Shown here one piece after another: positions 1-64,000 of a DNA stretch of 64,000 nt. Source of the DNA: Aminobacterium colombiense DSM 12261. GTDB lineage: Bacteria; Synergistota; Synergistia; Synergistales; Aminobacteriaceae. The stretch spans positions 434,001 through 498,000 of the forward strand of contig NC_014011.1 in the NCBI RefSeq assembly GCF_000025885.1. Direction: 5' to 3'. Positions within the stretch are counted from its first letter, which is position 1; each line of letters starts with the position of its first letter. Below the pieces are notes generated by a model, which saw only the letters and a program-made list of their open reading frames with translations, was not told the origin of the DNA and ran no database searches. Position numbers and translations under genes: made by a program.

Positions 1-430
1 CGCCTTTTTTCTTTTCCTCAGACAAGGCACGTGCAAAAAGAAACGATGTATAGATGTTATCTGCGGCATCAGTTCCAGATACTGTTATTGGCTGCATTGA
101 ACCTGTAAGGATCACCGGTTTTGTAAAACTTGGAAGCATAAATGAAAGGGCAGAAGATGTATAGGCCATAGTATCGGTGCCGTGAAGAATAATAAATCCG
201 TCATACTGCTTTTCCTGTTCGAGAAGGAACATAGCGATGCGTTTCCAGTCGAGAGGGGACATATTCGAGCTGTCCTTTGAAAGGAGGTCGTGAACATCTA
301 CCTTCCCAAATTCTTGTAGAGCAGGTATGTACCTTAACAGCTGATTTCCGGTCAAAACAGGCGCAAGTCCTTCTTCGCCCTGCTCTGAAGCGATGGTACC
401 ACCAGTTGAAATTACAAGAAAACGGTTCAA
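1..430 (-). CDS. L-asparaginase, N-terminal part (runs off the left edge)
   Basis: This is the first ~143 residues of a cytoplasmic-type L-asparaginase, which hydrolyses L-asparagine to aspartate and ammonia. The N-terminal STGGTIAS motif carries the first catalytic threonine. The second signature, ILHGTDTMAYTSSALSF, carries the second catalytic Thr-Asp pair, followed by KPVILTGSMQP. I chose the TTG at 430 because an AAAGGTG ribosome site lies about 9 bases upstream; an in-frame GTG at 439 is possible but sits almost on top of that site. The C-terminal half lies outside the window. The upstream MFS gene on the same strand ends 25 bases before this start, so the two may be cotranscribed. Confidence 0.9.
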   Translation of the reverse strand, partial: MNRFLVISTGGTIASEQGEEGLAPVLTGNQLLRYIPALQEFGKVDVHDLLSKDSSNMSPLDWKRIAMFLLEQEKQYDGFIILHGTDTMAYTSSALSFMLPSFTKPVILTGSMQPITVSGTDAADNIYTSFLFARALSEEKKKG

Positions 431-454
431 AACCAGCACCACCTTTCTCTGAAT

Positions 455-1741
455 TTATTGTAGGGAGTTTTGCTGTGATACATTTTTGATCCCCCGGTGG
501 ACGTCAACTTTTATAAGAAGTAGCCCTCCGACAATAAAAGTAGTTGCGACGACAGCTACACCCATACGGCTTGATCCTGTGATGTGTGTGATAAGGCCAA
601 AAATAGCTGGTCCTATAACCCCAGCGAACTTGCTTGAGATGTCATAGAAACCGAAAAACTCCGCGCTTCGAGATGGAGGAAGCAAGCTTGCGTACAGGCT
701 TCTGCTCATTGCTTGCGTTCCCCCTTGTACCGTTCCGACGGCAAAGGCTAGAATCCAGAAATGCCAGGCCTGGGATAAGAAGAAAGCTCCAAAAGAGATG
801 GCAGTATAACCGGCAAGTCCCATTAGAATTGTTTTTTTACTTCCGATTCGGGCCGCAAGCCGTCCAAAGAAAAGGGAGAATGGAACGCCAACAAATTGGG
901 TTAAAAGAAGGGCTCCTACTAGATGAGCCATTGATATGCCAACATTTGCCCCATATATAGCAGCCATTCTTATCATGGTCCCAACCCCGTCATTGTAGAA
1001 CCAGAAGGCAACGAGGAACCTGAATAAATCTTGGTACTGACGTATTTCAGAGAAGGTTTCCCGTAGTCGTAAAATAGCCTCTCCAGCAATACTTTTACGC
1101 CGTCTGACAAGAAGGGTCTTTGCAGGAGGCTCAGGTATAAAGATGAGGATGGGAAGAGAGAACGCTCCCCACCAGAGAGCTACAGATAGAAAAGACAGTC
1201 TTGGGCCGAGGGTTCCTGGGAGTAACCAGATCATCGCCAGGTTGATGGCAAGGAGCACCCCTCCACCTAGATATCCAAATGCATACCCTTGTGAAGAGAC
1301 CATGTCCACCTGATCAAGGGGGACAATGTGGGGCAGAAGAGAATCGTAAAAGATCATAGAGGCAGAGAATCCTATAGTTCCAAGGGCCATTAATACGAGG
1401 GCAGATTGCCAATGGCCGTAATCCACAAAAAAAAGACCGGCAGAAGCCAGGACACCCAAGAGAGTGAAGATGGTAAGCATCATTTTTTTCTTTCTGACCA
1501 TGTCGCCTATGGCGCCAAGAAAAGGAGCAGCCACAGCGCAGCAGAGAAGAGCAGATGCGGAAGTGTAGCCCCAAAAGGCAGTGGGAAGACTCCCTTTCAG
1601 AAAAGGAGCGGCTATTTCTCTGAAATAGACGGGGAGCACTGCTGCCATAATAGTTGTTGCAAAAGCTGAATTGCCTACATCGTACAGGCACCATGAGGCT
1701 ACTTTTCGATCTCTTGGGATGATCAGCCTGAATTTTTCCAC
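455..1741 (-). CDS. MFS transporter, UMF1/Atg22-like
   Basis: A 428-residue integral membrane protein with about 12 hydrophobic segments, of the major facilitator superfamily. The N-terminal ASWCLYDVGNSAFATT stretch is typical of the UMF1 (Atg22-like) group, members of which are linked to amino-acid or solute efflux in eukaryotic vacuoles; bacterial substrates are mostly unknown. Cytoplasmic loops after TM2 (GDMVRKKKMM) and in the second half (GRLAARIGSKKT) match the MFS motif-A positions. The start is taken at GTG 1741, preceded by AGAGGTGGG at good spacing, rather than at a more distant upstream start. The asparaginase follows closely on the same strand, so export or import of an amino acid is plausible but not shown. 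Confidence 0.8.
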   Translation of the reverse strand: MEKFRLIIPRDRKVASWCLYDVGNSAFATTIMAAVLPVYFREIAAPFLKGSLPTAFWGYTSASALLCCAVAAPFLGAIGDMVRKKKMMLTIFTLLGVLASAGLFFVDYGHWQSALVLMALGTIGFSASMIFYDSLLPHIVPLDQVDMVSSQGYAFGYLGGGVLLAINLAMIWLLPGTLGPRLSFLSVALWWGAFSLPILIFIPEPPAKTLLVRRRKSIAGEAILRLRETFSEIRQYQDLFRFLVAFWFYNDGVGTMIRMAAIYGANVGISMAHLVGALLLTQFVGVPFSLFFGRLAARIGSKKTILMGLAGYTAISFGAFFLSQAWHFWILAFAVGTVQGGTQAMSRSLYASLLPPSRSAEFFGFYDISSKFAGVIGPAIFGLITHITGSSRMGVAVVATTFIVGGLLLIKVDVHRGIKNVSQQNSLQ

Positions 1742-1869
1742 AATGTCCCACCTCTGATCGCAATATAACAATATAATTGATAGTACCATAGGGTAAGGTG
1801 GCAGTGGTGAGATCTATTGAATGATATAATGTCGATTAATTGAAAACTTAAAACATTATGGAGGCCATA

Positions 1870-2376
1870 ATGACATTCATTCGTCCCGATTGGGATTCAT
1901 ACTTTATGATGATAGCTGCGGTAGCGGCTACGAGGGGAACATGTTTGCGACGAAAAGTAGGCGCAGTCATAGTAAGAGACTTACAGATTATAAGTACGGG
2001 ATATAATGGAGCGCCCAAGGGCCTGCCCCATTGTTCTGAAGTTGGGTGTCTACGGGACAAGCTAGGCATTCCCTCAGGTGAACGGCATGAAATCTGCCGT
2101 GGGTCCCATGCGGAAATAAACGCAATCGCCCAGGCCGCGGCTGTAGGAACCCGCACAGAAGGAGCGGTGCTCTATTGTACCCATGAGCCATGTTCCTTCT
2201 GTACAAAAGCTATTATTAATGCAGGCATACGGCGGATAGTATTTGTTTATCCCTATCCTGATGCTCTGGCCTCAGAAATGCGCTCTCAGGCATCTTTAGA
2301 AGTATGTCAGCTTTCAGAAAAAGTGTTTCAGGAGATGGATCTGGCTCTCAAAGCCTTCTTACAACAAAGAGGCTAA
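1870..2376 (+). CDS. Deoxycytidylate deaminase family protein (ComEB/dCMP deaminase-like)
   Basis: A 168-residue zinc-dependent cytidine/dCMP deaminase. Zinc and catalytic residues are visible as the SHAEINAIAQAA motif (HAE: zinc ligand and proton-shuttling Glu) and the EPCSFCTKAIINAG motif (PCxxC: two Cys zinc ligands). The N-terminal RGTCLRRKVGAVIV segment and the GYNGAPKGLPHC loop are typical of dCMP deaminases, which supply dUMP for dTMP synthesis. I chose ATG 1870 because GGAGG lies 5 bases upstream; an in-frame ATG at 1858 overlaps that ribosome site. It is followed closely by an HD-domain gene on the same strand. Confidence 0.9.
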   Translation: MTFIRPDWDSYFMMIAAVAATRGTCLRRKVGAVIVRDLQIISTGYNGAPKGLPHCSEVGCLRDKLGIPSGERHEICRGSHAEINAIAQAAAVGTRTEGAVLYCTHEPCSFCTKAIINAGIRRIVFVYPYPDALASEMRSQASLEVCQLSEKVFQEMDLALKAFLQQRG

Positions 2377-2398
2377 AACGCTGAGGAGGGAAGGAAAT

Positions 2399-2974
2399 AT
2401 GAAGTTTACTCGGGAACAGGCATTGGCACATTTGAGAGAATACAACAAAGATGAATCCCATATTAAACATGCTTTGGCTGTAGAGGCTGCCATGAAGTAT
2501 TTTGCAAGACAGTCTCAAGAAGATGAAGAGAAATGGGGCATTGTTGGTCTTCTTCACGACATTGACTGGGAACACACAGAACAGGCCCCAGAGAAGCACA
2601 CCCATCTTGCTGCCTTGTGGCTTAAGGAAAAGGGATATGCTGATGATATCATTCGTGCCGTGCAGGCCCACGGATGGGGGTTGACGTCTGATGTGGAGCC
2701 CCACACCCTTATGGAAAAAACACTTTTTGCCGTAGATGAATTGACGGGGCTTATTATAGCGGCAGCCCTAGTCCGTCCATCAAAATCCCTTCAGGATTTG
2801 CAGGTAAAATCAGTAAAGAAGAAGTGGAAGGATAAGGCCTTTGCAAGAGGGGTGGATCGCGATGTCATTCAAAAAGGTGTTGATATGCTCGATATGAGTC
2901 TTGATGAAATGATCGATGGGGTTCTTGAGGCCCTTCGCCCAATAGAGGAGGAGTTGGGTCTCGGTATAGAATAG
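2399..2974 (+). CDS. HD-domain phosphohydrolase-like protein
   Basis: A 191-residue HD-superfamily protein. Metal ligands are seen as His in SHIKHALAVEAAM, the HD pair in VGLLHDIDWEHTE, and further His/Asp residues in VQAHGWG and FAVDELTGLI. This pattern is shared by small bacterial HDIG proteins that act on nucleotides or other phosphate esters; the substrate cannot be told from sequence. A GAGGAGGGAAGG ribosome site lies just upstream. It follows the dCMP deaminase by 22 bases and is probably cotranscribed with it, which weakly suggests a nucleotide-metabolism role. Confidence 0.8.
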   Translation: MKFTREQALAHLREYNKDESHIKHALAVEAAMKYFARQSQEDEEKWGIVGLLHDIDWEHTEQAPEKHTHLAALWLKEKGYADDIIRAVQAHGWGLTSDVEPHTLMEKTLFAVDELTGLIIAAALVRPSKSLQDLQVKSVKKKWKDKAFARGVDRDVIQKGVDMLDMSLDEMIDGVLEALRPIEEELGLGIE

Positions 2975-3002
2975 CGTAGTGAGAGTTCAGTCACTTCGCG
3001 GA

Positions 3003-3030
3003 TTGTCAAATAAGGTCGATTCGCTATGAT
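3003..3030 (+). promoter_or_regulatory. Putative sigma-70 promoter for the two-component operon
   Basis: TTGTCA (3003-3008) and TATGAT (3025-3030) are separated by 16 bases and lie just before the ribosome site of the response regulator gene. Each box differs from consensus by one base. Confidence 0.6.
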
Positions 3031-3065
3031 AGGAGCGATACAATTAAGACCTTGGAGGGAAAAGC

Positions 3066-3701
3066 ATGACGATACGTGTAGTATTGGCGGATGATCATCC
3101 CCTTACCAGAGCTGGTCTCTCAGCTTATCTTCAGCAAGAAAATTCCATAGAGCTTGTTGGTGAGGCAGAAGATGGCGAAAAGGCATGGGAGCTTATTGTT
3201 GATCTCAAACCTGATGTAGCTCTGCTTGATATTCGGATGCCCGGAGAAGACGGTGTTTCTATCGCCCGGCGTATAAAAGAAGAGAAACTTCCTGTAATTC
3301 CGGTGATGCTTACATCCTATGATGCTCACCAGTATGTTGTAGCGTCTCTTCGCGCGGGAGCTAGAGGCTTTATACTGAAAACGTCTACTCCCCAGGATCT
3401 GATTAGAGCTATCCAGACCGTAGTGCAAGGTGGGCTCTACCTTGATTCGGAAGTGGCAACAGTTGTAGGAGATCGGGAACTTGTGCCTGAATCTCTCTCT
3501 GCACGGGAAAGGGAGGTCCTTGTATTGGCATCAAAAGGACTTTCGAGCAAAGAGGTGGCAGCGGAACTTTTTATCAGCGAAAGAACGGTGCAAACCCATC
3601 TTGCTTCTATTTACGATAAACTGGGAGCAAGAAATAAAACGGAAGCCTTGCTTCTAGCGTTGAAGTATGGTGTGGTCACTCTTGAGGAATTACTGGAATG
3701 A
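3066..3701 (+). CDS. NarL/FixJ-family response regulator
   Basis: A 211-residue two-component response regulator. The receiver domain (residues ~1-120) shows the acidic pocket DD at 9-10, the phospho-acceptor Asp at ~55 (ALLDIRMPGEDG), the Thr of VMLTSYD and a conserved Lys in FILKTS. A LuxR-type helix-turn-helix (~145-205, LSAREREVLVLASKGLSSKEVA) binds DNA. The next gene is a histidine kinase whose ATG overlaps this stop (ATGA), so they form a cognate pair. The target genes and signal are unknown; the kinase-coupled downstream nuclease gene is part of the same operon. Confidence 0.93.
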   Translation: MTIRVVLADDHPLTRAGLSAYLQQENSIELVGEAEDGEKAWELIVDLKPDVALLDIRMPGEDGVSIARRIKEEKLPVIPVMLTSYDAHQYVVASLRAGARGFILKTSTPQDLIRAIQTVVQGGLYLDSEVATVVGDRELVPESLSAREREVLVLASKGLSSKEVAAELFISERTVQTHLASIYDKLGARNKTEALLLALKYGVVTLEELLE

Positions 3702-5110
3702 GGCGACACCTGCTATTAGTTCTTGTTTTAGCTGTAACACTCCCCACCATGGCAGTCCTTATCGTTTCAAGTTTTGCCATGATCCATCAGGAGTGGGCGA
3801 TGGAAGCTGTGACGCGATCATATGTGGAGGATCTGGCGGAAAATGTAGCATCATGGCTTAACCTGGATACGCCTATGTGGGGGGGCGACTCTTTTGCCTC
3901 TCTAATAAAAAAATTAAGGGTCTTTTCGTGGGGGCCGTCATTACCTGGATGGGTGGCAGTGGTGACTGCTGATGGAAAGATCCTTATGGCCTCTCCAGGT
4001 GTAAGCAACCTTGCGGCTATCTGGGATCCTCGCATCCCAATAGGGAAGGCCGTGGAAGTCAGAGATCGCAAGGGGGATAGGTACACCATAGCAGTCTACC
4101 CCCTGGATGGAGGCAATCATCTTGTTATTGCCGCGGTGGCATGGCGCCAGCTCATTGGCCCCATGCTCAGATTTGGCCATATCTGGCCTGTTCTGATAGT
4201 GCTGATGACTCTTACGAGCCTTATCGCCGTATGGGCAATGTGGCGTTGGCTCATTCTTCCTCTTAAAAAAATGGTGACGGAGGTTGATATCCTGGCCTGG
4301 GGTAAGGAATTGCCCGAGGCCGATGATCCCCAGGCAGTTTTTGAACTTGGTCGGCTTCGCAGGGCCCTTTACCGGTTGGCAAAAACAGCTATCGAGCGTG
4401 ACGATCTTCGAAACCGTTATGTCCACGATGTGGTGAGTGTGCAGGAAGAAGAGAAAAAACGGATTGCTCGAGACATCCACGATGGGCCGCTGCAGGATAT
4501 TACCGCCATGATTCAGCAGATGCGTCTTTTCAATATGAATCATCATTGCCCTCCTAAAGAGAGCAGGCATTTAAAATTGGCAGAAGAAGCGGCTCAGATA
4601 GCAGTGAGAGATCTACGAGAACTATGCGATGAGCTTTCTCCTCCATGGCTTGATCTTGGCCTTGAACATGCACTTACCGAGCTAGCTGATAGACTGGCAA
4701 GGCATAATGGTATAGAAATAACGGTAGAAGTGGAAGAGCAGCTTTTTATGCCTTCAGAAGTGGTCTTAGCTTTTTTTAGAATCTTTCAGGAGGCAGTTTC
4801 CAATGCGGTCCGTCATGGCAAAGCCACAGAAGTCCATGGGGATGTATCTCTTATAGATTCTTCTACGGTGTCGTTTGAAATACGAGATAATGGAAAAGGA
4901 TTCGAGCCTTACAAGAGCTACGAGGAACTTCGTATACAGGGTCATAGGGGGCTTGCCAACATTATGGAACGTCTCACCACCCTTCACGGGGAGTTTGAAG
5001 TCAAATCCGCCCCAGGAAAAGGTGCAGTACTACGATGTCTTGTCCCCATACCAAAAGATAATGAGGAAAACCAGGAAGGGAGGCAGCCCCGTTCAGGGCG
5101 CACTAAATGA
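3698..5110 (+). CDS. Sensor histidine kinase, NarX/DegS-type (HisKA_3)
   Basis: A 470-residue membrane histidine kinase, partner of the preceding response regulator. It has TM1 at ~5-27, an extracytoplasmic sensor of ~125 residues without a recognised fold, TM2 at ~155-178, a HAMP-like linker, then a HisKA_3 dimerisation helix. The phosphorylated His is at ~261 in ARDIHDGPLQDI. The HATPase domain shows the N box (EAVSNAVRHG, ~364-373) and G box (DNGKGFE). The start overlaps the regulator's stop and its own stop overlaps the next gene, so translation of all three is probably coupled. The sensed signal is unknown. Confidence 0.92.
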   Translation: MRRHLLLVLVLAVTLPTMAVLIVSSFAMIHQEWAMEAVTRSYVEDLAENVASWLNLDTPMWGGDSFASLIKKLRVFSWGPSLPGWVAVVTADGKILMASPGVSNLAAIWDPRIPIGKAVEVRDRKGDRYTIAVYPLDGGNHLVIAAVAWRQLIGPMLRFGHIWPVLIVLMTLTSLIAVWAMWRWLILPLKKMVTEVDILAWGKELPEADDPQAVFELGRLRRALYRLAKTAIERDDLRNRYVHDVVSVQEEEKKRIARDIHDGPLQDITAMIQQMRLFNMNHHCPPKESRHLKLAEEAAQIAVRDLRELCDELSPPWLDLGLEHALTELADRLARHNGIEITVEVEEQLFMPSEVVLAFFRIFQEAVSNAVRHGKATEVHGDVSLIDSSTVSFEIRDNGKGFEPYKSYEELRIQGHRGLANIMERLTTLHGEFEVKSAPGKGAVLRCLVPIPKDNEENQEGRQPRSGRTK

Positions 5111-6717
5111 GATTAAAAGTACTCGGAGCAGCAGGAGAAGTAACGGGTTCCAATTATCTGATCGAATGCGGCACAAGCCGCATCCTGGTTGATTGTGGCA
5201 TATATCAGGGGAAGGGGGACGACGAAAAGAATAGGGCGCAATTTGACTTTGTTCCATCGAGCCTTAATGCTGTGGTACTTACCCATGCTCACATGGATCA
5301 TTCGGGACGAGTTCCTCTCCTAGTACAACAGGGATTTAAAGGTAAGGTCTGGGCAACCCTTCCCACAGTAGAATTGGTTAATGTTCTCTGGCAGGACTCT
5401 GTCCGATTAATGAAAGAAGAAGCGGAATGGAAGACAAGAAAGAATGAAAGAAAAGGCTTGCCCCCGGTGGAACCCCTCTATAGGGAAGAAGATGCTCAAA
5501 AAGCAGCCCAGCTTCTTACCGCGGCAACCTATGACGATAAAATAGAGGTGGCGCCAGGTATTTCCGTGCGTTTTCGAGATGCAGGACACATTTTGGGAAG
5601 TGCTATTATAGAAATTTGGGCCCAGGAAGACGGTAAAGAAGTAAAAATAGTTTTCAGTGGAGATCTAGGTCCTCAGGAAACTGTTATGGAGCGCAATCCC
5701 GCTATTATTTCCAGGGCTGACTACGTGGTGATCGAGTCTACCTATGGAGACCGCCTTCATAAGTCAAACAAGGAAACTCGTGAAGAATTCAGACAAGTAA
5801 TAGCCCATGCTCTAAAATCCAGGGCTAAAGTTATGATCCCCACGTTTGTCGTTGACAGGGCACAACGTCTACTGTATGAACTGATGCTTTTACAGAAGGA
5901 CGGGATATTGAGAAACAACATTCCCATTTTCTTTGACTCTCCTATGGGTGTTAAAGCGACAGAAATTTATAACAAGCATCTCAGTCTGTTCTCCAGGGAA
6001 ATACAGCAGCATGTTAAAGAAGGGTACGATCCCTTTACGCCTGAACAGCTTCACTATGTAGAAAGTGTTGCTGATTCCCGCCGCATCAATGATATTAAGC
6101 ACGCTATCGTTATGGCGGGAAGCGGCATGTGCAACGGAGGACGTATTGTGCACCATCTGAAGCATGGAGTGTGGGATCCGAGCAACAGAATCATCTTTGT
6201 AGGATATCAGGCTAAAGGAACATTGGGACGCCGCATGGTGGATGGCGAGAAAACCCTTCGAATCGCGGGGGAAGAAGTTACAGTCAATGCCCAGCTTCAT
6301 ACTATTAATGGGTTTTCTGCCCACGGAGACAGAGACGACCTTTTAACCTGGGCGGACAACTTTGAAACAGACCCTGTCTTTTTTGTCACCCATGGCGAAC
6401 CTAAGTCATCTCAAGCCCTGGCTCTTGCTTTGCAGAAGAAAAACCATAGGGCCGTTGTACCTATTGCGGGGGAAGAGTTTGAACTGACTCCACAAAAAGA
6501 TATTACAACGTCGGTCATTGCTCCTGTCTATCTGGAGAAGAGAGGCTACGAAGAACTGAATACCCTACTCTCTAATATTTCAGGCCTGGCAGCCTCTATT
6601 CGTACCAAAACTGATAGTGTAGAGAATCCGGATCTTCTCGTTCCTCTTTTGGAGTCAACCATTATCCTATTGGAAACGGCGAGTCAGAAGGCCGGAGTTG
6701 TTGAAGAAAAAGAATGA
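5107..6717 (+). CDS. Beta-CASP metallo-beta-lactamase RNA-processing enzyme (CPSF/YSH1-like)
   Basis: A 536-residue MBL-fold protein with a beta-CASP insert and an RNA-specificity (RMMBL) tail. The zinc site HxHxDH is at residues ~60-65 (THAHMDHSGRVP), with DAGHILGSA, FSGDLG and STYGDRLH motifs following. The beta-CASP half has TFVVDRAQ, the GSGMCNGGRIVHHLK segment and the terminal NGFSAHGD and THGE histidines. Such proteins are endo- or exoribonucleases processing RNA 3' ends. The length fits the bacterial/archaeal CPSF-73-like group. The ATG overlaps the kinase stop (ATGA), an unusual coupling of a nuclease to a two-component system. Confidence 0.88.
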   Translation: MRLKVLGAAGEVTGSNYLIECGTSRILVDCGIYQGKGDDEKNRAQFDFVPSSLNAVVLTHAHMDHSGRVPLLVQQGFKGKVWATLPTVELVNVLWQDSVRLMKEEAEWKTRKNERKGLPPVEPLYREEDAQKAAQLLTAATYDDKIEVAPGISVRFRDAGHILGSAIIEIWAQEDGKEVKIVFSGDLGPQETVMERNPAIISRADYVVIESTYGDRLHKSNKETREEFRQVIAHALKSRAKVMIPTFVVDRAQRLLYELMLLQKDGILRNNIPIFFDSPMGVKATEIYNKHLSLFSREIQQHVKEGYDPFTPEQLHYVESVADSRRINDIKHAIVMAGSGMCNGGRIVHHLKHGVWDPSNRIIFVGYQAKGTLGRRMVDGEKTLRIAGEEVTVNAQLHTINGFSAHGDRDDLLTWADNFETDPVFFVTHGEPKSSQALALALQKKNHRAVVPIAGEEFELTPQKDITTSVIAPVYLEKRGYEELNTLLSNISGLAASIRTKTDSVENPDLLVPLLESTIILLETASQKAGVVEEKE

Positions 6718-6800
6718 TACTGTTTGTTCGTCTGGATTTTAGGGGCTTTTGAGCTTATGATACATCAGTAGTTTGATTTTTATCGCAGGGAGGGAATACG

Positions 6801-8282
6801 ATGCGGAAAGGGCTATTTTTCTGGGGAGGCTTTATACTATGCTTTGCAATCATCGGCCTCGCCATATTCTTTATGGGCAAACAGCCGGAACAGCGAGCTA
6901 TTACCGAGCCTATTCCAATTCCTGAACCATCAGCTCCATATGTCTACCTCGAAGGGAAAGGCGATGTTTTTGACTTTGACCTCCCGGAAGAGCTGGTTAA
7001 AGAAACAAGTCAGGCAAGGCCTTTTTTACTTGCTGTTCAGGGATTTTCTCCAGTCCTTTCCTATTCCCAGCAAGGCGCGAGTCTTATAACGTGGGAAAGC
7101 AACCAGCCCCATCTTTACGGATCGGCGCTTTTTAGCCTGGCTACAACGCAGAGTTTGGAAAAGGGGGAATTCCCCCAAGAATGGAAAGAGATTGAGGAGC
7201 AGATTTCAATAACTAAAGAGGAGGATGGTTCTGTTGTTTTGATGGGGAGCAGCGGAATGCCTCCACTTTATGTCCACATAGATGGCGGGCTCACCCTTTT
7301 ATCTACTTCCAGAGAAGGGTTGAATCTGATGAAAGACGTGCTGAACAATACGAAAGATAAACTTGACATGAGTTGGAAGGTTTCTGCTGACTGGGCTAGC
7401 CATTTTCGTTTCTATGACGGGGGCATATTTTCTCAGCTCCTATCCCTTGATGGTGTGGAAGTATCTCTTGTCCCCTTTACATTTGACGCGGCATGGAATG
7501 AAAATGAGGAAAAAGGCGAACTTCGATGGAAAACAACTGGCATAGAGGGAGTCATACCGGCACCTATACTGGAAAGGCTTTCTCCCATTCGGTGGGACAA
7601 TCGAATAGTTGTGCCAGAACCTCTAATGCTGGCAGGCGGTCTTAATGTTCCTGATGTGGCCCATATGGATATAGAACAGGATTTGACAGAAGAGATTCCA
7701 GAGGGATTTCCCTTTTCTTCTGAAGAAATTTTAGAATTGTTAAAAGGTCCGCTGTGTGTCACCGTTGGTGGAAGCAGTAAGTTTATTTTCTTTTCCTTGC
7801 CTGGTATCCTTCTTCAGTTGCCAGATAGGGGCGTCGCTGGCGTAAAGCTTGTAAATGAGTTCTGGTCGCAAGAGTGGCGAGTGCTTGTGCCATCCATTCA
7901 AGGTCTTGAAGGATTTCATGCGGGAGGAACTTCAGATGTCCCCCTTACCGTAGTAGGCGCAGCCAGAGAGGATCTGGCAATTTTTGGAGTTATGCAGAAA
8001 GACGAGATACAAGTTGAGAAAAAAATAAGTAGTACTGTGCCAGCCTTGAAAAATAACTCCGAAGCCTTTGCGTGGCTTTACGCTCATGGAGCTCGTCTTG
8101 CAGATGCTTTCGACGTGGTGGCCCGGGCGAGTGCCATGGCAAGCAAGCTTGGAAGTGATATTGGCGTAAATGTGGAGGAACTGGCCAGAGGCGCAGAAAA
8201 AATACGCAACATCGGTGAGATATCTTTAGTAATGCCCTCCATCAATGAAGGATACATTAGATGGACAGCACCGGAATTATAA
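6801..8282 (+). CDS. Membrane-anchored protein of unknown function
   Basis: A 493-residue protein that I do not recognise. It begins with a single strong hydrophobic helix (~residues 5-26, FFWGGFILCFAIIGLAIFF) and no cleavage site, then a proline-rich linker (IPIPEPSAPY). The remainder is soluble and probably extracytoplasmic, rich in beta-like alternation. No metal or catalytic motif stands out. A GGAGGGAATACG ribosome site precedes ATG 6801. It sits between the beta-CASP nuclease and tyrS on the same strand. The layout resembles bacterial extracytoplasmic proteins of the DUF3352 kind, but I cannot support that assignment. Confidence 0.7.
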   Translation: MRKGLFFWGGFILCFAIIGLAIFFMGKQPEQRAITEPIPIPEPSAPYVYLEGKGDVFDFDLPEELVKETSQARPFLLAVQGFSPVLSYSQQGASLITWESNQPHLYGSALFSLATTQSLEKGEFPQEWKEIEEQISITKEEDGSVVLMGSSGMPPLYVHIDGGLTLLSTSREGLNLMKDVLNNTKDKLDMSWKVSADWASHFRFYDGGIFSQLLSLDGVEVSLVPFTFDAAWNENEEKGELRWKTTGIEGVIPAPILERLSPIRWDNRIVVPEPLMLAGGLNVPDVAHMDIEQDLTEEIPEGFPFSSEEILELLKGPLCVTVGGSSKFIFFSLPGILLQLPDRGVAGVKLVNEFWSQEWRVLVPSIQGLEGFHAGGTSDVPLTVVGAAREDLAIFGVMQKDEIQVEKKISSTVPALKNNSEAFAWLYAHGARLADAFDVVARASAMASKLGSDIGVNVEELARGAEKIRNIGEISLVMPSINEGYIRWTAPEL

Positions 8283-8320
8283 AAACTACTTGATTATTTA
8301 TTATGGGAGGAAAAGTATCG

Positions 8321-9604
8321 ATGGTTAATGCGTTCCGCGCTCTTCAAGAGCGAGGTCTTGTGGAATGGTGCAGTCATCCGGAAGAACTGGATGAGTTTTT
8401 TGAAAAAGAAGAAATGATTACAGCGTACATTGGTTTCGATCCTACGGCAGACAGCCTTCATGTGGGGCACCTTATCCCCATAATGACTCTGAGCTGGCTG
8501 CAACGTATGGGGCACAGGCCAATTTGTCTTGCTGGCGGAGGGACAGGCATGATTGGTGACCCCTCCGGCAAGAGTAAAGAGAGAAACCTCCTTTCCCCAG
8601 AAGCGGTACGGGAAAACATCAGAGGTGTTAGAAATCAACTCGAACATTTTATGAATTTTAATTGCGGGAAAAACTCGGCCCTCATTGTCAATAACTATGA
8701 TTGGTTAAAAGACATCTCCTTTCTTGATTTTCTAAGAGAGGTGGGAAAGTTTTTTACTATCAATTACATGGTCAATAAAGAACATGTTAAATCTCGCCTT
8801 AACGATCCGGAAAAGAGCATCTCTTATACTGAATTTTCTTATACTCTCCTGCAGGCCTATGACTTCATGCACTTGCTGGAAAAGTATGGATGTAAAATAC
8901 AGATGGGCGGTAATGACCAACAGGGGAATATTGTGTCTGGCATAGATCTCATTCGCAAACGAAAGGGAGACCAGGCCTATGGATGGACAAACCCCCTTCT
9001 CCTCACTTCATCAGGAACGAAGTTTGGAAAAACAGAGGGGGGTGCAGTTTGGCTTGATCCTAAACGGACATCACCCTACCGTTTTTACCAGTTCTGGATC
9101 AACACAGAAGATGAAATGGTAGAAAAGCTTTTAAAATTTTTCACATTCCTTCCGCTGGAAGAAATTGAAGAAATTATGAGCAAGCATCTTGCGGCTCCAG
9201 AAAAGCGTGAAGCTCAAAAACGGTTGGCCTGGGAGGTTACTTCATTAGTGCACAGTCCTCATGCTGCAGATACAGTGGCGCGGGCTAGTGAAATTCTTTT
9301 TGGAGGAGAAATAACCCACGAAGATATGTCTGAAGAGATGATGGAAATGCTGGCAGAGGAAGTGCCCTATGGAACCATCAGCACAGCTCTGCCTCGTTCT
9401 CTTGTAGATGTTCTTGTATCTGTTGAAGCATGTAAAAGCAAAGGAGAAGCAAGGCGTCTCATCCGCGGCGGCGGAGTCTATGTAAATGGTGACAGGATAG
9501 AAGATGAGAACGGAACTATTGAAAAAACACTCCTTATCGGTGGCCGTCATCTCTTTGTGCGCCTTGGGAAAAAGAGATTTAATCTTATCGAGATAAAGGA
9601 ATAA
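8321..9604 (+). CDS. tyrS: Tyrosyl-tRNA synthetase
   Basis: A 427-residue class I aminoacyl-tRNA synthetase charging tRNA-Tyr. The HIGH signature appears as SLHVGHLIP (~residues 45-53), tyrosine recognition as FSYTLLQAYDF and MGGNDQQGNI, and the KMSKS-equivalent as KFGKTEGG. The C-terminal ~65 residues form an S4 RNA-binding domain (CKSKGEARRLIRGGGVYVNG). The start is ATG 8321 (MVNAFRALQERG), 9-10 bases after GGGAGGA; a more upstream ATG at 8303 overlaps that ribosome site. The length is normal for bacterial TyrRS. Confidence 0.96.
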   Translation: MVNAFRALQERGLVEWCSHPEELDEFFEKEEMITAYIGFDPTADSLHVGHLIPIMTLSWLQRMGHRPICLAGGGTGMIGDPSGKSKERNLLSPEAVRENIRGVRNQLEHFMNFNCGKNSALIVNNYDWLKDISFLDFLREVGKFFTINYMVNKEHVKSRLNDPEKSISYTEFSYTLLQAYDFMHLLEKYGCKIQMGGNDQQGNIVSGIDLIRKRKGDQAYGWTNPLLLTSSGTKFGKTEGGAVWLDPKRTSPYRFYQFWINTEDEMVEKLLKFFTFLPLEEIEEIMSKHLAAPEKREAQKRLAWEVTSLVHSPHAADTVARASEILFGGEITHEDMSEEMMEMLAEEVPYGTISTALPRSLVDVLVSVEACKSKGEARRLIRGGGVYVNGDRIEDENGTIEKTLLIGGRHLFVRLGKKRFNLIEIKE

Positions 9605-9729
9605 TATCATTTTCCCCTGATTGGTCATTTAATGATCTGTTGCCGGTCAGTTCTCACGAGGCAACCTTGGATCTTTTTGAGGGGCTTCGTTATGAAGCTC
9701 CTTTTCGTTTCTTCTGCTTTCTGTTTTTT

Positions 9730-10608
9730 ATGAGGACGGTGTATAAAGTGAGCGCTGGTTCTTTTTTATTACAAATTTTTCAAAAATTTGTGGCTCCTGG
9801 CTGGAGGGCATCTTTGAGTGCTGCTATTTTTGACAACCTCCTTTGTCTCATAGGCCCCAGAAAAAAAGTTGCCCTTGAAAACATGAAAAACACTGTTTTC
9901 CCGGATAGTGAGGAGTGGCGTCAAAAGACCCTTGCTGGTGTATATCGGCATATTGCCTGGATGTTGGCAGAATATCTGGTACTTGTGAAGGATCCTTCCT
10001 CGGTTCTCGACTGGGTTGTGGAAGTAGAAGGGGAACACATACTGGAACAGCTGGTGCAAGAAAAAAAGGGAGCAATCATACTTACGGGGCATCTTGGGAA
10101 TTGGGAATTGCTGGCAGCATGGCTCTGTCAAAAAGGGTATCCCCTTTATGCTGTTGTACGGGATCCTGACGACAAAGATGTGGCGAAACTTATAGAATCT
10201 TACAGATGCCGCGTGGGCCTTCGCACCCTAAAGAAAAAATCTATTATGAAAGAATCTGTCCGGCTGGCTCAAAATGGAGCTTTTTTAGGACTGCTTTCAG
10301 ATCAAGATGGCGGTCACACAGGGCTGCCGTCGCTTTTCCTTGGAAAAGAGTGCTCTACAGTCAATGGCCCAGCCGCTATTTCTCTCATGGCTCATGTTCC
10401 TATCGTTCCAGTAATTTCTTACCGTATAGCGCCTTTTAGGCATCAGATTATAATATCTTCTCCTTTGACCTTTTCTGGAGTTGGAAAGAAGAAGGAGCAG
10501 TTAGAGGGTATGACACGGAGTGTAGATATGACTTTAGAAAAAATGGTGATCCGTCACCCGGAACAGTGGCTTTGGCTTCATCGCCGTTGGCGATCTCGTT
10601 TTCCTTGA
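9730..10608 (+). CDS. Lysophospholipid/lipid A-type acyltransferase (LpxL/HtrB-like)
   Basis: A member of the HtrB/LpxL acyltransferase superfamily, which transfers an acyl chain onto lipid A precursors or related lipids at the inner membrane. The HX4E catalytic motif is present as TGHLGNWELLAAW; later blocks include LLSDQDGG, FLGKECSTVNGPAAIS, PVISYR and the C-terminal EQWLWLHRRWRSR, all typical. The start is uncertain: ATG 9730 (292 aa) gives a hydrophobic N-terminus, GTG 9748 has GAGGA 11 bases upstream, and an in-frame TTG at 9640 extends it by 30 residues without a ribosome site. It suggests a diderm outer membrane with LPS. Confidence 0.85.
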   Translation: MRTVYKVSAGSFLLQIFQKFVAPGWRASLSAAIFDNLLCLIGPRKKVALENMKNTVFPDSEEWRQKTLAGVYRHIAWMLAEYLVLVKDPSSVLDWVVEVEGEHILEQLVQEKKGAIILTGHLGNWELLAAWLCQKGYPLYAVVRDPDDKDVAKLIESYRCRVGLRTLKKKSIMKESVRLAQNGAFLGLLSDQDGGHTGLPSLFLGKECSTVNGPAAISLMAHVPIVPVISYRIAPFRHQIIISSPLTFSGVGKKKEQLEGMTRSVDMTLEKMVIRHPEQWLWLHRRWRSRFP

Positions 10609-10657
10609 TAACGTTTTTCTCACGTGGTATCCTTTTTAGAGAAAGGAGGGGATATCG

Positions 10658-11578
10658 GTGATCTATGAGCTCATGTCAAGCGGCAACATTGTCAGACTTC
10701 CAGACGCTATGGCAGTGCCTGGCCTACCGAAAACAAAAGCACCCATAGTCGTCGTCCTCCTCCCGTACAATAGGATTTTAATAGGGACGTCATCGTATTT
10801 GAATGGCGAAAAATGGGAATGGGGCAAAATTGGAGAAGAGAGACGGGCAGAGGTCTTCTTATATCAGAACCAATCACTGACATTGGCCGTGGAAGGCTTT
10901 CATTCCATTTTTTTGAATGATGAAGTGGTATCAGAACTCCGTAAGAGTTTATTGTCACAGCTTGAACTTCCAGGGGATCACATGTCAACAATACTGATCC
11001 TTAAGAGGCTCCTGCGGAATGATGTGGCTGATATTATGTCAGGAGAAACCCTAAAAGACGAGCAGTTTGTTTTAGATCTTATAGAGCGAGATTTATCTGT
11101 GAAGCAGGCATATTGGGGCATCCGTTTTGCTCTGGCACGTAATGATTATGCGTCGGTTGCCCGCATAAAGACGTGGATTAAAAGTGTTGGGAATCTTTTT
11201 GATGAAGTGGGTCAGGCTATGCAAATGTGGTTTTCTCTCACAGATCTTCCAGGGGGGAAGGAAATGGCAGAGCTAGAAGGCCTGTCTTTTACTCTCGATG
11301 ATCTTCAACGAATGAACTCCCAGAGATCCAGGCCTGTTGTTCTTTTCAGCCGGACAGGGTACTTGGTTCTTTCGGAGCAATCCCTGGAGAAATCAGAAAC
11401 CATATTTCGAATATGGCTTTTCCTTCCTCTTCATTTGTGGAACGAGCTCAGAGAAAAAAGGAAACTCTCTATACGTGAAATCGTGTCAGCTTCATGGGGT
11501 TATATAGACGCAAGGGACGCCATGAGGGAAATGGAATATTACGGAAAGAAAACACAAACTACAACATCGCCGAATTAA
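10658..11578 (+). CDS. Conserved-looking protein of unknown function
   Basis: A 306-residue soluble protein without signal peptide or membrane segment; I do not recognise the family. It starts at GTG 10658 after a strong AAAGGAGGGG site. The first ~100 residues look like a compact beta-rich domain (PIVVVLLPYNRILIGTSS). The middle is helical and charged, and the tail (IREIVSASWGYIDARDAMREMEYYGKK) could be a helix-turn-helix-like segment. A rho-independent terminator follows at once, so it ends the tyrS-acyltransferase gene run. Confidence 0.7.
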   Translation: MIYELMSSGNIVRLPDAMAVPGLPKTKAPIVVVLLPYNRILIGTSSYLNGEKWEWGKIGEERRAEVFLYQNQSLTLAVEGFHSIFLNDEVVSELRKSLLSQLELPGDHMSTILILKRLLRNDVADIMSGETLKDEQFVLDLIERDLSVKQAYWGIRFALARNDYASVARIKTWIKSVGNLFDEVGQAMQMWFSLTDLPGGKEMAELEGLSFTLDDLQRMNSQRSRPVVLFSRTGYLVLSEQSLEKSETIFRIWLFLPLHLWNELREKRKLSIREIVSASWGYIDARDAMREMEYYGKKTQTTTSPN

Positions 11579-11580
11579 AG

Positions 11581-11615
11581 GGCCGGGGAGGAAATTATCC
11601 CCGGCCTTCCTTTTT
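11581..11615 (+). terminator. Rho-independent terminator
   Basis: An 8-bp perfect stem, GGCCGGGG (11581-11588) with CCCCGGCC (11599-11606), and a 10-base loop, followed by TTCCTTTTT. It sits between convergent genes, directly after the stop of the unknown protein. Confidence 0.9.
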
Positions 11616-11620
11616 ATTTT

Positions 11621-12274
11621 TTAATGGACTTGCCACCGTTTTTCTATAAGCTGAAGAGCAATGCTTGTAAAGCTGGTAAGACACAGATAGATCAGTCCTA
11701 CCATAATAAAGGTTTCAAAAGAGGCGTATGTAACGCTTCGAACCTGCTGTCCCACCATGGTCAATTCCGCAATGGCCAGCGTCGACAGCAGCGATGATTC
11801 TTTGATAAGGGTTACAAATTCATTCCCCAAAGCCGGCAACATGTTCCGTATGGCCTGCGGGAGAATAATATGGCGCATGGTCCCCAGATAGGAAAGGCCA
11901 AGAACCTTTGCGGCTTCCCACTGCCCTTTGGGAACAGCCTCTATGCCCCCGCGGACAATTTCCCCCACATACCCTGCCGAATTAATAGAGAGACCAATGA
12001 TCCCTGCTGTAAAAGCGGGGAGGTTGATGCCAAGGGAAGGCAATCCAAAATAAATCAAAAAGAGCTGTATGAGCAGTGGAGTGCCCCGTATAACGTAAAT
12101 ATATGCCGCTGCCAGCCCCTTAATTGGCTTAACCGGAACTACTCGAAGGGCTCCAATTAAAATTCCCATGATTGAACCAAGGGTAACGGCAAGAATGGAA
12201 GCTTTAACTGTGAAAACAGCTCCCGTCACGAACATATGCCAATAGGGAACTATAGAGGAGAAGTCAAGCATCAT
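11621..12274 (-). CDS. Polar amino acid ABC transporter, permease
   Basis: A 217-residue HisM/GlnP-type inner-membrane permease with about five transmembrane segments. The EAA loop that contacts the ATPase is visible as GQWEAAKVLGLSYLGTMRHIILPQAIRNMLPALGNEF. The start is ATG 12274 (or the next ATG, 12271), with GGAGGT about 10 bases upstream inside the end of the ATPase gene, so translation is coupled. The substrate class (polar or charged amino acids) follows from the family. No periplasmic binding protein is encoded nearby. Confidence 0.92.
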   Translation of the reverse strand: MMLDFSSIVPYWHMFVTGAVFTVKASILAVTLGSIMGILIGALRVVPVKPIKGLAAAYIYVIRGTPLLIQLFLIYFGLPSLGINLPAFTAGIIGLSINSAGYVGEIVRGGIEAVPKGQWEAAKVLGLSYLGTMRHIILPQAIRNMLPALGNEFVTLIKESSLLSTLAIAELTMVGQQVRSVTYASFETFIMVGLIYLCLTSFTSIALQLIEKRWQVH

Positions 12275-12275
12275 T

Positions 12276-13052
12276 TCAGCACGCACCTCCTTCTTCCTTT
12301 GTGAGGTCTTCACCAAAATGAACAAGCATTCGTTGTAAAAAGGCCTGAGTACGTGGATGAGCAGGTTTGACCATAATGTCTTGGGGCGAGCCCTGTTCTA
12401 CAATATTCCCATCGGCCATAAAGATAATTCTGTCAGAAACATCTTTTGCAAAAAGCATTTCGTGAGTAATAATCACCATGGTCATGCCTGTTTCAGCAAG
12501 CTGGGCAATAACTTCGAGCACTTCTCCCACGAGTTCGGGGTCAAGGGCGCTTGTAGGCTCATCGAAAAGCATGATCTTAGGCTGCATGGCAAGAGCTCGC
12601 GCAATTGCTACCCGTTGCTGCTGTCCACCAGAAAGCTGGCTTGGCTTAGCGTATACCTTGTCCCCGAGGCCTACTCGCTCGAGAAGCCGAATAGCTAGAT
12701 CTTCCGCTTCCTTTTTTTTCATCCCCTTGGCCTGGATAGGGCAGAGTGTGATATTATCAAGAACTGAAAGATGAGGGAAAAGATTAAATTGTTGGAAAAT
12801 CATTCCTACGAGGGTTGCGACTTCTTTATTTGAATGTTTCCCATTATCGACTCGTTGGCCGTAGAGGTAGATTTCTCCATCGTTAATGTCCTCGAGACGG
12901 CATATGCACCGTGCTAAAGTGCTTTTTCCTGATCCGCTAGGGCCAATGACTGAAACAACTTCACCTTCGCCCACGGTCATGGATACGCCCTGTAAAACGT
13001 GAAGATTTCCAAAGGATTTATGTAAATTCTTAACTTCGATTGCACTTTGCAA
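12276..13052 (-). CDS. Polar amino acid ABC transporter, ATP-binding subunit
   Basis: A 258-residue GlnQ/HisP-type ATPase that powers the adjacent permease. Walker A (GPSGSGKST), the Q loop ([13 protein letters not shown]), the ABC signature ([16 protein letters not shown]), Walker B ([14 protein letters not shown]) and the switch His (IITHEM) are all present. The start is TTG 13052 ([14 protein letters not shown]), six bases after AGGAGGTGA; a TTG one codon earlier is also possible. The stop lies one base before the permease ATG. Confidence 0.95.
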
Positions 13053-13194
13053 CAATCGTCACCTCCTATTAGTCGCGGGAATTATAACTCAACTTTAGGT
13101 TACTGGCAAACATTTTTTTGAAAAAAAATTAAAAAATAAGATTATATAATCTAGCCGCAGTAAATTTACCCTTCTAAAAAGGGGAAATAAGCCA

Positions 13195-13217
13195 TAAAAA
13201 AAGGGGCCAGCGGCCCC
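13195..13217 (-). terminator. Rho-independent terminator for the 43-aa small gene
   Basis: Read on the minus strand: GGGGCC-GCT-GGCCCC (13217-13203) followed by seven T residues (13202-13196). It lies 40 bases beyond the stop of the small leftward gene and marks the end of its transcript. Confidence 0.9.
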
Positions 13218-13256
13218 ATGATTTGATTTACCTTAAGACTCTATTGTATCCTTATT

Positions 13257-13388
13257 CTATGAATCGTAACGGCAACGGTATAATTCCTGATTCAGGTCTG
13301 ACATCTCGTTAGAGAAGGAGTCACTCTGGTCGTTTAGGTGCTTCGCGCGAATACTCTTAGAGCTCTCTTTTGCTTTTTTCATCTCCAC
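13257..13388 (-). CDS. Small protein of 43 residues, unknown function
   Basis: A short open frame on the minus strand with unusually complete expression signals. An AGGAGGTGG ribosome site lies 7 bases before GTG 13388, there are 43 sense codons, a TAG stop and, 40 bases on, a strong rho-independent terminator. The product starts MEMKKAKESSK, is highly polar and basic-then-acidic, and ends LYRCRYDS with a single cysteine near the C-terminus. It has no hydrophobic segment, so it is not a membrane peptide. It sits alone between the ABC transporter (same strand, downstream) and a divergent MBL-fold gene. I do not recognise a family; a regulatory small protein or a modified-peptide precursor are only possibilities. 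Confidence 0.7.
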   Translation of the reverse strand: MEMKKAKESSKSIRAKHLNDQSDSFSNEMSDLNQELYRCRYDS

Positions 13389-13529
13389 TGCTGTTCCACC
13401 TCCTGAAAAACATTAAATCCGAACCATTTGACTACTGACCCTTATTGGTACGGACCAAACAAAGTCATTTTAGCATGGAAAAAAGGAAATGCAAAGTTCA
13501 AAAAGTTTTTTGTAAAGGGGATAAATGCC

Positions 13530-14417
13530 ATGGAAATAAAAATATTGAAAGGACAAAGCTGCTATATTCCTGGACGAGTCAATGTCGGCCTCTGGAAAGA
13601 TGGGAAAGATGGTTGTTTTCTTATCGATAGTGGAGGTGATGAAACGTCAGGGCGGCGGCTTTTCAGACTGATACAGGAAAATAATCTGAAACTCAGAGGG
13701 ATTCTCAATACTCACTCCAACGCTGATCACGTTGGAGGAAACGCCTATTTGCAGAAAAAAACGGCATGTCCCATTTGGGCAAGTTCAATAGAAGATACTG
13801 TAATTCAAAATCCATTTTTGGAGCCGATGCTCTTGTGGGGAGCCGCTCCTTTTCGTGCCCTGACCGGAAAGTTTCTTCAGGCAGCCCCTTCTCTTGTAAC
13901 GCAAATATTATCTCCTGGTGAAAGAGTGCCTGATACGGACTTAACGGTATTAGCCCTTCCTGGCCACTTTATCAATATGATTGGTTTTCTTTCGGCAGAT
14001 GGGGTTTGTTATATTGCGGACAGCCTCTTTGCAAAAGAAGTCATAGAAAAATATCGTTTTATGGTTGCTTTTGATGTGGAGGCAACTCTCGCTACATTAG
14101 ATATGTTGGAAAAACTTGAAGCTGCATGGTTTGTTCCCTGTCATGCGGAGCCAGTTGAAGATATTCGTCCTCTCGTAAATGAAAATAGGAAGGGAATCGA
14201 GGCTTTAAGTCACGCTGTTCATGACTTGTGTTCTGTTCCCCGTAGCCGTGAAGAAATCCTCGCCTTGCTGGTGCAAAAATGGGATCTGGAAATGAATCCC
14301 GTACAGTATGTCCTTAACTCCAGTTCCCTTTCAGCCTATCTAACCTTTCTGGAGAAAAAGGGACTGATTGTACCTTTTGTAGAAAAAGGCAACCTTCTAT
14401 GGCAGAAAAAGCATTGA
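13530..14417 (+). CDS. MBL-fold metallo-hydrolase
   Basis: A 295-residue metallo-beta-lactamase superfamily hydrolase. It shows the zinc motif THSNADHVGG (HxxxDH; the usual first-metal HxH is here His-Ser-Asn), then ALPGHFINMIGF, YIADSLF and a final VPCHAEP histidine. The C-terminal ~80 residues form a helical, winged-helix-like tail. The substrate is unknown; glyoxalase II-like or thiolesterase-like activity is possible. The start is ATG 13530 (MEIKILKG), preceded by AAGGGGA at 8 bases; a longer open frame upstream has no ribosome site. Confidence 0.8.
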   Translation: MEIKILKGQSCYIPGRVNVGLWKDGKDGCFLIDSGGDETSGRRLFRLIQENNLKLRGILNTHSNADHVGGNAYLQKKTACPIWASSIEDTVIQNPFLEPMLLWGAAPFRALTGKFLQAAPSLVTQILSPGERVPDTDLTVLALPGHFINMIGFLSADGVCYIADSLFAKEVIEKYRFMVAFDVEATLATLDMLEKLEAAWFVPCHAEPVEDIRPLVNENRKGIEALSHAVHDLCSVPRSREEILALLVQKWDLEMNPVQYVLNSSSLSAYLTFLEKKGLIVPFVEKGNLLWQKKH

Positions 14418-14418
14418 A

Positions 14419-14443
14419 AAGGAGCCCCGCAACAGGGCTCCTT
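14419..14443 (-). terminator. Terminator hairpin between convergent genes
   Basis: A 9-bp perfect stem, AAGGAGCCC (14419-14427) with GGGCTCCTT (14435-14443). On the minus strand it is followed by a short T run, so it mainly serves the leftward phosphohexomutase gene, and perhaps the rightward MBL gene too. Confidence 0.75.
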
Positions 14444-14451
14444 GGCATATA

Positions 14452-15837
14452 TTAGTATGTCCACTCAAAATCGGGAATCCCAACGTCTAACATTCGCTGT
14501 TTCATATCTCTTGTAATATGGTCCAGATCCTCTTGAGTTTTCCCCTCGCATCGAGTAACAAGCACCGGCTGAGTGTTTGACGCCCTCACAAGCCCCCATC
14601 CACGCCGGTCATAGAGAATCCTCACACCATCAATGGTAATGGCATCGTGATCCTTGAGGGCTTCTTCCTTTATTTTTTCGATAACCTGAAATTTCTTTTC
14701 ATCGGGGCAGTCTACCCGTATTTCAGCAGTGCTGTAGTAGACAGGATAGTCAACGAGCATTTCTGAAAGAGACCGCGCGTCGTTAGAGAGAATTCTGAGA
14801 AGTCGTCCCGCAGCATAGAAAGAATCATCAAAGCCGTAAAACTCATCAGCAAAGAACATATGGCCAGAAAGTTCTCCTGCAAAGAGGGCATCCACTTCTT
14901 TCATCTTTGCTTTAATAAGAGAGTGTCCTGCCTTGTAATAAAGCGGTTTCCCACCAAGTCTCAAAATCTCATCTTCAAGGGCCTGTGAACACTTGACTTC
15001 GATAATTGCCACGGCCCCAGGATATTTAGGGAGAATCTCACGCCAATAGAGTCCCATGAGGGTGTCTCCCCATATGACTGTTCCTTTTTCATCTACTACG
15101 CCAATACGATCGGCGTCTCCATCAAAAGCGATCCCCAGATCTGCTTTTTCCTGCCTCACTTTTTCTATTAGAAAGGTGAGATTTTCTCTTTTAAGGGGAT
15201 CTGGATGATGGTTTGGAAATGTCCCGTCAGGTTCACAGAAAAGGGGAACGACTTCACATCCCAGTTTTTCAAGGAAGGTTTGAATATAAAGGCCAGCGGT
15301 TCCATTGCCAGCATCTGCTGCCACTTTTAGTTTTCTGGGTCCCAGTTTTATCTTTGAGAGAAGCATGGCAATATATTCTTCCCAGATATTTGCTTTTTTT
15401 ATTGTCCCTGGAGCAGGGCCTTTTTCGAAGTCATCCTTCTCTATCATTGAGAGGATTAGTTGTATTTGCTCTCCGTACATGGTGCTCTTGCCATAAGCCA
15501 ATTTTAAGCCGTTCATATCTTTGGGGTTATGGCTGCCCGTTACCATAATACCCCCATCAAAATTGAAGCGGAACTGACTCCAATAAAGAAGGGGAGAGGT
15601 GGCAACCCCAATATCCGTAACATGAATTCCTGCCCACGTTACGCCATCGATGACATTTTTTTTGATTCGGTCTGTAGAGAGCCTTACGTCCCCTCCTACG
15701 GTAATCGACGTAATTCCCTCTCTGTAAAGGAATGTCCCGTATGCCTTGCCGATAGCGGTAACTGTTTTTTCAGTGAGTTCGGTGTCGGCTATTCCGCGAA
15801 TGTCATATTCTCTAAAAATATGTTTTGGTACTTGCAT
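14452..15837 (-). CDS. Phosphomannomutase/phosphoglucomutase
   Basis: A 461-residue alpha-D-phosphohexomutase that interconverts hexose 1- and 6-phosphates for sugar-nucleotide and envelope synthesis. Domain 1 carries the phosphoserine loop ([13 protein letters not shown]), domain 2 the metal loop ([13 protein letters not shown]), domain 3 the sugar loop (GELSGHMFF) and domain 4 the phosphate-binding [15 protein letters not shown]. Length and domain order match bacterial AlgC-type PMM/PGM. ATG 15837 follows AAGGTGATG. Whether it prefers mannose or glucose cannot be decided from sequence. Confidence 0.93.
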
Positions 15838-15948
15838 CAGGTCTCATCACCTTCCCTGATTATTTTTTGCTTAATATTATATTTCTATGACCTTTTTGCC
15901 TACGTAGATTGTATAATACCATTTGAACTGAGGGGAGTGTGGTTTTTC

Positions 15949-16878
15949 GTGGGAAGCTTTTTCATTGTTCTTCCTATTGTCATTATCGTCGGCATTGGAT
16001 GGTTCATCAGAAATAAAGGTCTTGTAAGGGAAGAAGCTTTTGCTGGAATGAATTTTATTTTGTATTGGGTAGCTCTCCCAGCCCTCCTTTTTAGAGTAAC
16101 TTACAATGCAGACGTAGGAATTCTCTCTGGAGGGAATTTTGTTAAGGCCGTTTATGTTTCACTTATGATTGCACCTCCGATGGCGTTGATCTTCGGCCGG
16201 TTTGTGGGACTGAAAAAGGAACGTCTTGCTGTTCTGACCATGGTGTCCATTCGTTCCAACAATATCTTTATGGGCGTCCCCGCTGTTTCTGTCGCTTTGG
16301 GGGAAGCCGGTCTTCAGGCCCTCTCCCTCTACCTTGCCGTGGTGATGGCTGGCTACCAGCTCATTTCCATAGCATGGGGGCAGATCGTCCTCTCTGGAAG
16401 CTTTCGTATCAGTGCATTAAAAGATGCGTTTAAAAAAATATTTACCAACCCCCTTATAATGGCCTGTATCGCAGGAATTATCTTTGCCCTTGCAGGAACG
16501 GGCCCCATGCCCAGATGGATCGACGAAGCTCTTAAGGCCTTAGGGAATGTAGGCAATGGTCTTGCACTCCTCGCCCTTGGGGCATCCCTTAACCTTACGA
16601 GGGTAGGGGCGTCTCTTAAAGAAACGTGGGAAACTCTTTTGTTCAAGCTTGTTATTTTCCCTTCAATTGTGTGGCTTTTTTTGCTCCTCTGGCCAGTTGA
16701 TCCCATTCTTTTTCAGACAACAGTGCTTGTGTCTTCCATGCCTATTGCCGTAAACTCTTATATTGTGGCTAAAGGCATGGGGATGGATCCGGCATACACG
16801 GCAGAGTCCATTGCCGCGTCAACTTTATGTTCAATTGTTACAATTCCTTTGTGGGCGACAGTATTGGGTCTCTCCTGA
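15949..16878 (+). CDS. AEC-family (auxin efflux carrier-like) transporter
   Basis: A 309-residue membrane protein with about ten hydrophobic helices, of the AEC family. Bacterial members carry malate, malonate or other organic acids, or auxin-like compounds. N-out hydrophobic start [18 protein letters not shown]; conserved-looking blocks include [14 protein letters not shown] and [13 protein letters not shown]. The open frame extends upstream into the divergent phosphohexomutase gene, but that part is antisense to a conserved gene and is not used. GTG 15949 (or GTG 15937) is the likely start, with AGGGGA just upstream. Confidence 0.85.
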
Positions 16879-16887
16879 TCAGTCTTT

Positions 16888-18084
16888 TTATCCGGCGCTC
16901 TTTTTAGAGCGCAACCTGAAATCCAGCCACCAGACACAAACTCCGGTAGTGATGGGGATCGTAAGGAGAAGTCCGATAGTTCCCGCAACGCTTCTTAACA
17001 GTTCCTGCGCAATATAAGGGTCGTTAAGAAGGGCCATGGCATCGATCCCTGCGTAAGAAATAAGGATGGTGAAAGGAAGAGAGCTTCCTAGGTAGGCCAG
17101 GATCAGGGTGTTGATCATGCTTCCTAAAACTTCTCGGCCAACTCCAATGCCAGCTTGCCAGAGGCGATGGCTTTCTATGTGGGAGTCGTATGAAAAAAGT
17201 TCGGCTAGAGTTGATGTAACTGAAACAGCTACATCGAGTACGGCCCCGATAGCACCGATCATGACAGCCGCAAGAAGCAAGCCTTCCATAGAAAGGTTGG
17301 GAATAGTGGAAGCTAGAAGGCTGGCGCTGTCGCTTGCCAATCCAGTCAATTGCCATGTCTTAACTATAATCCAGCCTACCGTGGACGCGGCAATGGCTCC
17401 ACCAAGGGCCCCCAAAAAGGCAACGATCCAGAACGCCGGGCGTCTAACCACAAGAAGAACGGTAATAATAGAAACGGCGCCTATTGTAAGGATGGCAAAG
17501 GGTATTGGCGCCACCCCCTTGGCAAGAGCTGGTACATACCATCCCAACAGTACAGCCAGGGAAAGAAGAAGCCCGGCCAGGGCCCTGAAGCCGGCCTTCC
17601 CGGCAGAAGCAATGAGCCCCCCTGACGCTAAGATCAGAAAAGCGATGACCCAGGGGATTCTATACCGATCGCTTATAGAGTACTGGAGGGTACCATCTTC
17701 GAAGCGGTCGCAGACAAGAAGATATCTGCGCCCCTCGGTCAACTTCAATGATGATGTTGACAGTTGCGTAATAAGGATATCTTCTGATTCCCCTTTTTTC
17801 TCTCCATTGAGAAAGGTCACAGTAATATCAATGTATTCTGTTTCCCATGGAGATTCTTCTGTTTCCGGCGAAGCTTTTTCGCGTTCAGCCGTGGAATTGT
17901 TAAAGGGCAGAGGCGTTTCAGTACCTCGAACCTTTCCCACACGGTCTATACTGACAATAACCGAATCCTCTGTATTCCACGATTTCAGTACCATTTTATG
18001 AAAAGATAGAGCAGCGATAAGAGCAATTATAACTACAGAGAGAGAAGCCAGAATGTAATTCTTAACGCTTTGAGGTTTCTTCAT
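16888..18084 (-). CDS. YibE/F-like multipass membrane protein
   Basis: A 398-residue YibE/F family membrane protein. It has TM1 at ~10-28, then a ~100-residue extracytoplasmic domain, then about seven hydrophobic helices. The IGAIGAVLDVAVSVTSTLAEL and GREVLGSMINTLILAYLGSSLP segments are the family core. The function is not known. ATG 18084 (MKKPQSVKN) lies inside the end of the preceding regulator gene (22-base overlap), so the two are cotranscribed and probably coupled. The C-terminus is convergent with the AEC transporter gene, ten bases apart. Confidence 0.85.
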   Translation of the reverse strand: MKKPQSVKNYILASLSVVIIALIAALSFHKMVLKSWNTEDSVIVSIDRVGKVRGTETPLPFNNSTAEREKASPETEESPWETEYIDITVTFLNGEKKGESEDILITQLSTSSLKLTEGRRYLLVCDRFEDGTLQYSISDRYRIPWVIAFLILASGGLIASAGKAGFRALAGLLLSLAVLLGWYVPALAKGVAPIPFAILTIGAVSIITVLLVVRRPAFWIVAFLGALGGAIAASTVGWIIVKTWQLTGLASDSASLLASTIPNLSMEGLLLAAVMIGAIGAVLDVAVSVTSTLAELFSYDSHIESHRLWQAGIGVGREVLGSMINTLILAYLGSSLPFTILISYAGIDAMALLNDPYIAQELLRSVAGTIGLLLTIPITTGVCVWWLDFRLRSKKSAG

Positions 18085-18802
18085 TATGAAGAAGTCTCCC
18101 TTCCTCTCCCAAGGCAATGCCATCAAGGAGTGTTTTATATACTCTGGCTACATGGTTGGTCATGAAACGCTGAGCCTTTTTTATGTCCCTTGCCAATATG
18201 CATTGATAAATCTCTTTATGTTCTTTAAGAAAGATCTCCTTGTCATCAAGAAGAGAATAGATCCTCTCATGGGTTTCCATAATTAGATTAAAGGTCATTT
18301 TTACAATGTTGACGAAAACGAAATTATGAGTAGCTTCGGCGAGAAGCAAATGAAAGTCATAATCGCACTGAGCGCGATGTTCAAGGGACTCTACATCTTT
18401 GCTTGTAAGGGTCAGTATCTTCCGTATGCGGGTCAGATCTGTGGGGGTGGCATGTTTAACGGCTTCTGACACGATGGCAGGTTCTAGAATCATGCGGGCT
18501 TCTACCAGTTCTAGAATGGCTTCGTCCTGCAGTGGCATTCTCATATTCTGGGTATCAAAACGGGACTTGCGGACAAAACGTCCTTTCCCCGGGATGCTTT
18601 CTATAAGCCCTACTAGCTCCAGGATGCGAAAAGCTTCCCTCAGAGAACTTCGACTCACGTTAAGGTCTTCTATAAGTTGTCTTTCAGGGGGAAGAGGATC
18701 TCCCTGGGATATTTCTCCCCGGGTAATAAGCTCTTTTATTTCTTCAGCTACGTGTTCATATATTTTAACAGACCTGTTCTTCGTGGTTTTTTTCCCAGTC
18801 AT
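18062..18802 (-). CDS. FadR-type GntR regulator (FCD domain)
   Basis: A 246-residue transcription regulator. The N-terminal winged helix (residues ~10-75) contains PPERQLIEDLNVSRSSLREAFRILELVGLIES, the GntR signature. The C-terminal ~150 residues are an all-helical FCD ligand domain with metal-ligand-type residues in DYDFHLLLAEATHN and the late His in TNHVARVY. FCD regulators usually respond to carboxylic acids. ATG 18802 follows GGAGGGCG. It overlaps the YibE/F gene and faces the nucleoside kinase gene, so the 120-base divergent intergenic region may hold its operator. Confidence 0.9.
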   Translation of the reverse strand: MTGKKTTKNRSVKIYEHVAEEIKELITRGEISQGDPLPPERQLIEDLNVSRSSLREAFRILELVGLIESIPGKGRFVRKSRFDTQNMRMPLQDEAILELVEARMILEPAIVSEAVKHATPTDLTRIRKILTLTSKDVESLEHRAQCDYDFHLLLAEATHNFVFVNIVKMTFNLIMETHERIYSLLDDKEIFLKEHKEIYQCILARDIKKAQRFMTNHVARVYKTLLDGIALGEEGRLLHNEETSKR

Positions 18803-18923
18803 ATCAATCGCCCTCCACAAACAATTCAAGACGGATTTGCCTTCTTGTAGTAAAGTAAATCATACCAGATAGAAAAGTAAAGATTATAGAGCAATAACGA
18901 AATTGCCCGAAAGGAGGAGAAAA

Positions 18924-20567
18924 ATGTCTTTCCAGATCAATATTCGTAACTACCATACGTGCGAGTGTTCTAGTGCCATGAGTGGGAAAGATGTTCTCTC
19001 TAAAGCTGATATTGATGGAGGATCCCATATAGTTGCCTGGCGTGTCAACAGTTATCTTCGCCCTTTGGGCTGGGTTGTAGATGAAGACTCGGAAGTGGAA
19101 TTTGTAGACACCTCTTCCTTTGAGGGGATGGAAGTATATCGTCGTTCTCTGAGTTTTTCGCTTGTATTGGCAGCCCAGCGGGCATTGGGAAAAAATGTGA
19201 CCATTAAACATTCCATTAGTGACGGATATTATTGGGAGCTTCCAGATAGGGATTTAACGGAGGAAGAAGTTCTTCGTATAAACAAGGCTCTCAGGGATCT
19301 GGTCAACCGAGATGTTCCCATTACCCGCGAGGTTGTTCCTCTTGATAAGGCCCGGCGTATTTTTGAGCGTCAGGGCAATCCTGAAAGCGCCAGACTCTTT
19401 ATGTGGGCGGCTGAGGATCCTGTAGAGCTTTATCGTTGCGAAGACAACTATGGTTTTTATTACGCTCCTCTGGCCCCTTCAACAGGATATCTTCGTGTTT
19501 TTGAACTGAAGTATTTCCCCCCTGGAATGGTTCTGCAGTTTCCTACTGTTTCCTACCCAGACCGGCTTCCGCCCTTCAGGGCATCGAAAAAACTTTCCGG
19601 GGTCTTTCTTGACTACGCTAAATGGCTGGAAATTTTAGGCCTTAAGACCATGGATAGTTTTCACGCAAAAATAGCCCAGGGAAAGGGGCTTGAACTGGTT
19701 CTTATTTCAGAAGCCTTTCATTCTCAACGCCTCAGCCGTATTGCGGAAGACGTAGCACTGCGGGAAAAAACAAAAGTCATAGTTATTGCAGGTCCTTCCG
19801 GATCAGGGAAGACAACAACAGCGAAACGGCTAAAGATCCAGCTTCAGGTCTGTGGTTTAAATCCCACAGTGATCTCTCTTGATAACTATTTCGTGGATAG
19901 GGAGAAAACGCCTCTTGACGAACAGGGGAATTATGATTTTGAAGTTTTAGAGGCAATAGATCTCGACCTTCTAGAAAGCCAGCTTGCCAAGCTTCTTAAG
20001 GGGGAAGAGGTTAGAGTTCCAGAGTTTGATTTTATTAAAGGCAAAAAATTTCCTGGAGCAACTCTTCGCCTCAACAAACACGATGTCCTTATTATTGAAG
20101 GTATCCATGGTTTAAATGAAAAGGTAACGGCAGTTGTTCCAGAAGAGATGAAATTTGGTATTTTCGTGTCCCCTTTGACGGGTATCAATCTTGACGAACA
20201 CAATCGGACAAGTACTACGGACAATAGGTTGTTGCGACGGATGATCAGGGATTATAGAACAAGAGGACATTCGGCTGAGCGGACCCTCGATCTTTGGCCA
20301 TCGGTCATTAAAGGGGCAAGAGAGTATATTTTCCCCTACCAGAGCAGCGCTGTTGCCATGTTTAATTCCTCTTTGCCCTATGAGCTAGCGGTCTTGAGGG
20401 GGTATGCGCAGCCTCTCTTGCAGACTGTTCCAGAATCTTCATCTATGCATGGGGAGGCAAGGCGGCTTCTTTCCATGTTAAAGTTTGTGCCCCCCCTACC
20501 TTCTGAAAATGTTCCGTCCAATTCCATATTAAGAGAGTTTATTGGCGGTGGATGTTACGAACACTGA
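18924..20567 (+). CDS. Uridine kinase-like nucleoside kinase with long N-terminal domain
   Basis: A 547-residue protein in two parts. The C-terminal half is a phosphoribulokinase/uridine kinase P-loop domain: Walker A IAGPSGSGKTTTAKRL at ~290, then SLDNYFVDREKTPLDEQGNYDFE and IIEGIHGLN. The N-terminal ~280 residues resemble the TGS/threonyl-tRNA-synthetase-like region found in clostridial and Thermotoga nucleoside kinases. The likely reaction is ATP-dependent phosphorylation of uridine or cytidine, but specificity is open. AAGGAGGAG precedes ATG 18924. A LacI-type gene begins 36 bases after the stop. Confidence 0.88.
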   Translation: MSFQINIRNYHTCECSSAMSGKDVLSKADIDGGSHIVAWRVNSYLRPLGWVVDEDSEVEFVDTSSFEGMEVYRRSLSFSLVLAAQRALGKNVTIKHSISDGYYWELPDRDLTEEEVLRINKALRDLVNRDVPITREVVPLDKARRIFERQGNPESARLFMWAAEDPVELYRCEDNYGFYYAPLAPSTGYLRVFELKYFPPGMVLQFPTVSYPDRLPPFRASKKLSGVFLDYAKWLEILGLKTMDSFHAKIAQGKGLELVLISEAFHSQRLSRIAEDVALREKTKVIVIAGPSGSGKTTTAKRLKIQLQVCGLNPTVISLDNYFVDREKTPLDEQGNYDFEVLEAIDLDLLESQLAKLLKGEEVRVPEFDFIKGKKFPGATLRLNKHDVLIIEGIHGLNEKVTAVVPEEMKFGIFVSPLTGINLDEHNRTSTTDNRLLRRMIRDYRTRGHSAERTLDLWPSVIKGAREYIFPYQSSAVAMFNSSLPYELAVLRGYAQPLLQTVPESSSMHGEARRLLSMLKFVPPLPSENVPSNSILREFIGGGCYEH

Positions 20568-20603
20568 TTGAATGGACAGATTCAACAAAACGAGGTGCCA
20601 GCG

Positions 20604-21437
20604 GTGAAAGTTAAGATGGAAGATGTAGCTAAACTGGCTAATGTTAATAAAGCGACAGTTAGCAGGGCGCTCAAGGGAGACTCAAGGATATCAGCATCTA
20701 CGAGAGAAAGGGTTTGGAAAGCGGCCAAAGCTCTTGGATATCAGCCTGATGCTGTGGCAAGGGGATTATCGAGCAATAGGACAGGTCTTTTGGGGGTAGT
20801 CTTTGTAGACCTCTCACAGCCATGGGTAGGAAGCTTTTTGTCAGGCCTTGACCGTGTCGCGTCGAAGCAGAGCTACAGTTTGCTTGTCAAATGTTCGGGA
20901 CAGGGCCCTTCCCAGAAAAATGTTGTGGCCAGGGATCTCCTTTCTCGTAATGTGGATGGCATTATCTGGATAGCTGGCGCCGTACCAGACCTTTCCTTTG
21001 ACGGGCCATTGGTAGCGGTGGGTTCGGAGAACCCACGAGGTTTTTCTGTGTTGATCGATGTGGAAAGGGGGGCTCAGAAACTTCAAAAAATAGCGAAGGG
21101 GAGAGTCTGTGAGGTTAGAAGTGGGTCGGCACCTTTCTTCAGGGATATTGCCTCCTTTCTAAAAGGGCCCTCCCTCAAAACCTTGCCCCCGCTGTATGTG
21201 GTCGATTCATCCCATGATATCCCCATATCGGGGGGGGGAGAGAATGTGGTCCTGTGCGGATACCCCAATGTGGCTAGACTTCTGAAAAGTTATTGCCTTG
21301 ACTGGCCGGCCTTCGAGCTGGGAGCCATTGCGGGGCGCCTGTCCTTGAACGCCATACAGGAGAAAGGGGTGCGCCCCGAAAAGGTGATGGTCGTTCCTCC
21401 TCTTTATAGTCCAGAGGGGGATATCGTTTCCTTATAG
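20604..21437 (+). CDS. LacI-family regulator, short effector domain
   Basis: A 277-residue regulator starting at GTG 20604 with GAGGTG about 8 bases upstream. The helix-turn-helix and hinge are canonical: MEDVAKLANVNKATVSRALKGDSRISASTRERVWKAAKALGY-type sequence followed by PDAVARGL (residues ~5-60). The periplasmic-binding-protein-like part is about 60 residues shorter than usual (LacI proteins are ~330-340 aa), and the central stretch from SVLIDVERG to KTLPPLYVVD is compressed. It follows the nucleoside kinase in the same direction, so a nucleoside-related effector is a reasonable guess. The DNA-binding function is well supported; the ligand is unknown. Confidence 0.82.
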   Translation: MKVKMEDVAKLANVNKATVSRALKGDSRISASTRERVWKAAKALGYQPDAVARGLSSNRTGLLGVVFVDLSQPWVGSFLSGLDRVASKQSYSLLVKCSGQGPSQKNVVARDLLSRNVDGIIWIAGAVPDLSFDGPLVAVGSENPRGFSVLIDVERGAQKLQKIAKGRVCEVRSGSAPFFRDIASFLKGPSLKTLPPLYVVDSSHDIPISGGGENVVLCGYPNVARLLKSYCLDWPAFELGAIAGRLSLNAIQEKGVRPEKVMVVPPLYSPEGDIVSL

Positions 21438-21621
21438 ACGTGTTCGAGTTCGAATGACAAGGTACACACCGCATAAAATCCTACTACAAGGTTAGCTGCT
21501 GCGCCAAGAAAACTGCCATTACCTCCAGAACAGGAACCCAGCGCTAATTCCTTAAAGATCGCCTCCTGATGGATTTTTTGCTATAAACCTATTCGGAAAA
21601 GTCGACAAGAGTGTATATTAC

Positions 21622-21650
21622 TTGACGCTATCTATCGCTAGGCGTATAAA
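21622..21650 (+). promoter_or_regulatory. Putative sigma-70 promoter for mrp
   Basis: TTGACG (21622-21627), a 17-base spacer and TATAAA (21645-21650): near-consensus boxes at ideal spacing, 52 bases before the mrp start codon. The rest of the 21437-21703 interval shows no gene. Confidence 0.75.
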
Positions 21651-21702
21651 AGAGAAGGTAAAAATTTCTTTATATGGAGATGTTGACAGGGAGGAACGAT
21701 AT

Positions 21703-22539
21703 ATGTCTGAGCAAGGATGTAACGAAATGTCTTGTGGAAAGTCTTCCTGCGAAGGTTGCAGTGGATGCTCTAAAAAGAAAAAGGACGTTGGAAAAGTTAT
21801 TGCTGTGGGCAGCGGCAAAGGTGGAGTGGGTAAGAGCTCCATATCCTGCCTATTGGCGGTGGCTCTAGCTAAAAAGGGGTTTTCTGTAGGAATTCTTGAT
21901 GCCGATATAACTGGTCCTTCCGTTCCTAAACTTATGGGTGTCACCGATTCGCCGTATGGTTCTCCTCAGGGAATTATCCCTCCGGCATCATCGATTTTCG
22001 ATATAAAAGTCATGTCTGTCAATCTTCTTCTTGATGATCCAACGAAGCCTGTAGTTTGGCGGGGGCCTATTATTGCTAGCGTGATTAAGCAGTTCTGGGA
22101 AGATGTGGCGTGGGATAAAACCGATTTTATCATCGTAGACCTGCCCCCGGGAACGGCCGATGCTCCTCTTACCGTCATGCAAACTATTGATTTGGACGGA
22201 TTTCTTGTAGTGACGTCACCTCAGGAACTCTCTGTAATGGTGGTGGAAAAGGCCCTTAACATGACTAAAATGATGGAGGTTCCTCTTCTTGGTGCTGTCG
22301 AAAATATGAGCTATGTGACCTGTCCTGATTGCGGCAAGGCTATAGAAGTCTTCGGTCCCAGTCATGTGAAGGAGATTGAAGAGAAATTCTCTCTCCCGGT
22401 GCTTGGCAAATTCCCCCTCGATCTTGAACTGTCCCATCTGGGAGATCAGGGCCGCATGGAGGAATATAAAAATGAAGAATTGCTGAACGCCTTGGCTGAC
22501 GGAGTGCTTGTACAGCTGGGTGTTGGGGTAGAAGTATAA
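21703..22539 (+). CDS. mrp: Mrp/NBP35-family iron-sulfur carrier ATPase
   Basis: A 278-residue P-loop ATPase that binds and transfers Fe-S clusters to apo-proteins. It has a deviant Walker A (GSGKGGVGKSS, ~36-46), ILDADITGPSVPKLMG, IVDLPPGTADAPLT and the bridging CxxC (TCPDCGK, ~205). The N-terminus carries six extra cysteines within ~20 residues (CNEMSCGKSSCEGCSGC), like the ferredoxin-type N-terminus of eukaryotic NBP35 but with different spacing. ATG 21703 follows GGGAGGA. An upstream open extension contains the promoter and is not coding. A terminator follows the stop. Confidence 0.93.
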   Translation: MSEQGCNEMSCGKSSCEGCSGCSKKKKDVGKVIAVGSGKGGVGKSSISCLLAVALAKKGFSVGILDADITGPSVPKLMGVTDSPYGSPQGIIPPASSIFDIKVMSVNLLLDDPTKPVVWRGPIIASVIKQFWEDVAWDKTDFIIVDLPPGTADAPLTVMQTIDLDGFLVVTSPQELSVMVVEKALNMTKMMEVPLLGAVENMSYVTCPDCGKAIEVFGPSHVKEIEEKFSLPVLGKFPLDLELSHLGDQGRMEEYKNEELLNALADGVLVQLGVGVEV

Positions 22540-22549
22540 GAAAAATATG

Positions 22550-22583
22550 AAGGGCGGCCTTTGCTATAAAAGCCGCCCTTTCA
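22550..22583. terminator. Bidirectional terminator
   Basis: A 9-bp perfect stem, AAGGGCGGC (22550-22558) with GCCGCCCTT (22572-22580), and a 13-base loop, between the convergent mrp and MBL genes. A-rich and T-rich flanks allow use from both sides. Confidence 0.8.
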
Positions 22584-22595
22584 CATTGTGGATTT

Positions 22596-23408
22596 CTATA
22601 TTTCAAAAGAAGAGCCCGAATGGGCCCATTCAACATTTGATAGCTGCTCTCCAAGGATAAAAGCAGCGCTGAAGCCGGTACAGTGACAAGGTCTCCAATG
22701 CTGTACAGAAAATTTGTCTTTAAGCTCCTTCGCTGAACGAAGAAGGAATCCTCTTCCCTGACTTCGAAAATGCATGCCCCCAGTAACACTGTAAAATTCA
22801 CGGGTGTTAAAAAGAAGGGCAGCCCGTTCAAGGATATTCACGGTTCCAGCGTGGGCGCATCCGAGAATGACGCTATATCCATTAATACCTCGAACTACAA
22901 GAGAAAGATCATCTTCCATAAGGTCAGCTTTGAGCTCACCGTTCTCTTTTATTACGAGATCGGGATCCACTGGAACAAAATCAGGATTTCTTTCTGAGAG
23001 TGGTATTGTTATGGCCCATATGGCATCTATAATTTCAGTTCTATCATTTACAGGGCGAAAGTTCAGGTCGTCTTTGCTAAAAAGGCTTCCGGCAATCTCC
23101 AGTTCTTCTCCTTTCCGCGCAAATCGCTGGCGGTCGAAAAATGGAGAAGCCCATACGGGCAAATTTCCTTCACGCCTCAAGATTTCAGGCAATCCCCACG
23201 TGTGGTCAAAATGACCGTGGCTAAGAACGATTCCATTGAGATTGCCAAGAGGAACCTCAAGGGCCGATGCGTTTGGGTAAAGGGAGGCCCCCCTCCCCGT
23301 ATCAAAAAGCAAAGAGCCCCTAGGAGTTTCTATATACATACTGAGACCATGTTCTCCTAGCAGTTTAGATGTGCCGCAATAATCATCGACGACCACAGTA
23401 ACATTCAT
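22596..23408 (-). CDS. MBL-fold hydrolase, RFA-P synthase-like group
   Basis: A 270-residue MBL-fold protein resembling the 7,8-dihydropterin-6-methyl/aminobenzene-phosphate synthase-like group (annotated in many anaerobes, enzymology mostly unproven there). The zinc motif is LSHGHFDHTWGLPEIL, preceded by the LLFDTGRG beta-hairpin; later ligands lie in LGCAHAGTVNILE, and the tail has VQHWRPCHCTGF. The start ATG 23408 is 26 bases after the stop of the MuiA-like gene on the same strand, so the two are likely cotranscribed. Confidence 0.85.
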   Translation of the reverse strand: MNVTVVVDDYCGTSKLLGEHGLSMYIETPRGSLLFDTGRGASLYPNASALEVPLGNLNGIVLSHGHFDHTWGLPEILRREGNLPVWASPFFDRQRFARKGEELEIAGSLFSKDDLNFRPVNDRTEIIDAIWAITIPLSERNPDFVPVDPDLVIKENGELKADLMEDDLSLVVRGINGYSVILGCAHAGTVNILERAALLFNTREFYSVTGGMHFRSQGRGFLLRSAKELKDKFSVQHWRPCHCTGFSAAFILGEQLSNVEWAHSGSSFEI

Positions 23409-23434
23409 ATATCATTCACTCTCCCTTTTCAAAC

Positions 23435-24937
23435 TTATTTCAGCCAGATCTCTTTATCAGAGGGGAAAGAAAGTCGATAGACTACTGAAATTTGCCATTG
23501 TTCCCCTGCTTTAAATTTCTTTTTCCACGTAAGAACTCCCTTTTTCTCATCTTTTTCCGCAGGCTGGGGATCCAGGGTCTCTACTTCTACTGTTATTTTT
23601 TCATGGGCAGATACAGGAATTCTGTCTTTGATCATAAGCTCAGCTTCAAAGGGCAGACCGTTTGTAATATTAAGGGTATAACCCTGAGCCAGTTTTCCTT
23701 TGCCAAACCAGTTGCTTCCTTCTTTAGGGATAATTTCTTCCCGTGTAGCGGTAACAGAGGGTGTCTGGCCGAAGGCCAGAGTAAGCTTCTCTCCTCGCGC
23801 CAAGGCTGGCAATCTAGTTCTCCCTGACCCCATTCCGTCGATAAATAGGTCGGCCTTTCCAGGTAGGAGCGGATCTTCGATGGCTTCTGAAGAAGCCATT
23901 ATCCAGGCCTGGGATGAAAGAAGAGGGATACACTCTATGGAAACTGTTGCAGGCATTGTGAAATCACGCAGCAGCAGTGTAACAGGCATATTATCCCCCG
24001 ATATCTTTCCCTTAGTAGTGAAGAAACGGTCTGTAATTGTTTCTTCTACAGCAGAAGGTATCGCTGTTTCTTCTACTGCCATAGTTTTAAGCATTCGCCC
24101 ATTTTGCTGAGCGCCAGAGCCATAGAGAGGCTCTGTAAAGGTTGCGACCAAAGGAGGAATGTCAGGGGTTTCAACAGAAGAGACGGGCTGGGCCGTATGG
24201 AGCTGTATAATTCCATTCCAGATAAGTCCGGTATGCTGCCGCACTTTAGCCAATAGTTGCCCCTCCACTCTTCCTTCATTGGTGGAAAGAGAAAGACTAT
24301 ATTCAGGAACCCAGCGGGCATGGGGTGTCCACCCTTCTATGAAAAGACTGCCACTTGTCAGAGTCTTATATTCTATAGCTATAACCTTCCCCTGAGTTTG
24401 AGGTTTTTTCTCTTCAATTTCTCCCTTTATATCGGTAATCTCCTGTTCAACTCTTTCGATGTCGCTTTCTACAGCGGCTCTTTCCTGCTCTTTCTTTTGT
24501 CGGGATTCTTCCGCTGCCTGCAAATAGGATTCCAGATTATGAACAGAAAGGTCGGCGGGCGTGGAGCTTTCTATTAGTGCGGACCATTGTTTTAATGCGA
24601 CAGCTTGGGATTTTAGGGACGAGAGCTCCCTTTTTTTGTCTTCCAGGCGAAGCTGGAGGGGGACAAGGGAGGGAGGGAGCCACTGAGCATCATTCAAAAC
24701 CACAATTTGTACCTTCTCTAATAAAAGGCCATCTTCAGGAATGACACTGATACTTTCGAGATCGAAAGTGTTGGGAAGCAAAATTTTACCTTCACCAGTT
24801 ACATTTGCCTTCAATCGTATTTGTGCTCCCCTCGGGTAGACATATACATGCTCTATAACCATTTCAGCAGCAAAGAGTGATATGCTTGTCAACATGATGA
24901 CAAAGGTGGCGAAGCATAGAGACAAGAGCTTTTTCAT
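23435..24937 (-). CDS. Secreted MuiA-like protein (DUF4139)
   Basis: A 500-residue exported protein of the mucoidy-inhibitor-A-like/DUF4139 group. It has a signal peptide at 1-23 (LLSLCFATFVIMLTSISLFAAE), a short N-terminal domain (EHVYVYPRGAQIRLKANV), a coiled coil at ~95-180 (RQKKEQERAAVESDIERVEQE) and a beta-rich DUF4139 C-terminal region (FIEGWTPHARWVPEY; GWGFGK-like turn NWFGKGKLAQGYTLNI). Its role is unknown; envelope association is inferred from the signal peptide and family. It precedes the MBL gene and is divergent from ychF. Confidence 0.85.
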   Translation of the reverse strand: MKKLLSLCFATFVIMLTSISLFAAEMVIEHVYVYPRGAQIRLKANVTGEGKILLPNTFDLESISVIPEDGLLLEKVQIVVLNDAQWLPPSLVPLQLRLEDKKRELSSLKSQAVALKQWSALIESSTPADLSVHNLESYLQAAEESRQKKEQERAAVESDIERVEQEITDIKGEIEEKKPQTQGKVIAIEYKTLTSGSLFIEGWTPHARWVPEYSLSLSTNEGRVEGQLLAKVRQHTGLIWNGIIQLHTAQPVSSVETPDIPPLVATFTEPLYGSGAQQNGRMLKTMAVEETAIPSAVEETITDRFFTTKGKISGDNMPVTLLLRDFTMPATVSIECIPLLSSQAWIMASSEAIEDPLLPGKADLFIDGMGSGRTRLPALARGEKLTLAFGQTPSVTATREEIIPKEGSNWFGKGKLAQGYTLNITNGLPFEAELMIKDRIPVSAHEKITVEVETLDPQPAEKDEKKGVLTWKKKFKAGEQWQISVVYRLSFPSDKEIWLK

Positions 24938-25049
24938 AGAAGAAAAGACCTCCTTTTCTTTTTTCTAATTAGCAGAAGCGTATAATACAATTATAATGCA
25001 TGTTCGCCATGTATAAATGGATAAATGAATGAACAGGAGGAATGCCCTC

Positions 25050-26141
25050 ATGCTGAAATGCGGTATAGTGGGTTTGCCCCTTTGTGGCAAAAGCACTGTC
25101 TTCAATGTTATAACTAGAGCTGGAGCAGAAGTAAAGCCCTATGCCAGTGGTAAAACCGATCCCAACCGAGCAATGGTTTCAGTTCCTGACCCAAGATTTG
25201 AGCATCTCGTTACGATCTTTGAGCCGAAAAAACAGACGCCGGCTACTGTGGAGTTTGTTGACTTGGCGGGACTTTCCCGGGATGCCAGCAAAGGAGCCGG
25301 CCTGGGAAATGCTTTTCTTTCTTTTGTGGCTGAGTCAGATGCCCTTGTCCATGTGGTCAGAACTTTTGATAACCCGGAAGTTCCCCATCCGGAAGATAAT
25401 ATCGATCCAGCACGGGACTGGAATATAGTGGAAATGGAACTTATTTATCGAGACCTCGGAGTTATCGATAATAGGCTGTCCCGTTTAGCAGCAAAGAAAC
25501 GTCTTCTTCCTGAAGAGGAGGAAGAAAAAAAGCTCCTTGAACGTTGCCAGGCCTTCCTTATGGAGGAAAAACCTCTTAGAGAGCTTGGTTTATCAGAAGA
25601 TGAACAGCGAAAATTGAGCGGCTTTGCTTTTCTGACCCTGAAGCCTGAAATGATCGTGCTCAATCTTGACGAAACCCAGACTGAAGGGCACGTGCCAGGC
25701 CTTGACGCAATAATGTCTATTGCAAAAGAACGAGGCCTAGGCCTTGTGCAGGTTTTTGGCCGGATGGAAATGGAGATGGCAGATCTCTCGGAGGATGAGC
25801 AGAGGGAATTCATGGCAGACCTGGGCATCAAAGAGGCTGGCAGAGAACGTCTCATTCAGGAAGCCTATAGCCTGCTTGGACTCATCTCCTTTTTTACTAC
25901 GGGAAAAGATGAAGTGAAGGCATGGACGCTGAAAAAAGATGCTACAGCTGTAGAGGCTGCGGGGGCAATTCACTCTGATTTGGCAAGAGGATTTATTCGA
26001 GCCCAGGTTGTACACTACCCTGATTTTGTAGCCTGTGGAGATTCCATGCCCGCCTGCCGCGATAAGGGCGTGCTGCGCCTTGAAGGAAAGGAATACCTCG
26101 TGCAGGATGGCGACATGATAGAAATTCGTTTCAATGTTTAA
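25050..26141 (+). CDS. ychF: YchF/OLA1-type ATPase
   Basis: A 363-residue universally conserved translation-associated P-loop NTPase of the Obg group that prefers ATP. The G1 motif is GLPLCGKST (residues 8-16), where most family members have GLPNVGKST. G3 appears as FVDLAGLSRDASKGAGLGN; the G4 position lacks NKxD (LNLDE), as usual for YchF. The C-terminal TGS domain is present (DLARGFIRAQVVHYPDF to QDGDMIEIRFNV). ATG 25050 follows CAGGAGGA; the in-frame ATG at 25029 sits before that site and is less likely. Confidence 0.94.
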   Translation: MLKCGIVGLPLCGKSTVFNVITRAGAEVKPYASGKTDPNRAMVSVPDPRFEHLVTIFEPKKQTPATVEFVDLAGLSRDASKGAGLGNAFLSFVAESDALVHVVRTFDNPEVPHPEDNIDPARDWNIVEMELIYRDLGVIDNRLSRLAAKKRLLPEEEEEKKLLERCQAFLMEEKPLRELGLSEDEQRKLSGFAFLTLKPEMIVLNLDETQTEGHVPGLDAIMSIAKERGLGLVQVFGRMEMEMADLSEDEQREFMADLGIKEAGRERLIQEAYSLLGLISFFTTGKDEVKAWTLKKDATAVEAAGAIHSDLARGFIRAQVVHYPDFVACGDSMPACRDKGVLRLEGKEYLVQDGDMIEIRFNV

Positions 26142-26212
26142 CCTACAAGCCAGATATTGAAATGTGCTAGAATATAAAATTGAATTTTACGAGAAGAGAG
26201 GAGGATCGACAC

Positions 26213-26653
26213 ATGCCGATGCAGATTAGTCTTGATGAGCTTTTGAGCGCCTTGCTTGCTCGTGTGGATGGGATGGCCATGAACGAAGAAAATCTTAAGA
26301 GCCGTCTAAATATCATCTTCAGAGTTCTATATAAAAAGGGGCTCATTACTGATGAAGATGTTGTCGAATCCATTCGTGACGAACACCGTTTGCTGAAAGA
26401 ACTGGGGCTTACGAGAGAGGAACCGGATGATGAGGTTGTGAACGCCATAGCCGAGAGCATTTTGCTCTGGATCAAGGGAGACGCAGAAAAACTTAAAGAG
26501 CAGATAAAAGAGTATGAACAGAAGATGCAGGAAGCTGCTATGGAAGAAGCCAGAAAGCCTAAAATTGATGTGGCTTCGCCTCAAGTGTTGCAGCAACTTG
26601 ACCAATTAAGCGGAAAAGAGCGCCGAGGCGGCGGGCGGAAGCTCATTATCTAA
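26213..26653 (+). CDS. Small acidic helical protein of unknown function
   Basis: A 146-residue charged, mostly helical protein that I do not recognise. The middle (LNIIFRVLYKKGLITDEDVVESIRDEHRLL) looks like a winged-helix-like or dimerisation helix pair. Residues ~95-115 form a likely short coiled coil (DAEKLKEQIKEYEQKMQEA), and the tail is basic and Gly-rich (GKERRGGGRKLII). GAGAGGAGGA precedes ATG 26213. It is a single gene ending at a long palindromic terminator. Confidence 0.75.
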   Translation: MPMQISLDELLSALLARVDGMAMNEENLKSRLNIIFRVLYKKGLITDEDVVESIRDEHRLLKELGLTREEPDDEVVNAIAESILLWIKGDAEKLKEQIKEYEQKMQEAAMEEARKPKIDVASPQVLQQLDQLSGKERRGGGRKLII

Positions 26654-26664
26654 CAGGATGTCAT

Positions 26665-26698
26665 AAGAATGGGAAGGGGTTAACCCCTTCCCATTCTT
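26665..26698. terminator. Perfect 34-base palindrome, bidirectional terminator
   Basis: AAGAATGGGAAGGGG and its exact complement flank the centre TTAA, giving an uninterrupted 34-base inverted repeat between convergent genes. On transcription it forms a ~15-bp hairpin; the downstream flanks are only moderately T-rich. Confidence 0.8.
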
Positions 26699-26714
26699 AT
26701 GCATTTCTTTTGCG

Positions 26715-27431
26715 CTATTTCGCTTCCTTAATCACTTTCTGCAGCTCATTGATAAGAGTTTTGATCTTATTGCTCGTCGCTCCCTTTTTAAGAGCCTGGG
26801 AAGCTGTTGTAGGTTTTCCCCAATAGACAGTATTAGCGTTATCGTCCACATTGATAGCTGCCCCTTCAAGAGACATGCCAGCAAAAAGCCCCTTCGTAAT
26901 GGAGTAGCTATAGATTGATGCTTTGAGCTTTATGTCAGTTCCAAGCTCTCCACGACGCCCCAGAGGCCCGGCTGCTACCCCGAGGTCTCCGCTGAGCTCC
27001 ACATTATTTCCCATAAAACCTTCAAGACCTCTTTCGTTGGTGATCACAAGAACCAATCCAATAGACTCGGCTCCGATTTGCAATCCCCATGAAGCTCCTG
27101 CAATGGTAACAAAGCTTGGCCCATACCATTTCCCCGTCACCGAATCTCTTTTGAGTACAAGACCTTCACCATATTTCCCGCCAAAGACAAATCCCGCCTT
27201 AATGACTGAGGGGAATATTGCCACCCCTTTTGCTCTTTCCAGCAAATCTGCCATTGTCCCTATATCGGACTGTTCTTGCATTTCTCGAAGTAGTTTTACA
27301 GATCCGGCAATCCGTTCTTCCGGGGTTTTGGCCCAGGCAGCCTGGGTAAAGCCCCATCCCAAGCTTATAAGGGTTATCAGTGTTGCCAAAATAAAAAAGC
27401 GGCAACGGCCTCTTCTTAGTCGCGTCATCAT
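26715..27431 (-). CDS. Secreted SYLF/YSC84-domain lipid-binding-like protein
   Basis: A 238-residue exported protein with a SYLF (YSC84-related) domain. It has a basic start and signal peptide (MMTRLRRGRCRFFILATLITLISLGWGF, cleavage near QAAWA), then the domain core KGVAIFPSVIKAGFVFGGKYGEG, GPSFVTIAGASWGLQIGAES and YSITKGLFAGMSLEGAAINVD. Eukaryotic SYLF domains bind phosphoinositides and actin; bacterial roles are unknown. AAAGGAGAG precedes ATG 27431. It is monocistronic. Confidence 0.88.
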   Translation of the reverse strand: MMTRLRRGRCRFFILATLITLISLGWGFTQAAWAKTPEERIAGSVKLLREMQEQSDIGTMADLLERAKGVAIFPSVIKAGFVFGGKYGEGLVLKRDSVTGKWYGPSFVTIAGASWGLQIGAESIGLVLVITNERGLEGFMGNNVELSGDLGVAAGPLGRRGELGTDIKLKASIYSYSITKGLFAGMSLEGAAINVDDNANTVYWGKPTTASQALKKGATSNKIKTLINELQKVIKEAK

Positions 27432-27507
27432 AGAATCTCTCCTTTCGCCCAAAACCATCTCGTTATTATCTTAGAGTGTTGTTTTCATTCACGCAAGAAC
27501 CAAAGAA

Positions 27508-27537
27508 TTGACGGGGCTCCACTTTTTCCTTTACACT
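27508..27537 (+). promoter_or_regulatory. Putative promoter
   Basis: TTGACG (27508-27513), an 18-base spacer and TACACT (27532-27537), 35 bases before the ATG of the TPR-like gene. Confidence 0.5.
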
Positions 27538-27571
27538 GTCAAGATAACTAATAAGGCTAGGAGGAAACAAT

Positions 27572-28504
27572 ATGTCTTATTCCGAAATGGAACGAATAGA
27601 AAAGCTACTTGAACAAGCATACCAAAGCGATGATATAGAAACAATTTCTAAATTGGCCCGACAGATTCTTGAAATAGATCCTGGGCATCCAGAGGCTCTT
27701 ATCCTTCTTGCAGATACTACTGAGTATTCTGATGAAAAGCTGGATCTTTTGAAGCAGGCCCTTGAACCCATGCGCAACATGGTGGAAGAGGCCGATCTTG
27801 TGAATCGCAAAGAACTGATGGATGAAGAGGAGGGCATTATTTATATAGGTTTATTGCAGCGACTGGGGTTTGCACTGCTATCAGAAGCTCGGCCCGAAGA
27901 AGCACTGGAGATTGCAGAAGAAATAATTTCATACGATGAAGAAGGGGTAACTCTTGGTAAAACCCTTATGTATCGTTGTCTTATTGAGCTTCAGCGGTTT
28001 TCTGAGGTTCTCGAGAGAGCCATAAGAGATGAAGAAATATCCGCGGCCCGTCAGCATGCCATGGCTATTGCCGCATATATGCTTTCCGGTCCGGATAAGG
28101 GGGCTTATCGAGCTTTATGGGATGCTTTCAAAGTTGGTCCTGAAATTCCTTTCTATATTTTAGGCTATATTCCGGAACCTGATTTTGAAACACTTGATGA
28201 ACAGCAAGAAGAAGATTACAATTTCTCTATTCTTTTTGAAGATGCTTGGAGTCTTTCTCAGGAACTTGCCAATTGGCTTGCCTCCGCTACCATTCTTTTT
28301 GGGATGCTCACTGGGCGGTTCCTCGAAGAAGATGAAGAAAATTTTGCTGTTCTCATGGACTCTCTTGGTATTAGGTCTTTCTGCGAAAAGGCCGAAAAAG
28401 CCATTGAGGAAATGAGTGACAGCCTAAGCAGTCTTGACGCTGAAGCCTTTGATGCAAACATTCTTGAAATGCTGAGGGCAAATATCTATCTTCCCCTTAA
28501 ATAA
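27572..28504 (+). CDS. Acidic TPR-like protein of unknown function
   Basis: A 310-residue strongly acidic cytoplasmic protein. The N-terminal ~60 residues read like a tetratricopeptide repeat (LEQAYQSDDIETISKLARQILEIDPGHPEALILLAD), with more repeat-like helix pairs at ~95-170 (LGFALLSEARPEEALEIAEEIISYDEEG). No enzyme motif is seen. AGGAGGAAACAAT precedes the ATG. The next gene starts 20 bases after the stop with its own GAGGAGGG site, so it shares an operon with the stand-alone ATPase and probably acts as a protein-interaction scaffold; that role is inference. Confidence 0.75.
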   Translation: MSYSEMERIEKLLEQAYQSDDIETISKLARQILEIDPGHPEALILLADTTEYSDEKLDLLKQALEPMRNMVEEADLVNRKELMDEEEGIIYIGLLQRLGFALLSEARPEEALEIAEEIISYDEEGVTLGKTLMYRCLIELQRFSEVLERAIRDEEISAARQHAMAIAAYMLSGPDKGAYRALWDAFKVGPEIPFYILGYIPEPDFETLDEQQEEDYNFSILFEDAWSLSQELANWLASATILFGMLTGRFLEEDEENFAVLMDSLGIRSFCEKAEKAIEEMSDSLSSLDAEAFDANILEMLRANIYLPLK

Positions 28505-28524
28505 AAACACCGAGGAGGGACACC

Positions 28525-29082
28525 GTGTTAGAAGACTTTTCTCAACACGTATTAGATATAGCAGAAAATAGCATTAATGCGGGAGCAACATGGGTGGATA
28601 TACGAATAACAGAAGACTGCGCGGGGGGGTGGCTATATTTCGAGGTAAAGGATAACGGGAAAGGAATGGATGGGGACACATTGCTCGCTGTAACAGACCC
28701 TTTTTATACGAGTCGAACTACAAGGAGAGTAGGATTGGGAATACCTTTTTTAAAACAACTTGCCGAGTTATGCGATGGAGAGTTTGAAATAGAGTCTGCG
28801 CCTGGCAAGGGCACTCGGGTGTGGGCAAGTTTCCGCTATGACCATATTGACCGTCCACCGCTTGGGAATATGCCAGCATCGCTCATTTCCCTTCTTATTG
28901 CTCATCCTGATGTTCAGCTTGTTTACTGTCATTCCTTTAATGAGAAGAAATTCATTTTTGATAGTTTTGAATTAAATAGAGTTCTTGGGAACATTAAAGA
29001 AGTTCAAAATCCAGCAATAGCTTGCTGGCTTCAAGATTACTTTGAGGAAAACATTGAAACTTTAAAGCACCATTGCGAGTGA
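28525..29082 (+). CDS. Stand-alone histidine-kinase-type ATPase (HATPase_c)
   Basis: A 185-residue protein whose first ~115 residues are a GHKL ATPase domain: N box DIAENSINAGA (Asn 15/18), G1 DNGKGMD, the ATP-lid serine/threonines TSRTTRRVGLG and G2 GKGTRVW. It lacks a dimerisation/phospho-acceptor helix, so it cannot be a normal histidine kinase. A ~70-residue C-terminal domain follows (PASLISLLIAHPDVQLVYCHSFN). Similar proteins occur next to [FeFe]-hydrogenase or electron-bifurcating gene sets in fermentative anaerobes (family knowledge, moderate certainty); no hydrogenase is seen here. It starts at GTG 28525. Confidence 0.82.
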   Translation: MLEDFSQHVLDIAENSINAGATWVDIRITEDCAGGWLYFEVKDNGKGMDGDTLLAVTDPFYTSRTTRRVGLGIPFLKQLAELCDGEFEIESAPGKGTRVWASFRYDHIDRPPLGNMPASLISLLIAHPDVQLVYCHSFNEKKFIFDSFELNRVLGNIKEVQNPAIACWLQDYFEENIETLKHHCE

Positions 29083-29109
29083 TGTACACGTTAGGGGGAG
29101 TGATCGGAT

Positions 29110-29925
29110 ATGAATTACAAGTCGCCCTTGGAGATGGCGAAAATGGCCTGTGCGGCCTCACAGACGAAGACGTCGTGGAATCATAGACAAATACTTTTAC
29201 TTGGTATTCTTGGGGGAGCCTACATTTCTTTAGGCGGATGGCTTATGACCTGTGTGACCTATGATCTGCCAGGTGGTATAGCAAAGTTTATGGCAGGAGC
29301 GGTTTTTTCCGTAGGCCTTATGCTTGTAGTCATTGGGGGTGCTGAGCTTTTTACGGGCAATTGCATGATGCCCCTTGGGGCTCTGGTGGGGTGTACCCCT
29401 ATGAAAAAGATTTTCATAGCCTGGACCTGGGTCTATTTTGCTAATTTTTTGGGGGGACTTATCGTTGTTTTTCTTCTTTACAACACGGGATTATGGGAAG
29501 GACCTATAGGTGTAAAGACTCTTCATATTGCAGCAGCTAAAATGAGCCTGCCCTTCGGTCAGGCCTTTTTCAGAGGAATCCTCTGCAACTGGCTGGTAAC
29601 TATTGCCGTATGGTTGAGCATGGCTTCTACAGATGTGACAGGGAAGATATGGGCTATTTTCTTTCCCATAATGGCTTTTGTGGCTTCTGGTTTTGAACAC
29701 TGCGTTGCGAACATGTACTTTTTACCTATGGGGCTTCTTCTTAAAAGAGTTCCGTCCCTTCTGCAAGCAGCCCAGCTTTCTGATGCACAGCTGCAGGTGA
29801 TGAATTTAGGAGGGCTTGTAAAGAACCTCATCCCTGTAACTTTAGGGAATATTGTGGGTGGAGTTCTATTCATAGCCGTATTCTATTTCTTCATCTTTAA
29901 GGAGAAACTTCTGGCTTCAGATTAG
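29110..29925 (+). CDS. Formate/nitrite transporter family channel
   Basis: A 271-residue FNT-family membrane channel (FocA/NirC/HSC type), pentameric in known members, conducting formate, nitrite or hydrosulfide. About six helices are visible. The helix-breaking signatures are LFTGNCMMP (~Gly-Asn-Cys after helix 2) and the FEHCVANMYF segment with the pore His. In a fermentative anaerobe formate traffic is the most likely role, though HSC-type hydrosulfide transport is possible. It starts at ATG 29110 after GGGGGAG, 27 bases behind the ATPase gene. Confidence 0.92.
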   Translation: MNYKSPLEMAKMACAASQTKTSWNHRQILLLGILGGAYISLGGWLMTCVTYDLPGGIAKFMAGAVFSVGLMLVVIGGAELFTGNCMMPLGALVGCTPMKKIFIAWTWVYFANFLGGLIVVFLLYNTGLWEGPIGVKTLHIAAAKMSLPFGQAFFRGILCNWLVTIAVWLSMASTDVTGKIWAIFFPIMAFVASGFEHCVANMYFLPMGLLLKRVPSLLQAAQLSDAQLQVMNLGGLVKNLIPVTLGNIVGGVLFIAVFYFFIFKEKLLASD

Positions 29926-29966
29926 TGTTTACAACAGGTTGACACTCATGCACGCCTCTTTAAATA

Positions 29967-29975
29967 TGCTATAAT
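29967..29975 (+). promoter_or_regulatory. Extended -10 promoter of 6S RNA
   Basis: TGCTATAAT is a perfect extended -10 element (TGn plus consensus TATAAT). A TTGACA at 29939 is 25 bases away, too far to be its partner. Confidence 0.6.
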
Positions 29976-29981
29976 AAGCAT

Positions 29982-30175
29982 AGAAAGACTAAGTTGTTAA
30001 TAACCCTGCGATGTTCGTGTTCATGCACTTAGTCTTGAGCCAACACTCGATCTCAAGAGGGTTGAAGTTCGAGCCGGCAAAGGAGATGGGTAACCATCAC
30101 CGAAGCTAAGGCACGACAAACCCTTAATAATTAGGACCGGGTCAAGACGACCATGACACGGCATTGCGGGGAGAC
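29982..30175 (+). ncRNA. ssrS: 6S RNA
   Basis: This 190-base transcript between a strong -10 and a terminator matches the 6S RNA plan. The closing stem pairs CCCTGCGATG (30004-30013) with CATTGCGGGG (30162-30171) in ten consecutive pairs. The 5' strand continues with GATGTTCG and TTGAGCC, which resemble conserved blocks of E. coli 6S RNA, and the 3' side has GGCATTGCGG. A long hairpin surrounds an unpaired centre. 6S RNA mimics an open promoter and sequesters the sigma-70 RNA polymerase holoenzyme. Ends are estimated from the promoter and stem. A covariance-model hit would be decisive. Confidence 0.8.
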
Positions 30176-30177
30176 AT

Positions 30178-30213
30178 AGAGGGGCGCAGGAATTGTCTTG
30201 CGTCCCTCTTTTT
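30178..30213 (+). terminator. Terminator after 6S RNA
   Basis: Hairpin of GAGGGGCGCA with TGCGTCCCTC around a short loop, followed by TTTTT, just before the HAD gene. It closes the 6S transcript. Confidence 0.85.
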
Positions 30214-30245
30214 AGATGTCATCATGTACATCAGGAGGCTTTACT

Positions 30246-31223
30246 ATGAAAACAATCTACACTCCTTTTTGGCATCCTATAGAGAGTGCGGGGTTTATTC
30301 TCGACTGGGATGGAGTTCTCGCCGACACCAATCTTGATTTTTCAGGAATCCGCACAAAATACTTCAATGGCGAGCCAGCTCCCCTGATTGAAGGAATGAC
30401 AGCCCTCTCGGAAGAAAGAAAAAAGGAACTTTGGCAAGACATCTATTCCCTTGAAATGAATGGCGCTGAACAGGCTGTTCCTGTTGAAAAATCCATAGAG
30501 TTCGTAAAGTGGCTTAACGACCATAATATCCCCTGGGCAGTAGTTTCGAGGAACTGCATGGATTCAATTCGCCGCGCTGCGGAGAGAATAGATTTTCCAC
30601 TTCCGCCAAAAGTTTTTAGCCGTGACAATGGGCCTGTGAAACCTGATCCGGAGGCACTCTGGCTTGCAGCTGAAGAGATAGGGGTTCCTGCGGAACAATG
30701 TGTTATGGTGGGAGACTTTGTTTATGACCTTATCGGTGCGCGGCGGGCCGGAATGCGGGCTGTGCTCGTTGAGCGTCCCCGGGTGGAATGGCAGCATTGG
30801 GCTGATGCAATATATCCCACCATGAATGATTTTTTAAAGAGCCTGAATTCCCCAGCTCCCCTCGTTCCCTGGGAGTACTCCTCCCTCGAAAAGCAAAAAG
30901 GGAAGGGATGGCTGGAGAAAGCGTGGAAACTCTTGGTTCAGATTCCCGATGATGTACCTGATATTTGCAATTACTGCGAAGAAGTAGCTCGTCTTGGAGT
31001 TGGAACTCTTATTTGCACTCCCAGTGTGAAGCTCTCCGTTCAGCAATGGAGGATCTGGCCTGGGCTGGCGCCATCCTTTCTTGACATAGACCAGGTGTCG
31101 GTGATCCAAAAAACCCTTAAACAGCGCTACCCTCTCGTAACTGTAAAGGAAGGAAGCGAGGGCATTCGTCTTTCGGAGAGTATGGATTCCATAGAACGGG
31201 AATTGGAGGAAAAGATTAAATGA
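30246..31223 (+). CDS. HAD-family hydrolase with an unknown C-terminal domain
   Basis: A 325-residue protein. Residues ~15-205 are a haloacid dehalogenase-type phosphatase: nucleophile and acid Asp 20/22 (FILDWDGVLADTN), motif II AVVSRN, motif III Lys (VKPDPEALW) and motif IV VMVGDFVYDLIGARRAG, with a small helical cap. The last ~110 residues (LVQIPDDVPDICNYCEEV onward) belong to no domain I know and could fold separately. CAGGAGG precedes ATG 30246. The stop overlaps the rarA ATG (ATGA), so the two are coupled. A phosphoglycolate phosphatase-like repair role would fit the rarA link but is inference. Confidence 0.82.
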   Translation: MKTIYTPFWHPIESAGFILDWDGVLADTNLDFSGIRTKYFNGEPAPLIEGMTALSEERKKELWQDIYSLEMNGAEQAVPVEKSIEFVKWLNDHNIPWAVVSRNCMDSIRRAAERIDFPLPPKVFSRDNGPVKPDPEALWLAAEEIGVPAEQCVMVGDFVYDLIGARRAGMRAVLVERPRVEWQHWADAIYPTMNDFLKSLNSPAPLVPWEYSSLEKQKGKGWLEKAWKLLVQIPDDVPDICNYCEEVARLGVGTLICTPSVKLSVQQWRIWPGLAPSFLDIDQVSVIQKTLKQRYPLVTVKEGSEGIRLSESMDSIERELEEKIK

Positions 31224-32494
31224 TATCCCAAACCCAGTGGGAAAGACCTCTAGCGGATCGGATGCGCCCTTCCTCTCTCGATGATTTCGTAGGACAAAAT
31301 CATCTTCTTGCCCCGGGAACTCCCTTGCGGCAAATTCTTCAAAGCGGCAAGGTCCCAAGCTGTGTGCTGTATGGTCCGCCGGGGGTTGGAAAAACGACTC
31401 TCGTTCGGCTTATGGCCATGGTAACTGAACGGAGTCTGCTCGAAATTAACGCAGTTTCAGCCAAGGTTTCAGAGTTGCGAGATCTTGTAGAAGAAGCTAA
31501 AAATCTCAAGATTCTAAGCGGATCGGCAGCAATCGCCTTTGTAGATGAAATTTACCACTTCAATAAAAGCCAGCAAAACGCCCTCCTTCCTTCAGTAGAG
31601 AAGGGGGATATCATTCTCGTTGGAACTACCACAGAAAACCCCTGGTTCGAAATTAATAAAACCCTTCTTTCCCGTCTCGTTGTCTTTCAGCTTAAGCCTC
31701 TAGCGGAGGAAGACTTGGTACAGATTCTTTATAAAGCACTTAAAGACGAAGAAAAAGGGTTGGGGGCTCTCAAACTTGCTGTATCAGAAGATGTTATCAC
31801 AGTCTTGGCGAAGATGGCAGGCGGGGATGCCAGACAGGCTTTAACACGCCTTGAACTCTTAGCGTCATCGGTGGCCGCTTCAGGGGCCGCAGAACTTACC
31901 ATGGCCCATGTAGACAGGCTTATTCCATCCGCTTCCATTCGTTTTGATCCTAAGGCAGACGATCATTATGCCATTATTTCAGCACTTATCAAAAGTATGC
32001 GGGGTTCTGATCCTGATGCGGCTCTCTACTGGCTTGCCCGTCTTATTGAGGGGGGCGAAGACATTCGCTTCATTTGCCGCCGCCTCATGATTTTTGCTGC
32101 GGAAGATGTAGGTCTTGCTGATCCCCAGGCTTTGCAGATTGCCGCTGCCGCATCATATGCTGCCGATATGACAGGGCTTCCAGAAGCCAGGATCATTCTT
32201 TCTGAAGCTGTCATTTATTTAGCGGCATCGCCAAAGAGCAACAGCGCATACCTGGCGATAGACAACGCAACACAATCAATTAAGAAGGGGAATCTGCAGG
32301 AAGTTCCTAATCATCTTAAGCCTGGAGGAACGGGGTATATCTATCCTCATGACGACCCACGACACTGGGTTCCTCAAAAATATGTCACGTCACCCCAGCG
32401 TTTTTATTTTCCAGGGAATTTGGGGAGGGAAAGAGCTTTTCATGAGCGCCTGAAGAGATTTTGGCGCCGTTTTTCCAGAGAGCAGGAAAACTAA
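31220..32494 (+). CDS. rarA: Replication-associated recombination protein A (MgsA/RarA)
   Basis: A 424-residue AAA+ ATPase acting at stalled forks and gaps, related to clamp loaders. Walker A is YGPPGVGKTTLV (~52-62). Walker B is AFVDEIYHFNKSQQNALL, where most homologues read VDEIHRFNK. Sensor 1 is GTTTENPWFEIN, and the arginine finger region follows (LLSRLVVFQLKPL). The C-terminal half has the tetramerisation/helical part (GSDPDAALYWLARLIEGGED, AAEDVGLADP) and the RarA signature VPNHLKPGGTGYIYPHDDPRHWV. It overlaps the HAD gene by four bases. Confidence 0.95.
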   Translation: MISQTQWERPLADRMRPSSLDDFVGQNHLLAPGTPLRQILQSGKVPSCVLYGPPGVGKTTLVRLMAMVTERSLLEINAVSAKVSELRDLVEEAKNLKILSGSAAIAFVDEIYHFNKSQQNALLPSVEKGDIILVGTTTENPWFEINKTLLSRLVVFQLKPLAEEDLVQILYKALKDEEKGLGALKLAVSEDVITVLAKMAGGDARQALTRLELLASSVAASGAAELTMAHVDRLIPSASIRFDPKADDHYAIISALIKSMRGSDPDAALYWLARLIEGGEDIRFICRRLMIFAAEDVGLADPQALQIAAAASYAADMTGLPEARIILSEAVIYLAASPKSNSAYLAIDNATQSIKKGNLQEVPNHLKPGGTGYIYPHDDPRHWVPQKYVTSPQRFYFPGNLGRERAFHERLKRFWRRFSREQEN

Positions 32495-32536
32495 GAAGAG
32501 GCCGGAGGGCATCCCAGCCACGACCCCTTCAATTCT

Positions 32537-33229
32537 TTATTCTTCTTCTACGCTTGTATAATCTCCAGGGTGTTGCCTCAGGAAAGCCAAAAGACTTCGT
32601 TTCGTATCCTCGATATGGCTGCCCATTTCAGCTATAGCCTTCTTGCAGTCGCCATGCAGTACGGCATCTATGATAGCGAGGTGCCCTTTAAGGAACACAC
32701 CCATAATCGTTGGGTCGGATTGCATAGAGTAGGGGCGGCACAGATTGATCAAATCAACAATGTTGTTGAGTGTTTTATGAAGATACTTATTGCCGCTGCA
32801 CTCATAAAGGAAGCAGTGAAAGCGGCGGTCTTCAGTCAGATATTCTTCGTGGGATGTTTGGCCGGACATTGCAGAAAAAATTTCGCGAAAAAGCTTCAGA
32901 TCCTTGATTGGAGGATTCTCGCATACGTTTTCTATGGCGATAATTTCTAGTGCCTGTCTCAGTTCGTACAGATCAGAGGCATCCTTGAGAGAGGGTAAAG
33001 TGACAAAAGCTCCTCTCCGAGGAGTCAGGGTGATAAGCCCAGTTTGGCTCAATTGCCGAATAGCTTCTCGAACCGGAGTCCTGGAAACAGCCAACTGTTC
33101 AGCAAGCTCTATCTCAGAAAGCTTAGAGCCTGGTTTCAAAACGCCATTTACGATCGCGTCTTTCAACTTTTCATAAACAATCTGTCTCAACCCCTGGTTT
33201 GTGGCTGGGGTTAGTGTATTTTGGTCCAT
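32537..33229 (-). CDS. GntR-family regulator (FCD domain)
   Basis: A 230-residue GntR/FCD regulator. The winged helix contains GVLKPGSKLSEIELAEQLAVSRTPVREAIRQLSQTGLI-type sequence, and the C-terminal helical domain has the metal-type residues DRRFHCFLYECSGN and a late His (EMGSHIED). ATG 33229 follows GAGGAGGATT. It is the last gene of a leftward operon with the cobalamin adenosyltransferase and the IclR regulator, back to back with the carboxylate operon that it may control. Confidence 0.9.
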   Translation of the reverse strand: MDQNTLTPATNQGLRQIVYEKLKDAIVNGVLKPGSKLSEIELAEQLAVSRTPVREAIRQLSQTGLITLTPRRGAFVTLPSLKDASDLYELRQALEIIAIENVCENPPIKDLKLFREIFSAMSGQTSHEEYLTEDRRFHCFLYECSGNKYLHKTLNNIVDLINLCRPYSMQSDPTIMGVFLKGHLAIIDAVLHGDCKKAIAEMGSHIEDTKRSLLAFLRQHPGDYTSVEEE

Positions 33230-33321
33230 AGTCACAATCCTCCTCTAAACCAAGCACTTTGCACCCATTATACACTAATTGAAAAGCTTTGTGCTCTTTT
33301 TCTCTTTCTCGTCGAATCATG

Positions 33322-33855
33322 TTACTGGCGACATTCGCTTTTTTCTTCCTGCGTTCGCGCCAGATGATCGTACCAGAGAGAGAGAGCATAAATAACATCA
33401 GAAAGCCGGTTAATATAGGAATATCCTTCTTCCTTTAATTCTTTTGAGCGGAAAAGTTTCACCGCTAAACGTTCTGCCCTTCGAGCGACAGTTCTTGCTA
33501 CGTGTAATGCGGCTCCTGCTTTCGAATCGCCGGGCCGGACAAAACGAAAATTCCTTTCTGTTACATTTCCCACTTTATCTATAATTGCTTCAAGAGCTTC
33601 AATTTTTGGGCAGGGTAGGCCGGGGAAAAGAGCTAAGTAACCCATTAACAGCCCCAATTGCTGTTCAAGCCAACAGAGATTTTCACAAATTTCTTCGTAT
33701 TCGCAGAGAGCCCTTGCCATCCCTACATGGGCCTGGCACTCATCAATGGTTCCAAAAACTTCTACCCTGAGGTGATCTTTAGGAACCCGATCACCATTCC
33801 CGAGACTTGTCTCACCAAAATCTCCACCCTTGGTTGTGATCCAGGTTTCAGCCAC
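33322..33855 (-). CDS. PduO-type ATP:cob(I)alamin adenosyltransferase
   Basis: A 177-residue enzyme that makes adenosylcobalamin from cob(I)alamin and ATP. Family motifs are TTKGGDFGETSLGNGDRVPK (N-terminal ATP-binding region), VEVFGTIDECQAHVG and, near the C-terminus, GDSKAGAALHVARTVARRAER. GTG 33855 follows AAGGGAGTGG; a longer frame starts at 33903. It lies between two regulators in one operon, so an adenosylcobalamin-dependent mutase or dehydratase is probably part of the regulated pathway; none is encoded in this window. Confidence 0.9.
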   Translation of the reverse strand: MAETWITTKGGDFGETSLGNGDRVPKDHLRVEVFGTIDECQAHVGMARALCEYEEICENLCWLEQQLGLLMGYLALFPGLPCPKIEALEAIIDKVGNVTERNFRFVRPGDSKAGAALHVARTVARRAERLAVKLFRSKELKEEGYSYINRLSDVIYALSLWYDHLARTQEEKSECRQ

Positions 33856-33912
33856 TGTCTGCCACTCCCTTCTTAATTCGTGCCAGGTCTTGAAAATGTG
33901 CACGCTATTCCG

Positions 33913-34716
33913 TTAGTCCTGTAAATGAGGAAATTTCGTGGGCTTTCTTTCTACGGTTAGTTCTTCAGGGGCTCCAAGGGCGATAGATAGTTCACGGCTT
34001 TCATGAAGGAGGGCAAGGATGATGCGAGGAACAACGTCGTCTGTAAATCGGATGCTGGGTCCTGAAATGGTTAGGCAGGCTATGGGAAGTCCCGTGAAAT
34101 TAAATATGGGACAAGAAACTGAAGAGACGCCGGGTTCCCTTTCCGCAATACTGGTTGCATACCCATCGTCTTTTACCTTAGTTGCCCTATCTATAAGAAT
34201 TGTCCGCTTGAGGCGCACTTCTTCAGGTGCGGCATCAAATACAGCATCCACTTCCTCAAGAGCCATGTAAGCCAGAAAACAGCGTCCTGCCGCTCCCGCC
34301 CAGAGGGGAAAACGGTCGCCGGGATTTGCAAAGCGTTTGAGAGGATAGGTACTTGATACCTGTTCACAGCATATGCGCCATATGCCTTTGCGCTGGTATA
34401 AACTAACCGTCTCGTTGAATGTATCCCTCAATTTCCGCATATGTGGAAGAGCTACATTTTTTGTAGGATCGCTGGCCTTGAAAATTGCTCCCATACGATA
34501 ACATTTCCAGCCAAGCTGGTATAGGTTTCCCTCACATTTATCTAGAAAACCCTCCTCACAAAGCACTGCAGTGATACGGGAAGCCGTCGGCAGTGGTGCG
34601 TTGATCTCTTCCGCTATTTCAGTCAGTGTCCGATGGGGATTGTCCCAGGTAAAAGAGTCTAAGACGGCGAGACACTTACGAATTGATGAGGCTCCTTTTG
34701 TTTTTTGGGGTCTCAT
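33913..34716 (-). CDS. IclR-family regulator
   Basis: A 267-residue IclR-type regulator. The N-terminal winged helix is SIRKCLAVLDSFTWDNPHRTLTEIAEEINAPLPTASRI. The C-terminal effector domain holds IRRC-like turns (KGIWRICCEQV, RFPLWAGAAGRCFLAYM, AEREPGVSSVSCPIFN). IclR proteins commonly bind small carboxylates. ATG 34716 follows GAAGGGAGA; the frame extends upstream to 34788 without a better site. It is divergent from the lyase operon across a 320-base region with repeated TAGAGT boxes. Confidence 0.9.
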   Translation of the reverse strand: MRPQKTKGASSIRKCLAVLDSFTWDNPHRTLTEIAEEINAPLPTASRITAVLCEEGFLDKCEGNLYQLGWKCYRMGAIFKASDPTKNVALPHMRKLRDTFNETVSLYQRKGIWRICCEQVSSTYPLKRFANPGDRFPLWAGAAGRCFLAYMALEEVDAVFDAAPEEVRLKRTILIDRATKVKDDGYATSIAEREPGVSSVSCPIFNFTGLPIACLTISGPSIRFTDDVVPRIILALLHESRELSIALGAPEELTVERKPTKFPHLQD

Positions 34717-35035
34717 TGTCATTCTCCCTTCTGTGTTAAATCCCTTTATACGATCGGGTGTTGCTCTCTTCTCTCTGGTAGATAGCATTAGAGTAGAGTC
34801 ATAAAAAATATATTTTCAGCAATTATCTGCAATTTTATCCTTTCTTCATACTCTATCAGAAAGTAGAGTTTTTCGCTCCCTATCACTAGAGATGAAGAAG
34901 GGATGAATTTCTACACTTTGTTTAACCGTGTATTAAACATGATATTTCTTACTTGTTTGCACTTGCTTTATTTTAATTTATTTTATAATATGAAAGCTAC
35001 TTCCACAATATAAAATAATCTAAGGAGGAGCCTTC
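34717..35035. promoter_or_regulatory. Divergent control region with TAGAGT repeats
   Basis: This 320-base region between iclR-like and lyase genes has no reading frame of note. TAGAGTAGAGT lies at 34789-34799. An inverted pair ACTCTA-8-TAGAGT lies at 34850-34869, a plausible operator for the adjacent IclR protein. A TATAAT at 34984-34989 with AT-rich upstream DNA (TTGCTT 15 bases or TTGCAC 21 bases before) is the likely rightward promoter, followed by the AAGGAGGAG ribosome site. Confidence 0.5.
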
Positions 35036-35923
35036 GTGAAAAAATCTACTATTTTGCGTCAATTGCTTGAGAAGAGAGAGGCCCTTGTAGTTCCGGGCGC
35101 TCATGATGTTCTTTCCGCAAAGCTCATTGAAAAGGTTGGTTTTAAGGCGTTGCAGGTAAGTGGTTTTGGTTTGGCGGCCACGCTTCTTGGTTTGCCTGAT
35201 ATGGCTTTTCTTTCTTTTGAGGAAATGCGAAATTTCACCCGCAATATAGTTGACGCAGTGAATATTCCTGTAATGGCCGATGCAGACACTGGCTTTGGTA
35301 ATGCGATCAATGCCATGTATGTTACCGAAAAGCTCATCAAAGCTGGTTGTGCCAGTATGAACATAGAAGATCAGATGTTTCCCAAACGATGTGGCCATAT
35401 TGAAGGAAAAACTATTGTACCTTGTGATGAAATGGTTTTAAAAATCAAAGCCTGCGCCAAAGTTCGAGATGAACTTGATCCCGACTTTGTGATCAATGCC
35501 CGTACAGACTCTATTGCTGTTTCTGGCATTGACGAAGCCATTCGCCGCGGCAATGCTTACGCTGAGGCCGGCGCAGACATGATTTTTGTAGAGGCTCCTC
35601 GCACTATCGAAGAAATTGAGCGTGCCGTTAAAGAAATCGACGCCCTGGTGAGCATTAACTTCTTCGATAGCATCGAAGGTGGTAAAACTCCCCTTCTTCC
35701 CGTAAATCAGATGAAAGAGCTCGGAGTGGCTCGTATCAGCGTGCCGGTAGGATCGGTTTTTGCTGCGGCGAAGGGAGTTCAGAACTACCTTGAAGCCATT
35801 AAAGACGATATTGCTCCTGATCGAAAGGAAGTACTCTTCTCCTTTGACGAATTTAAAAATATCGTAGGAGTTCCCGGATTCCGCGAACAGGAAAAAGAAT
35901 ATCTTCCTAAATTTGTTGATTAA
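35036..35923 (+). CDS. Isocitrate lyase/PEP mutase-superfamily lyase
   Basis: A 295-residue alpha/beta-barrel enzyme. Active-site features are PGAHDVLSAKL, VMADADTGFGNA (metal-binding acidic residues), NIEDQ and KRCGH (residues 117-121). The KRCGH cysteine loop marks C-C lyases such as 2-methylisocitrate lyase, 2,3-dimethylmalate lyase and related enzymes, as opposed to PEP mutases. It should cleave a 2-hydroxy di- or tricarboxylate into two carboxylates, one of them a 2-oxo acid. It starts at GTG 35036 after AAGGAGGAG. It is the first gene of the carboxylate operon; the exact substrate is open. Confidence 0.9.
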   Translation: MKKSTILRQLLEKREALVVPGAHDVLSAKLIEKVGFKALQVSGFGLAATLLGLPDMAFLSFEEMRNFTRNIVDAVNIPVMADADTGFGNAINAMYVTEKLIKAGCASMNIEDQMFPKRCGHIEGKTIVPCDEMVLKIKACAKVRDELDPDFVINARTDSIAVSGIDEAIRRGNAYAEAGADMIFVEAPRTIEEIERAVKEIDALVSINFFDSIEGGKTPLLPVNQMKELGVARISVPVGSVFAAAKGVQNYLEAIKDDIAPDRKEVLFSFDEFKNIVGVPGFREQEKEYLPKFVD

Positions 35924-36637
35924 TTGAAAAGTCCTGATATGAGTATTGGTTTTCGAGTCTTTACCCAGCGAGACCTTCCCCCGAAAGACCTGGTGGAGAA
36001 GTTTAAACATATTCCTGCAGCGAACATTGCAGACGGAATGAATCGTTCCGCTGCCATGGCTTCCTATATTCGTCTCATGACCGCACCAACGGAATGCAAT
36101 ATGGTGGGTGTGGCTCTGACAGTGCGTGCTCGTGGCGGGGACAACCTTATGTTCCATAAGGCTTTGAACATGGCAGAAGAGGGAGATGTAATTGTCCTCT
36201 CGAATGAAGGGGATCGAAGCTATGCTCTCATGGGGGAGATGATGGCTCTTTATGCCCGCCATAAAAAGGTGGCTGGAATAGTTATCGAAGGCCCGGTTCG
36301 TGATGTTGAAGCTCTGTATAGCCTGGGGGTACCGGTCTATGCTACAGGCTCTACGCCCGGCGGTCCTTATAAGGATGGCCCGGGAGAAGTTAATGTGGGA
36401 ATTTCCTGTGGCGGCATCTTTGTCTGCCCCGGGGATATCATCGTTGGCGATGCCGATGGGGTCATAGTTGTTCCCAAGGGCCTGGCCCGACAATGTCTTG
36501 AAGGAGGCCGTCGCCTGCTTTTAAACGAAGAGGTTAAGGGTCCCCGACTGGCTGATGGCACAGGTGATCGTAGCTGGGTTGAAAAAACTCTCGACCAAAA
36601 AGGCTGCGAGACCATAGACGGTATATGGCTTCCCTAA
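35924..36637 (+). CDS. RraA-like aldolase/decarboxylase family protein
   Basis: A 237-residue RraA-fold protein. The family includes 4-hydroxy-4-methyl-2-oxoglutarate aldolase, oxaloacetate decarboxylase and the RNase E inhibitor RraA. Typical blocks are IPAANIADGMNRSAAMA, GGDNLMFHKALNMAEEGDVIV, GIVIEGPVRDVEAL and the GDADGVIVVPKGLAR metal loop. In this operon an aldolase/decarboxylase role is much more likely than RNase control. The start is TTG 35924 (immediately after the lyase stop) or ATG 35939; neither has a clear ribosome site, so coupling is probable. Confidence 0.88.
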   Translation: MKSPDMSIGFRVFTQRDLPPKDLVEKFKHIPAANIADGMNRSAAMASYIRLMTAPTECNMVGVALTVRARGGDNLMFHKALNMAEEGDVIVLSNEGDRSYALMGEMMALYARHKKVAGIVIEGPVRDVEALYSLGVPVYATGSTPGGPYKDGPGEVNVGISCGGIFVCPGDIIVGDADGVIVVPKGLARQCLEGGRRLLLNEEVKGPRLADGTGDRSWVEKTLDQKGCETIDGIWLP

Positions 36638-36652
36638 GTGGAGGTAAGGACT

Positions 36653-37549
36653 GTGGCTGAATTATCTTTGGGTTTTGTAGGATTTGGAGAAGTTTCCTTT
36701 TGCATCTCTTCAGGACTCCGGGACGAAGGACTGTCAGGTATATGTGCCTACGATGTGGTGCTGGGAAGCGGGACACTCTACGAGGAAAACCTTCGTAAAC
36801 GGGCCAATGAAGCCAATGTTATTCTTTGTGATACGCCAGAAGAGTTGTTCAGATCGTGTAAAGTGATTGTCTGTGCTGTTCAGGCTCCATATGCAGGCCA
36901 TGCTGCCAAGTCTGCCCTTTCCCATATGTCGGCGGGATCTCTGTATGTTGACGTGACCACAGCTGCGCCTGCTGAGAAAGAACGCTGGGAAAAGGAATTT
37001 CAGGCCAGGAGCATTTACTTTGCAGATTCGGCTATGATGGGTCCTCTTACAATCAACAGGCATAAGGTGCCTATGATAGCCTCAGGCTGTGGTGCGAGTC
37101 TGTGGCAGGAGAAGATGGTTCCGCTGGGAATGAAGATCGATGTAGTAAAGGGGCCAGCAGGAGATGGAACACGGATAAAGCTGGTCCGTAGCGTTTTCAT
37201 GAAAGGACTAGGCGCACTTCTAGTTGAAACTTTTCTCCTGGCCCATAGGAGCGGTCTGGAAGATGTTGTTCTTAAATCAATATCCGCTACGGTGGATCAG
37301 CTTCCTTTCGAAAAAACAATTTCTCGAATGCTTGGTGCCGATATGATCCATGCGGAACGCAGAGCCCACGAAGTGGCGGAATCCATTGCTTTAATGGAAA
37401 CTCTCAGATTGAAACCTGTTATGGCTGCAGCAACGAAAGAAAGACTGGAGCTCTCCGCCGCAATGGGATTAAAAGATGAACTTGCAGGGTTAGCCCCGAA
37501 AACAATAGAAGAAGCTTGTTCTGTGTGGGATAGAAAAAATTACCGCTAG
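36653..37549 (+). CDS. NAD(P)-dependent beta-hydroxyacid dehydrogenase-like protein (DUF1932 tail)
   Basis: A 298-residue two-domain oxidoreductase. The N-terminal Rossmann domain begins LSLGFVGFGEVSFCISSGL (GxGxxS-type nucleotide loop), with a conserved DVTTAAPAEK block. The C-terminal helical domain carries the catalytic-type Lys in GDGTRIKLVRSVFMKGL and matches the DUF1932 group of 6-phosphogluconate dehydrogenase-like enzymes. GTG 36653 follows GGAGGTAAGG; the upstream frame to 36638 overlaps the ribosome site. It probably oxidises or reduces a hydroxy acid within the same pathway. Confidence 0.88.
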   Translation: MAELSLGFVGFGEVSFCISSGLRDEGLSGICAYDVVLGSGTLYEENLRKRANEANVILCDTPEELFRSCKVIVCAVQAPYAGHAAKSALSHMSAGSLYVDVTTAAPAEKERWEKEFQARSIYFADSAMMGPLTINRHKVPMIASGCGASLWQEKMVPLGMKIDVVKGPAGDGTRIKLVRSVFMKGLGALLVETFLLAHRSGLEDVVLKSISATVDQLPFEKTISRMLGADMIHAERRAHEVAESIALMETLRLKPVMAAATKERLELSAAMGLKDELAGLAPKTIEEACSVWDRKNYR

Positions 37550-37613
37550 TTTGGCTTATCTCAGAAAATCTGTACTGTTTCTATCATATAAAGAATAATG
37601 AGGAGGTATGGAT

Positions 37614-38564
37614 ATGTTTCGCAAAAGTATGGTCAGTGCTTTAATCGCAGCAAGTCTAGTATTTGCAGTTGCGGGAGTTTCCTGCGCCGCGGAATTTGCC
37701 CGAATCGGGACCAGCAGTGTTGGCGGTGGATTCTATCTCATAGGTAACACGATTGCTCAGCTGGGAAACCAGGAAAAGAATGGCATCAACTACACAGCTG
37801 TTACTGGCGGTTCTGCGAAGAATTTGATGGCGCTTGCCAAAAAAGACATGGAATTTGGCCTTGCACAGTCTGCAACAGTTGATGAAGCCTGGAACGGAAC
37901 AGGCGGCTTTGAGGGGCGTGCCCTCAAGCAGCTTCGTTTTGTGACGGCGATCTACCCTATGCCCGCACATATCCTTATAAGTGGCGATGGGATCGAAAGT
38001 ATTGCAGATCTCAAAGGGAAGAAGATAGACTACGGCCCAATTGGCAACGGCATCGATACAAACTGCCGTATTGTTCTTGGCGCTTATGGCATAAAGGATG
38101 AGGATATCACCATCGACCGTTATGGCCGCTCCGAGGTCGTAGAGGCCCTTCAGACAGGCACTGTTAATGGTCATATCTGGCTTACTACCTATCCCAACGC
38201 TCAGATTACAGAGATGATTTCCAAGAATGTGCGTCTTCTTTCTATCGATGAGGAACAGCGTCAAACAATTCTGAAACAATGCCCGTTCTTTGCCTCTGCT
38301 GTAATTCCTGCAGGCACCTACAAGGGATTCGATAAGGATCTACCTACAATTGCAGCTGTGGGAGCCTTGATAACCTATGCTGACATGAGCGACGAAGTTA
38401 TCTACAAGACCGTTAAGATGATGTACGAGAACTCACAGTTCTTAAAAGATCGGCTTCCTAACTACTTTGCAAACTTCAGCCTTGAAAACGCTCTCAATGG
38501 TTGCTCTATGGAAGTTCACCCCGGAGCCCTTAAATACTATAAAGAAGCCGGTTTAGTTAAGTAA
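37614..38564 (+). CDS. TAXI-family TRAP transporter, solute-binding protein
   Basis: A 316-residue periplasmic binding protein of the TAXI group. The signal peptide is MFRKSMVSALIAASLVFAVA, with cleavage near SCAA. Family motifs are GTSSVGGGFYLIGNTIAQL, TGGSAKNLMAL, ADLKGKKIDYGPIGNGID and VHPGALKYYKEAGLVK. It captures a carboxylate, perhaps glutamate-, citrate- or C4-like, for the fused permease downstream. ATG 37614 follows GAGGAGG at 7 bases. A terminator-like hairpin after the stop probably sets a high binding-protein to permease ratio. Confidence 0.94.
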   Translation: MFRKSMVSALIAASLVFAVAGVSCAAEFARIGTSSVGGGFYLIGNTIAQLGNQEKNGINYTAVTGGSAKNLMALAKKDMEFGLAQSATVDEAWNGTGGFEGRALKQLRFVTAIYPMPAHILISGDGIESIADLKGKKIDYGPIGNGIDTNCRIVLGAYGIKDEDITIDRYGRSEVVEALQTGTVNGHIWLTTYPNAQITEMISKNVRLLSIDEEQRQTILKQCPFFASAVIPAGTYKGFDKDLPTIAAVGALITYADMSDEVIYKTVKMMYENSQFLKDRLPNYFANFSLENALNGCSMEVHPGALKYYKEAGLVK

Positions 38565-38586
38565 CCCACGTTTTTATAACGTATAG

Positions 38587-38612
38587 GGGGGCGATCAAGC
38601 CCCCTTCTTTTT
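38587..38612 (+). terminator. Intercistronic terminator/attenuator
   Basis: GGGGGC (38587-38592) pairs with GCCCCC (38599-38604) around GATCAA, followed by TTCTTTTT. It lies between the binding-protein and permease genes of one operon, so partial termination is expected. Confidence 0.75.
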
Positions 38613-38649
38613 ACACACTAGCAAAGGATTTTACATTGGGGGTGTTGTT

Positions 38650-40590
38650 GTGAGTTCTCCAGTCTCCTCTGTTTCATCGAACAGTTCTGATGCGGCTGTC
38701 ACTGCCAAGAAGGTCGGCAAGCGGCGATCCCTGACAGGATTTTCGGGCAAGCTTATTATGATCTTGGCGGTTTCCCTCGCTATTTTCCAGCTTTATACGG
38801 CCTTTTTCGGGTTGTTGCCTACGATGAAACAGCGCAGTTTCCACGTAGCTTTTGTAATGACCATGATTTTCCTTCTTTATCCAGGGACTAAGGATTCTCC
38901 ACGAGATAGAGTACCTTTTGTGGACTGGATATTGGCTTTAGCTGCTGCCGGTTGCGCTCTTTATGTCTTTTTCGGTTATGAAGATATCGCTATGCGGGCA
39001 GGATTGATCTACGATTATGAATTGATACTTGGCGGGATTTTTACAGTGCTGGTTTTTGAGGCGGGACGCCGCGTCTTAGGCAACGCTCTTCCAGGCTTCT
39101 GTTTCCTTTTCCTCCTTTTTGCCTATTTTGGACGCTCAATGCCTGGCCCTATACAGCACTTCGGGCTCTCCATTCCTCGTATCATTGAAGAGCTCTATCT
39201 TACTACAGATGGATTATTCGGCCTTGTGACAGGAGTATCTGCTACTTACATATACCTGTTCGTCTTGTTCGGGGCCTTTTTGACGTCTACTAAGGCATCG
39301 GAATTCTTTAATGACTTCGCTATGGCTCTGACAGGACATCTCAAAGGCGGTCCAGCCAAAATTGCCGTAGTGTCCAGTGCTCTTATGGGAACCATTAGCG
39401 GCAGTACATCTGCAAACGTGGCAACCACTGGCGCCTTTACGATCCCCCTAATGAAAGAAATAGGGTACAAGCCACATTTTGCTGGGGCTGTGGAAGCGGC
39501 AGCATCCACAGGTGGACAGATCATGCCTCCTGTTATGGGAGCAGCGGCGTTTATCATCGCCGACACTCTTGGGGTGCCTTATACCAGAGTGCTTACTGCC
39601 GCAATCATCCCCGCCCTTCTTTTTTTCTGGGGCATATGGTGTTCCCTCAGTCTTGAGGCTTCCAAACTAGGTCTTAAAGGTCTTCCGAAGGATAGGCTGC
39701 CTAAGGTTGGCAAGGTTCTTCTGACCAGCGGCTACAAGGCCATCCCACTTTTTGTAATAGTCTATTTTCTTGTAAAAGGTTACAATCCGCTCTATTCAGG
39801 ATGCTGGGGCATTTTCAGCTGCGTTCTCCTCAGTTTCGTAAAAAAATCTGATCGGCTTAACGTAAAGACCCTTGTATCTACCCTTGAAAGCGGTTCAAAA
39901 GGGGCTCTTTCTGTTGCTATGGCTTGTATTATTGTCGGAGTGGTCATAGGCATGATGGGAGCTACAGGTGTGGCTCTGCGCGTCGGTGACGCGATTCTTG
40001 CCATGACCCAGGGACACCTGATAATAACTCTTGTGGTGACCATGATCATTGCCATGCTTCTTGGCATGGGGATGCCTACAACTGCTAGTTACGTCATGGC
40101 TAGTGCTGTGGCCGCTCCCGCTATGGTCTTGCTCGGAGTGAGGCCTTTGGACGCACATCTGTTCGTATTCTTCTACGCAGTGCTCTCATCGGTGACTCCA
40201 CCGGTCTGCGTAGGGGCTTATACCGCAGCCGGCATAGCTGGAGCTGACCCAAACAAAACGGCATTCGCCGCGGTCAAACTGGCCCTGTCCGGGTTTATCG
40301 TTCCCTTTATCTTTGTTTTAGCCCCAGAGATTCTGTTGACCAACGTTACCAGTTGGTTTGTGACGTTTCAGGCCATGATCTCAGCTATCGTGGGCGTATT
40401 CCTGCTGGCTTCTGCCGCTGAGAACTATATAATGGCGCGCCTTCGCTGGTATGAGCGGCTCCTCGCTTTTGCAGGTGCCTTGGGATTGCTTTATCCAGGC
40501 ACGGTCACCGACCTCTGTGGCCTGGCAGTACTTGTCGTTCTTTATGTAGTTACAAAAAAGCGAGCGAAAGATTTGCCAGATCTTGCTTAA
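38650..40590 (+). CDS. TAXI TRAP transporter, fused 4TM/12TM permease
   Basis: A 646-residue inner-membrane protein that fuses the small (DctQ-like) and large (DctM-like) TRAP subunits, as usual for TAXI systems. Many hydrophobic helices are present; DctM-type motifs include GTISGSTSANVATTGAFTIPLM, AASTGGQIMPPVMGAAAFI, LGMGMPTTASYVMAS and SSVTPPVCVGAYTAAGIAGADP. It drives sodium-coupled import of the ligand held by the preceding binding protein. GTG 38650 follows a GGGGG run. The polar N-terminal ~25 residues (Ser-rich) are cytoplasmic. Confidence 0.94.
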   Translation: MSSPVSSVSSNSSDAAVTAKKVGKRRSLTGFSGKLIMILAVSLAIFQLYTAFFGLLPTMKQRSFHVAFVMTMIFLLYPGTKDSPRDRVPFVDWILALAAAGCALYVFFGYEDIAMRAGLIYDYELILGGIFTVLVFEAGRRVLGNALPGFCFLFLLFAYFGRSMPGPIQHFGLSIPRIIEELYLTTDGLFGLVTGVSATYIYLFVLFGAFLTSTKASEFFNDFAMALTGHLKGGPAKIAVVSSALMGTISGSTSANVATTGAFTIPLMKEIGYKPHFAGAVEAAASTGGQIMPPVMGAAAFIIADTLGVPYTRVLTAAIIPALLFFWGIWCSLSLEASKLGLKGLPKDRLPKVGKVLLTSGYKAIPLFVIVYFLVKGYNPLYSGCWGIFSCVLLSFVKKSDRLNVKTLVSTLESGSKGALSVAMACIIVGVVIGMMGATGVALRVGDAILAMTQGHLIITLVVTMIIAMLLGMGMPTTASYVMASAVAAPAMVLLGVRPLDAHLFVFFYAVLSSVTPPVCVGAYTAAGIAGADPNKTAFAAVKLALSGFIVPFIFVLAPEILLTNVTSWFVTFQAMISAIVGVFLLASAAENYIMARLRWYERLLAFAGALGLLYPGTVTDLCGLAVLVVLYVVTKKRAKDLPDLA

Positions 40591-40653
40591 TAGTAATGTT
40601 CGGGCTTCCCTCTTGTAGAGGAGACCTTTATACAATATAAGGGGGGTTAAAAA

Positions 40654-40920
40654 ATGATTGTGCATAGTGCACAGGCTGGTTCCGACGGAAAAAGTGACTG
40701 CTTTGTCACAGTTAAGCCAGCAGAAACAATGGAATGGAAGTATCAAGGTAGAAATAGCCAGCTTTTTGCCACTCGTACAGACTCGCTGATTCGAGAGACT
40801 CTGGATCGTTATGGTTCGCCCAAAGTTTGCCTGATAGTAGAGGATTTTGGGGCCTTGCCCTTTGTGATCCGTGCGCGGGTCGAGGTGGCTCTTGAGCGGG
40901 CCTTGAAGGAAAGGGCGTGA
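40654..40920 (+). CDS. citD: Citrate lyase acyl carrier protein (gamma subunit)
   Basis: An 88-residue CitD-type acyl carrier protein. Ser14 (AGSDGKSDC) aligns with the serine that carries the phosphoribosyl-dephospho-CoA prosthetic group in E. coli CitD. The C-terminal segment FGALPFVIRARVEVALERAL matches the family. It forms a complex with the beta (CitE) and alpha (CitF) subunits encoded next. The genes for attaching the prosthetic group (citX, citG) and for acetylation (citC) are not in this window. Confidence 0.93.
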   Translation: MIVHSAQAGSDGKSDCFVTVKPAETMEWKYQGRNSQLFATRTDSLIRETLDRYGSPKVCLIVEDFGALPFVIRARVEVALERALKERA

Positions 40921-40927
40921 AAAAATA

Positions 40928-41815
40928 GTGAAACTTCGCCGTTCATTGCTTTATATACCAGGAAATAATCCTGCAATGCTGCAAAGCTGCCCATCTCTCG
41001 GTGCCGATTGTGTGATCCTTGACCTGGAGGATGCGGTTGCTCCAGCACATAAGGATGAAGCCAGACGCCTGGTGGCCTATGCGTTGCGCTGTCTTTTTTT
41101 CGATTGTGTTGAAAAAGTGGTCAGGATCAATGATGTGTCCACCCCTTGGTGGGAGCTGGATTTAGAAGAAATTGTTCCGGCAGGGCCAGATGTGATTCGT
41201 TTGCCAAAAGCAGAGTCAGTGGAGAATATTCGCATGGTGGATAACCGCATCACAGAATTAGAGAAGGCAAACGGACTTTCAGAAGGCGGAATAGAGCTTC
41301 ATATTCTACTAGAATCGGCCCAGGCTGTAGAAAATGTAGCGAATCTGGTAAGAAGTTGTAAACGGGTAAAAGGTGTCGGTCTTGGTGGACAAGACTTGAC
41401 AGCAGACATGGGAATTCGCAAAACATCCTCAGGAGAAGAACTGGCTTATGCAAACGGTCATATGATCCTGGCTGCCAAAGCAGCGAAGATTGACTGTTTT
41501 GACTCAGTTTATACAGATATAAACGATGGAGAAGGATTGTTGACCAATACCCGCAAAGCCGCAACCATGGGTTTCTCGGGCAAGTCGGCGATCCACCCTT
41601 CACAGGTCAGGATCATCAATCAGGGATTCTACCCTTCCGAAGACATTCTATCTCATGCTCAGGACGTCATCGCTGCGGCGAAAATTGCCAGAACAGAGGG
41701 CAGAGGAGCTTTTAGCGTCAACGGGAAAATGGTTGACGGCCCAGTGATTCGGCAGGCCATGAATGTTCTGGCCCAGGCAGGCATTCCTTGTAACTCTGAG
41801 GAGGTGTTACCATGA
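40928..41815 (+). CDS. citE: Citrate (or citramalate) lyase beta subunit
   Basis: A 295-residue HpcH/HpaI-superfamily barrel that cleaves the acyl-carrier-bound substrate to oxaloacetate (citrate lyase) or pyruvate (citramalate lyase). Motifs are RRSLLYIPGNNPAML, CVILDLEDAVAPAHKDEAR (metal Asp/Glu), VRINDVSTPW, VIRLPKAES, LLESAQAVEN and GFSGKSAIHPSQV. It starts at GTG 40928, with the ribosome site inside the end of citD. Its stop overlaps the citF ATG. Confidence 0.93.
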   Translation: MKLRRSLLYIPGNNPAMLQSCPSLGADCVILDLEDAVAPAHKDEARRLVAYALRCLFFDCVEKVVRINDVSTPWWELDLEEIVPAGPDVIRLPKAESVENIRMVDNRITELEKANGLSEGGIELHILLESAQAVENVANLVRSCKRVKGVGLGGQDLTADMGIRKTSSGEELAYANGHMILAAKAAKIDCFDSVYTDINDGEGLLTNTRKAATMGFSGKSAIHPSQVRIINQGFYPSEDILSHAQDVIAAAKIARTEGRGAFSVNGKMVDGPVIRQAMNVLAQAGIPCNSEEVLP

Positions 41816-43377
41816 CCATGGTGAGAAATGCGGCAGGGCGCCTTGTTCCCGATGAGATTCCAGGTATTGGTTCAGTTCGTCCCTTCGAAGGAGTAACAGG
41901 TGTTGCCCCATCTCCAGCTTTTAACACCATTATGGAGGTCGAGCGCGATGTGGTTCCAATGGGCACCAATAAAATTGCCCCAGACTTGCGCACGGCTATT
42001 GAACGTTCAGGCCTCTGCGATGGCATGACCATCGGCTTCCATCATCACCTCCGCAATGGTGATAGAGTGGTTGCTCAGGTTCTTGAAGAGCTTAACTGCA
42101 TGGGCTTTAAAAACCTCGTATTGATGAGTTCTGCTCTGTTGGAATGCCATAATTTTGTAGTGGATTACATCCGTTCTGGCCTTATTAGCCAGATCTATGC
42201 TCCAATTCGTGGTGCCGTAGGCGACTATTTCCAGACTGAGAACGAAAAGCTTCCGCCAGTTATTATCCGTACCCATGGAGGGCGGGCAAGAGCCGTAGAA
42301 GAAGGATCCATTGCTGTTGATGTAGCTTTCATAGGTGCTTCGGCCTGCGATATGTCCGGCAATATGACCGGCATGAGCGGCCCATCGGCTTTCGGCTCCC
42401 TTGGCTACGGTATGCAGGACGCTCGTTTCTCTCGACATGTTATCGCCGTTACAGACAACCTTGTTGAATATCCACTGAGGCCGCGGGTCTCCATCCCTCA
42501 GTATCTTGTTCATCAAGTGGTGGTACTGGATTCCATTGGCGATCCCCAGAAACTGGCTACAGGTTCGATACGTATTACCAAAAGCCCAACGCAGTTGGCA
42601 CTGGCATATCACGCTTATGAGCTCATAGCCGCATCTGGCGCTATCTGTCCCGGGTTCTCTTACCAGGCAGGCGGTGGCGGAATCTCCATGGCAGTGACCC
42701 AGTATGTACGTGAGTATATGCAGCGAAAAGATATTACTGGAAGCTTTGCTCTCGGTGGTATCACTGCTGATATGGTTTCCCTTCTGGAAGAGGGTAGATT
42801 CCAGGCCCTCTTTGACGTTCAGAGCTTCGATCCAGCCATGGGGGCATCAATGTTGAGGAACCCCACACACTACGAAATCGACGCTTCCTGGTATGCAAAC
42901 CCATTAAATGCCGGGTGCATGACCCATCAGCTTGATGTGGCCGTGCTGGGAGCTCTTGATGTGGACGTTGACTTTAATGTCAATCTTCTCACAGGCCATG
43001 ATGGATATCTTCGCAGCGGAATGGGCGGCCACCCAGATGCAGCAGGGGGTGCAAAGCTGACGGTAGTCGTGTTGCCGAGCTTCCGTCGAGGATTGCCATC
43101 CATAAAGAAGAGAGTACAGACTATCTGTACTCCAGGAGCCAGCGTGGACGCAATTGTCACCGAGCGTGGCATTTGTATAAACCCCCGCAGGGAAGATCTT
43201 CTAAAACAGGCTTTGGATAGTGGCTTGAATGTGGTGGATATTGAGAAACTCCGCCAGGATACAGAAGCTCTTACCGGGGTGATGGATCCTGTTGAGTTTG
43301 ACGAATCTCGAGTCGCCGCGGTAGTAGAATATCGCGACGGATCGATTCTTGACGTTGTATATGGAATGAAGCGTTAA
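41812..43377 (+). CDS. citF: Citrate (or citramalate) lyase alpha subunit
   Basis: A 521-residue CoA-transferase-like alpha subunit that exchanges acetyl for citryl (or citramalyl) on the acyl carrier protein. Recognisable parts are DGMTIGFHHHLRNGD near the start, GGRARAVEEGSIAVDVAFIGASACDMSGNMTG, the glycine-rich SYQAGGGGISMAV and LTGHDGYLRSGMGGHPDAAGGAKL. It overlaps citE (ATGA) after GAGGAGGTG and ends the operon before a hairpin terminator. Confidence 0.95.
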   Translation: MTMVRNAAGRLVPDEIPGIGSVRPFEGVTGVAPSPAFNTIMEVERDVVPMGTNKIAPDLRTAIERSGLCDGMTIGFHHHLRNGDRVVAQVLEELNCMGFKNLVLMSSALLECHNFVVDYIRSGLISQIYAPIRGAVGDYFQTENEKLPPVIIRTHGGRARAVEEGSIAVDVAFIGASACDMSGNMTGMSGPSAFGSLGYGMQDARFSRHVIAVTDNLVEYPLRPRVSIPQYLVHQVVVLDSIGDPQKLATGSIRITKSPTQLALAYHAYELIAASGAICPGFSYQAGGGGISMAVTQYVREYMQRKDITGSFALGGITADMVSLLEEGRFQALFDVQSFDPAMGASMLRNPTHYEIDASWYANPLNAGCMTHQLDVAVLGALDVDVDFNVNLLTGHDGYLRSGMGGHPDAAGGAKLTVVVLPSFRRGLPSIKKRVQTICTPGASVDAIVTERGICINPRREDLLKQALDSGLNVVDIEKLRQDTEALTGVMDPVEFDESRVAAVVEYRDGSILDVVYGMKR

Positions 43378-43384
43378 AAAGAGA

Positions 43385-43446
43385 AAGGATAACGGCAGTG
43401 CTTGGCTCTACAAAAGAACTACTCTGCAGTTATCCTTCTTTACGCA
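43385..43446 (+). terminator. Terminator of the carboxylate/citrate lyase operon
   Basis: AAGGATAACGGCAG (43385-43398) pairs with CTGCAGTTATCCTT (43424-43437) with one mismatch, followed by CTTCTTTAC. A long loop (~25 bases) and a weak T run lower certainty. Confidence 0.65.
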
Positions 43447-43551
43447 CTGGACCAAGGGTATTTTTAACTACTGTTGCCATCCATTTAAAAAGACGGAATT
43501 GAAATATCCTACTGGACATCACCCTTCATATATGATAGAAATATTGGCGTT

Positions 43552-43638
43552 GCCGGAGTGGCGGAATGGTAGACGCAGCGGACTCAAAATCCGCCGGGCC
43601 TCGGGTCTGTGGGAGTTCGAGTCTCCCCTCCGGCACCA
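43552..43638 (+). tRNA. tRNA-Leu (anticodon CAA)
   Basis: The acceptor stem GCCGGAG/CTCCGGC closes with discriminator A and an encoded CCA. The anticodon stem GCGGA/TCCGC encloses the loop CTCAAAA, giving anticodon CAA (codon TTG, leucine). The T arm GGGAGTTCGAGTCTCCC is standard, and a long variable arm (class II) is present. A strong terminator follows. A restriction-modification system starts ~230 bases downstream, and a degenerate copy of this tRNA's middle and 3' region occurs near 55.07 kb. Confidence 0.96.
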
Positions 43639-43656
43639 TAATAGAAAAGACATTTT

Positions 43657-43698
43657 CCCCTTTCGATTCTGCTAAAGCAGAACGAAAGGGGATTTTTT
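43657..43698 (+). terminator. Terminator after tRNA-Leu
   Basis: CCCCTTTCG (43657-43665) pairs with CGAAAGGGG (43683-43691) and the inner TTCTGC pairs with GCAGAA around TAAA, with one bulged A. ATTTTTTATTTT follows. Confidence 0.92.
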
Positions 43699-43793
43699 AT
43701 TTTGAAGTTTCGCAAATCCCACATTACTTTATTTGCATTTATAAAATAAAGTGCAATATAAAATTTAACATTTCCAATATTAATATTTTAGTA

Positions 43794-43822
43794 TTTACAT
43801 ACCATGTTATTGGGGCTATAAT
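43794..43822 (+). promoter_or_regulatory. Promoter of the restriction-modification operon
   Basis: TTTACA (43794-43799), a 17-base spacer and a perfect TATAAT (43817-43822), 42 bases before the first gene of the system, in AT-rich DNA. Confidence 0.75.
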
Positions 43823-43863
43823 TTCATTATTAAAATAGAGCAGAAAGGAGCTCCTTCCTAGAG

Positions 43864-45453
43864 ATGAGAATAGATAATGCCTTAAACGTCTTATTCCAGA
43901 GGCAGCTATCTTCAAGAGAGCAGTTGCTTAATGAAATGCTTCGGGTAAAAATGACCCAAAAGAAACTCAAAGAGAATTTTGATAAAACAGCTAACATACA
44001 AAGAGACAGAGAAGTTTTATTTCAGCTTATGAAAAAAACGACAGAAGATCACTTGGGGTTCTTCCCTACTGATAGAGATGATTTTTTAGAAATTTTTGAA
44101 GCCTTAAAAGACATAGACCTTGTCGATTTCACTATTGAAATATACAAAAATGATCGAATGGGCACCGTTATTTCCCCCCAATATCTTACTGAATATATAA
44201 GTGAAAGAATACAGCGGCTCTGTCCCCAAAAAGTGCTTATTACAGAAGCTGAAAAGCATCTGTCAGGGCTAGGGGATTTGATAAAACGCTTTCCAAACAT
44301 AAAAATCACATTAACAACGCATCTTAAGCCAATGCACATTCTTTTACAGTTGGCCTTCGGAGAATACGAACATGTAAAAATCCGATTCGAGTCTATTTAT
44401 ATGCCATGCCTAGAAAATGAAAAATACGATTATGTCTATTCATTGCCAATTTTTAGCAATAGGCCAGAAGGAACGAGCCAAACCTTCTTGACAAGAGATA
44501 GTGACGGTATTGCTTTCGAGAACATGTTGAATCATCTTGATGAGAATAGCACTTTAGATATTATTGTTCCTGCAAAAATAACTTTTGCCAGTCTTGGTTA
44601 TGAAAAGCTACGGTCGTATATAACAGAGAATTTTTATGTGGAAAACATGTATCTTCTTCCAGAAGGAACATTTCGCCCGGCGACAGCTATAAAAACATAT
44701 CTATTCTCTGTAACTTCCTTACCTAAAGAACAAGTCAATATTGGAACTTTCGAACTTCAAGAAGAGAAAGTTAATATCAGAGATAAACAGACGATATCAA
44801 TCAAAGATTTTTTATCTCATAAAGATTGGCGAATAGAGCTTCTTTTAGCAAACGACAATGAAAACATCCGATGCTTTAGAGATTCTGATCTCCCAAAAGT
44901 AAAACTCAAAAATGTAGCTGAAGTCTTCAGAGGAAAGTCTATATTAAAAAAAGACCTAGGTCCTGGCAACGTAGCTGTGCTTAACATTTCTAATATTAAA
45001 GATGGTGAGATAGATTATCACGATTTAGATACTATCGATGAGGAAGAACACAAGATAAAACGTTATGAACTTAGTTCTGGTGACGTTGTTCTTTCTTGTC
45101 GAGGAACATCTATTAAATCTGCTGTGTTTGAAGCTCAAGATAAAACAATTATTGCTTCTGCAAACTTGGTCGTAATTCGTCCCAAGGAAAAAGTAAAGGG
45201 CGAGTTTATAAAAATCTTTTTAGAAAGCCCAGTTGGTCAGGCCATGATTCAAAGTTTCCAGCGAGGAACAATCCTCATGAATATTAATTATGCTGATATT
45301 ATGGAGATGGAAATTCCGTTTCTTCCGATATACGAGCAACAAAAAATGATTGAGACGTATTGTCAAGAGTTTAAAACATATAAAGAAGCTATCAACCTTG
45401 CGGAATCCCGTTGGTCGAATATAAAAATGAACATTTACAACAACTTGCTATAG
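43864..45453 (+). CDS. Pseudo-methylase/specificity-subunit fusion of the type I R-M locus
   Basis: A 529-residue protein upstream of hsdM. An N-terminal helical region (~1-110) precedes a divergent N6-adenine methylase-like core. At the motif IV position it reads [13 protein letters not shown] (Ser-Leu-Pro-Ile-Phe at ~193-197) instead of NPPF/Y, and no DPxxGSGG-type motif I is seen, so catalysis is unlikely. The late methylase-like block [21 protein letters not shown] and [20 protein letters not shown] is kept. From ~345 to the end there is one HsdS-type target-recognition domain ([17 protein letters not shown] to [15 protein letters not shown] plus a coiled coil). It may supply an alternative specificity or regulate the hsdM-S complex. 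Confidence 0.75.
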
Positions 45454-45466
45454 GAGGATCAGAGCC

Positions 45467-46948
45467 ATGTCTGTGAACTTGGAATTTGAAGATAAATTAT
45501 GGGAAATGGCAGATAAACTGCGAGGCAATATTCAGCCTTCAGATTATAAGGATGTTGTTCTTGGTCTTATCTTTTTGAAATATATCTCTGATAGTTTTGA
45601 AGAAAAATACAACGAACTGGTAGCAGAAGAAGAAGGTTTCGAAGAAGACAGAGATGCCTACGTAGCAGAAAACATTTTTTATGTTCCACCCAGCGCCAGG
45701 TGGGATTTTATTAAAAAGAATGCGAAACAGAGCACCATTGGACAAATTATAGATGATGCCATGATAACTATTGAACGAGAAAATAGAAACCTAAAAGGAG
45801 TCCTTCCCAAAAATTACGCGAGGCCTGAGCTTGATAAAGCAAAATTAGGAGAGCTCGTTGATTTGTTTTCCTTCAACCTCGGAAACAAAGAAGCCAAAGC
45901 TCAAGATATTCTAGGCAGGGTATATGAGTATTTCTTAGGGAAATTCGGTTCCAGCGAAGGTGAATTTTATACGCCGCCTAGCATCGTAAAACTTCTAGTT
46001 GGCATGATTGAACCGTATAAAGGAAGAGTTTATGACCCTTGTTGCGGTTCTGGCGGCATGTTTGTGCAGTCATCCCGTTTTGTTGAAGAGCACCAGGGGC
46101 GAAAAGATGATATCCACATCTTCGGTCAAGAATATACGGCTACGACCTGGAGACTTTGCAAAATGAATCTGGCTATCAGGGGAATTGATGGAAATCTTGG
46201 AGCGCGAGACGCAGATACATTTGGAAATGATCTGCATAAAAATATAAGAGCCGATTATATCTTGGCTAATCCTCCTTTTAATGTTAGCGATTACACCTTA
46301 ATTCCAGATGATGCCCGTTGGAAATATGGAATTCCGCCAGAAAAGAACGCCAACTACGCCTGGATTGAACATATTATCAGCAAACTTTCTCCTACCGGAG
46401 TGGCGGGCTTTGTCTTGGCTAACGGATCTATGAGTACAACCACTAAAGCCGAAGCGGAAATAAGAAAGAACATCATAGAAGCAGGACTTGTAGATTGCAT
46501 TGTTACTATGCCACCAAACCTTTTTTACAATGTAACCATTCCTGTTTGTCTGTGGTTTATCTCTAAAAAGCGAGAAAACAAGCAAGATAAAATTCTCTTT
46601 ATTGATGCTCGTAAAATGGGAACAATGGTTACCCGCAAGCATAGAGAATTTTCTGATGGAGAAATAGCAAAGATCTACGACACCTACCACAACTGGCGCG
46701 ATAATAAAAAAGAATATAAAGACATACAGGGTTTTTGCAAATCTGCCGATATTGAAGAAGTAAGAGAGCACGAATATATACTGACTCCTGGCCGATATGT
46801 GGGCATAGAAGAAGTGGAAGACGACGGCGAACCCTTCGAAGAGAAGATGACGCGGCTAACAGGTGAACTGGCAGAGATGTTCGCTAAATCCCACAAACTA
46901 GAAGAAGAGATCAAGCAGCGATTAGGAGCGATTGGTTATGAGTTCTAA
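45467..46948 (+). CDS. hsdM: Type I restriction-modification methylase subunit
   Basis: A 493-residue HsdM N6-adenine methyltransferase. The N-terminal helical domain ([32 protein letters not shown]) is followed by [10 protein letters not shown], the SAM motif [10 protein letters not shown] (~190) and the catalytic NPPF ([11 protein letters not shown], ~268). The C-terminal helices interact with the S subunit. TAGGAGG precedes ATG 45467, 13 bases after the fusion gene. It modifies host DNA in complex with HsdS. The hsdS start overlaps its end by 11 bases. Confidence 0.97.
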
Positions 46949-48107
46949 TGAGTGGAGAGAAGTTAAGTTAGGAGAAATCGTAGATATTGAAATGGGACAA
47001 TCTCCCAAATCCGAATTCTATAATACAGAAGGTTTAGGCGTCCCTTTTTTACAAGGCAATAAAACTTTTGGGATGATATACCCGAAATTTGATGTATTTT
47101 GTACAAATGTTAAAAAAATCGCAATCCAAAATGACATTTTAATGAGCGTAAGAGCTCCTGTTGGAGATTTAAACATCGCTCAGGAAAAAATTTGTATTGG
47201 GCGTGGTATTTGTGCCATGAGGATGAAAAATAGAAATAACTTGTATTTATTTTATTTGCTAAAGCACAATGTAAAAAATTTAAAGAAAACAGAGAGTGGT
47301 ACTGTTTTCGGGGGAGTGAATAAAAAAGATATTATGGGGCTTAGTGTTATGTGGACCCCCAATCTGCAGGAGCAAAAAACCATCGCAGCAACTCTTTCTT
47401 GCCTTGATGACAAGATAGAGCTCAATAATCGAATTAATAAAACACTTGAGGAAATGGCTCAAGCAATCTTCAAAAGCTGGTTTGTCGATTTTGAACCATT
47501 TCAAAATGGCGAATTTATTGATAGCGAATTGGGCAAGATCCCTAAGGGGTGGCGAGTTGGAACATTAGATGAAATTATAGAATTATTTGATTCAAAACGC
47601 ATTCCTTTATCAAGTAGGAAAAGAGAAAAAATGCAAAAAGTCTATCCGTACTATGGAGCAACTTCGCTTATGGACTATGTCGATGATTATATATTTGATG
47701 GAGTATATGTTTTATTAGGGGAAGATGGTACCGTTATAGATGGAAAAGGGTACCCTATTTTGCAATATGTTTGGGGTAAATTTTGGGTTAATAATCATGC
47801 TCATGTTTTGAAAGGTAAAAATGGATTTAGTGAAGAGAGTCTTTATATATTATTGAAGAATACTAATGTTAAATCAATTGTAACAGGAGCAGTACAACTA
47901 AAAATTAACCAATCTAATTTAAAATCGGTTAAGGTTATTATCCCATCAGTTGATAAAATTGCAGAATTTAATTACTTGATAGCCCGTTTTTTTGCAGAAA
48001 AGAGGAGACTTAGTGAGGAAAATCAAATATTAATATCAGTCCGCGATGCCTTACTGCCTAAACTTATGTCTGGGGAGGTTAGAGTACCTATTGAGGAGGT
48101 GCTATAG
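46938..48107 (+). CDS. hsdS: Type I restriction-modification specificity subunit
   Basis: A 389-residue HsdS with two target-recognition domains: TRD1 ~1-150 ([21 protein letters not shown]), the central conserved coiled coil ~140-185 ([32 protein letters not shown]), TRD2 ~200-350 ([23 protein letters not shown]) and a C-terminal coiled coil. It sets the bipartite DNA target, which cannot be read from sequence. ATG 46938 has AGGAG 9 bases upstream inside hsdM. It is notably AT-rich, in keeping with frequent TRD exchange. Confidence 0.95.
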
Positions 48108-51100
48108 ATGGCTTTTTGCGAGTGCCATTTGGAAGAAGCCGCTCTTGAATGGTTTGAAGAACTAGGTTATGAGGTGGTTTTTGCACCAGATATTGCTCCA
48201 GAAGGAACATATCCTGAACGTACCTATTATAGCGATGTAGTACTGACAGAGAGATTAAAAGAGGCTCTTGCACGAATAAATCCAGATCTTCCTGACGATG
48301 CGCTGGAAGATGGGTTTAGGCAGATAATGTTTCCTCAGAGCCCTAGCCTCATTATGAACAATAAAACCTTCCAGAAAATGATCACTGATGGCATTGACGT
48401 TCAGGTAAAACAGGAAGATGGCGGATATCGCACTGAAAAAGCCTATATTTTTGATTTAGAAGCACCTTCCAACAATGACTTTTTAGTAGCGAATCAGTTT
48501 ACTGTTGTAGAGCATGATAAAGAAAAACGACCAGATATAGTTGTATTTGTTAATGGCATTCCATTGGTCGTTATAGAACTGAAAAATGCAAGTGACGAGA
48601 ATGTAGATATTACTGATGCTTTTAACCAGCTTCAAACCTATAAAAAGACTATTCCTTCCTTGTTTACGTATAATTCCTTTACGGTTATCAGTGATGGTGT
48701 AAATGCCAGAGCTGGAACTCTCACATCTAATGAAGACCGCTTTATGGCTTGGCGCACTATTGATGGTGATGATGTGGCACCCCTCTGTATTCCTCAGCTT
48801 GAAGTATTGATTAAAGGAATGTTTTTGAAAGACCGCTTCCTTGATATTATCAGGCATTTCGTGTTGTTCCAAAGTGATGGTAAAGAAATCAAAAAGATTT
48901 TGGCAGGATATCATCAGTATCATGCCGTAAATAAGGCTCTTCAAAGCACCCAGCGCGCAACGATGGAACAAGGTGATAGAAGAGTAGGCGTTATTTGGCA
49001 TACTCAGGGCAGCGGTAAAAGCCTTTCTATGGTTTTTTATGCGGGGAAACTGGTTATTGATGAAGAACTTGAAAACCCGACAATTGTAGTTATTACAGAT
49101 AGAAACGATTTGGACGACCAGCTGTTCAGCACGTTTCTTAAAAGCGAAGAGCTCTTAAGAAATACGCCGGTACAGGCACAAGACAGAGTTCATCTTAGAG
49201 AGCTTCTGAATAACCGTACCAGCGGCGGCATTATCTTTACAACCATTCAGAAGTTTGCCCCTTTTACCAATGAGACAAATGGAGAAGTGATAGATTTTAA
49301 TAGATGGGGCAGGGTTGCGGAAAATTCTTCTCCCTACACTGCGAATACGATGCTTACAGATCGGCGGAATGTGGTTGTTATTGCCGATGAGGCTCACAGA
49401 AGTCAATACGGTTTTGGTGCAGAAATTGTAATGGGAAAAACAGAAGCAGATGTAAAGTACGGTTATGCAAAGTATATGCGGGACAGCCTTCCCAACGCTT
49501 CTTATATAGGCTTTACAGGAACACCTGTAGAACTGACAGATAAAAATACGAGAGTGGTTTTTGGGGATTATATCGATATCTATGATATGACAAGGGCTGT
49601 AGAAGATGGCACAACGGTTAAGATTTTTTATGAAAGCAGAATTGCTAAATTAGACCTGCCGGAAGAAATGAAACCTCAGATTGATTCAGAATACGAAGAA
49701 ATCACTGAATATCAGGAGTATAGCCAGAAAGAAAGGCTTAAGAGTAAATGGGCCAGGCTTGAAGCTATAGTTGGGACGGAGCAGCGGATAAAGCAGATTG
49801 CAAAAGATATCGTAGAGCATTTTGAAAAACGGGATCTGGCTCAGGAAAACGAAGGCGGCAAAGGAATGATTGTTGCCATGAGCCGCAGAATCGCCATAGA
49901 CCTCTATAAAGAAATAGTTGCTCTGCGTCCCGATTGGCACAGCGATGACTTAATGTCTGGGAAAATCAAAGTTGTTATAACGGGCAGTTCTTCTGACCCA
50001 TCAGATTGGCAAGCCTTTATTGGCTCGAAAGCGGATCGTGAAACCCTGGCTAAACGGATGAAAGATAGAAATGACGAGCTTAAGCTGGTTATTGTCCGAG
50101 ATATGTGGCTCACGGGGTTTGATGTGCCGAGCATGCATTCAATGTATGTAGATAAACCTATGAGCGGGCACAACCTTATGCAGGCCATAGCGAGAGTGAA
50201 TCGGGTTTTTAAAGAAAAACAAGGCGGACTCGTTGTTGATTATATTGGTATTGCAGAAAACTTGAAAAATGCGCTTGCACAATATACAGAAAGCGATAAG
50301 AAAACAACCGGAGTAGATACTGAGGTGGCATCTCAGGTTCTTTTGGAGAAATACGACTTAATAAAGGAACTGCTTCACGGGCATAGTTACGAAAAATTTT
50401 TCACGGGCAGGCAGAGTGAGAAGATGCAAGCCATTACGGAAACAATGGATTTTATTATTGGACTTCGAGAAGATAGAAAGAACGATTATATTAATCTAGT
50501 GACGGAAATGGCCCGGGCGTATTCGCTGTGTGCTACAACAGATACTGCTGAAACACTTAACGTTGAAGTAGGATTTCACAAAGCCGTAAGGGCATGTCTA
50601 CACAAAATAATGAGTGACGGGAGCAAAAAGAAAACCACATCCCAGCTAGATAACGAACTTAACCAGTTGATTTCAAAGGCGATTTCCTCTAATGAAGTGG
50701 TTGATATTTTAAGTTCTGTTGGTCTCTCGAAACCCAATATTGCTATTCTTTCAGATGAATTCTTAGAGGAAGTAAAAGGAATGCGGCAGAAAAACTTGGC
50801 AGTGGAGTTGTTGAATCGATTGCTCAAAGGTAGCATCAAAAACTTTTCAAGACGCAACCTTGTTCAATCGAAGAGGTTCTCTGAAATGCTTGAAGCCTCC
50901 ATAAGAAAATATCAGAACAGAACTATTGAAACCACTCAGGTAATTATGGAATTGATTGAGCTTGCCAAAGAAATTAGTGGCGCGGAAAAACGTGGAGAGA
51001 GCACGGGGCTTACCTCGGACGAATTAGCTTTTTATGATGCGCTGGCTGATAATGAGTCGGCCCGGGATGTTATGGGAGACGAGATCTTAATGCAGATAGC

Positions 51101-51302
51101 AAAAGACCTGACGCTATCTATTAGAAGGAATATCAGCGTAGACTGGGCTATTCGTGAAAATGTACAGGCAAAGATGAAAATGGACATCAAGCGGCTGTTG
51201 AAGCGCTATAACTACCCTCCGGATAAAACTCCCCAAGCAGTGGATACTGTGATAGCGCAGGCAAAACTCATGTGCCAAAAAGAAGTTGCATACGGAAGCT
51301 AA
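48108..51302 (+). CDS. hsdR: Type I restriction-modification endonuclease/translocase subunit
   Basis: A 1064-residue HsdR. The N-terminal PD-(D/E)xK nuclease is seen as [20 protein letters not shown] (~141-160). The SF2 translocase motor has Walker A HTQGSGKS (~298), [29 protein letters not shown] and the C-terminal [32 protein letters not shown]. Helical C-terminal regions bind HsdM/S. GAGGAGG precedes ATG 48108, which follows the hsdS stop directly. The gene is full length with no frameshift, so the system is probably active. Confidence 0.97.
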
Positions 51303-51354
51303 GTAGGTGTTTTTCGAAAGGCATAAACAGAAATTGATTAATAGGAGAGCCAAA

Positions 51355-51543
51355 ATGGCAGATATAAAGTATGAAATAAAAGAGAGTTATGGCGTGCTCT
51401 CAGTGTCGTCAAAAGGGTGGCAAAAAGAATTGAACCTCGTTAGTTGGAACGATAGAGAACCTAAATACGATCTTAGAGATTGGGATTCAACTCATACAAA
51501 AATGAGTAAAGGCAATAACGCTGACTGCGAGATAGCAAGATAA
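51355..51543 (+). pseudogene. YdbC/PC4-like ssDNA-binding protein, C-terminally disrupted
   Basis: The first ~52 residues (MADIKYEIKESYGVLSVSS, GWQKELNLVSWN, REPKYDLRDW, KMSKG) match the small YdbC/PC4-like family, whose members are about 70-75 residues and continue KGITLT. Here the frame runs out of register at that point: the +1 frame reads ITLT at 51514-51525 and then hits a stop, while the annotated frame reads a short unrelated tail and stops at 51543. A single-base indel is the simplest explanation. It follows hsdR by ~50 bases. Confidence 0.65.
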
Positions 51544-51544
51544 A

Positions 51545-51778
51545 GGGCTCAATTTTGAGGAGCTAAAAAGCTTTAAGAACAGGAAAACACGAGTCTACTC
51601 TGTTCGAATTGACCAAGGATACCGACTCATGCCGTTGCTTCCAGTTGAAGTCAATGAGGGGCAGTTTATCGATGATCTTGACATTGAATATGAAAGCCAG
51701 AGGGGGTACCATTCAGAACGAAAAGGGGATGTCTCAGAAGTTTGCGGTTTTAGTTTAATCGACGAAGATGCTTCGTAA
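51545..51778 (+). pseudogene. C-terminal remnant of an unidentified protein
   Basis: An open stretch of 77 codons without a usable start follows the disrupted YdbC-like gene. It reads GLNFEELKSFKNRKTRVYS, VRIDQGYRLMPLLPVEVNEG and ends SLIDEDAS. The RVYSVRIDQGYRLM part faintly recalls RelE/HigB-type toxins but is not enough to name it. The codon pattern looks genuine, so I read it as the tail of a truncated gene. Confidence 0.45.
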
Positions 51779-51996
51779 GGAAATTGGAATTGAAGCAAGA
51801 AAACTTGTAATAGTGGTTTTTTTGTGCAATAATAAACTAATATATAATGATTCATATTTGTTTTCAGCGCTAACTAAAATGGTCGGTGGTGACTTGAACG
51901 ATAAGATTCCTGGTTGAAAGCTGATATTTGAATATCGTATCAAGGTTGTAGCAGCAGAAGTTTAAGATAGGAGTGTTTTTATGAAGGTGGTTCATC

Positions 51997-52788
51997 GTGC
52001 GTATTAGTTGTATTCAAATGAATATGAAACTGGCCAATGTTGATTATAATTTTGCTCATGCACAGAATCTGATAAGAGAGGCGGTAGCAACCGAACAACC
52101 GGATGTAGTAGTTCTCCCTGAGACATGGAATATTGGTTTTTTCCCTAAAGACAACCTAACTGCACTTTGTGATAATAACGGGGAACGTACTAAACAGGAG
52201 TTGGGCTCGTTAGCGAAAGAGTTAAATATTAATATTGTAGCTGGTTCTGTTGGCAATAGGCGTGAAAACAAGATATACAACACAGCGGTTGTTTTTGATA
52301 GAGAGGGTTTGTGTATCGCCGAATATGACAAAATTCACCTGTTCACTCCATTGGGTGAGCATAATTATTTTTCCTGGGGGAATCACATCAGCACCTTTAA
52401 ACTAGATGGTGTGATTTGCGGAATAGTCATTTGTTACGATATACGCTTCCCTGAACTGGCAAGAACGCTGGCATTACAGGGAACGGATGTAGTGTTTGCT
52501 GTTGCTCAATGGCCGTCAGTTAGAATTACACATATAAATGTTCTTGCTGAAGCGAGAGCTATTGAAAACCAGATGTTCTTTGCTTTTACAAATTCTTGTG
52601 GTACAGCAGGCGAAATAAAATATGGAGGAAATTCTGCTCTAATAAATCCTTGGGGAAAGGTACTTGTGCGTGCGGGATTACAAGAGGAGATAATTACAGC
52701 AGAGTTGGATCTTTCTATAATTGCTGATATTCGTAGTTCAATCAACGTGTTTCGTGACCGTCAACCGACGACATATAAATTAGACTAA
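51997..52788 (+). CDS. Carbon-nitrogen hydrolase (nitrilase superfamily)
   Basis: A 263-residue nitrilase-superfamily amidase. The catalytic triad is visible: Glu42 (VVVLPETWN), Lys112 (YDKIHLF) and Cys146 (GIVICYDIRFPE). The pattern and length fit the omega-amidase/branch-5-10 type that hydrolyses small amides such as 2-oxoglutaramate, which is produced in methionine-salvage and glutamine transamination. It starts at GTG 51997 after GAAGGTGG. It lies inside the putative island, with no obvious operon partner. Confidence 0.9.
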   Translation: MRISCIQMNMKLANVDYNFAHAQNLIREAVATEQPDVVVLPETWNIGFFPKDNLTALCDNNGERTKQELGSLAKELNINIVAGSVGNRRENKIYNTAVVFDREGLCIAEYDKIHLFTPLGEHNYFSWGNHISTFKLDGVICGIVICYDIRFPELARTLALQGTDVVFAVAQWPSVRITHINVLAEARAIENQMFFAFTNSCGTAGEIKYGGNSALINPWGKVLVRAGLQEEIITAELDLSIIADIRSSINVFRDRQPTTYKLD

Positions 52789-53247
52789 TAATTTGAAGAA
52801 GTGCTTCCTCATAGGCCATATTCCCTCAACGTTGACTGCAGTCAAGTCTCAAGGCCGTTATAAAGTCATTTTCAGTTAAATATAATTTTATTCAAATTGA
52901 ATCATCGGGGTATCTTTTTCTGTGGCTTGACTGCTGTTTCGCTGAGTTTTCTACAGGAGCGGAATGGCCTCTCTGTATTCCTTCATGTCCGGATATGTTC
53001 TTCCGGAACCCCATTCTTCATCCTTTTGGGATGGGGTGACCGTGGTCCCCATTTCCCTAACATCTTTTCCACTGGAAAACCGTCCTTTTTTCTTTTTGCC
53101 AAGGTTCTAGCCCACCTACACATTATTCCATTTGTTCCATTGACATTCTTTAGATGATTAGTATCATAGAACATATAAAATATAATATAAAGTATTGTAT
53201 AAAATTAATGAGAGTCAACTATTTATCCTGATTGCAAGAGAGGCGAT
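52789..53247. other. 460-base stretch without a recognisable gene, with a promoter at its end
   Basis: Open frames exist on both strands around 52.9-53.17 kb (about 86 and 63 codons), but neither has a ribosome site or a sequence I recognise. The last 110 bases are AT-rich. TTGACA (53140-53145), a 16-base spacer and TATCAT (53162-53167) form a likely promoter for the next gene, and ATGAT-TAGT-ATCAT (53154-53167) is an inverted repeat overlapping the -10 box, placed as an autoregulatory operator would be. Confidence 0.5.
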
Positions 53248-53922
53248 GTGATTTTGTCTTTAGCCCAATTACCCCCAATAAGTTCTGGTGGTGCAAAAAC
53301 GGTGAAGGAAAAGGTTTTAAAAAGTCTTAGGGAAGCCATCATAAGAGGGTATTTAACTGGTGGACAACAGCTTCGACAAGATGAAATTGCCCTTCAGCTT
53401 GGAGTAAGTCGTGTTCCCGTTCGTGAAGCGTTGATGCAATTAGAGGCAGCGGGGTTGGTAACTTTTTATCCTTATAAAGGCGCTGTCGTTTCCACGCTTT
53501 CCCCCGATGAAGCGAAAGAGATTTTTGAAATTCGTTCTATTTTAGAAACAGAGGCACTTCGTTTCGCCTTTCCTAATCTTTCCGACAAAGTTCTTGATAG
53601 AGCAGAGCAACTTATTGAAGAAGCAAGTTTGGAAAAAGATCCTTTTAATTGGAGCGACCAAAACTGGAAGTTTCACTCTTTTCTTTACCAATACGCCAAT
53701 AGACCCCGGCTCCTGGCTATAATCAATTCCCTTCACGAAAGTGTCGATCGATACAAGCGTATTTATTTAAAAACATTAAGTTTTTATTCGGAGTCTATTA
53801 AAACTCATAAGCAGTTAGTGTCTAGGTTGAGAGAAAAGAATATAGAGGAAGCAACAGCCCTTATGAAAAAACATTTAAAGAATGCAGAATTTCATATTAT
53901 CCAGTATTTGACGCGGTACTAA
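53248..53922 (+). CDS. GntR-family regulator (FCD domain)
   Basis: A 224-residue GntR/FCD regulator. The winged helix reads LTGGQQLRQDEIALQLGVSRVPVREALMQLEAAGLVTF, and the FCD domain includes DQNWKFHSFLYQYANRPRLL with a probable metal His, and late KKHLKNAEFHI. It starts at GTG 53248 (or TTG 53254) after GAGAGG. The URO-D-family gene follows in the same direction after 120 bases and may be its target. Confidence 0.9.
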   Translation: MILSLAQLPPISSGGAKTVKEKVLKSLREAIIRGYLTGGQQLRQDEIALQLGVSRVPVREALMQLEAAGLVTFYPYKGAVVSTLSPDEAKEIFEIRSILETEALRFAFPNLSDKVLDRAEQLIEEASLEKDPFNWSDQNWKFHSFLYQYANRPRLLAIINSLHESVDRYKRIYLKTLSFYSESIKTHKQLVSRLREKNIEEATALMKKHLKNAEFHIIQYLTRY

Positions 53923-54043
53923 GGATATGTCCAGCTTCGTCAAATGATTTAGTTCGGATGTAGAAGGTCGAAAATACATGCAGAGCTTGCGTGTCGGGGT
54001 AGTTCTATAGCTCTAAATCACAAAAAACTAAGGAGGGTTTTTT

Positions 54044-55045
54044 ATGAAACCGATCAAGAGAATTGAAGCTCTATTAGAGGGAAAAAGGTTGGAAACACCG
54101 GCTATCAATTTGTGGAAACATTTCCCACCCTATGATGAAGACCCCAAAATGTTAATTAAGAAAACGATCCAATTTCAGGAACGTTTTCATTGGGACTTTG
54201 TAAAAGTAACTTATCAAGGGCTGTTTTCTATACAGGATTGGGGGTCAAAAATTAAATGGCCCACCAGAGATTGTGAATGGCCCAATACATGCGCTGGTGT
54301 AGGTGTCGTTACAGATTATTCGATCAAGAATGTAGAAGATTGGAAAAAACTCCATGTTCTTCCCATGGATGAAGGTTCTATGAAAGATACGATAGATGTG
54401 GCAAAAGGTGTTATCGATCATTATAAAGGCGAGGCGCCTGTTGTAGTTACTGTATTTAACTCTTTGACAACGGCTCAAAAAATGAGCGGCGATAAAATGT
54501 TTATCCATATGAGGCAAAATCCAGAGGCATTTAGAGAAGGAATCGAAACCATTACCCAGACAACAATTAATTATGTTAAGGAATTAGTAAACGCTGGTGC
54601 CGATGGAATATTCTTTGCAAGTCAGCTGGGCAATTATGACAAGATGAGTGTTGCTGAGTATGAAACTTTTGGTCGCCCATATGATCTCAGTATCCTTGAG
54701 CATGCAAAGAAAATGTGGTTTAACATTATGCACATGCATGGCAATGCTCCGATGTTTGAAATGATGAGCCAATATCCAGTTCAAGCTTTGAATTGGCATG
54801 ATCGTTTGGTAGATATAGACCTGCGTAAAGGACGGGAATTATGCGGCGATAAGATTCTAATTGGCGGGGTTGATGAGTTTACTGTTTTGCCTAATGGTAG
54901 TGACGATGAACTCAAGGCTCAGCTGCTTGATGCTCTTCAGCAGGTATCTGATGGTCGAATTATTTTAGGTCCCGGTTGCTGTGTTCCGTCTAGCATTAAT
55001 GAAGATCGTTTTGAGTTGGCCAAAAAACTGCTTCTAGAGCTTTAA
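54044..55045 (+). CDS. Uroporphyrinogen decarboxylase-family protein (methyltransferase-like)
   Basis: A 333-residue URO-D superfamily barrel. Its size and C-terminal blocks (WHDR, GGVDEF, GPGCCVPSSIN at ~309-319) fit the MtaA/MtbA-like corrinoid methyltransferase branch rather than heme synthesis. The usual zinc motif HxC is replaced by HMHG (His230, His232), while the downstream Cys312/Cys313 is kept. No corrinoid protein gene is adjacent. AAGGAGGG precedes ATG 54044. It lies just before the tRNA-like remnant and a strong terminator. Substrate unknown. Confidence 0.85.
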   Translation: MKPIKRIEALLEGKRLETPAINLWKHFPPYDEDPKMLIKKTIQFQERFHWDFVKVTYQGLFSIQDWGSKIKWPTRDCEWPNTCAGVGVVTDYSIKNVEDWKKLHVLPMDEGSMKDTIDVAKGVIDHYKGEAPVVVTVFNSLTTAQKMSGDKMFIHMRQNPEAFREGIETITQTTINYVKELVNAGADGIFFASQLGNYDKMSVAEYETFGRPYDLSILEHAKKMWFNIMHMHGNAPMFEMMSQYPVQALNWHDRLVDIDLRKGRELCGDKILIGGVDEFTVLPNGSDDELKAQLLDALQQVSDGRIILGPGCCVPSSINEDRFELAKKLLLEL

Positions 55046-55056
55046 GTCAAACAGCA

Positions 55057-55100
55057 CGGCACTCAAAATCTGCCAGGCTAGATCTCGAAGGAGTTTTCAG
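55057..55100 (+). repeat. Degenerate copy of tRNA-Leu anticodon-to-T-arm region
   Basis: ACTCAAAATC followed by YGCCRGGC matches the anticodon loop and 3' stem of the tRNA-Leu gene at 43.58 kb (17 of about 19 positions). Weaker similarity continues through TCT..GGAGTT, resembling the variable/T arm. No acceptor stem or CCA follows, so it is not a functional tRNA. It could be the far attachment site of an element that integrated into tRNA-Leu. Confidence 0.5.
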
Positions 55101-55103
55101 TGT

Positions 55104-55147
55104 ACTCAACCCCCACCTGGGTAACCAGTGGGGGTTGAGTCTTTTTT
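55104..55147 (+). terminator. Strong terminator after the URO-D gene
   Basis: ACTCAACCCCCAC (55104-55116) pairs perfectly with GTGGGGGTTGAGT (55128-55140) across an 11-base loop, followed by CTTTTTT. Confidence 0.93.
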
Positions 55148-55854
55148 GCCAAAGTAAGCAGAACAAAACTCTGGCCTATCTACAAAATTTTTAATATTTT
55201 TTATTGACACAAAGATAAATCTTTTACACAATTCAGTAAATTAAACTGCTTTTAGTTCTAAATGATTTCTTATTGTTGATACAAAAGAAACTTGCAGAAC
55301 GAGAAAAAGAGTAAATGAGACACAGGCCAGAATTACCCTGTAAGAGGTAACCATGAGAGTTGGTATGGGTAATTAAGAATCTGAAGAGTTTGAGTATTTA
55401 GAGAAGCACCCTCCCTGAAGTATCAAGAGACCACGATGCAAGAAGTATATAGAGTACAACAAAGATTCAGAAGCTCTTAGATGTACCAGATATAAAGATC
55501 ATTGAGGGGTTCTGGTACGATGCTCTGATTTTGCTGTATGTAGACAGGTACAGGGATAATGCTCAGCGATATAGCTGGAGTGTAATGTTTTTTATGCAAA
55601 AATTACCGAATATTCCAACGAGAACGGCGATGGTAAGAGAGTATCAGAAGTAGCTTCGCTGAGGGTATGCTCATTGAAAGGTGGTTTCTTTCTGAAGTTT
55701 GTAGATATAAGCAAGATTAAATACGGGATAAAATCTGCTGGTTCCCCCTCTGATTTCGCGCTATATAGTGTGTAATCAGCAAAAATAAAATGAGGAGGTA
55801 CATATAAACACAGGTTTCAGAGAATATCGAGTTAATTTGAAGGAGGCGATTTCG
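55148..55854 (+). other. Decayed region, no intact gene
   Basis: About 700 bases without an intact frame. Two plus-strand open stretches look like former coding sequence. One, near 55.46-55.65 kb, reads KIQKLLDVPDIKIIEGFWYD and ends VREYQK. The other, in another frame near 55.59-55.77 kb, includes NVFYAKITEYSNENGDGK and ends KYGIKSAGSPSDFALYSV. They overlap, suggesting frameshifts in one ancestral gene, perhaps a mobile-element gene. TTGACA-17-CACAAT at 55204-55232 is a possible weak promoter. The family is not recognised. Confidence 0.4.
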
Positions 55855-56922
55855 ATGAAATGCAGAAGTTTGATTGCATTGAGAGTAGCTGTAGCAGTGT
55901 TTGTAGGTCTGATAGTTATTGGTTGTCCTTCGCAAGCCATAGCGAAGCCGTCAGAGGTGATCAACTGGAAATTTCAGAGCCACCATACACCTGGAGCCCT
56001 TTCAACTGAATATGTCATTCCTCCTTTTATCGAACGGGTACGTGAGATGTCTGGCGGGAGGCTAAATATTACCTTGCACTACGCTGGAGAACTTGTAGAC
56101 TACCAAGAGGTATTTCCTTCCTTACAGGCAAATATGATCCAAATGGCCAATACTAGCGGGTTGTTTTGGAGAGGTTCCATACCTGTAGGCTGGCTACAGT
56201 CGGGCAATTTGCCCCCCTTCGTCTGCCGGAGCAACGATGAATTTAACGAACTATACCATCGCAGGGGAATCGATGCTCTGATAAGAGAGGGCTTAGCTGA
56301 GCAGGGCATCCACTTCCTGGGTAATCATAATGTAGGAAACACGTACTTCTGGAGCAAAAAACCTATAAACTCAGTGGATGACCTTAAAGGGTTCAAGGTA
56401 AGGTTCTTTGGTTCCATGTCGGACACAATGGAACACTTTGGGGCCGCACCGGTTATGCTCCCTCATCCAGAGACCTATACGGCTATTGCTATGGGAACTC
56501 TTGACGGCAGTGGCACCGCTTGGTGGCTATATCGTGACCTCAAGCTCCATGAAGTATGTCCATATTTTATAGGTCCCGCGTGGCAAACTCCCCAGGGGAT
56601 GGAGCTCTGGGTATCCAAAAAGGCTTGGGATGCTTTGCCAGATGATCTGAAGGCTATTGTTGAAACAGCTGCCGTTGCTTTTACAAAAGATTATGCCGAT
56701 ATCTGTTGGATGCAGGAGCGAGAGATGTTTAACAAGTCCTTCCCCGAGTGGGGAACCACCTACATAGAATGGGGCAAGGAAGATATAGACAGAATAACTA
56801 ATGAGTTCTCGTTGCCATATTTAGATAAAATCGCCAAGGAAATTGGGCCAAAAGATCCAAGAGTTGTTAAGGGAATCGAGATTATTAAACAGTTTATGAA
56901 GGATTACGGCTACATAGATTAA
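55855..56922 (+). CDS. DctP-type TRAP transporter, solute-binding protein
   Basis: A 355-residue periplasmic TRAP binding protein. The signal peptide is MKCRSLIALRVAVAVFVGLIVIG with cleavage near the QAIA stretch. Family features are KFQSHHTPGALSTEY, MSGGRLNITLHYAGEL, KPINSVDDLKGFKVRF and ALPDDLKAIVETAAVA. Carboxylate ligands are typical; aromatic residues around the pocket (WWLYRDLK) hint at a larger organic acid. AAGGAGGCG precedes ATG 55855; the ATG at 55837 overlaps that site. It is the first of three transporter genes. Confidence 0.93.
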   Translation: MKCRSLIALRVAVAVFVGLIVIGCPSQAIAKPSEVINWKFQSHHTPGALSTEYVIPPFIERVREMSGGRLNITLHYAGELVDYQEVFPSLQANMIQMANTSGLFWRGSIPVGWLQSGNLPPFVCRSNDEFNELYHRRGIDALIREGLAEQGIHFLGNHNVGNTYFWSKKPINSVDDLKGFKVRFFGSMSDTMEHFGAAPVMLPHPETYTAIAMGTLDGSGTAWWLYRDLKLHEVCPYFIGPAWQTPQGMELWVSKKAWDALPDDLKAIVETAAVAFTKDYADICWMQEREMFNKSFPEWGTTYIEWGKEDIDRITNEFSLPYLDKIAKEIGPKDPRVVKGIEIIKQFMKDYGYID

Positions 56923-56986
56923 GACAATTATTCAGCGGGGATTAACATCTTATTTGTTAATGTGAATGCCCAATGAGGTGAGGCGA

Positions 56987-57532
56987 TTGAGTTTTTTAAA
57001 AACATTTATAATATTCGTTGATAATCTGAATGATTGGATGGGCAAGATTTTGGGCTTTCTTATCTATCCGACAATGTTCATATTGGTGTACGAGGTGATA
57101 ATGAGGTATGCATTTAATAAACCTACGATCTGGGCTCACGATACTTCCTGCATGCTTTACGGAGCGCACTTTATTCTTGGGGGAGCCTATGCCCTTCGTT
57201 GGGGGGCATTTGTCAATGTAGAGGTGTTCTATCAGCGCTTCTCGCTTCGGACAAAAGCAGTAGTCGATCTGGTTACCTGGATGCTGTTCTACGCATTTGT
57301 GGGCATCTTGCTTTGGAAAAGCGTGCCTTGGGCTTGGGCAAGCGTGATGGTGCAGGAATACTCCAATAGCCCTTGGGGGCCCCCAGTCTGGCCAATTAAA
57401 CTTACCATACCAGTGGCAGCCACCCTTGTGTTACTTCAGGGATTAACCAAAACCATCAAAGATTTCTATATAGCCGTGACCGGTCGCGAGCTATTTGCCG
57501 GAGTCGCCACCGAAGTTACTGAAGACAACTGA
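56987..57532 (+). CDS. DctQ-type TRAP transporter, small permease
   Basis: A 181-residue four-helix membrane protein of the DctQ type, which pairs with the large permease downstream. Helices lie at ~20-40, ~60-80, ~98-118 and ~143-163; EVIMRYAFNKPTIWAHD is the typical first-loop block. I prefer TTG 56987 (MSFLKTFIIF), which follows GAGGTGAGG, over ATG 56966, which has no site. The DctM gene starts ten bases after its stop. Confidence 0.9.
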   Translation: MSFLKTFIIFVDNLNDWMGKILGFLIYPTMFILVYEVIMRYAFNKPTIWAHDTSCMLYGAHFILGGAYALRWGAFVNVEVFYQRFSLRTKAVVDLVTWMLFYAFVGILLWKSVPWAWASVMVQEYSNSPWGPPVWPIKLTIPVAATLVLLQGLTKTIKDFYIAVTGRELFAGVATEVTEDN

Positions 57533-57541
57533 GGTGATACT

Positions 57542-58843
57542 ATGGGTATAGGGCTTATTTCGATTCTCCTATTTGGCAGCATGCTTCTTTTTTTGGGGCT
57601 AGGACTTCCTGTAGCCTTTGTTCTTGGAGGACTAGCCGCCATTTTTTGGGGACCTGAATCTTTCTTTATTATTGTTGCTAGAACTTATTCAATGATGTCG
57701 ACCACTACTTTGGTAGCTTGTCCCCTTTTCGTGTTGATGGCAGCAGTATTGGAACAGTCTGGTGTAGCCGAGGATATGTATGAGATGATGTATCGCTGGA
57801 TGGGATCCTTGAAAGGCGGGTTGGCAGTTGGTACTGTAATAGTCTGCACCCTATTGGCCGCCATGTCGGGGATTGCCTCTACAGGTGTGGTGGTTATGGG
57901 TGTTATGGCCCTTCCCGCCATGCTTAAAAGGGGATATGATAAGTCATTGGCGGTTGGCTGTATCTTGGCAGGAGGGGTTTTGGGCCCCCTCATACCTCCC
58001 AGCATAGTATTGGTTCTTTATGGAACTATCGCCCAAGTATCGATAGGCGGGCTCTTTGCTGGGGGGATGAGCGCAGGGTTGCTCTGTTCCTCCCTGATCA
58101 TTGTTTATATATTGATAAGATGCTACTTGAATCCAAGCTTAGGTCCTCCTATACCCTATGAAGAGCGAACTAACTGGGAGGCAAAAATGACATCCCTTAA
58201 AGGCATAATTCTTCCTTTTTTACTAATAGTTTCTGTTCTGGGCTCAATTTACACTGGTATTGCTACTCCAACTGAGGCTGCCGCTGTAGGTGCGTTTGGT
58301 GCCATGGTATGTAGCGCTATCCACCGTCGCTTGAATTGGCAATTAATCAGAAACTCAGCCTACGCAACTATAAAAATCCAGGGATTTATGATGTGGATTT
58401 TGTTTTCCGCCCAAGCCTTCGCTTCTGTATACATGGGAATGGGTGCCTCCAGGTTGGTTATAGGGCTGGTTGAGAAATACGAGATCGGCTGGTGGACTAT
58501 GTTGATAGCCATACAGATTGTTTGGTTTGCATTGGGCTTCGTGATTGATGCATGGAGCATCTTGATGATTACAGCTCCTATCATTCTCCCCCTTCTTCCC
58601 ATTTATGGCTTTAACCCTTTGTGGTTAGGTGTTCTTTACGCTGTAAATACACAGACAGGTTACCTTACACCACCCTTTGGCACCATGTTGTTTATGATGA
58701 AAGGAATTGCTCCAAAGAGTGTAACTATGTCAGATATTTATAGCTCCGTTGTACCTTTTGTCATAACTCAATTGGTCACTTTAGCCCTTTGTATAACATT
58801 TCCTAAATTAATTACTTGGCTTCCCGAGGTTCTTTTTGGATAA
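57542..58843 (+). CDS. DctM-type TRAP transporter, large permease
   Basis: A 433-residue permease with about 12 helices that carries substrate and sodium. Family blocks are FGSMLLFLGLGLPVAFVLGGL, AAMSGIASTGVVVMGVMALP, GPLIPPSIVLVLYGTIAQVSIGGLF, GIATPTEAAAVGAFGA and TGYLTPPFGTMLF. GAGGTGAT precedes ATG 57542. A hairpin follows the stop. The URO-D/GntR pair upstream may belong to the same pathway, but a terminator and ~800 bases separate them. Confidence 0.95.
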   Translation: MGIGLISILLFGSMLLFLGLGLPVAFVLGGLAAIFWGPESFFIIVARTYSMMSTTTLVACPLFVLMAAVLEQSGVAEDMYEMMYRWMGSLKGGLAVGTVIVCTLLAAMSGIASTGVVVMGVMALPAMLKRGYDKSLAVGCILAGGVLGPLIPPSIVLVLYGTIAQVSIGGLFAGGMSAGLLCSSLIIVYILIRCYLNPSLGPPIPYEERTNWEAKMTSLKGIILPFLLIVSVLGSIYTGIATPTEAAAVGAFGAMVCSAIHRRLNWQLIRNSAYATIKIQGFMMWILFSAQAFASVYMGMGASRLVIGLVEKYEIGWWTMLIAIQIVWFALGFVIDAWSILMITAPIILPLLPIYGFNPLWLGVLYAVNTQTGYLTPPFGTMLFMMKGIAPKSVTMSDIYSSVVPFVITQLVTLALCITFPKLITWLPEVLFG

Positions 58844-58866
58844 TACAGAAAAATAGATAGTTGATG

Positions 58867-58899
58867 TGACGGGGCTTGCTATAGTTGTAGGCCCCGTCA
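58867..58899 (+). terminator. Hairpin after the TRAP operon
   Basis: TGACGGGGC pairs perfectly with GCCCCGTCA across a 15-base loop, 24 bases after the dctM-like stop. There is no T run, so it may be a processing or rho-dependent end. The following ~190 bases show no gene. Confidence 0.45.
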
Positions 58900-59094
58900 G
58901 TCCACCGTACTTTGAAGAAGTATTATCCATTCATTGTAATGGTGAGGCGTAAGCATCCGAGTTGAACCGTCGATATTAGAACATGCAAAAGCGGCGATAG
59001 TAAAAGGTTCTTCCTGGCTTAACTTTAGCAATTCGAATAACTTGCGTAGGTAAAAGTCAAAAGAACATGAGACGAAGAGAGAGGAGAGAAAGGT

Positions 59095-59685
59095 ATGGAA
59101 TTGATTTTAATTTTGACTTTAGCGGTGGTTATAGTTGCGGTTTTTATGGGAAAGCGCCAAGCGGAGGCTCATTGCGACACCCTTTCGGGGCCTGTTATAA
59201 AAGCGGCTCTGATTGCTTTTGAGCAGCAGGATGTGGCGCCGGTTCTGAAATGGATTCGCCCCGAAGATGAGCCGGAGATACGAGAAGCTTTCGACCTTTC
59301 CTGTTATGTTAGAAACCTGGGTCCCGATGCCAGAAAATTGGCCGAGAGGGCGTTTTTTGAAACTTTGATCAGGGTGCATAGGATGGGAGAAGGAGCGTCC
59401 TACGAGGGAATTAAGCCTGATAGCAGTGTGCCTCCTGTTGTTGCAAAGGCTGATGAAGCTCTCGAGTCAGGCGATGTTTCAGATTTGGCAAATCGTATTT
59501 CTAACCACGTTAAACAGACAGTTGAGAAGCGGTTCCAGCATGCATGGGAGAAAAAACAGAGTGCCGAAGAATCACCAGAGAAGGGAAGGGACTTTGTAAA
59601 AGCCTATATATCCTTCGTTCATTATGTGGAGGGAATCCATGCCATGACTATGAAAGGGCACGCACATGGTGAACATCATCACTGA
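59095..59685 (+). CDS. DUF6448-like protein with a His-rich tail
   Basis: A 196-residue protein with an N-terminal hydrophobic segment (MELILILTLAVVIVAVFMG) that may anchor or export it. The following AEAHCDTLSGPVIKAALIAFE matches the start of DUF6448-type proteins (AHCDTxxGPV). The body is helical and charged, with late His residues in YISFVHYVEGIHAMTMKGH. The C-terminus is GHAHGEHHH, a probable metal-binding tail. No enzyme is known for the family. GAGAGGAG precedes ATG 59095. It lies between the TRAP operon and methionine gamma-lyase. Confidence 0.75.
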   Translation: MELILILTLAVVIVAVFMGKRQAEAHCDTLSGPVIKAALIAFEQQDVAPVLKWIRPEDEPEIREAFDLSCYVRNLGPDARKLAERAFFETLIRVHRMGEGASYEGIKPDSSVPPVVAKADEALESGDVSDLANRISNHVKQTVEKRFQHAWEKKQSAEESPEKGRDFVKAYISFVHYVEGIHAMTMKGHAHGEHHH

Positions 59686-59760
59686 GTAGGGTAGGTGAAA
59701 CTTCCGCACTTTGATGTCATAATAATAGGCAAATACAAAGCGTATCAAGGAGGAGTGCAT

Positions 59761-60939
59761 ATGTCATACCGTTTTGATACTCAGTGTGTTCATTTGGGAA
59801 CTCACCCTGATCCAATCACTGGAGCCCTTTCCACCCCTATTTACCAGACATCTACTTTCGCTTTCCATAACGCAGATGAAGGAGCTCGTAGGTTTAAGGG
59901 TGAGGAAGAGGGCTACATTTACACCCGCTTAGGAAATCCTAACCACACAGCCGTTGAAGAAAAGATAGCAGCCCTTGAAGGCGGGGAAGCCGCCGCGGTT
60001 GCAGCGTCAGGCATGGGAGCCATTGCTTCTGTTATGTGGACTGCCCTTTCTGCTGGAGACCATGTTATCGCTGCTAAATCTCTTTATGGATGTACTCACG
60101 CCCTGATGAACCACCAGTTCCCCCGTTTTGGCATGGAAGCTACCTTTATGGACTTAAAAGACCTTGCCGCAGTGAAAGCTGCTATGAGGCCCAATACCCG
60201 GATGATCTATTGCGAATCCCCAGCGAACCCCACCATGGAAATTGCCGATCTCGAGGGGCTGGCTCGCATCGCTCATGAAGGAAACGCCATTCTTGTAGTA
60301 GATAACACTTACTGTACTCCTGTTATTCAGCGTCCTCTTGAGTTTGGGGCTGATGTGGTGGTCCATTCTGCTACAAAGTATCTCAATGGTCACGGAGACA
60401 TTATCGCTGGAGTTATTGTGGGGAGTAAGGAGTTCATTGGGCGTATCAAACTGGAAGGGCTCAAAGATCTTACCGGGGCGACATTATCTCCCTTTGATTC
60501 CTATCTCTTGCTTCGTGGGATGAAGACCCTGCACATTCGTGTACCCAGACACTGCGAAACGGCTCTTAAAGTGGCTCGCTTCCTGAACGGTTGCCCTGAA
60601 GTAGAAAAGGTCTGGTATCCCGGCCTTGATGATTTTCCTCAGAGAGAACTCGCCGATAAACAGATGAAATATTATGGAGCAATGATTGCTATGGAACTGA
60701 AAGGCGGATACGAGGCAGGGAAGAAATTCATTAACAGCACAAAGCTCTGGACCTTGGCTGTAAGCCTTGGCGATGCGGAATCTCTTGTTCAGCACCCTGC
60801 ATCTATGACCCATTCGGCTCTCAGCGATGAGGAGTTGGAAAAAGCTGGCATCTCAAAGGGACTGGTTCGGCTTTCAGTAGGTCTTGAAGATGTTGAGGAC
60901 CTGATTGACGATCTGAAAGAGGCTTTTGCTGTTATGTAA
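59761..60939 (+). CDS. megL: Methionine gamma-lyase (PLP enzyme)
   Basis: A 392-residue Cys/Met metabolism PLP enzyme. PLP Lys206 lies in VVHSATKYLNGHGD, and STPIYQTSTFAFHNADEGARRF is the N-terminal signature. The SLYGCTHAL motif has Cys111 at the position that typifies methionine gamma-lyases over cystathionine synthases/lyases. The expected reaction converts methionine to methanethiol, 2-oxobutyrate and ammonia, giving fermentable 2-oxobutyrate. AGGAGGAGTGC precedes ATG 59761; an upstream frame to 59695 is not needed. Confidence 0.9.
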   Translation: MSYRFDTQCVHLGTHPDPITGALSTPIYQTSTFAFHNADEGARRFKGEEEGYIYTRLGNPNHTAVEEKIAALEGGEAAAVAASGMGAIASVMWTALSAGDHVIAAKSLYGCTHALMNHQFPRFGMEATFMDLKDLAAVKAAMRPNTRMIYCESPANPTMEIADLEGLARIAHEGNAILVVDNTYCTPVIQRPLEFGADVVVHSATKYLNGHGDIIAGVIVGSKEFIGRIKLEGLKDLTGATLSPFDSYLLLRGMKTLHIRVPRHCETALKVARFLNGCPEVEKVWYPGLDDFPQRELADKQMKYYGAMIAMELKGGYEAGKKFINSTKLWTLAVSLGDAESLVQHPASMTHSALSDEELEKAGISKGLVRLSVGLEDVEDLIDDLKEAFAVM

Positions 60940-60987
60940 TAATAAGGACTTTTTCCCCAGTTCGATAACAAACTACTTATGCCACTC

Positions 60988-61017
60988 TTGACTTATAGGC
61001 TGCGTATCACGTAAAAT
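60988..61017 (+). promoter_or_regulatory. Promoter of a candidate small RNA
   Basis: TTGACT (60988-60993), an 18-base spacer and TAAAAT (61012-61017). Each box is one base from consensus. It is followed ~60-110 bases later by a strong intrinsic terminator and no reading frame. Confidence 0.6.
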
Positions 61018-61023
61018 TTCCTT

Positions 61024-61124
61024 ACAAGATCAGGCGGCTTTTAGTGCGGCCGGGCCTCTTTTGAGGCAGTGGGATTTCAAGACTCGCGGGACTTAGCGAA
61101 AGCTAGGCTTGCGGGTCTTTTTTT
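61024..61124 (+). ncRNA. Candidate small RNA or leader, ~100 bases
   Basis: A promoter-to-terminator unit in the megL/ATPase gap. Internal hairpin GCCTC-TTTT-GAGGC lies at ~61054-61067. The terminator stem is unusually long: GACTCGCGGG (61081-61090) pairs with CTTGCGGGTC (61108-61117), and the inner CTTAGC-GAAA-GCTAGG is capped by a GNRA tetraloop, followed by seven T. No coding frame is evident. It may be an independent small RNA, a 3' end for megL, or an attenuating leader of the P-type ATPase gene, which starts 62 bases later. I recognise no Rfam family. Confidence 0.5.
61081..61124 (+). terminator. Strong intrinsic terminator with GAAA tetraloop
   Basis: A 16-bp stem with one bulged A, GAAA loop at 61098-61101, and TTTTTTT at 61118-61124. 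Confidence 0.93.
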
Positions 61125-61185
61125 GTACCTTAAATTGTGTTTCAAGATCTCTAATATGAAAAAGCTATGAAAGCGAGGAGATGTT

Positions 61186-63786
61186 TTGAGTCCCAGCAAG
61201 GATATTTTCGATGCGGCTCAGGTTCCAGGTCTTGATGAAGAAGAGGCAACCCGTCGTCATATTGAGGAGGGACCGAATGAACTCCCCTCGACTAAGAAAA
61301 ACAACATATTTAACATTGCCATTGAAGTAGCCCAAGAGCCAATGTTTCTTCTCCTTGTTGCCTGTGGCTCCCTTTATCTGATTCTCGGCGAGCTCCGGGA
61401 AGCGGCAATGTTGCTGGGCTTTGTCTTTCTGGTTATGGGCATAACTATTGTTCAGGAGAGAAAAACGGAGCGGGCTCTCGAAGCTCTCCGCGATTTATCG
61501 AGTCCGCGAGCTCTTGTGATAAGGGGAAGAGCTCAGCGTCGAATTCCAGGGCGGGAGGTAGTTCGCGGAGATATCATAGTGGTTTCTGAAGGAGACCGTA
61601 TCCCAGCAGATGCTCGTTTGTTCGCGGCCGTGAATTTATCTGTAGATGAATCCATGTTGACTGGGGAATCAGTTGCCGTGAGGAAGCGGCCTTTGGAGGA
61701 GGCCGATGTTCAGAGAAGACCTGGAGGAGAAGACTCTCCGTATATTTATTCAGGAAGTCTTGTCGTAAATGGCAAGGGTATTGCCGAGGTAATAGGAATA
61801 GGTTTCCAAACCGAAATGGGAAAGATCGGCAAGGCCCTCCAGACATTGAAAGAAGAAGAAACACTTCTTAAGAAGGAGACGGAACGGATCGTAAAGATAT
61901 TTTCAGTTTTGGGAATAGGATTGTGTTTTCTCTTGGTTCTGATTTATGGGCTGACTCGAGGTAACTGGCTGGAGGGTTTGCTAGCAGGTATAGCCCTGGC
62001 CATGGCAATCCTTCCTGAGGAATTTCCAGTTGTTCTTACCATCTTCCTAGCCATGGGGGCTTGGCGAATTTCACAAAAGGGTGTTCTTACAAGGAGGATT
62101 CCCGCCGTAGAGACTTTAGGGGCAGCTACTGTCCTATGCGTAGATAAAACAGGAACCCTTACACTGAACCAGATGAAAGTGGGCGCTCTTTGCTCGGATG
62201 GGATTTCAAAAGATCTTCAAGAAAGAAGGGAAACTTTGCCGGAAGAGCTTCACGCACTATTGGAATACGCTATTCTCGCCAGCCAAAAAGACCCCTTTGA
62301 CCCAATGGAAAAAGCCATCCTTAAAGCGGGAGACGACCTATTGAAGGGAACGGAACATTTACACTATGGGTGGTCCCTTGTTCGAGAATATGCACTTACG
62401 CCGGAGCTTCTTGCCATGTCAAACGTTTGGTGTTCCCCCGAAAGGAAGGACTGGATAATAGCGGCAAAAGGGGCTCCAGAAGCAATCATGGACTTATGCC
62501 ACTTGGATCCATCGATTGTCGAGCAAGTGGAGTCCAGAATTCTTCTCCTTGCGGATAATGGGCTCAGAGTACTTGGTATTGCGAGGGCCAAATTTTCTTC
62601 GGAAGAAGATTTGCCGATAGGGCAACATGATTTCAAATTTGAATTTATTGGTCTTGTGGGGCTGCTTGATCCGGTTCGCCCTGACGTTCCCAAAGCAATT
62701 CAGGAATGTTATGCCGCTGGTATTCGTACCATAATGATTACTGGAGACTACCCTGGCACGGCCAGAAATATCGCTCGAGCAATAGGGCTAAATTCACCAG
62801 ACCTGGTTATTACTGGGCAGGAACTAGACTCTTTGGATGAAATTACTCTCCGAGAAAAGATCCAGACTGTCAATGTTTTTGCCCGGGTTATCCCAGAACA
62901 GAAACTGCGCATCGTAGAAGCTCTTAAGGCGAATGGAGAAATAACGGCAATGACGGGAGACGGTGTTAATGATGCTCCTGCGTTGAAAAGTGCCCATATC
63001 GGGATAGCGATGGGAGGTAGAGGGACAGATGTTGCTAGGGAATCAGCGGGCCTTGTCCTCGTAGACGACGCTTTCTCTTCTATTGCCAAAGCGGTTCGCA
63101 TGGGACGACGCATATTCGATAATATCCGTAAGGCCTTGGCTTTTGTTGTTGCCGTACACGTGCCTATTGCCGGCATGTCTCTCTTGCCGGTGTTCTTTTC
63201 GGATTGGCCGATGGTTCTGCTTCCTGTCCATATAGTCTTTCTAGAACTAATTATCGACCCAACTTGCTCGGTAGTATTCGAGGCCGAGGAGGAGGAAGAG
63301 GATGTAATGCAGAGACTTCCGCGAGATCGTTCAAAGCCGCTTTTTGACATAAGAACCGTTTTGTTTGCCCTTTTTCAAGGGTTCAGTATCCTTTGTGTTG
63401 TAGCTCTTGTTTTTACAAGTTACATTAAGGCAGGGTCTTCTCCAGATAGAGCAAGGGCTCTGGCTTTTTCAACCCTTGTTTTTTCGAATCTTGCACTTAT
63501 ACTGACGAATCGCTCCTGGACAAAAAACGCATGGGCGTTGCTCAAGATTCCCAACAGAGCTTTCTGGAGTGTTCTGGTTGGATCGATCCTTTTTCTAGCC
63601 GCTTCTTTTGCTGTCGGGCCGTTGAAAGCAGTCTTCAAGTTTGAAACCCTCAGCGCGATGGAATTCGCTAAATGTTTCGGACTAGGCTTGGCTCTATTAT
63701 TATGGTTTGAATTGATCAAGACCCTATTCGAGGAATTATGGAACATTCATAGTCGAAAAAAGCATGAGCGGCTCCTAAATCGTTAG
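61186..63786 (+). CDS. P-type cation-transporting ATPase (P2-like)
   Basis: An 866-residue P-type ATPase. An N-terminal cation-ATPase region (VPGLDEEEATRRHIEEGPNELPS) precedes about ten helices. The actuator has MLTGESVAV; the phosphorylated Asp320 is in CVDKTGTLTLNQM; the nucleotide domain has KGAPEAIM; the hinge is MTGDGVNDAPALKSAHIGIAMG. The M4 ion-site motif is PEEFP (~277-281) rather than PEGLP of Ca2+ pumps, and M6 reads HIVFLELIIDP. The ion is uncertain: Ca2+ or another cation. It starts at TTG 61186 after GAGGAG. A long hairpin follows the stop. Confidence 0.92.
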   Translation: MSPSKDIFDAAQVPGLDEEEATRRHIEEGPNELPSTKKNNIFNIAIEVAQEPMFLLLVACGSLYLILGELREAAMLLGFVFLVMGITIVQERKTERALEALRDLSSPRALVIRGRAQRRIPGREVVRGDIIVVSEGDRIPADARLFAAVNLSVDESMLTGESVAVRKRPLEEADVQRRPGGEDSPYIYSGSLVVNGKGIAEVIGIGFQTEMGKIGKALQTLKEEETLLKKETERIVKIFSVLGIGLCFLLVLIYGLTRGNWLEGLLAGIALAMAILPEEFPVVLTIFLAMGAWRISQKGVLTRRIPAVETLGAATVLCVDKTGTLTLNQMKVGALCSDGISKDLQERRETLPEELHALLEYAILASQKDPFDPMEKAILKAGDDLLKGTEHLHYGWSLVREYALTPELLAMSNVWCSPERKDWIIAAKGAPEAIMDLCHLDPSIVEQVESRILLLADNGLRVLGIARAKFSSEEDLPIGQHDFKFEFIGLVGLLDPVRPDVPKAIQECYAAGIRTIMITGDYPGTARNIARAIGLNSPDLVITGQELDSLDEITLREKIQTVNVFARVIPEQKLRIVEALKANGEITAMTGDGVNDAPALKSAHIGIAMGGRGTDVARESAGLVLVDDAFSSIAKAVRMGRRIFDNIRKALAFVVAVHVPIAGMSLLPVFFSDWPMVLLPVHIVFLELIIDPTCSVVFEAEEEEEDVMQRLPRDRSKPLFDIRTVLFALFQGFSILCVVALVFTSYIKAGSSPDRARALAFSTLVFSNLALILTNRSWTKNAWALLKIPNRAFWSVLVGSILFLAASFAVGPLKAVFKFETLSAMEFAKCFGLGLALLLWFELIKTLFEELWNIHSRKKHERLLNR

Positions 63787-63830
63787 CATTAAGATCGTAG
63801 TACTTCTTTCCCATACCTGTTGCAGGTTGA

Positions 63831-63868
63831 AAGAGGGGCTCCCGTATATCGGGAGCCCCTCTTCTTAT
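63831..63868. terminator. Bidirectional terminator, 14-bp perfect stem
   Basis: AAGAGGGGCTCCCG (63831-63844) and CGGGAGCCCCTCTT (63850-63863) around TATAT, between the convergent ATPase gene and a leftward gene end. Confidence 0.9.
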
Positions 63869-63876
63869 GGATAGCT

Positions 63877-64000
63877 TCAGTGGAAGAGATGTAAAATTAC
63901 CATTTTCCCATCGGAGAAAAAGGCATCTCCTGAAAAATTCGATCCCATTGAGGGCTCAACAAAGGTGATTTCTTCATAATTGGAAACAATTTTTGCTTCC
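63877..64000 (-). CDS. C-terminal end of an unidentified leftward gene
   Basis: The minus strand carries an open frame of 41 codons running in from the right edge and ending with TGA at 63877-63879, just before the bidirectional terminator. It includes VSNYEEITFVEPSMGSNF and ends MVILHLFH. I do not recognise the family. The gene start is outside the window. Confidence 0.6.
   Translation of the reverse strand, partial: EAKIVSNYEEITFVEPSMGSNFSGDAFFSDGKMVILHLFH

Follow-up and report, generated by a model that had tools for sequence, protein, structure and literature searches.

A recurrent TAXI-TRAP and lyase operon of Aminobacterium colombiense with a citrate lyase carrier subunit that lacks its attachment serine

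In Aminobacterium colombiense, which ferments amino acids anaerobically, a TAXI-type TRAP transporter, a C–C lyase of the isocitrate lyase superfamily and all three citrate lyase subunits are encoded in one operon. This operon is a recurrent functional unit with the transporter and the lyase as its core, under an IclR regulator. Its most unusual feature is an altered CitD together with the loss of the machinery that serves this carrier subunit. We propose, at somewhat short of even confidence, that the operon serves the uptake and cleavage of organic acids by an alkylmalate lyase, with a side unit of RraA and DUF1932 proteins and a CoA-dependent CitDEF. A previous sequence-only reading of the same DNA had also outlined import and cleavage of an organic acid. 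That outline stood, but its cobalamin link and the idea of a unique gene set did not, and it had missed the change in CitD and the accompanying loss of machinery.

The window is the whole stretch of DNA that was analysed (64,000 nucleotides). Pfam and NCBIfam searches gave strong family matches for every gene named in the sequence-only reading, those of the operon on the forward strand and the adenosyltransferase on the reverse strand (Table 1), which confirms its list of a lyase with a KRCGH loop, an RraA-like protein, a DUF1932 dehydrogenase, a TAXI TRAP system and CitDEF. From the lyase gene to citF, consecutive genes are tightly spaced, at 0, 0, 58, 85, 63, 7 and −4 bp. Each has a readable ribosome site and an intact codon structure, and the RraA gene probably starts at the ATG at 35939. 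The hairpin in the gap between the TAXI and permease genes is the sole strong terminator-like one in the operon, as judged by a pattern match only.

Table 1. Genes and other features of the operon and of its divergent neighbours (positions within the window).
Feature	Position	Strand	Remark
GntR/FCD regulator	32537..33235	-	30–32% identity to GntR of Synergistaceae citrate operons (weak link)
PduO-type cobalamin adenosyltransferase	33322..33903	-	absent from homologous loci
IclR-family regulator, divergent	33913..34788	-	found in homologous loci too
C–C lyase, isocitrate lyase/PEP mutase superfamily, petal-death-protein-like	35036..35923	+	KRCGH and EGGKTP motifs
RraA-family class II aldolase/decarboxylase, PRK06201 subfamily	35924..36637	+	GE-X20-RD motif
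DUF1932 beta-hydroxyacid dehydrogenase	36638..37549	+	recurrent RraA partner
TAXI-type TRAP solute-binding protein	37608..38564	+	
Terminator-like hairpin, possible partial terminator	38585..38606	+	TAXI/permease gap; pattern match only
Fused TRAP permease	38650..40590	+	
CitD (citrate lyase gamma/ACP)	40654..40920	+	Lys at attachment serine; SDGKSD vs T/S-L-E-S-x-D
CitE (citrate lyase beta)	40928..41815	+	catalytic Arg/Glu/Asp positions kept
CitF (citrate lyase alpha)	41812..43377	+	

The earlier statement that no described pathway has exactly this gene set fails if taken to mean that this set is unique, as it recurs in related genera. In six other genomes of related Synergistaceae (G001, G002, G011, G013, G015 and G018), a single contig carries the genes for the lyase, the DUF1932 dehydrogenase, RraA, TAXI, TRAP, CitE and CitF in this order, with IclR divergent. 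Since the same genes cluster in six other genomes together with the divergent regulator, this arrangement is not due to chance. Three of these operons (G001, G002 and G018) contain TctABC and LeuC-like genes in addition, and those of G001 and G002 include a second lyase gene. Shorter loci without RraA and dehydrogenase occur in G073, G074 and G076, and in three genomes from other families (G099, G110 and G121) IclR stands next to TAXI, TRAP and lyase genes without CitDEF. It is this recurrence, which extends to the core alone, that identifies the operon as a functional unit built around transporter and lyase. Several genomes with a homologous operon also contain a separate, second CitDEF of the citrate type, accompanied by TctABC, CitC and CitX/CitG. 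The CitDEF copy of the present operon is therefore probably for a substrate other than that of the citrate-type copy.

Citrate lyase is a textbook enzyme that depends on a covalently bound CoA derivative and on three helper proteins. CitG and CitX build this prosthetic group and attach it to CitD, where CitC acetylates it (PMC10798043). The A. colombiense operon shares with such systems all three subunits, a CitF that scores above its NCBIfam equivalog cut-off, and a CitE in which metal-site and arginine positions are kept; CitD and CitE score below their own cut-offs. It differs from citrate-type operons in having no TctABC-type transporter, and from citrate lyase systems in general by a lysine in place of Ser14, the carrier site for the phosphoribosyl-dephospho-CoA group. 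The sequence around this site reads AGSDGKSDC, where other CitDs have AG(T/S)xESxD. A single sequencing error is an unlikely cause, since the difference spans three adjacent codons in an intact frame. We collected 126 distinct CitD peptides across the phylum, 2 of which are truncated ahead of the site. Ser14 is kept in 122 of the 124 readable sequences, and the only two exceptions are A. colombiense (Lys) and G076 (Arg).

The helper proteins are missing as well. The complete A. colombiense genome contains no match to CitX (PF03802) or CitG (PF01874), and for CitC (PF08218) it has only a CoaD-like partial match. No CitX or CitG matches were found in G076 either, a result to which the incompleteness of metagenome-assembled genomes (MAGs) applies, and the CitC-like match of this genome is a domain within a 648-residue protein at a polysaccharide-type locus. 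Loss of Ser14 is associated with the absence of CitX and CitG (Fisher p ~0.008–0.013, with small numbers and subject to MAG incompleteness). Two genomes without CitX/CitG matches, G040 (95% complete) and G078 (98% complete), yet keep Ser14, which speaks against our proposal. As an ordinary citrate lyase, the CitDEF of A. colombiense cannot work. With the carrier serine lost and the genes for the carrier machinery absent, the complex must therefore be either dead or working by an undescribed route.

When isolated, both CitF and CitE can accept CoA thioesters as substrates. Since both the carrier serine and the genes for building, attaching and charging the prosthetic group are absent, we infer that the two proteins may act on free CoA instead. 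CitF would convert acetyl-CoA and the acid to acyl-CoA and acetate, CitE would cleave the acyl-CoA to acetyl-CoA and an oxo acid, and CitD would persist as a structural subunit only. Such a switch would make CitX, CitG, CitC and Ser14 all dispensable. We give a CoA-dependent CitE/CitF without covalent carrier a nearly even chance and favour it over a decaying enzyme. With more reserve, we suggest that a carrier-free member of the citrate lyase family, with a structural CitD and with the Lys or Arg perhaps holding CoA, may have arisen twice in Synergistaceae alongside the loss of the machinery, and may act on a substrate other than citrate. If true, a natural citrate lyase without carrier serine or helper proteins would reveal how this system disappears and whether the enzyme needs a carrier in the first place. 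The altered CitDEF also cautions against labelling operons of this kind as citrate fermentation.

In the main competing explanation, CitDEF is what remains of a citrate-fermentation operon and is non-functional or in decay: the transporter, CitC, CitX and CitG have been lost, CitD has mutated, and the genes persist only as the tail of a useful operon. Consistent with such an origin, CitE and CitF of A. colombiense fall inside the citrate-operon clade (TctABC with CitC and CitXG) on a long branch of 0.78 substitutions per site, and the strain does not use citrate. Its CitF is broken at 9 positions that are invariant in all other sequences, the most of any sequence (the next has 5), and CitF is absent from its congeners G006 and G007. 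On the other hand, CitD, CitE and CitF are full-length frames with ribosome sites and with starts that overlap or nearly do so. CitF keeps 82 of 91 and CitE 25 of 28 otherwise invariant positions, and CitD keeps 8 of 10, its losses being the Glu and Ser of the attachment motif alone. Moreover, G076 combines an equivalent change in CitD with a normally constrained CitE/CitF, which evolves no faster than its core genes (ratio 1.39; others 0.78–2.07). This relative-rate test against core genes applies to G076 only; it is invalid for A. colombiense because CitEF of this species comes from a different clade than the CitEFs of the homologous operons. Taken together, we regard a mere remnant as a credible but rather doubtful explanation. 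Two observations weigh against a CoA-dependent enzyme nonetheless: the long branch and the 9 broken CitF positions would also fit relaxed selection, and the CitD gene of G076 begins with ATA, which suggests decay of this subunit.

We then consider the lyase, for which the closest solved relative, by sequence as well as by predicted fold (AlphaFold mean pLDDT 81), is the petal death protein. This protein (1ZLP) and the 2,3-dimethylmalate lyase Dml from Eubacterium barkeri (3FA3) are the best structural matches, both at less than 40% identity, and they share the KxCGH lyase loop with the operon enzyme. The lyase and the petal death protein also have EGGKTP in common, where aligned methylisocitrate lyases carry EFGxTP. 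This replacement favours a 2-alkylmalate-like substrate over methylisocitrate. Syntenic lyases from the homologous loci are 65–78% identical to the A. colombiense enzyme, and this family is set apart from 1ZLP and 3FA3 by its own SIN(L/F)xD insertion ahead of EGGKTP. In Eubacterium barkeri, Dml is paired with DmdA/DmdB, whereas the present operon contains no hydratase. In scanned genome contigs, relatives of the lyase occur in many phyla, very often adjoining a LeuC/LeuD hydratase (DmdA/DmdB-like, aconitase-type), which points in the same direction; some adjoin TAXI-TRAP genes. A 2-alkylmalate-type substrate with pyruvate as product is thus our best inference from these sequences. A literature search for dimethylmaleate hydratase turned up only work on gut microbiota in kidney disease. 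The operon provides this widespread but uncharacterised family of lyases with a transporter partner and a few candidate acids, which makes the function of the family directly testable.

Three further copies of the lyase are encoded in the A. colombiense genome. Two form a tandem pair beside TRAP transporter genes, and the third closes an operon of two MmgE/PrpD genes, LeuC, LeuD, TAXI and TRAP, so that it too has a LeuC/LeuD-type hydratase for company, in line with a 2-alkylmalate lyase. The company of MmgE/PrpD and aconitase-like genes could suggest that the enzyme acts as methylisocitrate lyase (PrpB) and that the operon contributes to a 2-methylcitrate route, and prpB is indeed the closest equivalog model. 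We consider this assignment unlikely and rejected PrpB as a candidate, since the score of 241 bits is far under the cut-off of 354 bits and EFGxTP is missing; the operon also lacks PrpC, PrpD and aconitase.

The RraA protein keeps the Arg–Asp pair that class II pyruvate aldolases and oxaloacetate decarboxylases need for their chemistry. This pair and the fold family are shared with HMG/CHA aldolase (LigK/ProA), but the score against the corresponding equivalog is only ~134 bits at a cut-off of 179, and no aromatic pathway genes are present in the operon. A further difference lies in the D-X20-RD motif, which usually contains GD and here contains GE. Judged by its sequence, the protein is likely a class II pyruvate aldolase or an oxaloacetate decarboxylase. 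The best structural matches of the DUF1932 dehydrogenase have no assigned function and are followed by beta-hydroxyacid dehydrogenases; a literature search on DUF1932 function gave nothing. The two genes repeatedly occur together next to carboxylate transporters in Priestia, Rhizobium and Methylobacterium plasmids. We suggest that they form a side unit, in which a related hydroxy acid would be oxidised and the resulting oxo acid split or decarboxylated to pyruvate. The GE motif and the absence of both genes from the three shorter loci in G073, G074 and G076 count against the proposal as a whole.

The transporter belongs to the TAXI-TRAP family, with both the binding protein and the fused permease scoring above their family cut-offs. 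The same combination of proteins occurs in VcGluP, TtGluBP and the 2-oxoglutarate system of Proteus mirabilis. VcGluP binds glutamate, and its Glu125 coordinates the amino group of this ligand (PMC11574862). In an alignment, the operon protein retains the Gln93 position but has Phe and Met in place of Tyr45 and Glu125. These replacements suggest that the protein is probably not a glutamate binder and that its ligand is likely to lack an amino group. Along with the EGGKTP motif of the lyase, they lend support in outline to the idea of an operon for importing an organic acid and cleaving its carbon skeleton. The transporter may import a branched hydroxy-dicarboxylate of the 2-alkylmalate type, such as citramalate or 2,3-dimethylmalate, which the lyase would cleave to pyruvate and a short carboxylate. 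Pyruvate from this route and from the RraA side unit would then be fermented; strain ALA-1T is known to ferment pyruvate as well as serine, glycine and threonine (PMC3035294).

Two further explanations would preserve a working citrate lyase. First, the prosthetic group could be attached to Ser15 or be made by unrecognised enzymes. Both exceptional CitDs have a serine at position 15, and in G076, when compared with its closest relatives, the serine seems to have moved by one position. However, other CitDs vary at position 15 (S, M, C, G or N), and the complete A. colombiense genome contains no member of the CitG family, the only one known to supply the precursor, which makes such a carrier enzyme improbable. 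Second, in a plain citrate operon TAXI would import citrate, CitDEF would cleave it and RraA would decarboxylate oxaloacetate, an activity known for RraA-type aldolases (PMC5065237) and in keeping with the position of the Priestia DUF1932–RraA pair near a citrate:proton symporter; this is the least probable explanation, since A. colombiense ALA-1T does not use citrate, fumarate, malate or succinate alone (PMC3035294), several relatives hold a separate citrate-type CitDEF operon besides this one, CitX, CitG and CitC are absent, and the lyase and the dehydrogenase would be left without a role. Simple citrate fermentation, which the sequence-only reading had named among the results that would refute it, is disfavoured by the same growth data.

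The cobalamin adenosyltransferase in the divergent operon had been taken as a sign of glutamate or nicotinate fermentation. The genome does not support this link: it contains no methylaspartase, the single match to MAAL being partial and weak, and no GlmS-type protein of glutamate mutase. With these two proteins absent, we rejected a glutamate/methylaspartate route to citramalate. We also rejected the adenosyltransferase as a conserved part of the pathway, since it is missing from all homologous loci, and it probably does not belong to the unit. Its likely client is methylmalonyl-CoA mutase: the sole clear mutase-type B12-binding protein of the genome sits in a cluster with methylmalonyl-CoA mutase, MeaB and a decarboxylase. 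Strain ALA-1T grows poorly on 2-oxoglutarate, with propionate among the products (PMC3035294), and this cluster fits propionate formation from 2-oxoglutarate.

Besides the window lyase, the A. colombiense genome holds further lyase copies at two loci. At the first (L080), the lyase shares an operon with two MmgE/PrpD proteins, a LeuC/LeuD-like hydratase and its own TAXI-TRAP transporter; this gene set may encode an entire pathway for an acid resembling methylcitrate or dimethylmaleate. At the second (L081), two lyase-family genes stand in tandem, sharing 45% and 43% identity with the lyase in the window. Such tandem pairs are present at L159 and L198 too, there adjoining TAXI-TRAP genes. A three-gene unit of lyase, LeuC and LeuD is widespread, being found at L134, L135, L137, L138, L142, L147, L148, L150 and other loci in Acidobacteria, Aminicenantes, WOR-3, Chloroflexi, Planctomycetes and one archaeon.

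In the Synergistaceae relative G076, the carrier serine of CitD is replaced by arginine and the start codon by ATA, with CitE and CitF intact.

Within the window operon, the TAXI and permease genes are separated by a strong GC hairpin with a trailing T run which, judged from its sequence, may give a high ratio of binding protein to permease. A tRNA-Leu gene directly follows citF. The stretch beyond it (36–41% GC against about 46%) is a type I restriction-modification island adjoining the tRNA gene; no family match was found for the N-terminal half of its 529-aa protein. Further downstream lies a DctP-DctM TRAP transporter, preceded by an MtaA/CmuA-type methyltransferase.

Coordinates of the features discussed
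Feature	Sequence	Position
Hairpin	window	38585-38606
tRNA-Leu and low-GC stretch (HsdS-like, HsdM, HsdS, HsdR)	window	43552-51302
529-aa protein, HsdS-like C-terminal half	window	43864-45453
Methyltransferase and DctP-DctM	window	54044-58843
Second lyase copy's operon	L080 (G000:C1:1736001-1754000)	9046-17773
Tandem lyase-family genes adjoining TRAP transporter genes	L081 (G000:C1:1330001-1349000)	8747-12453
Altered CitD	L068 (G076:C29)	about 9760-9970
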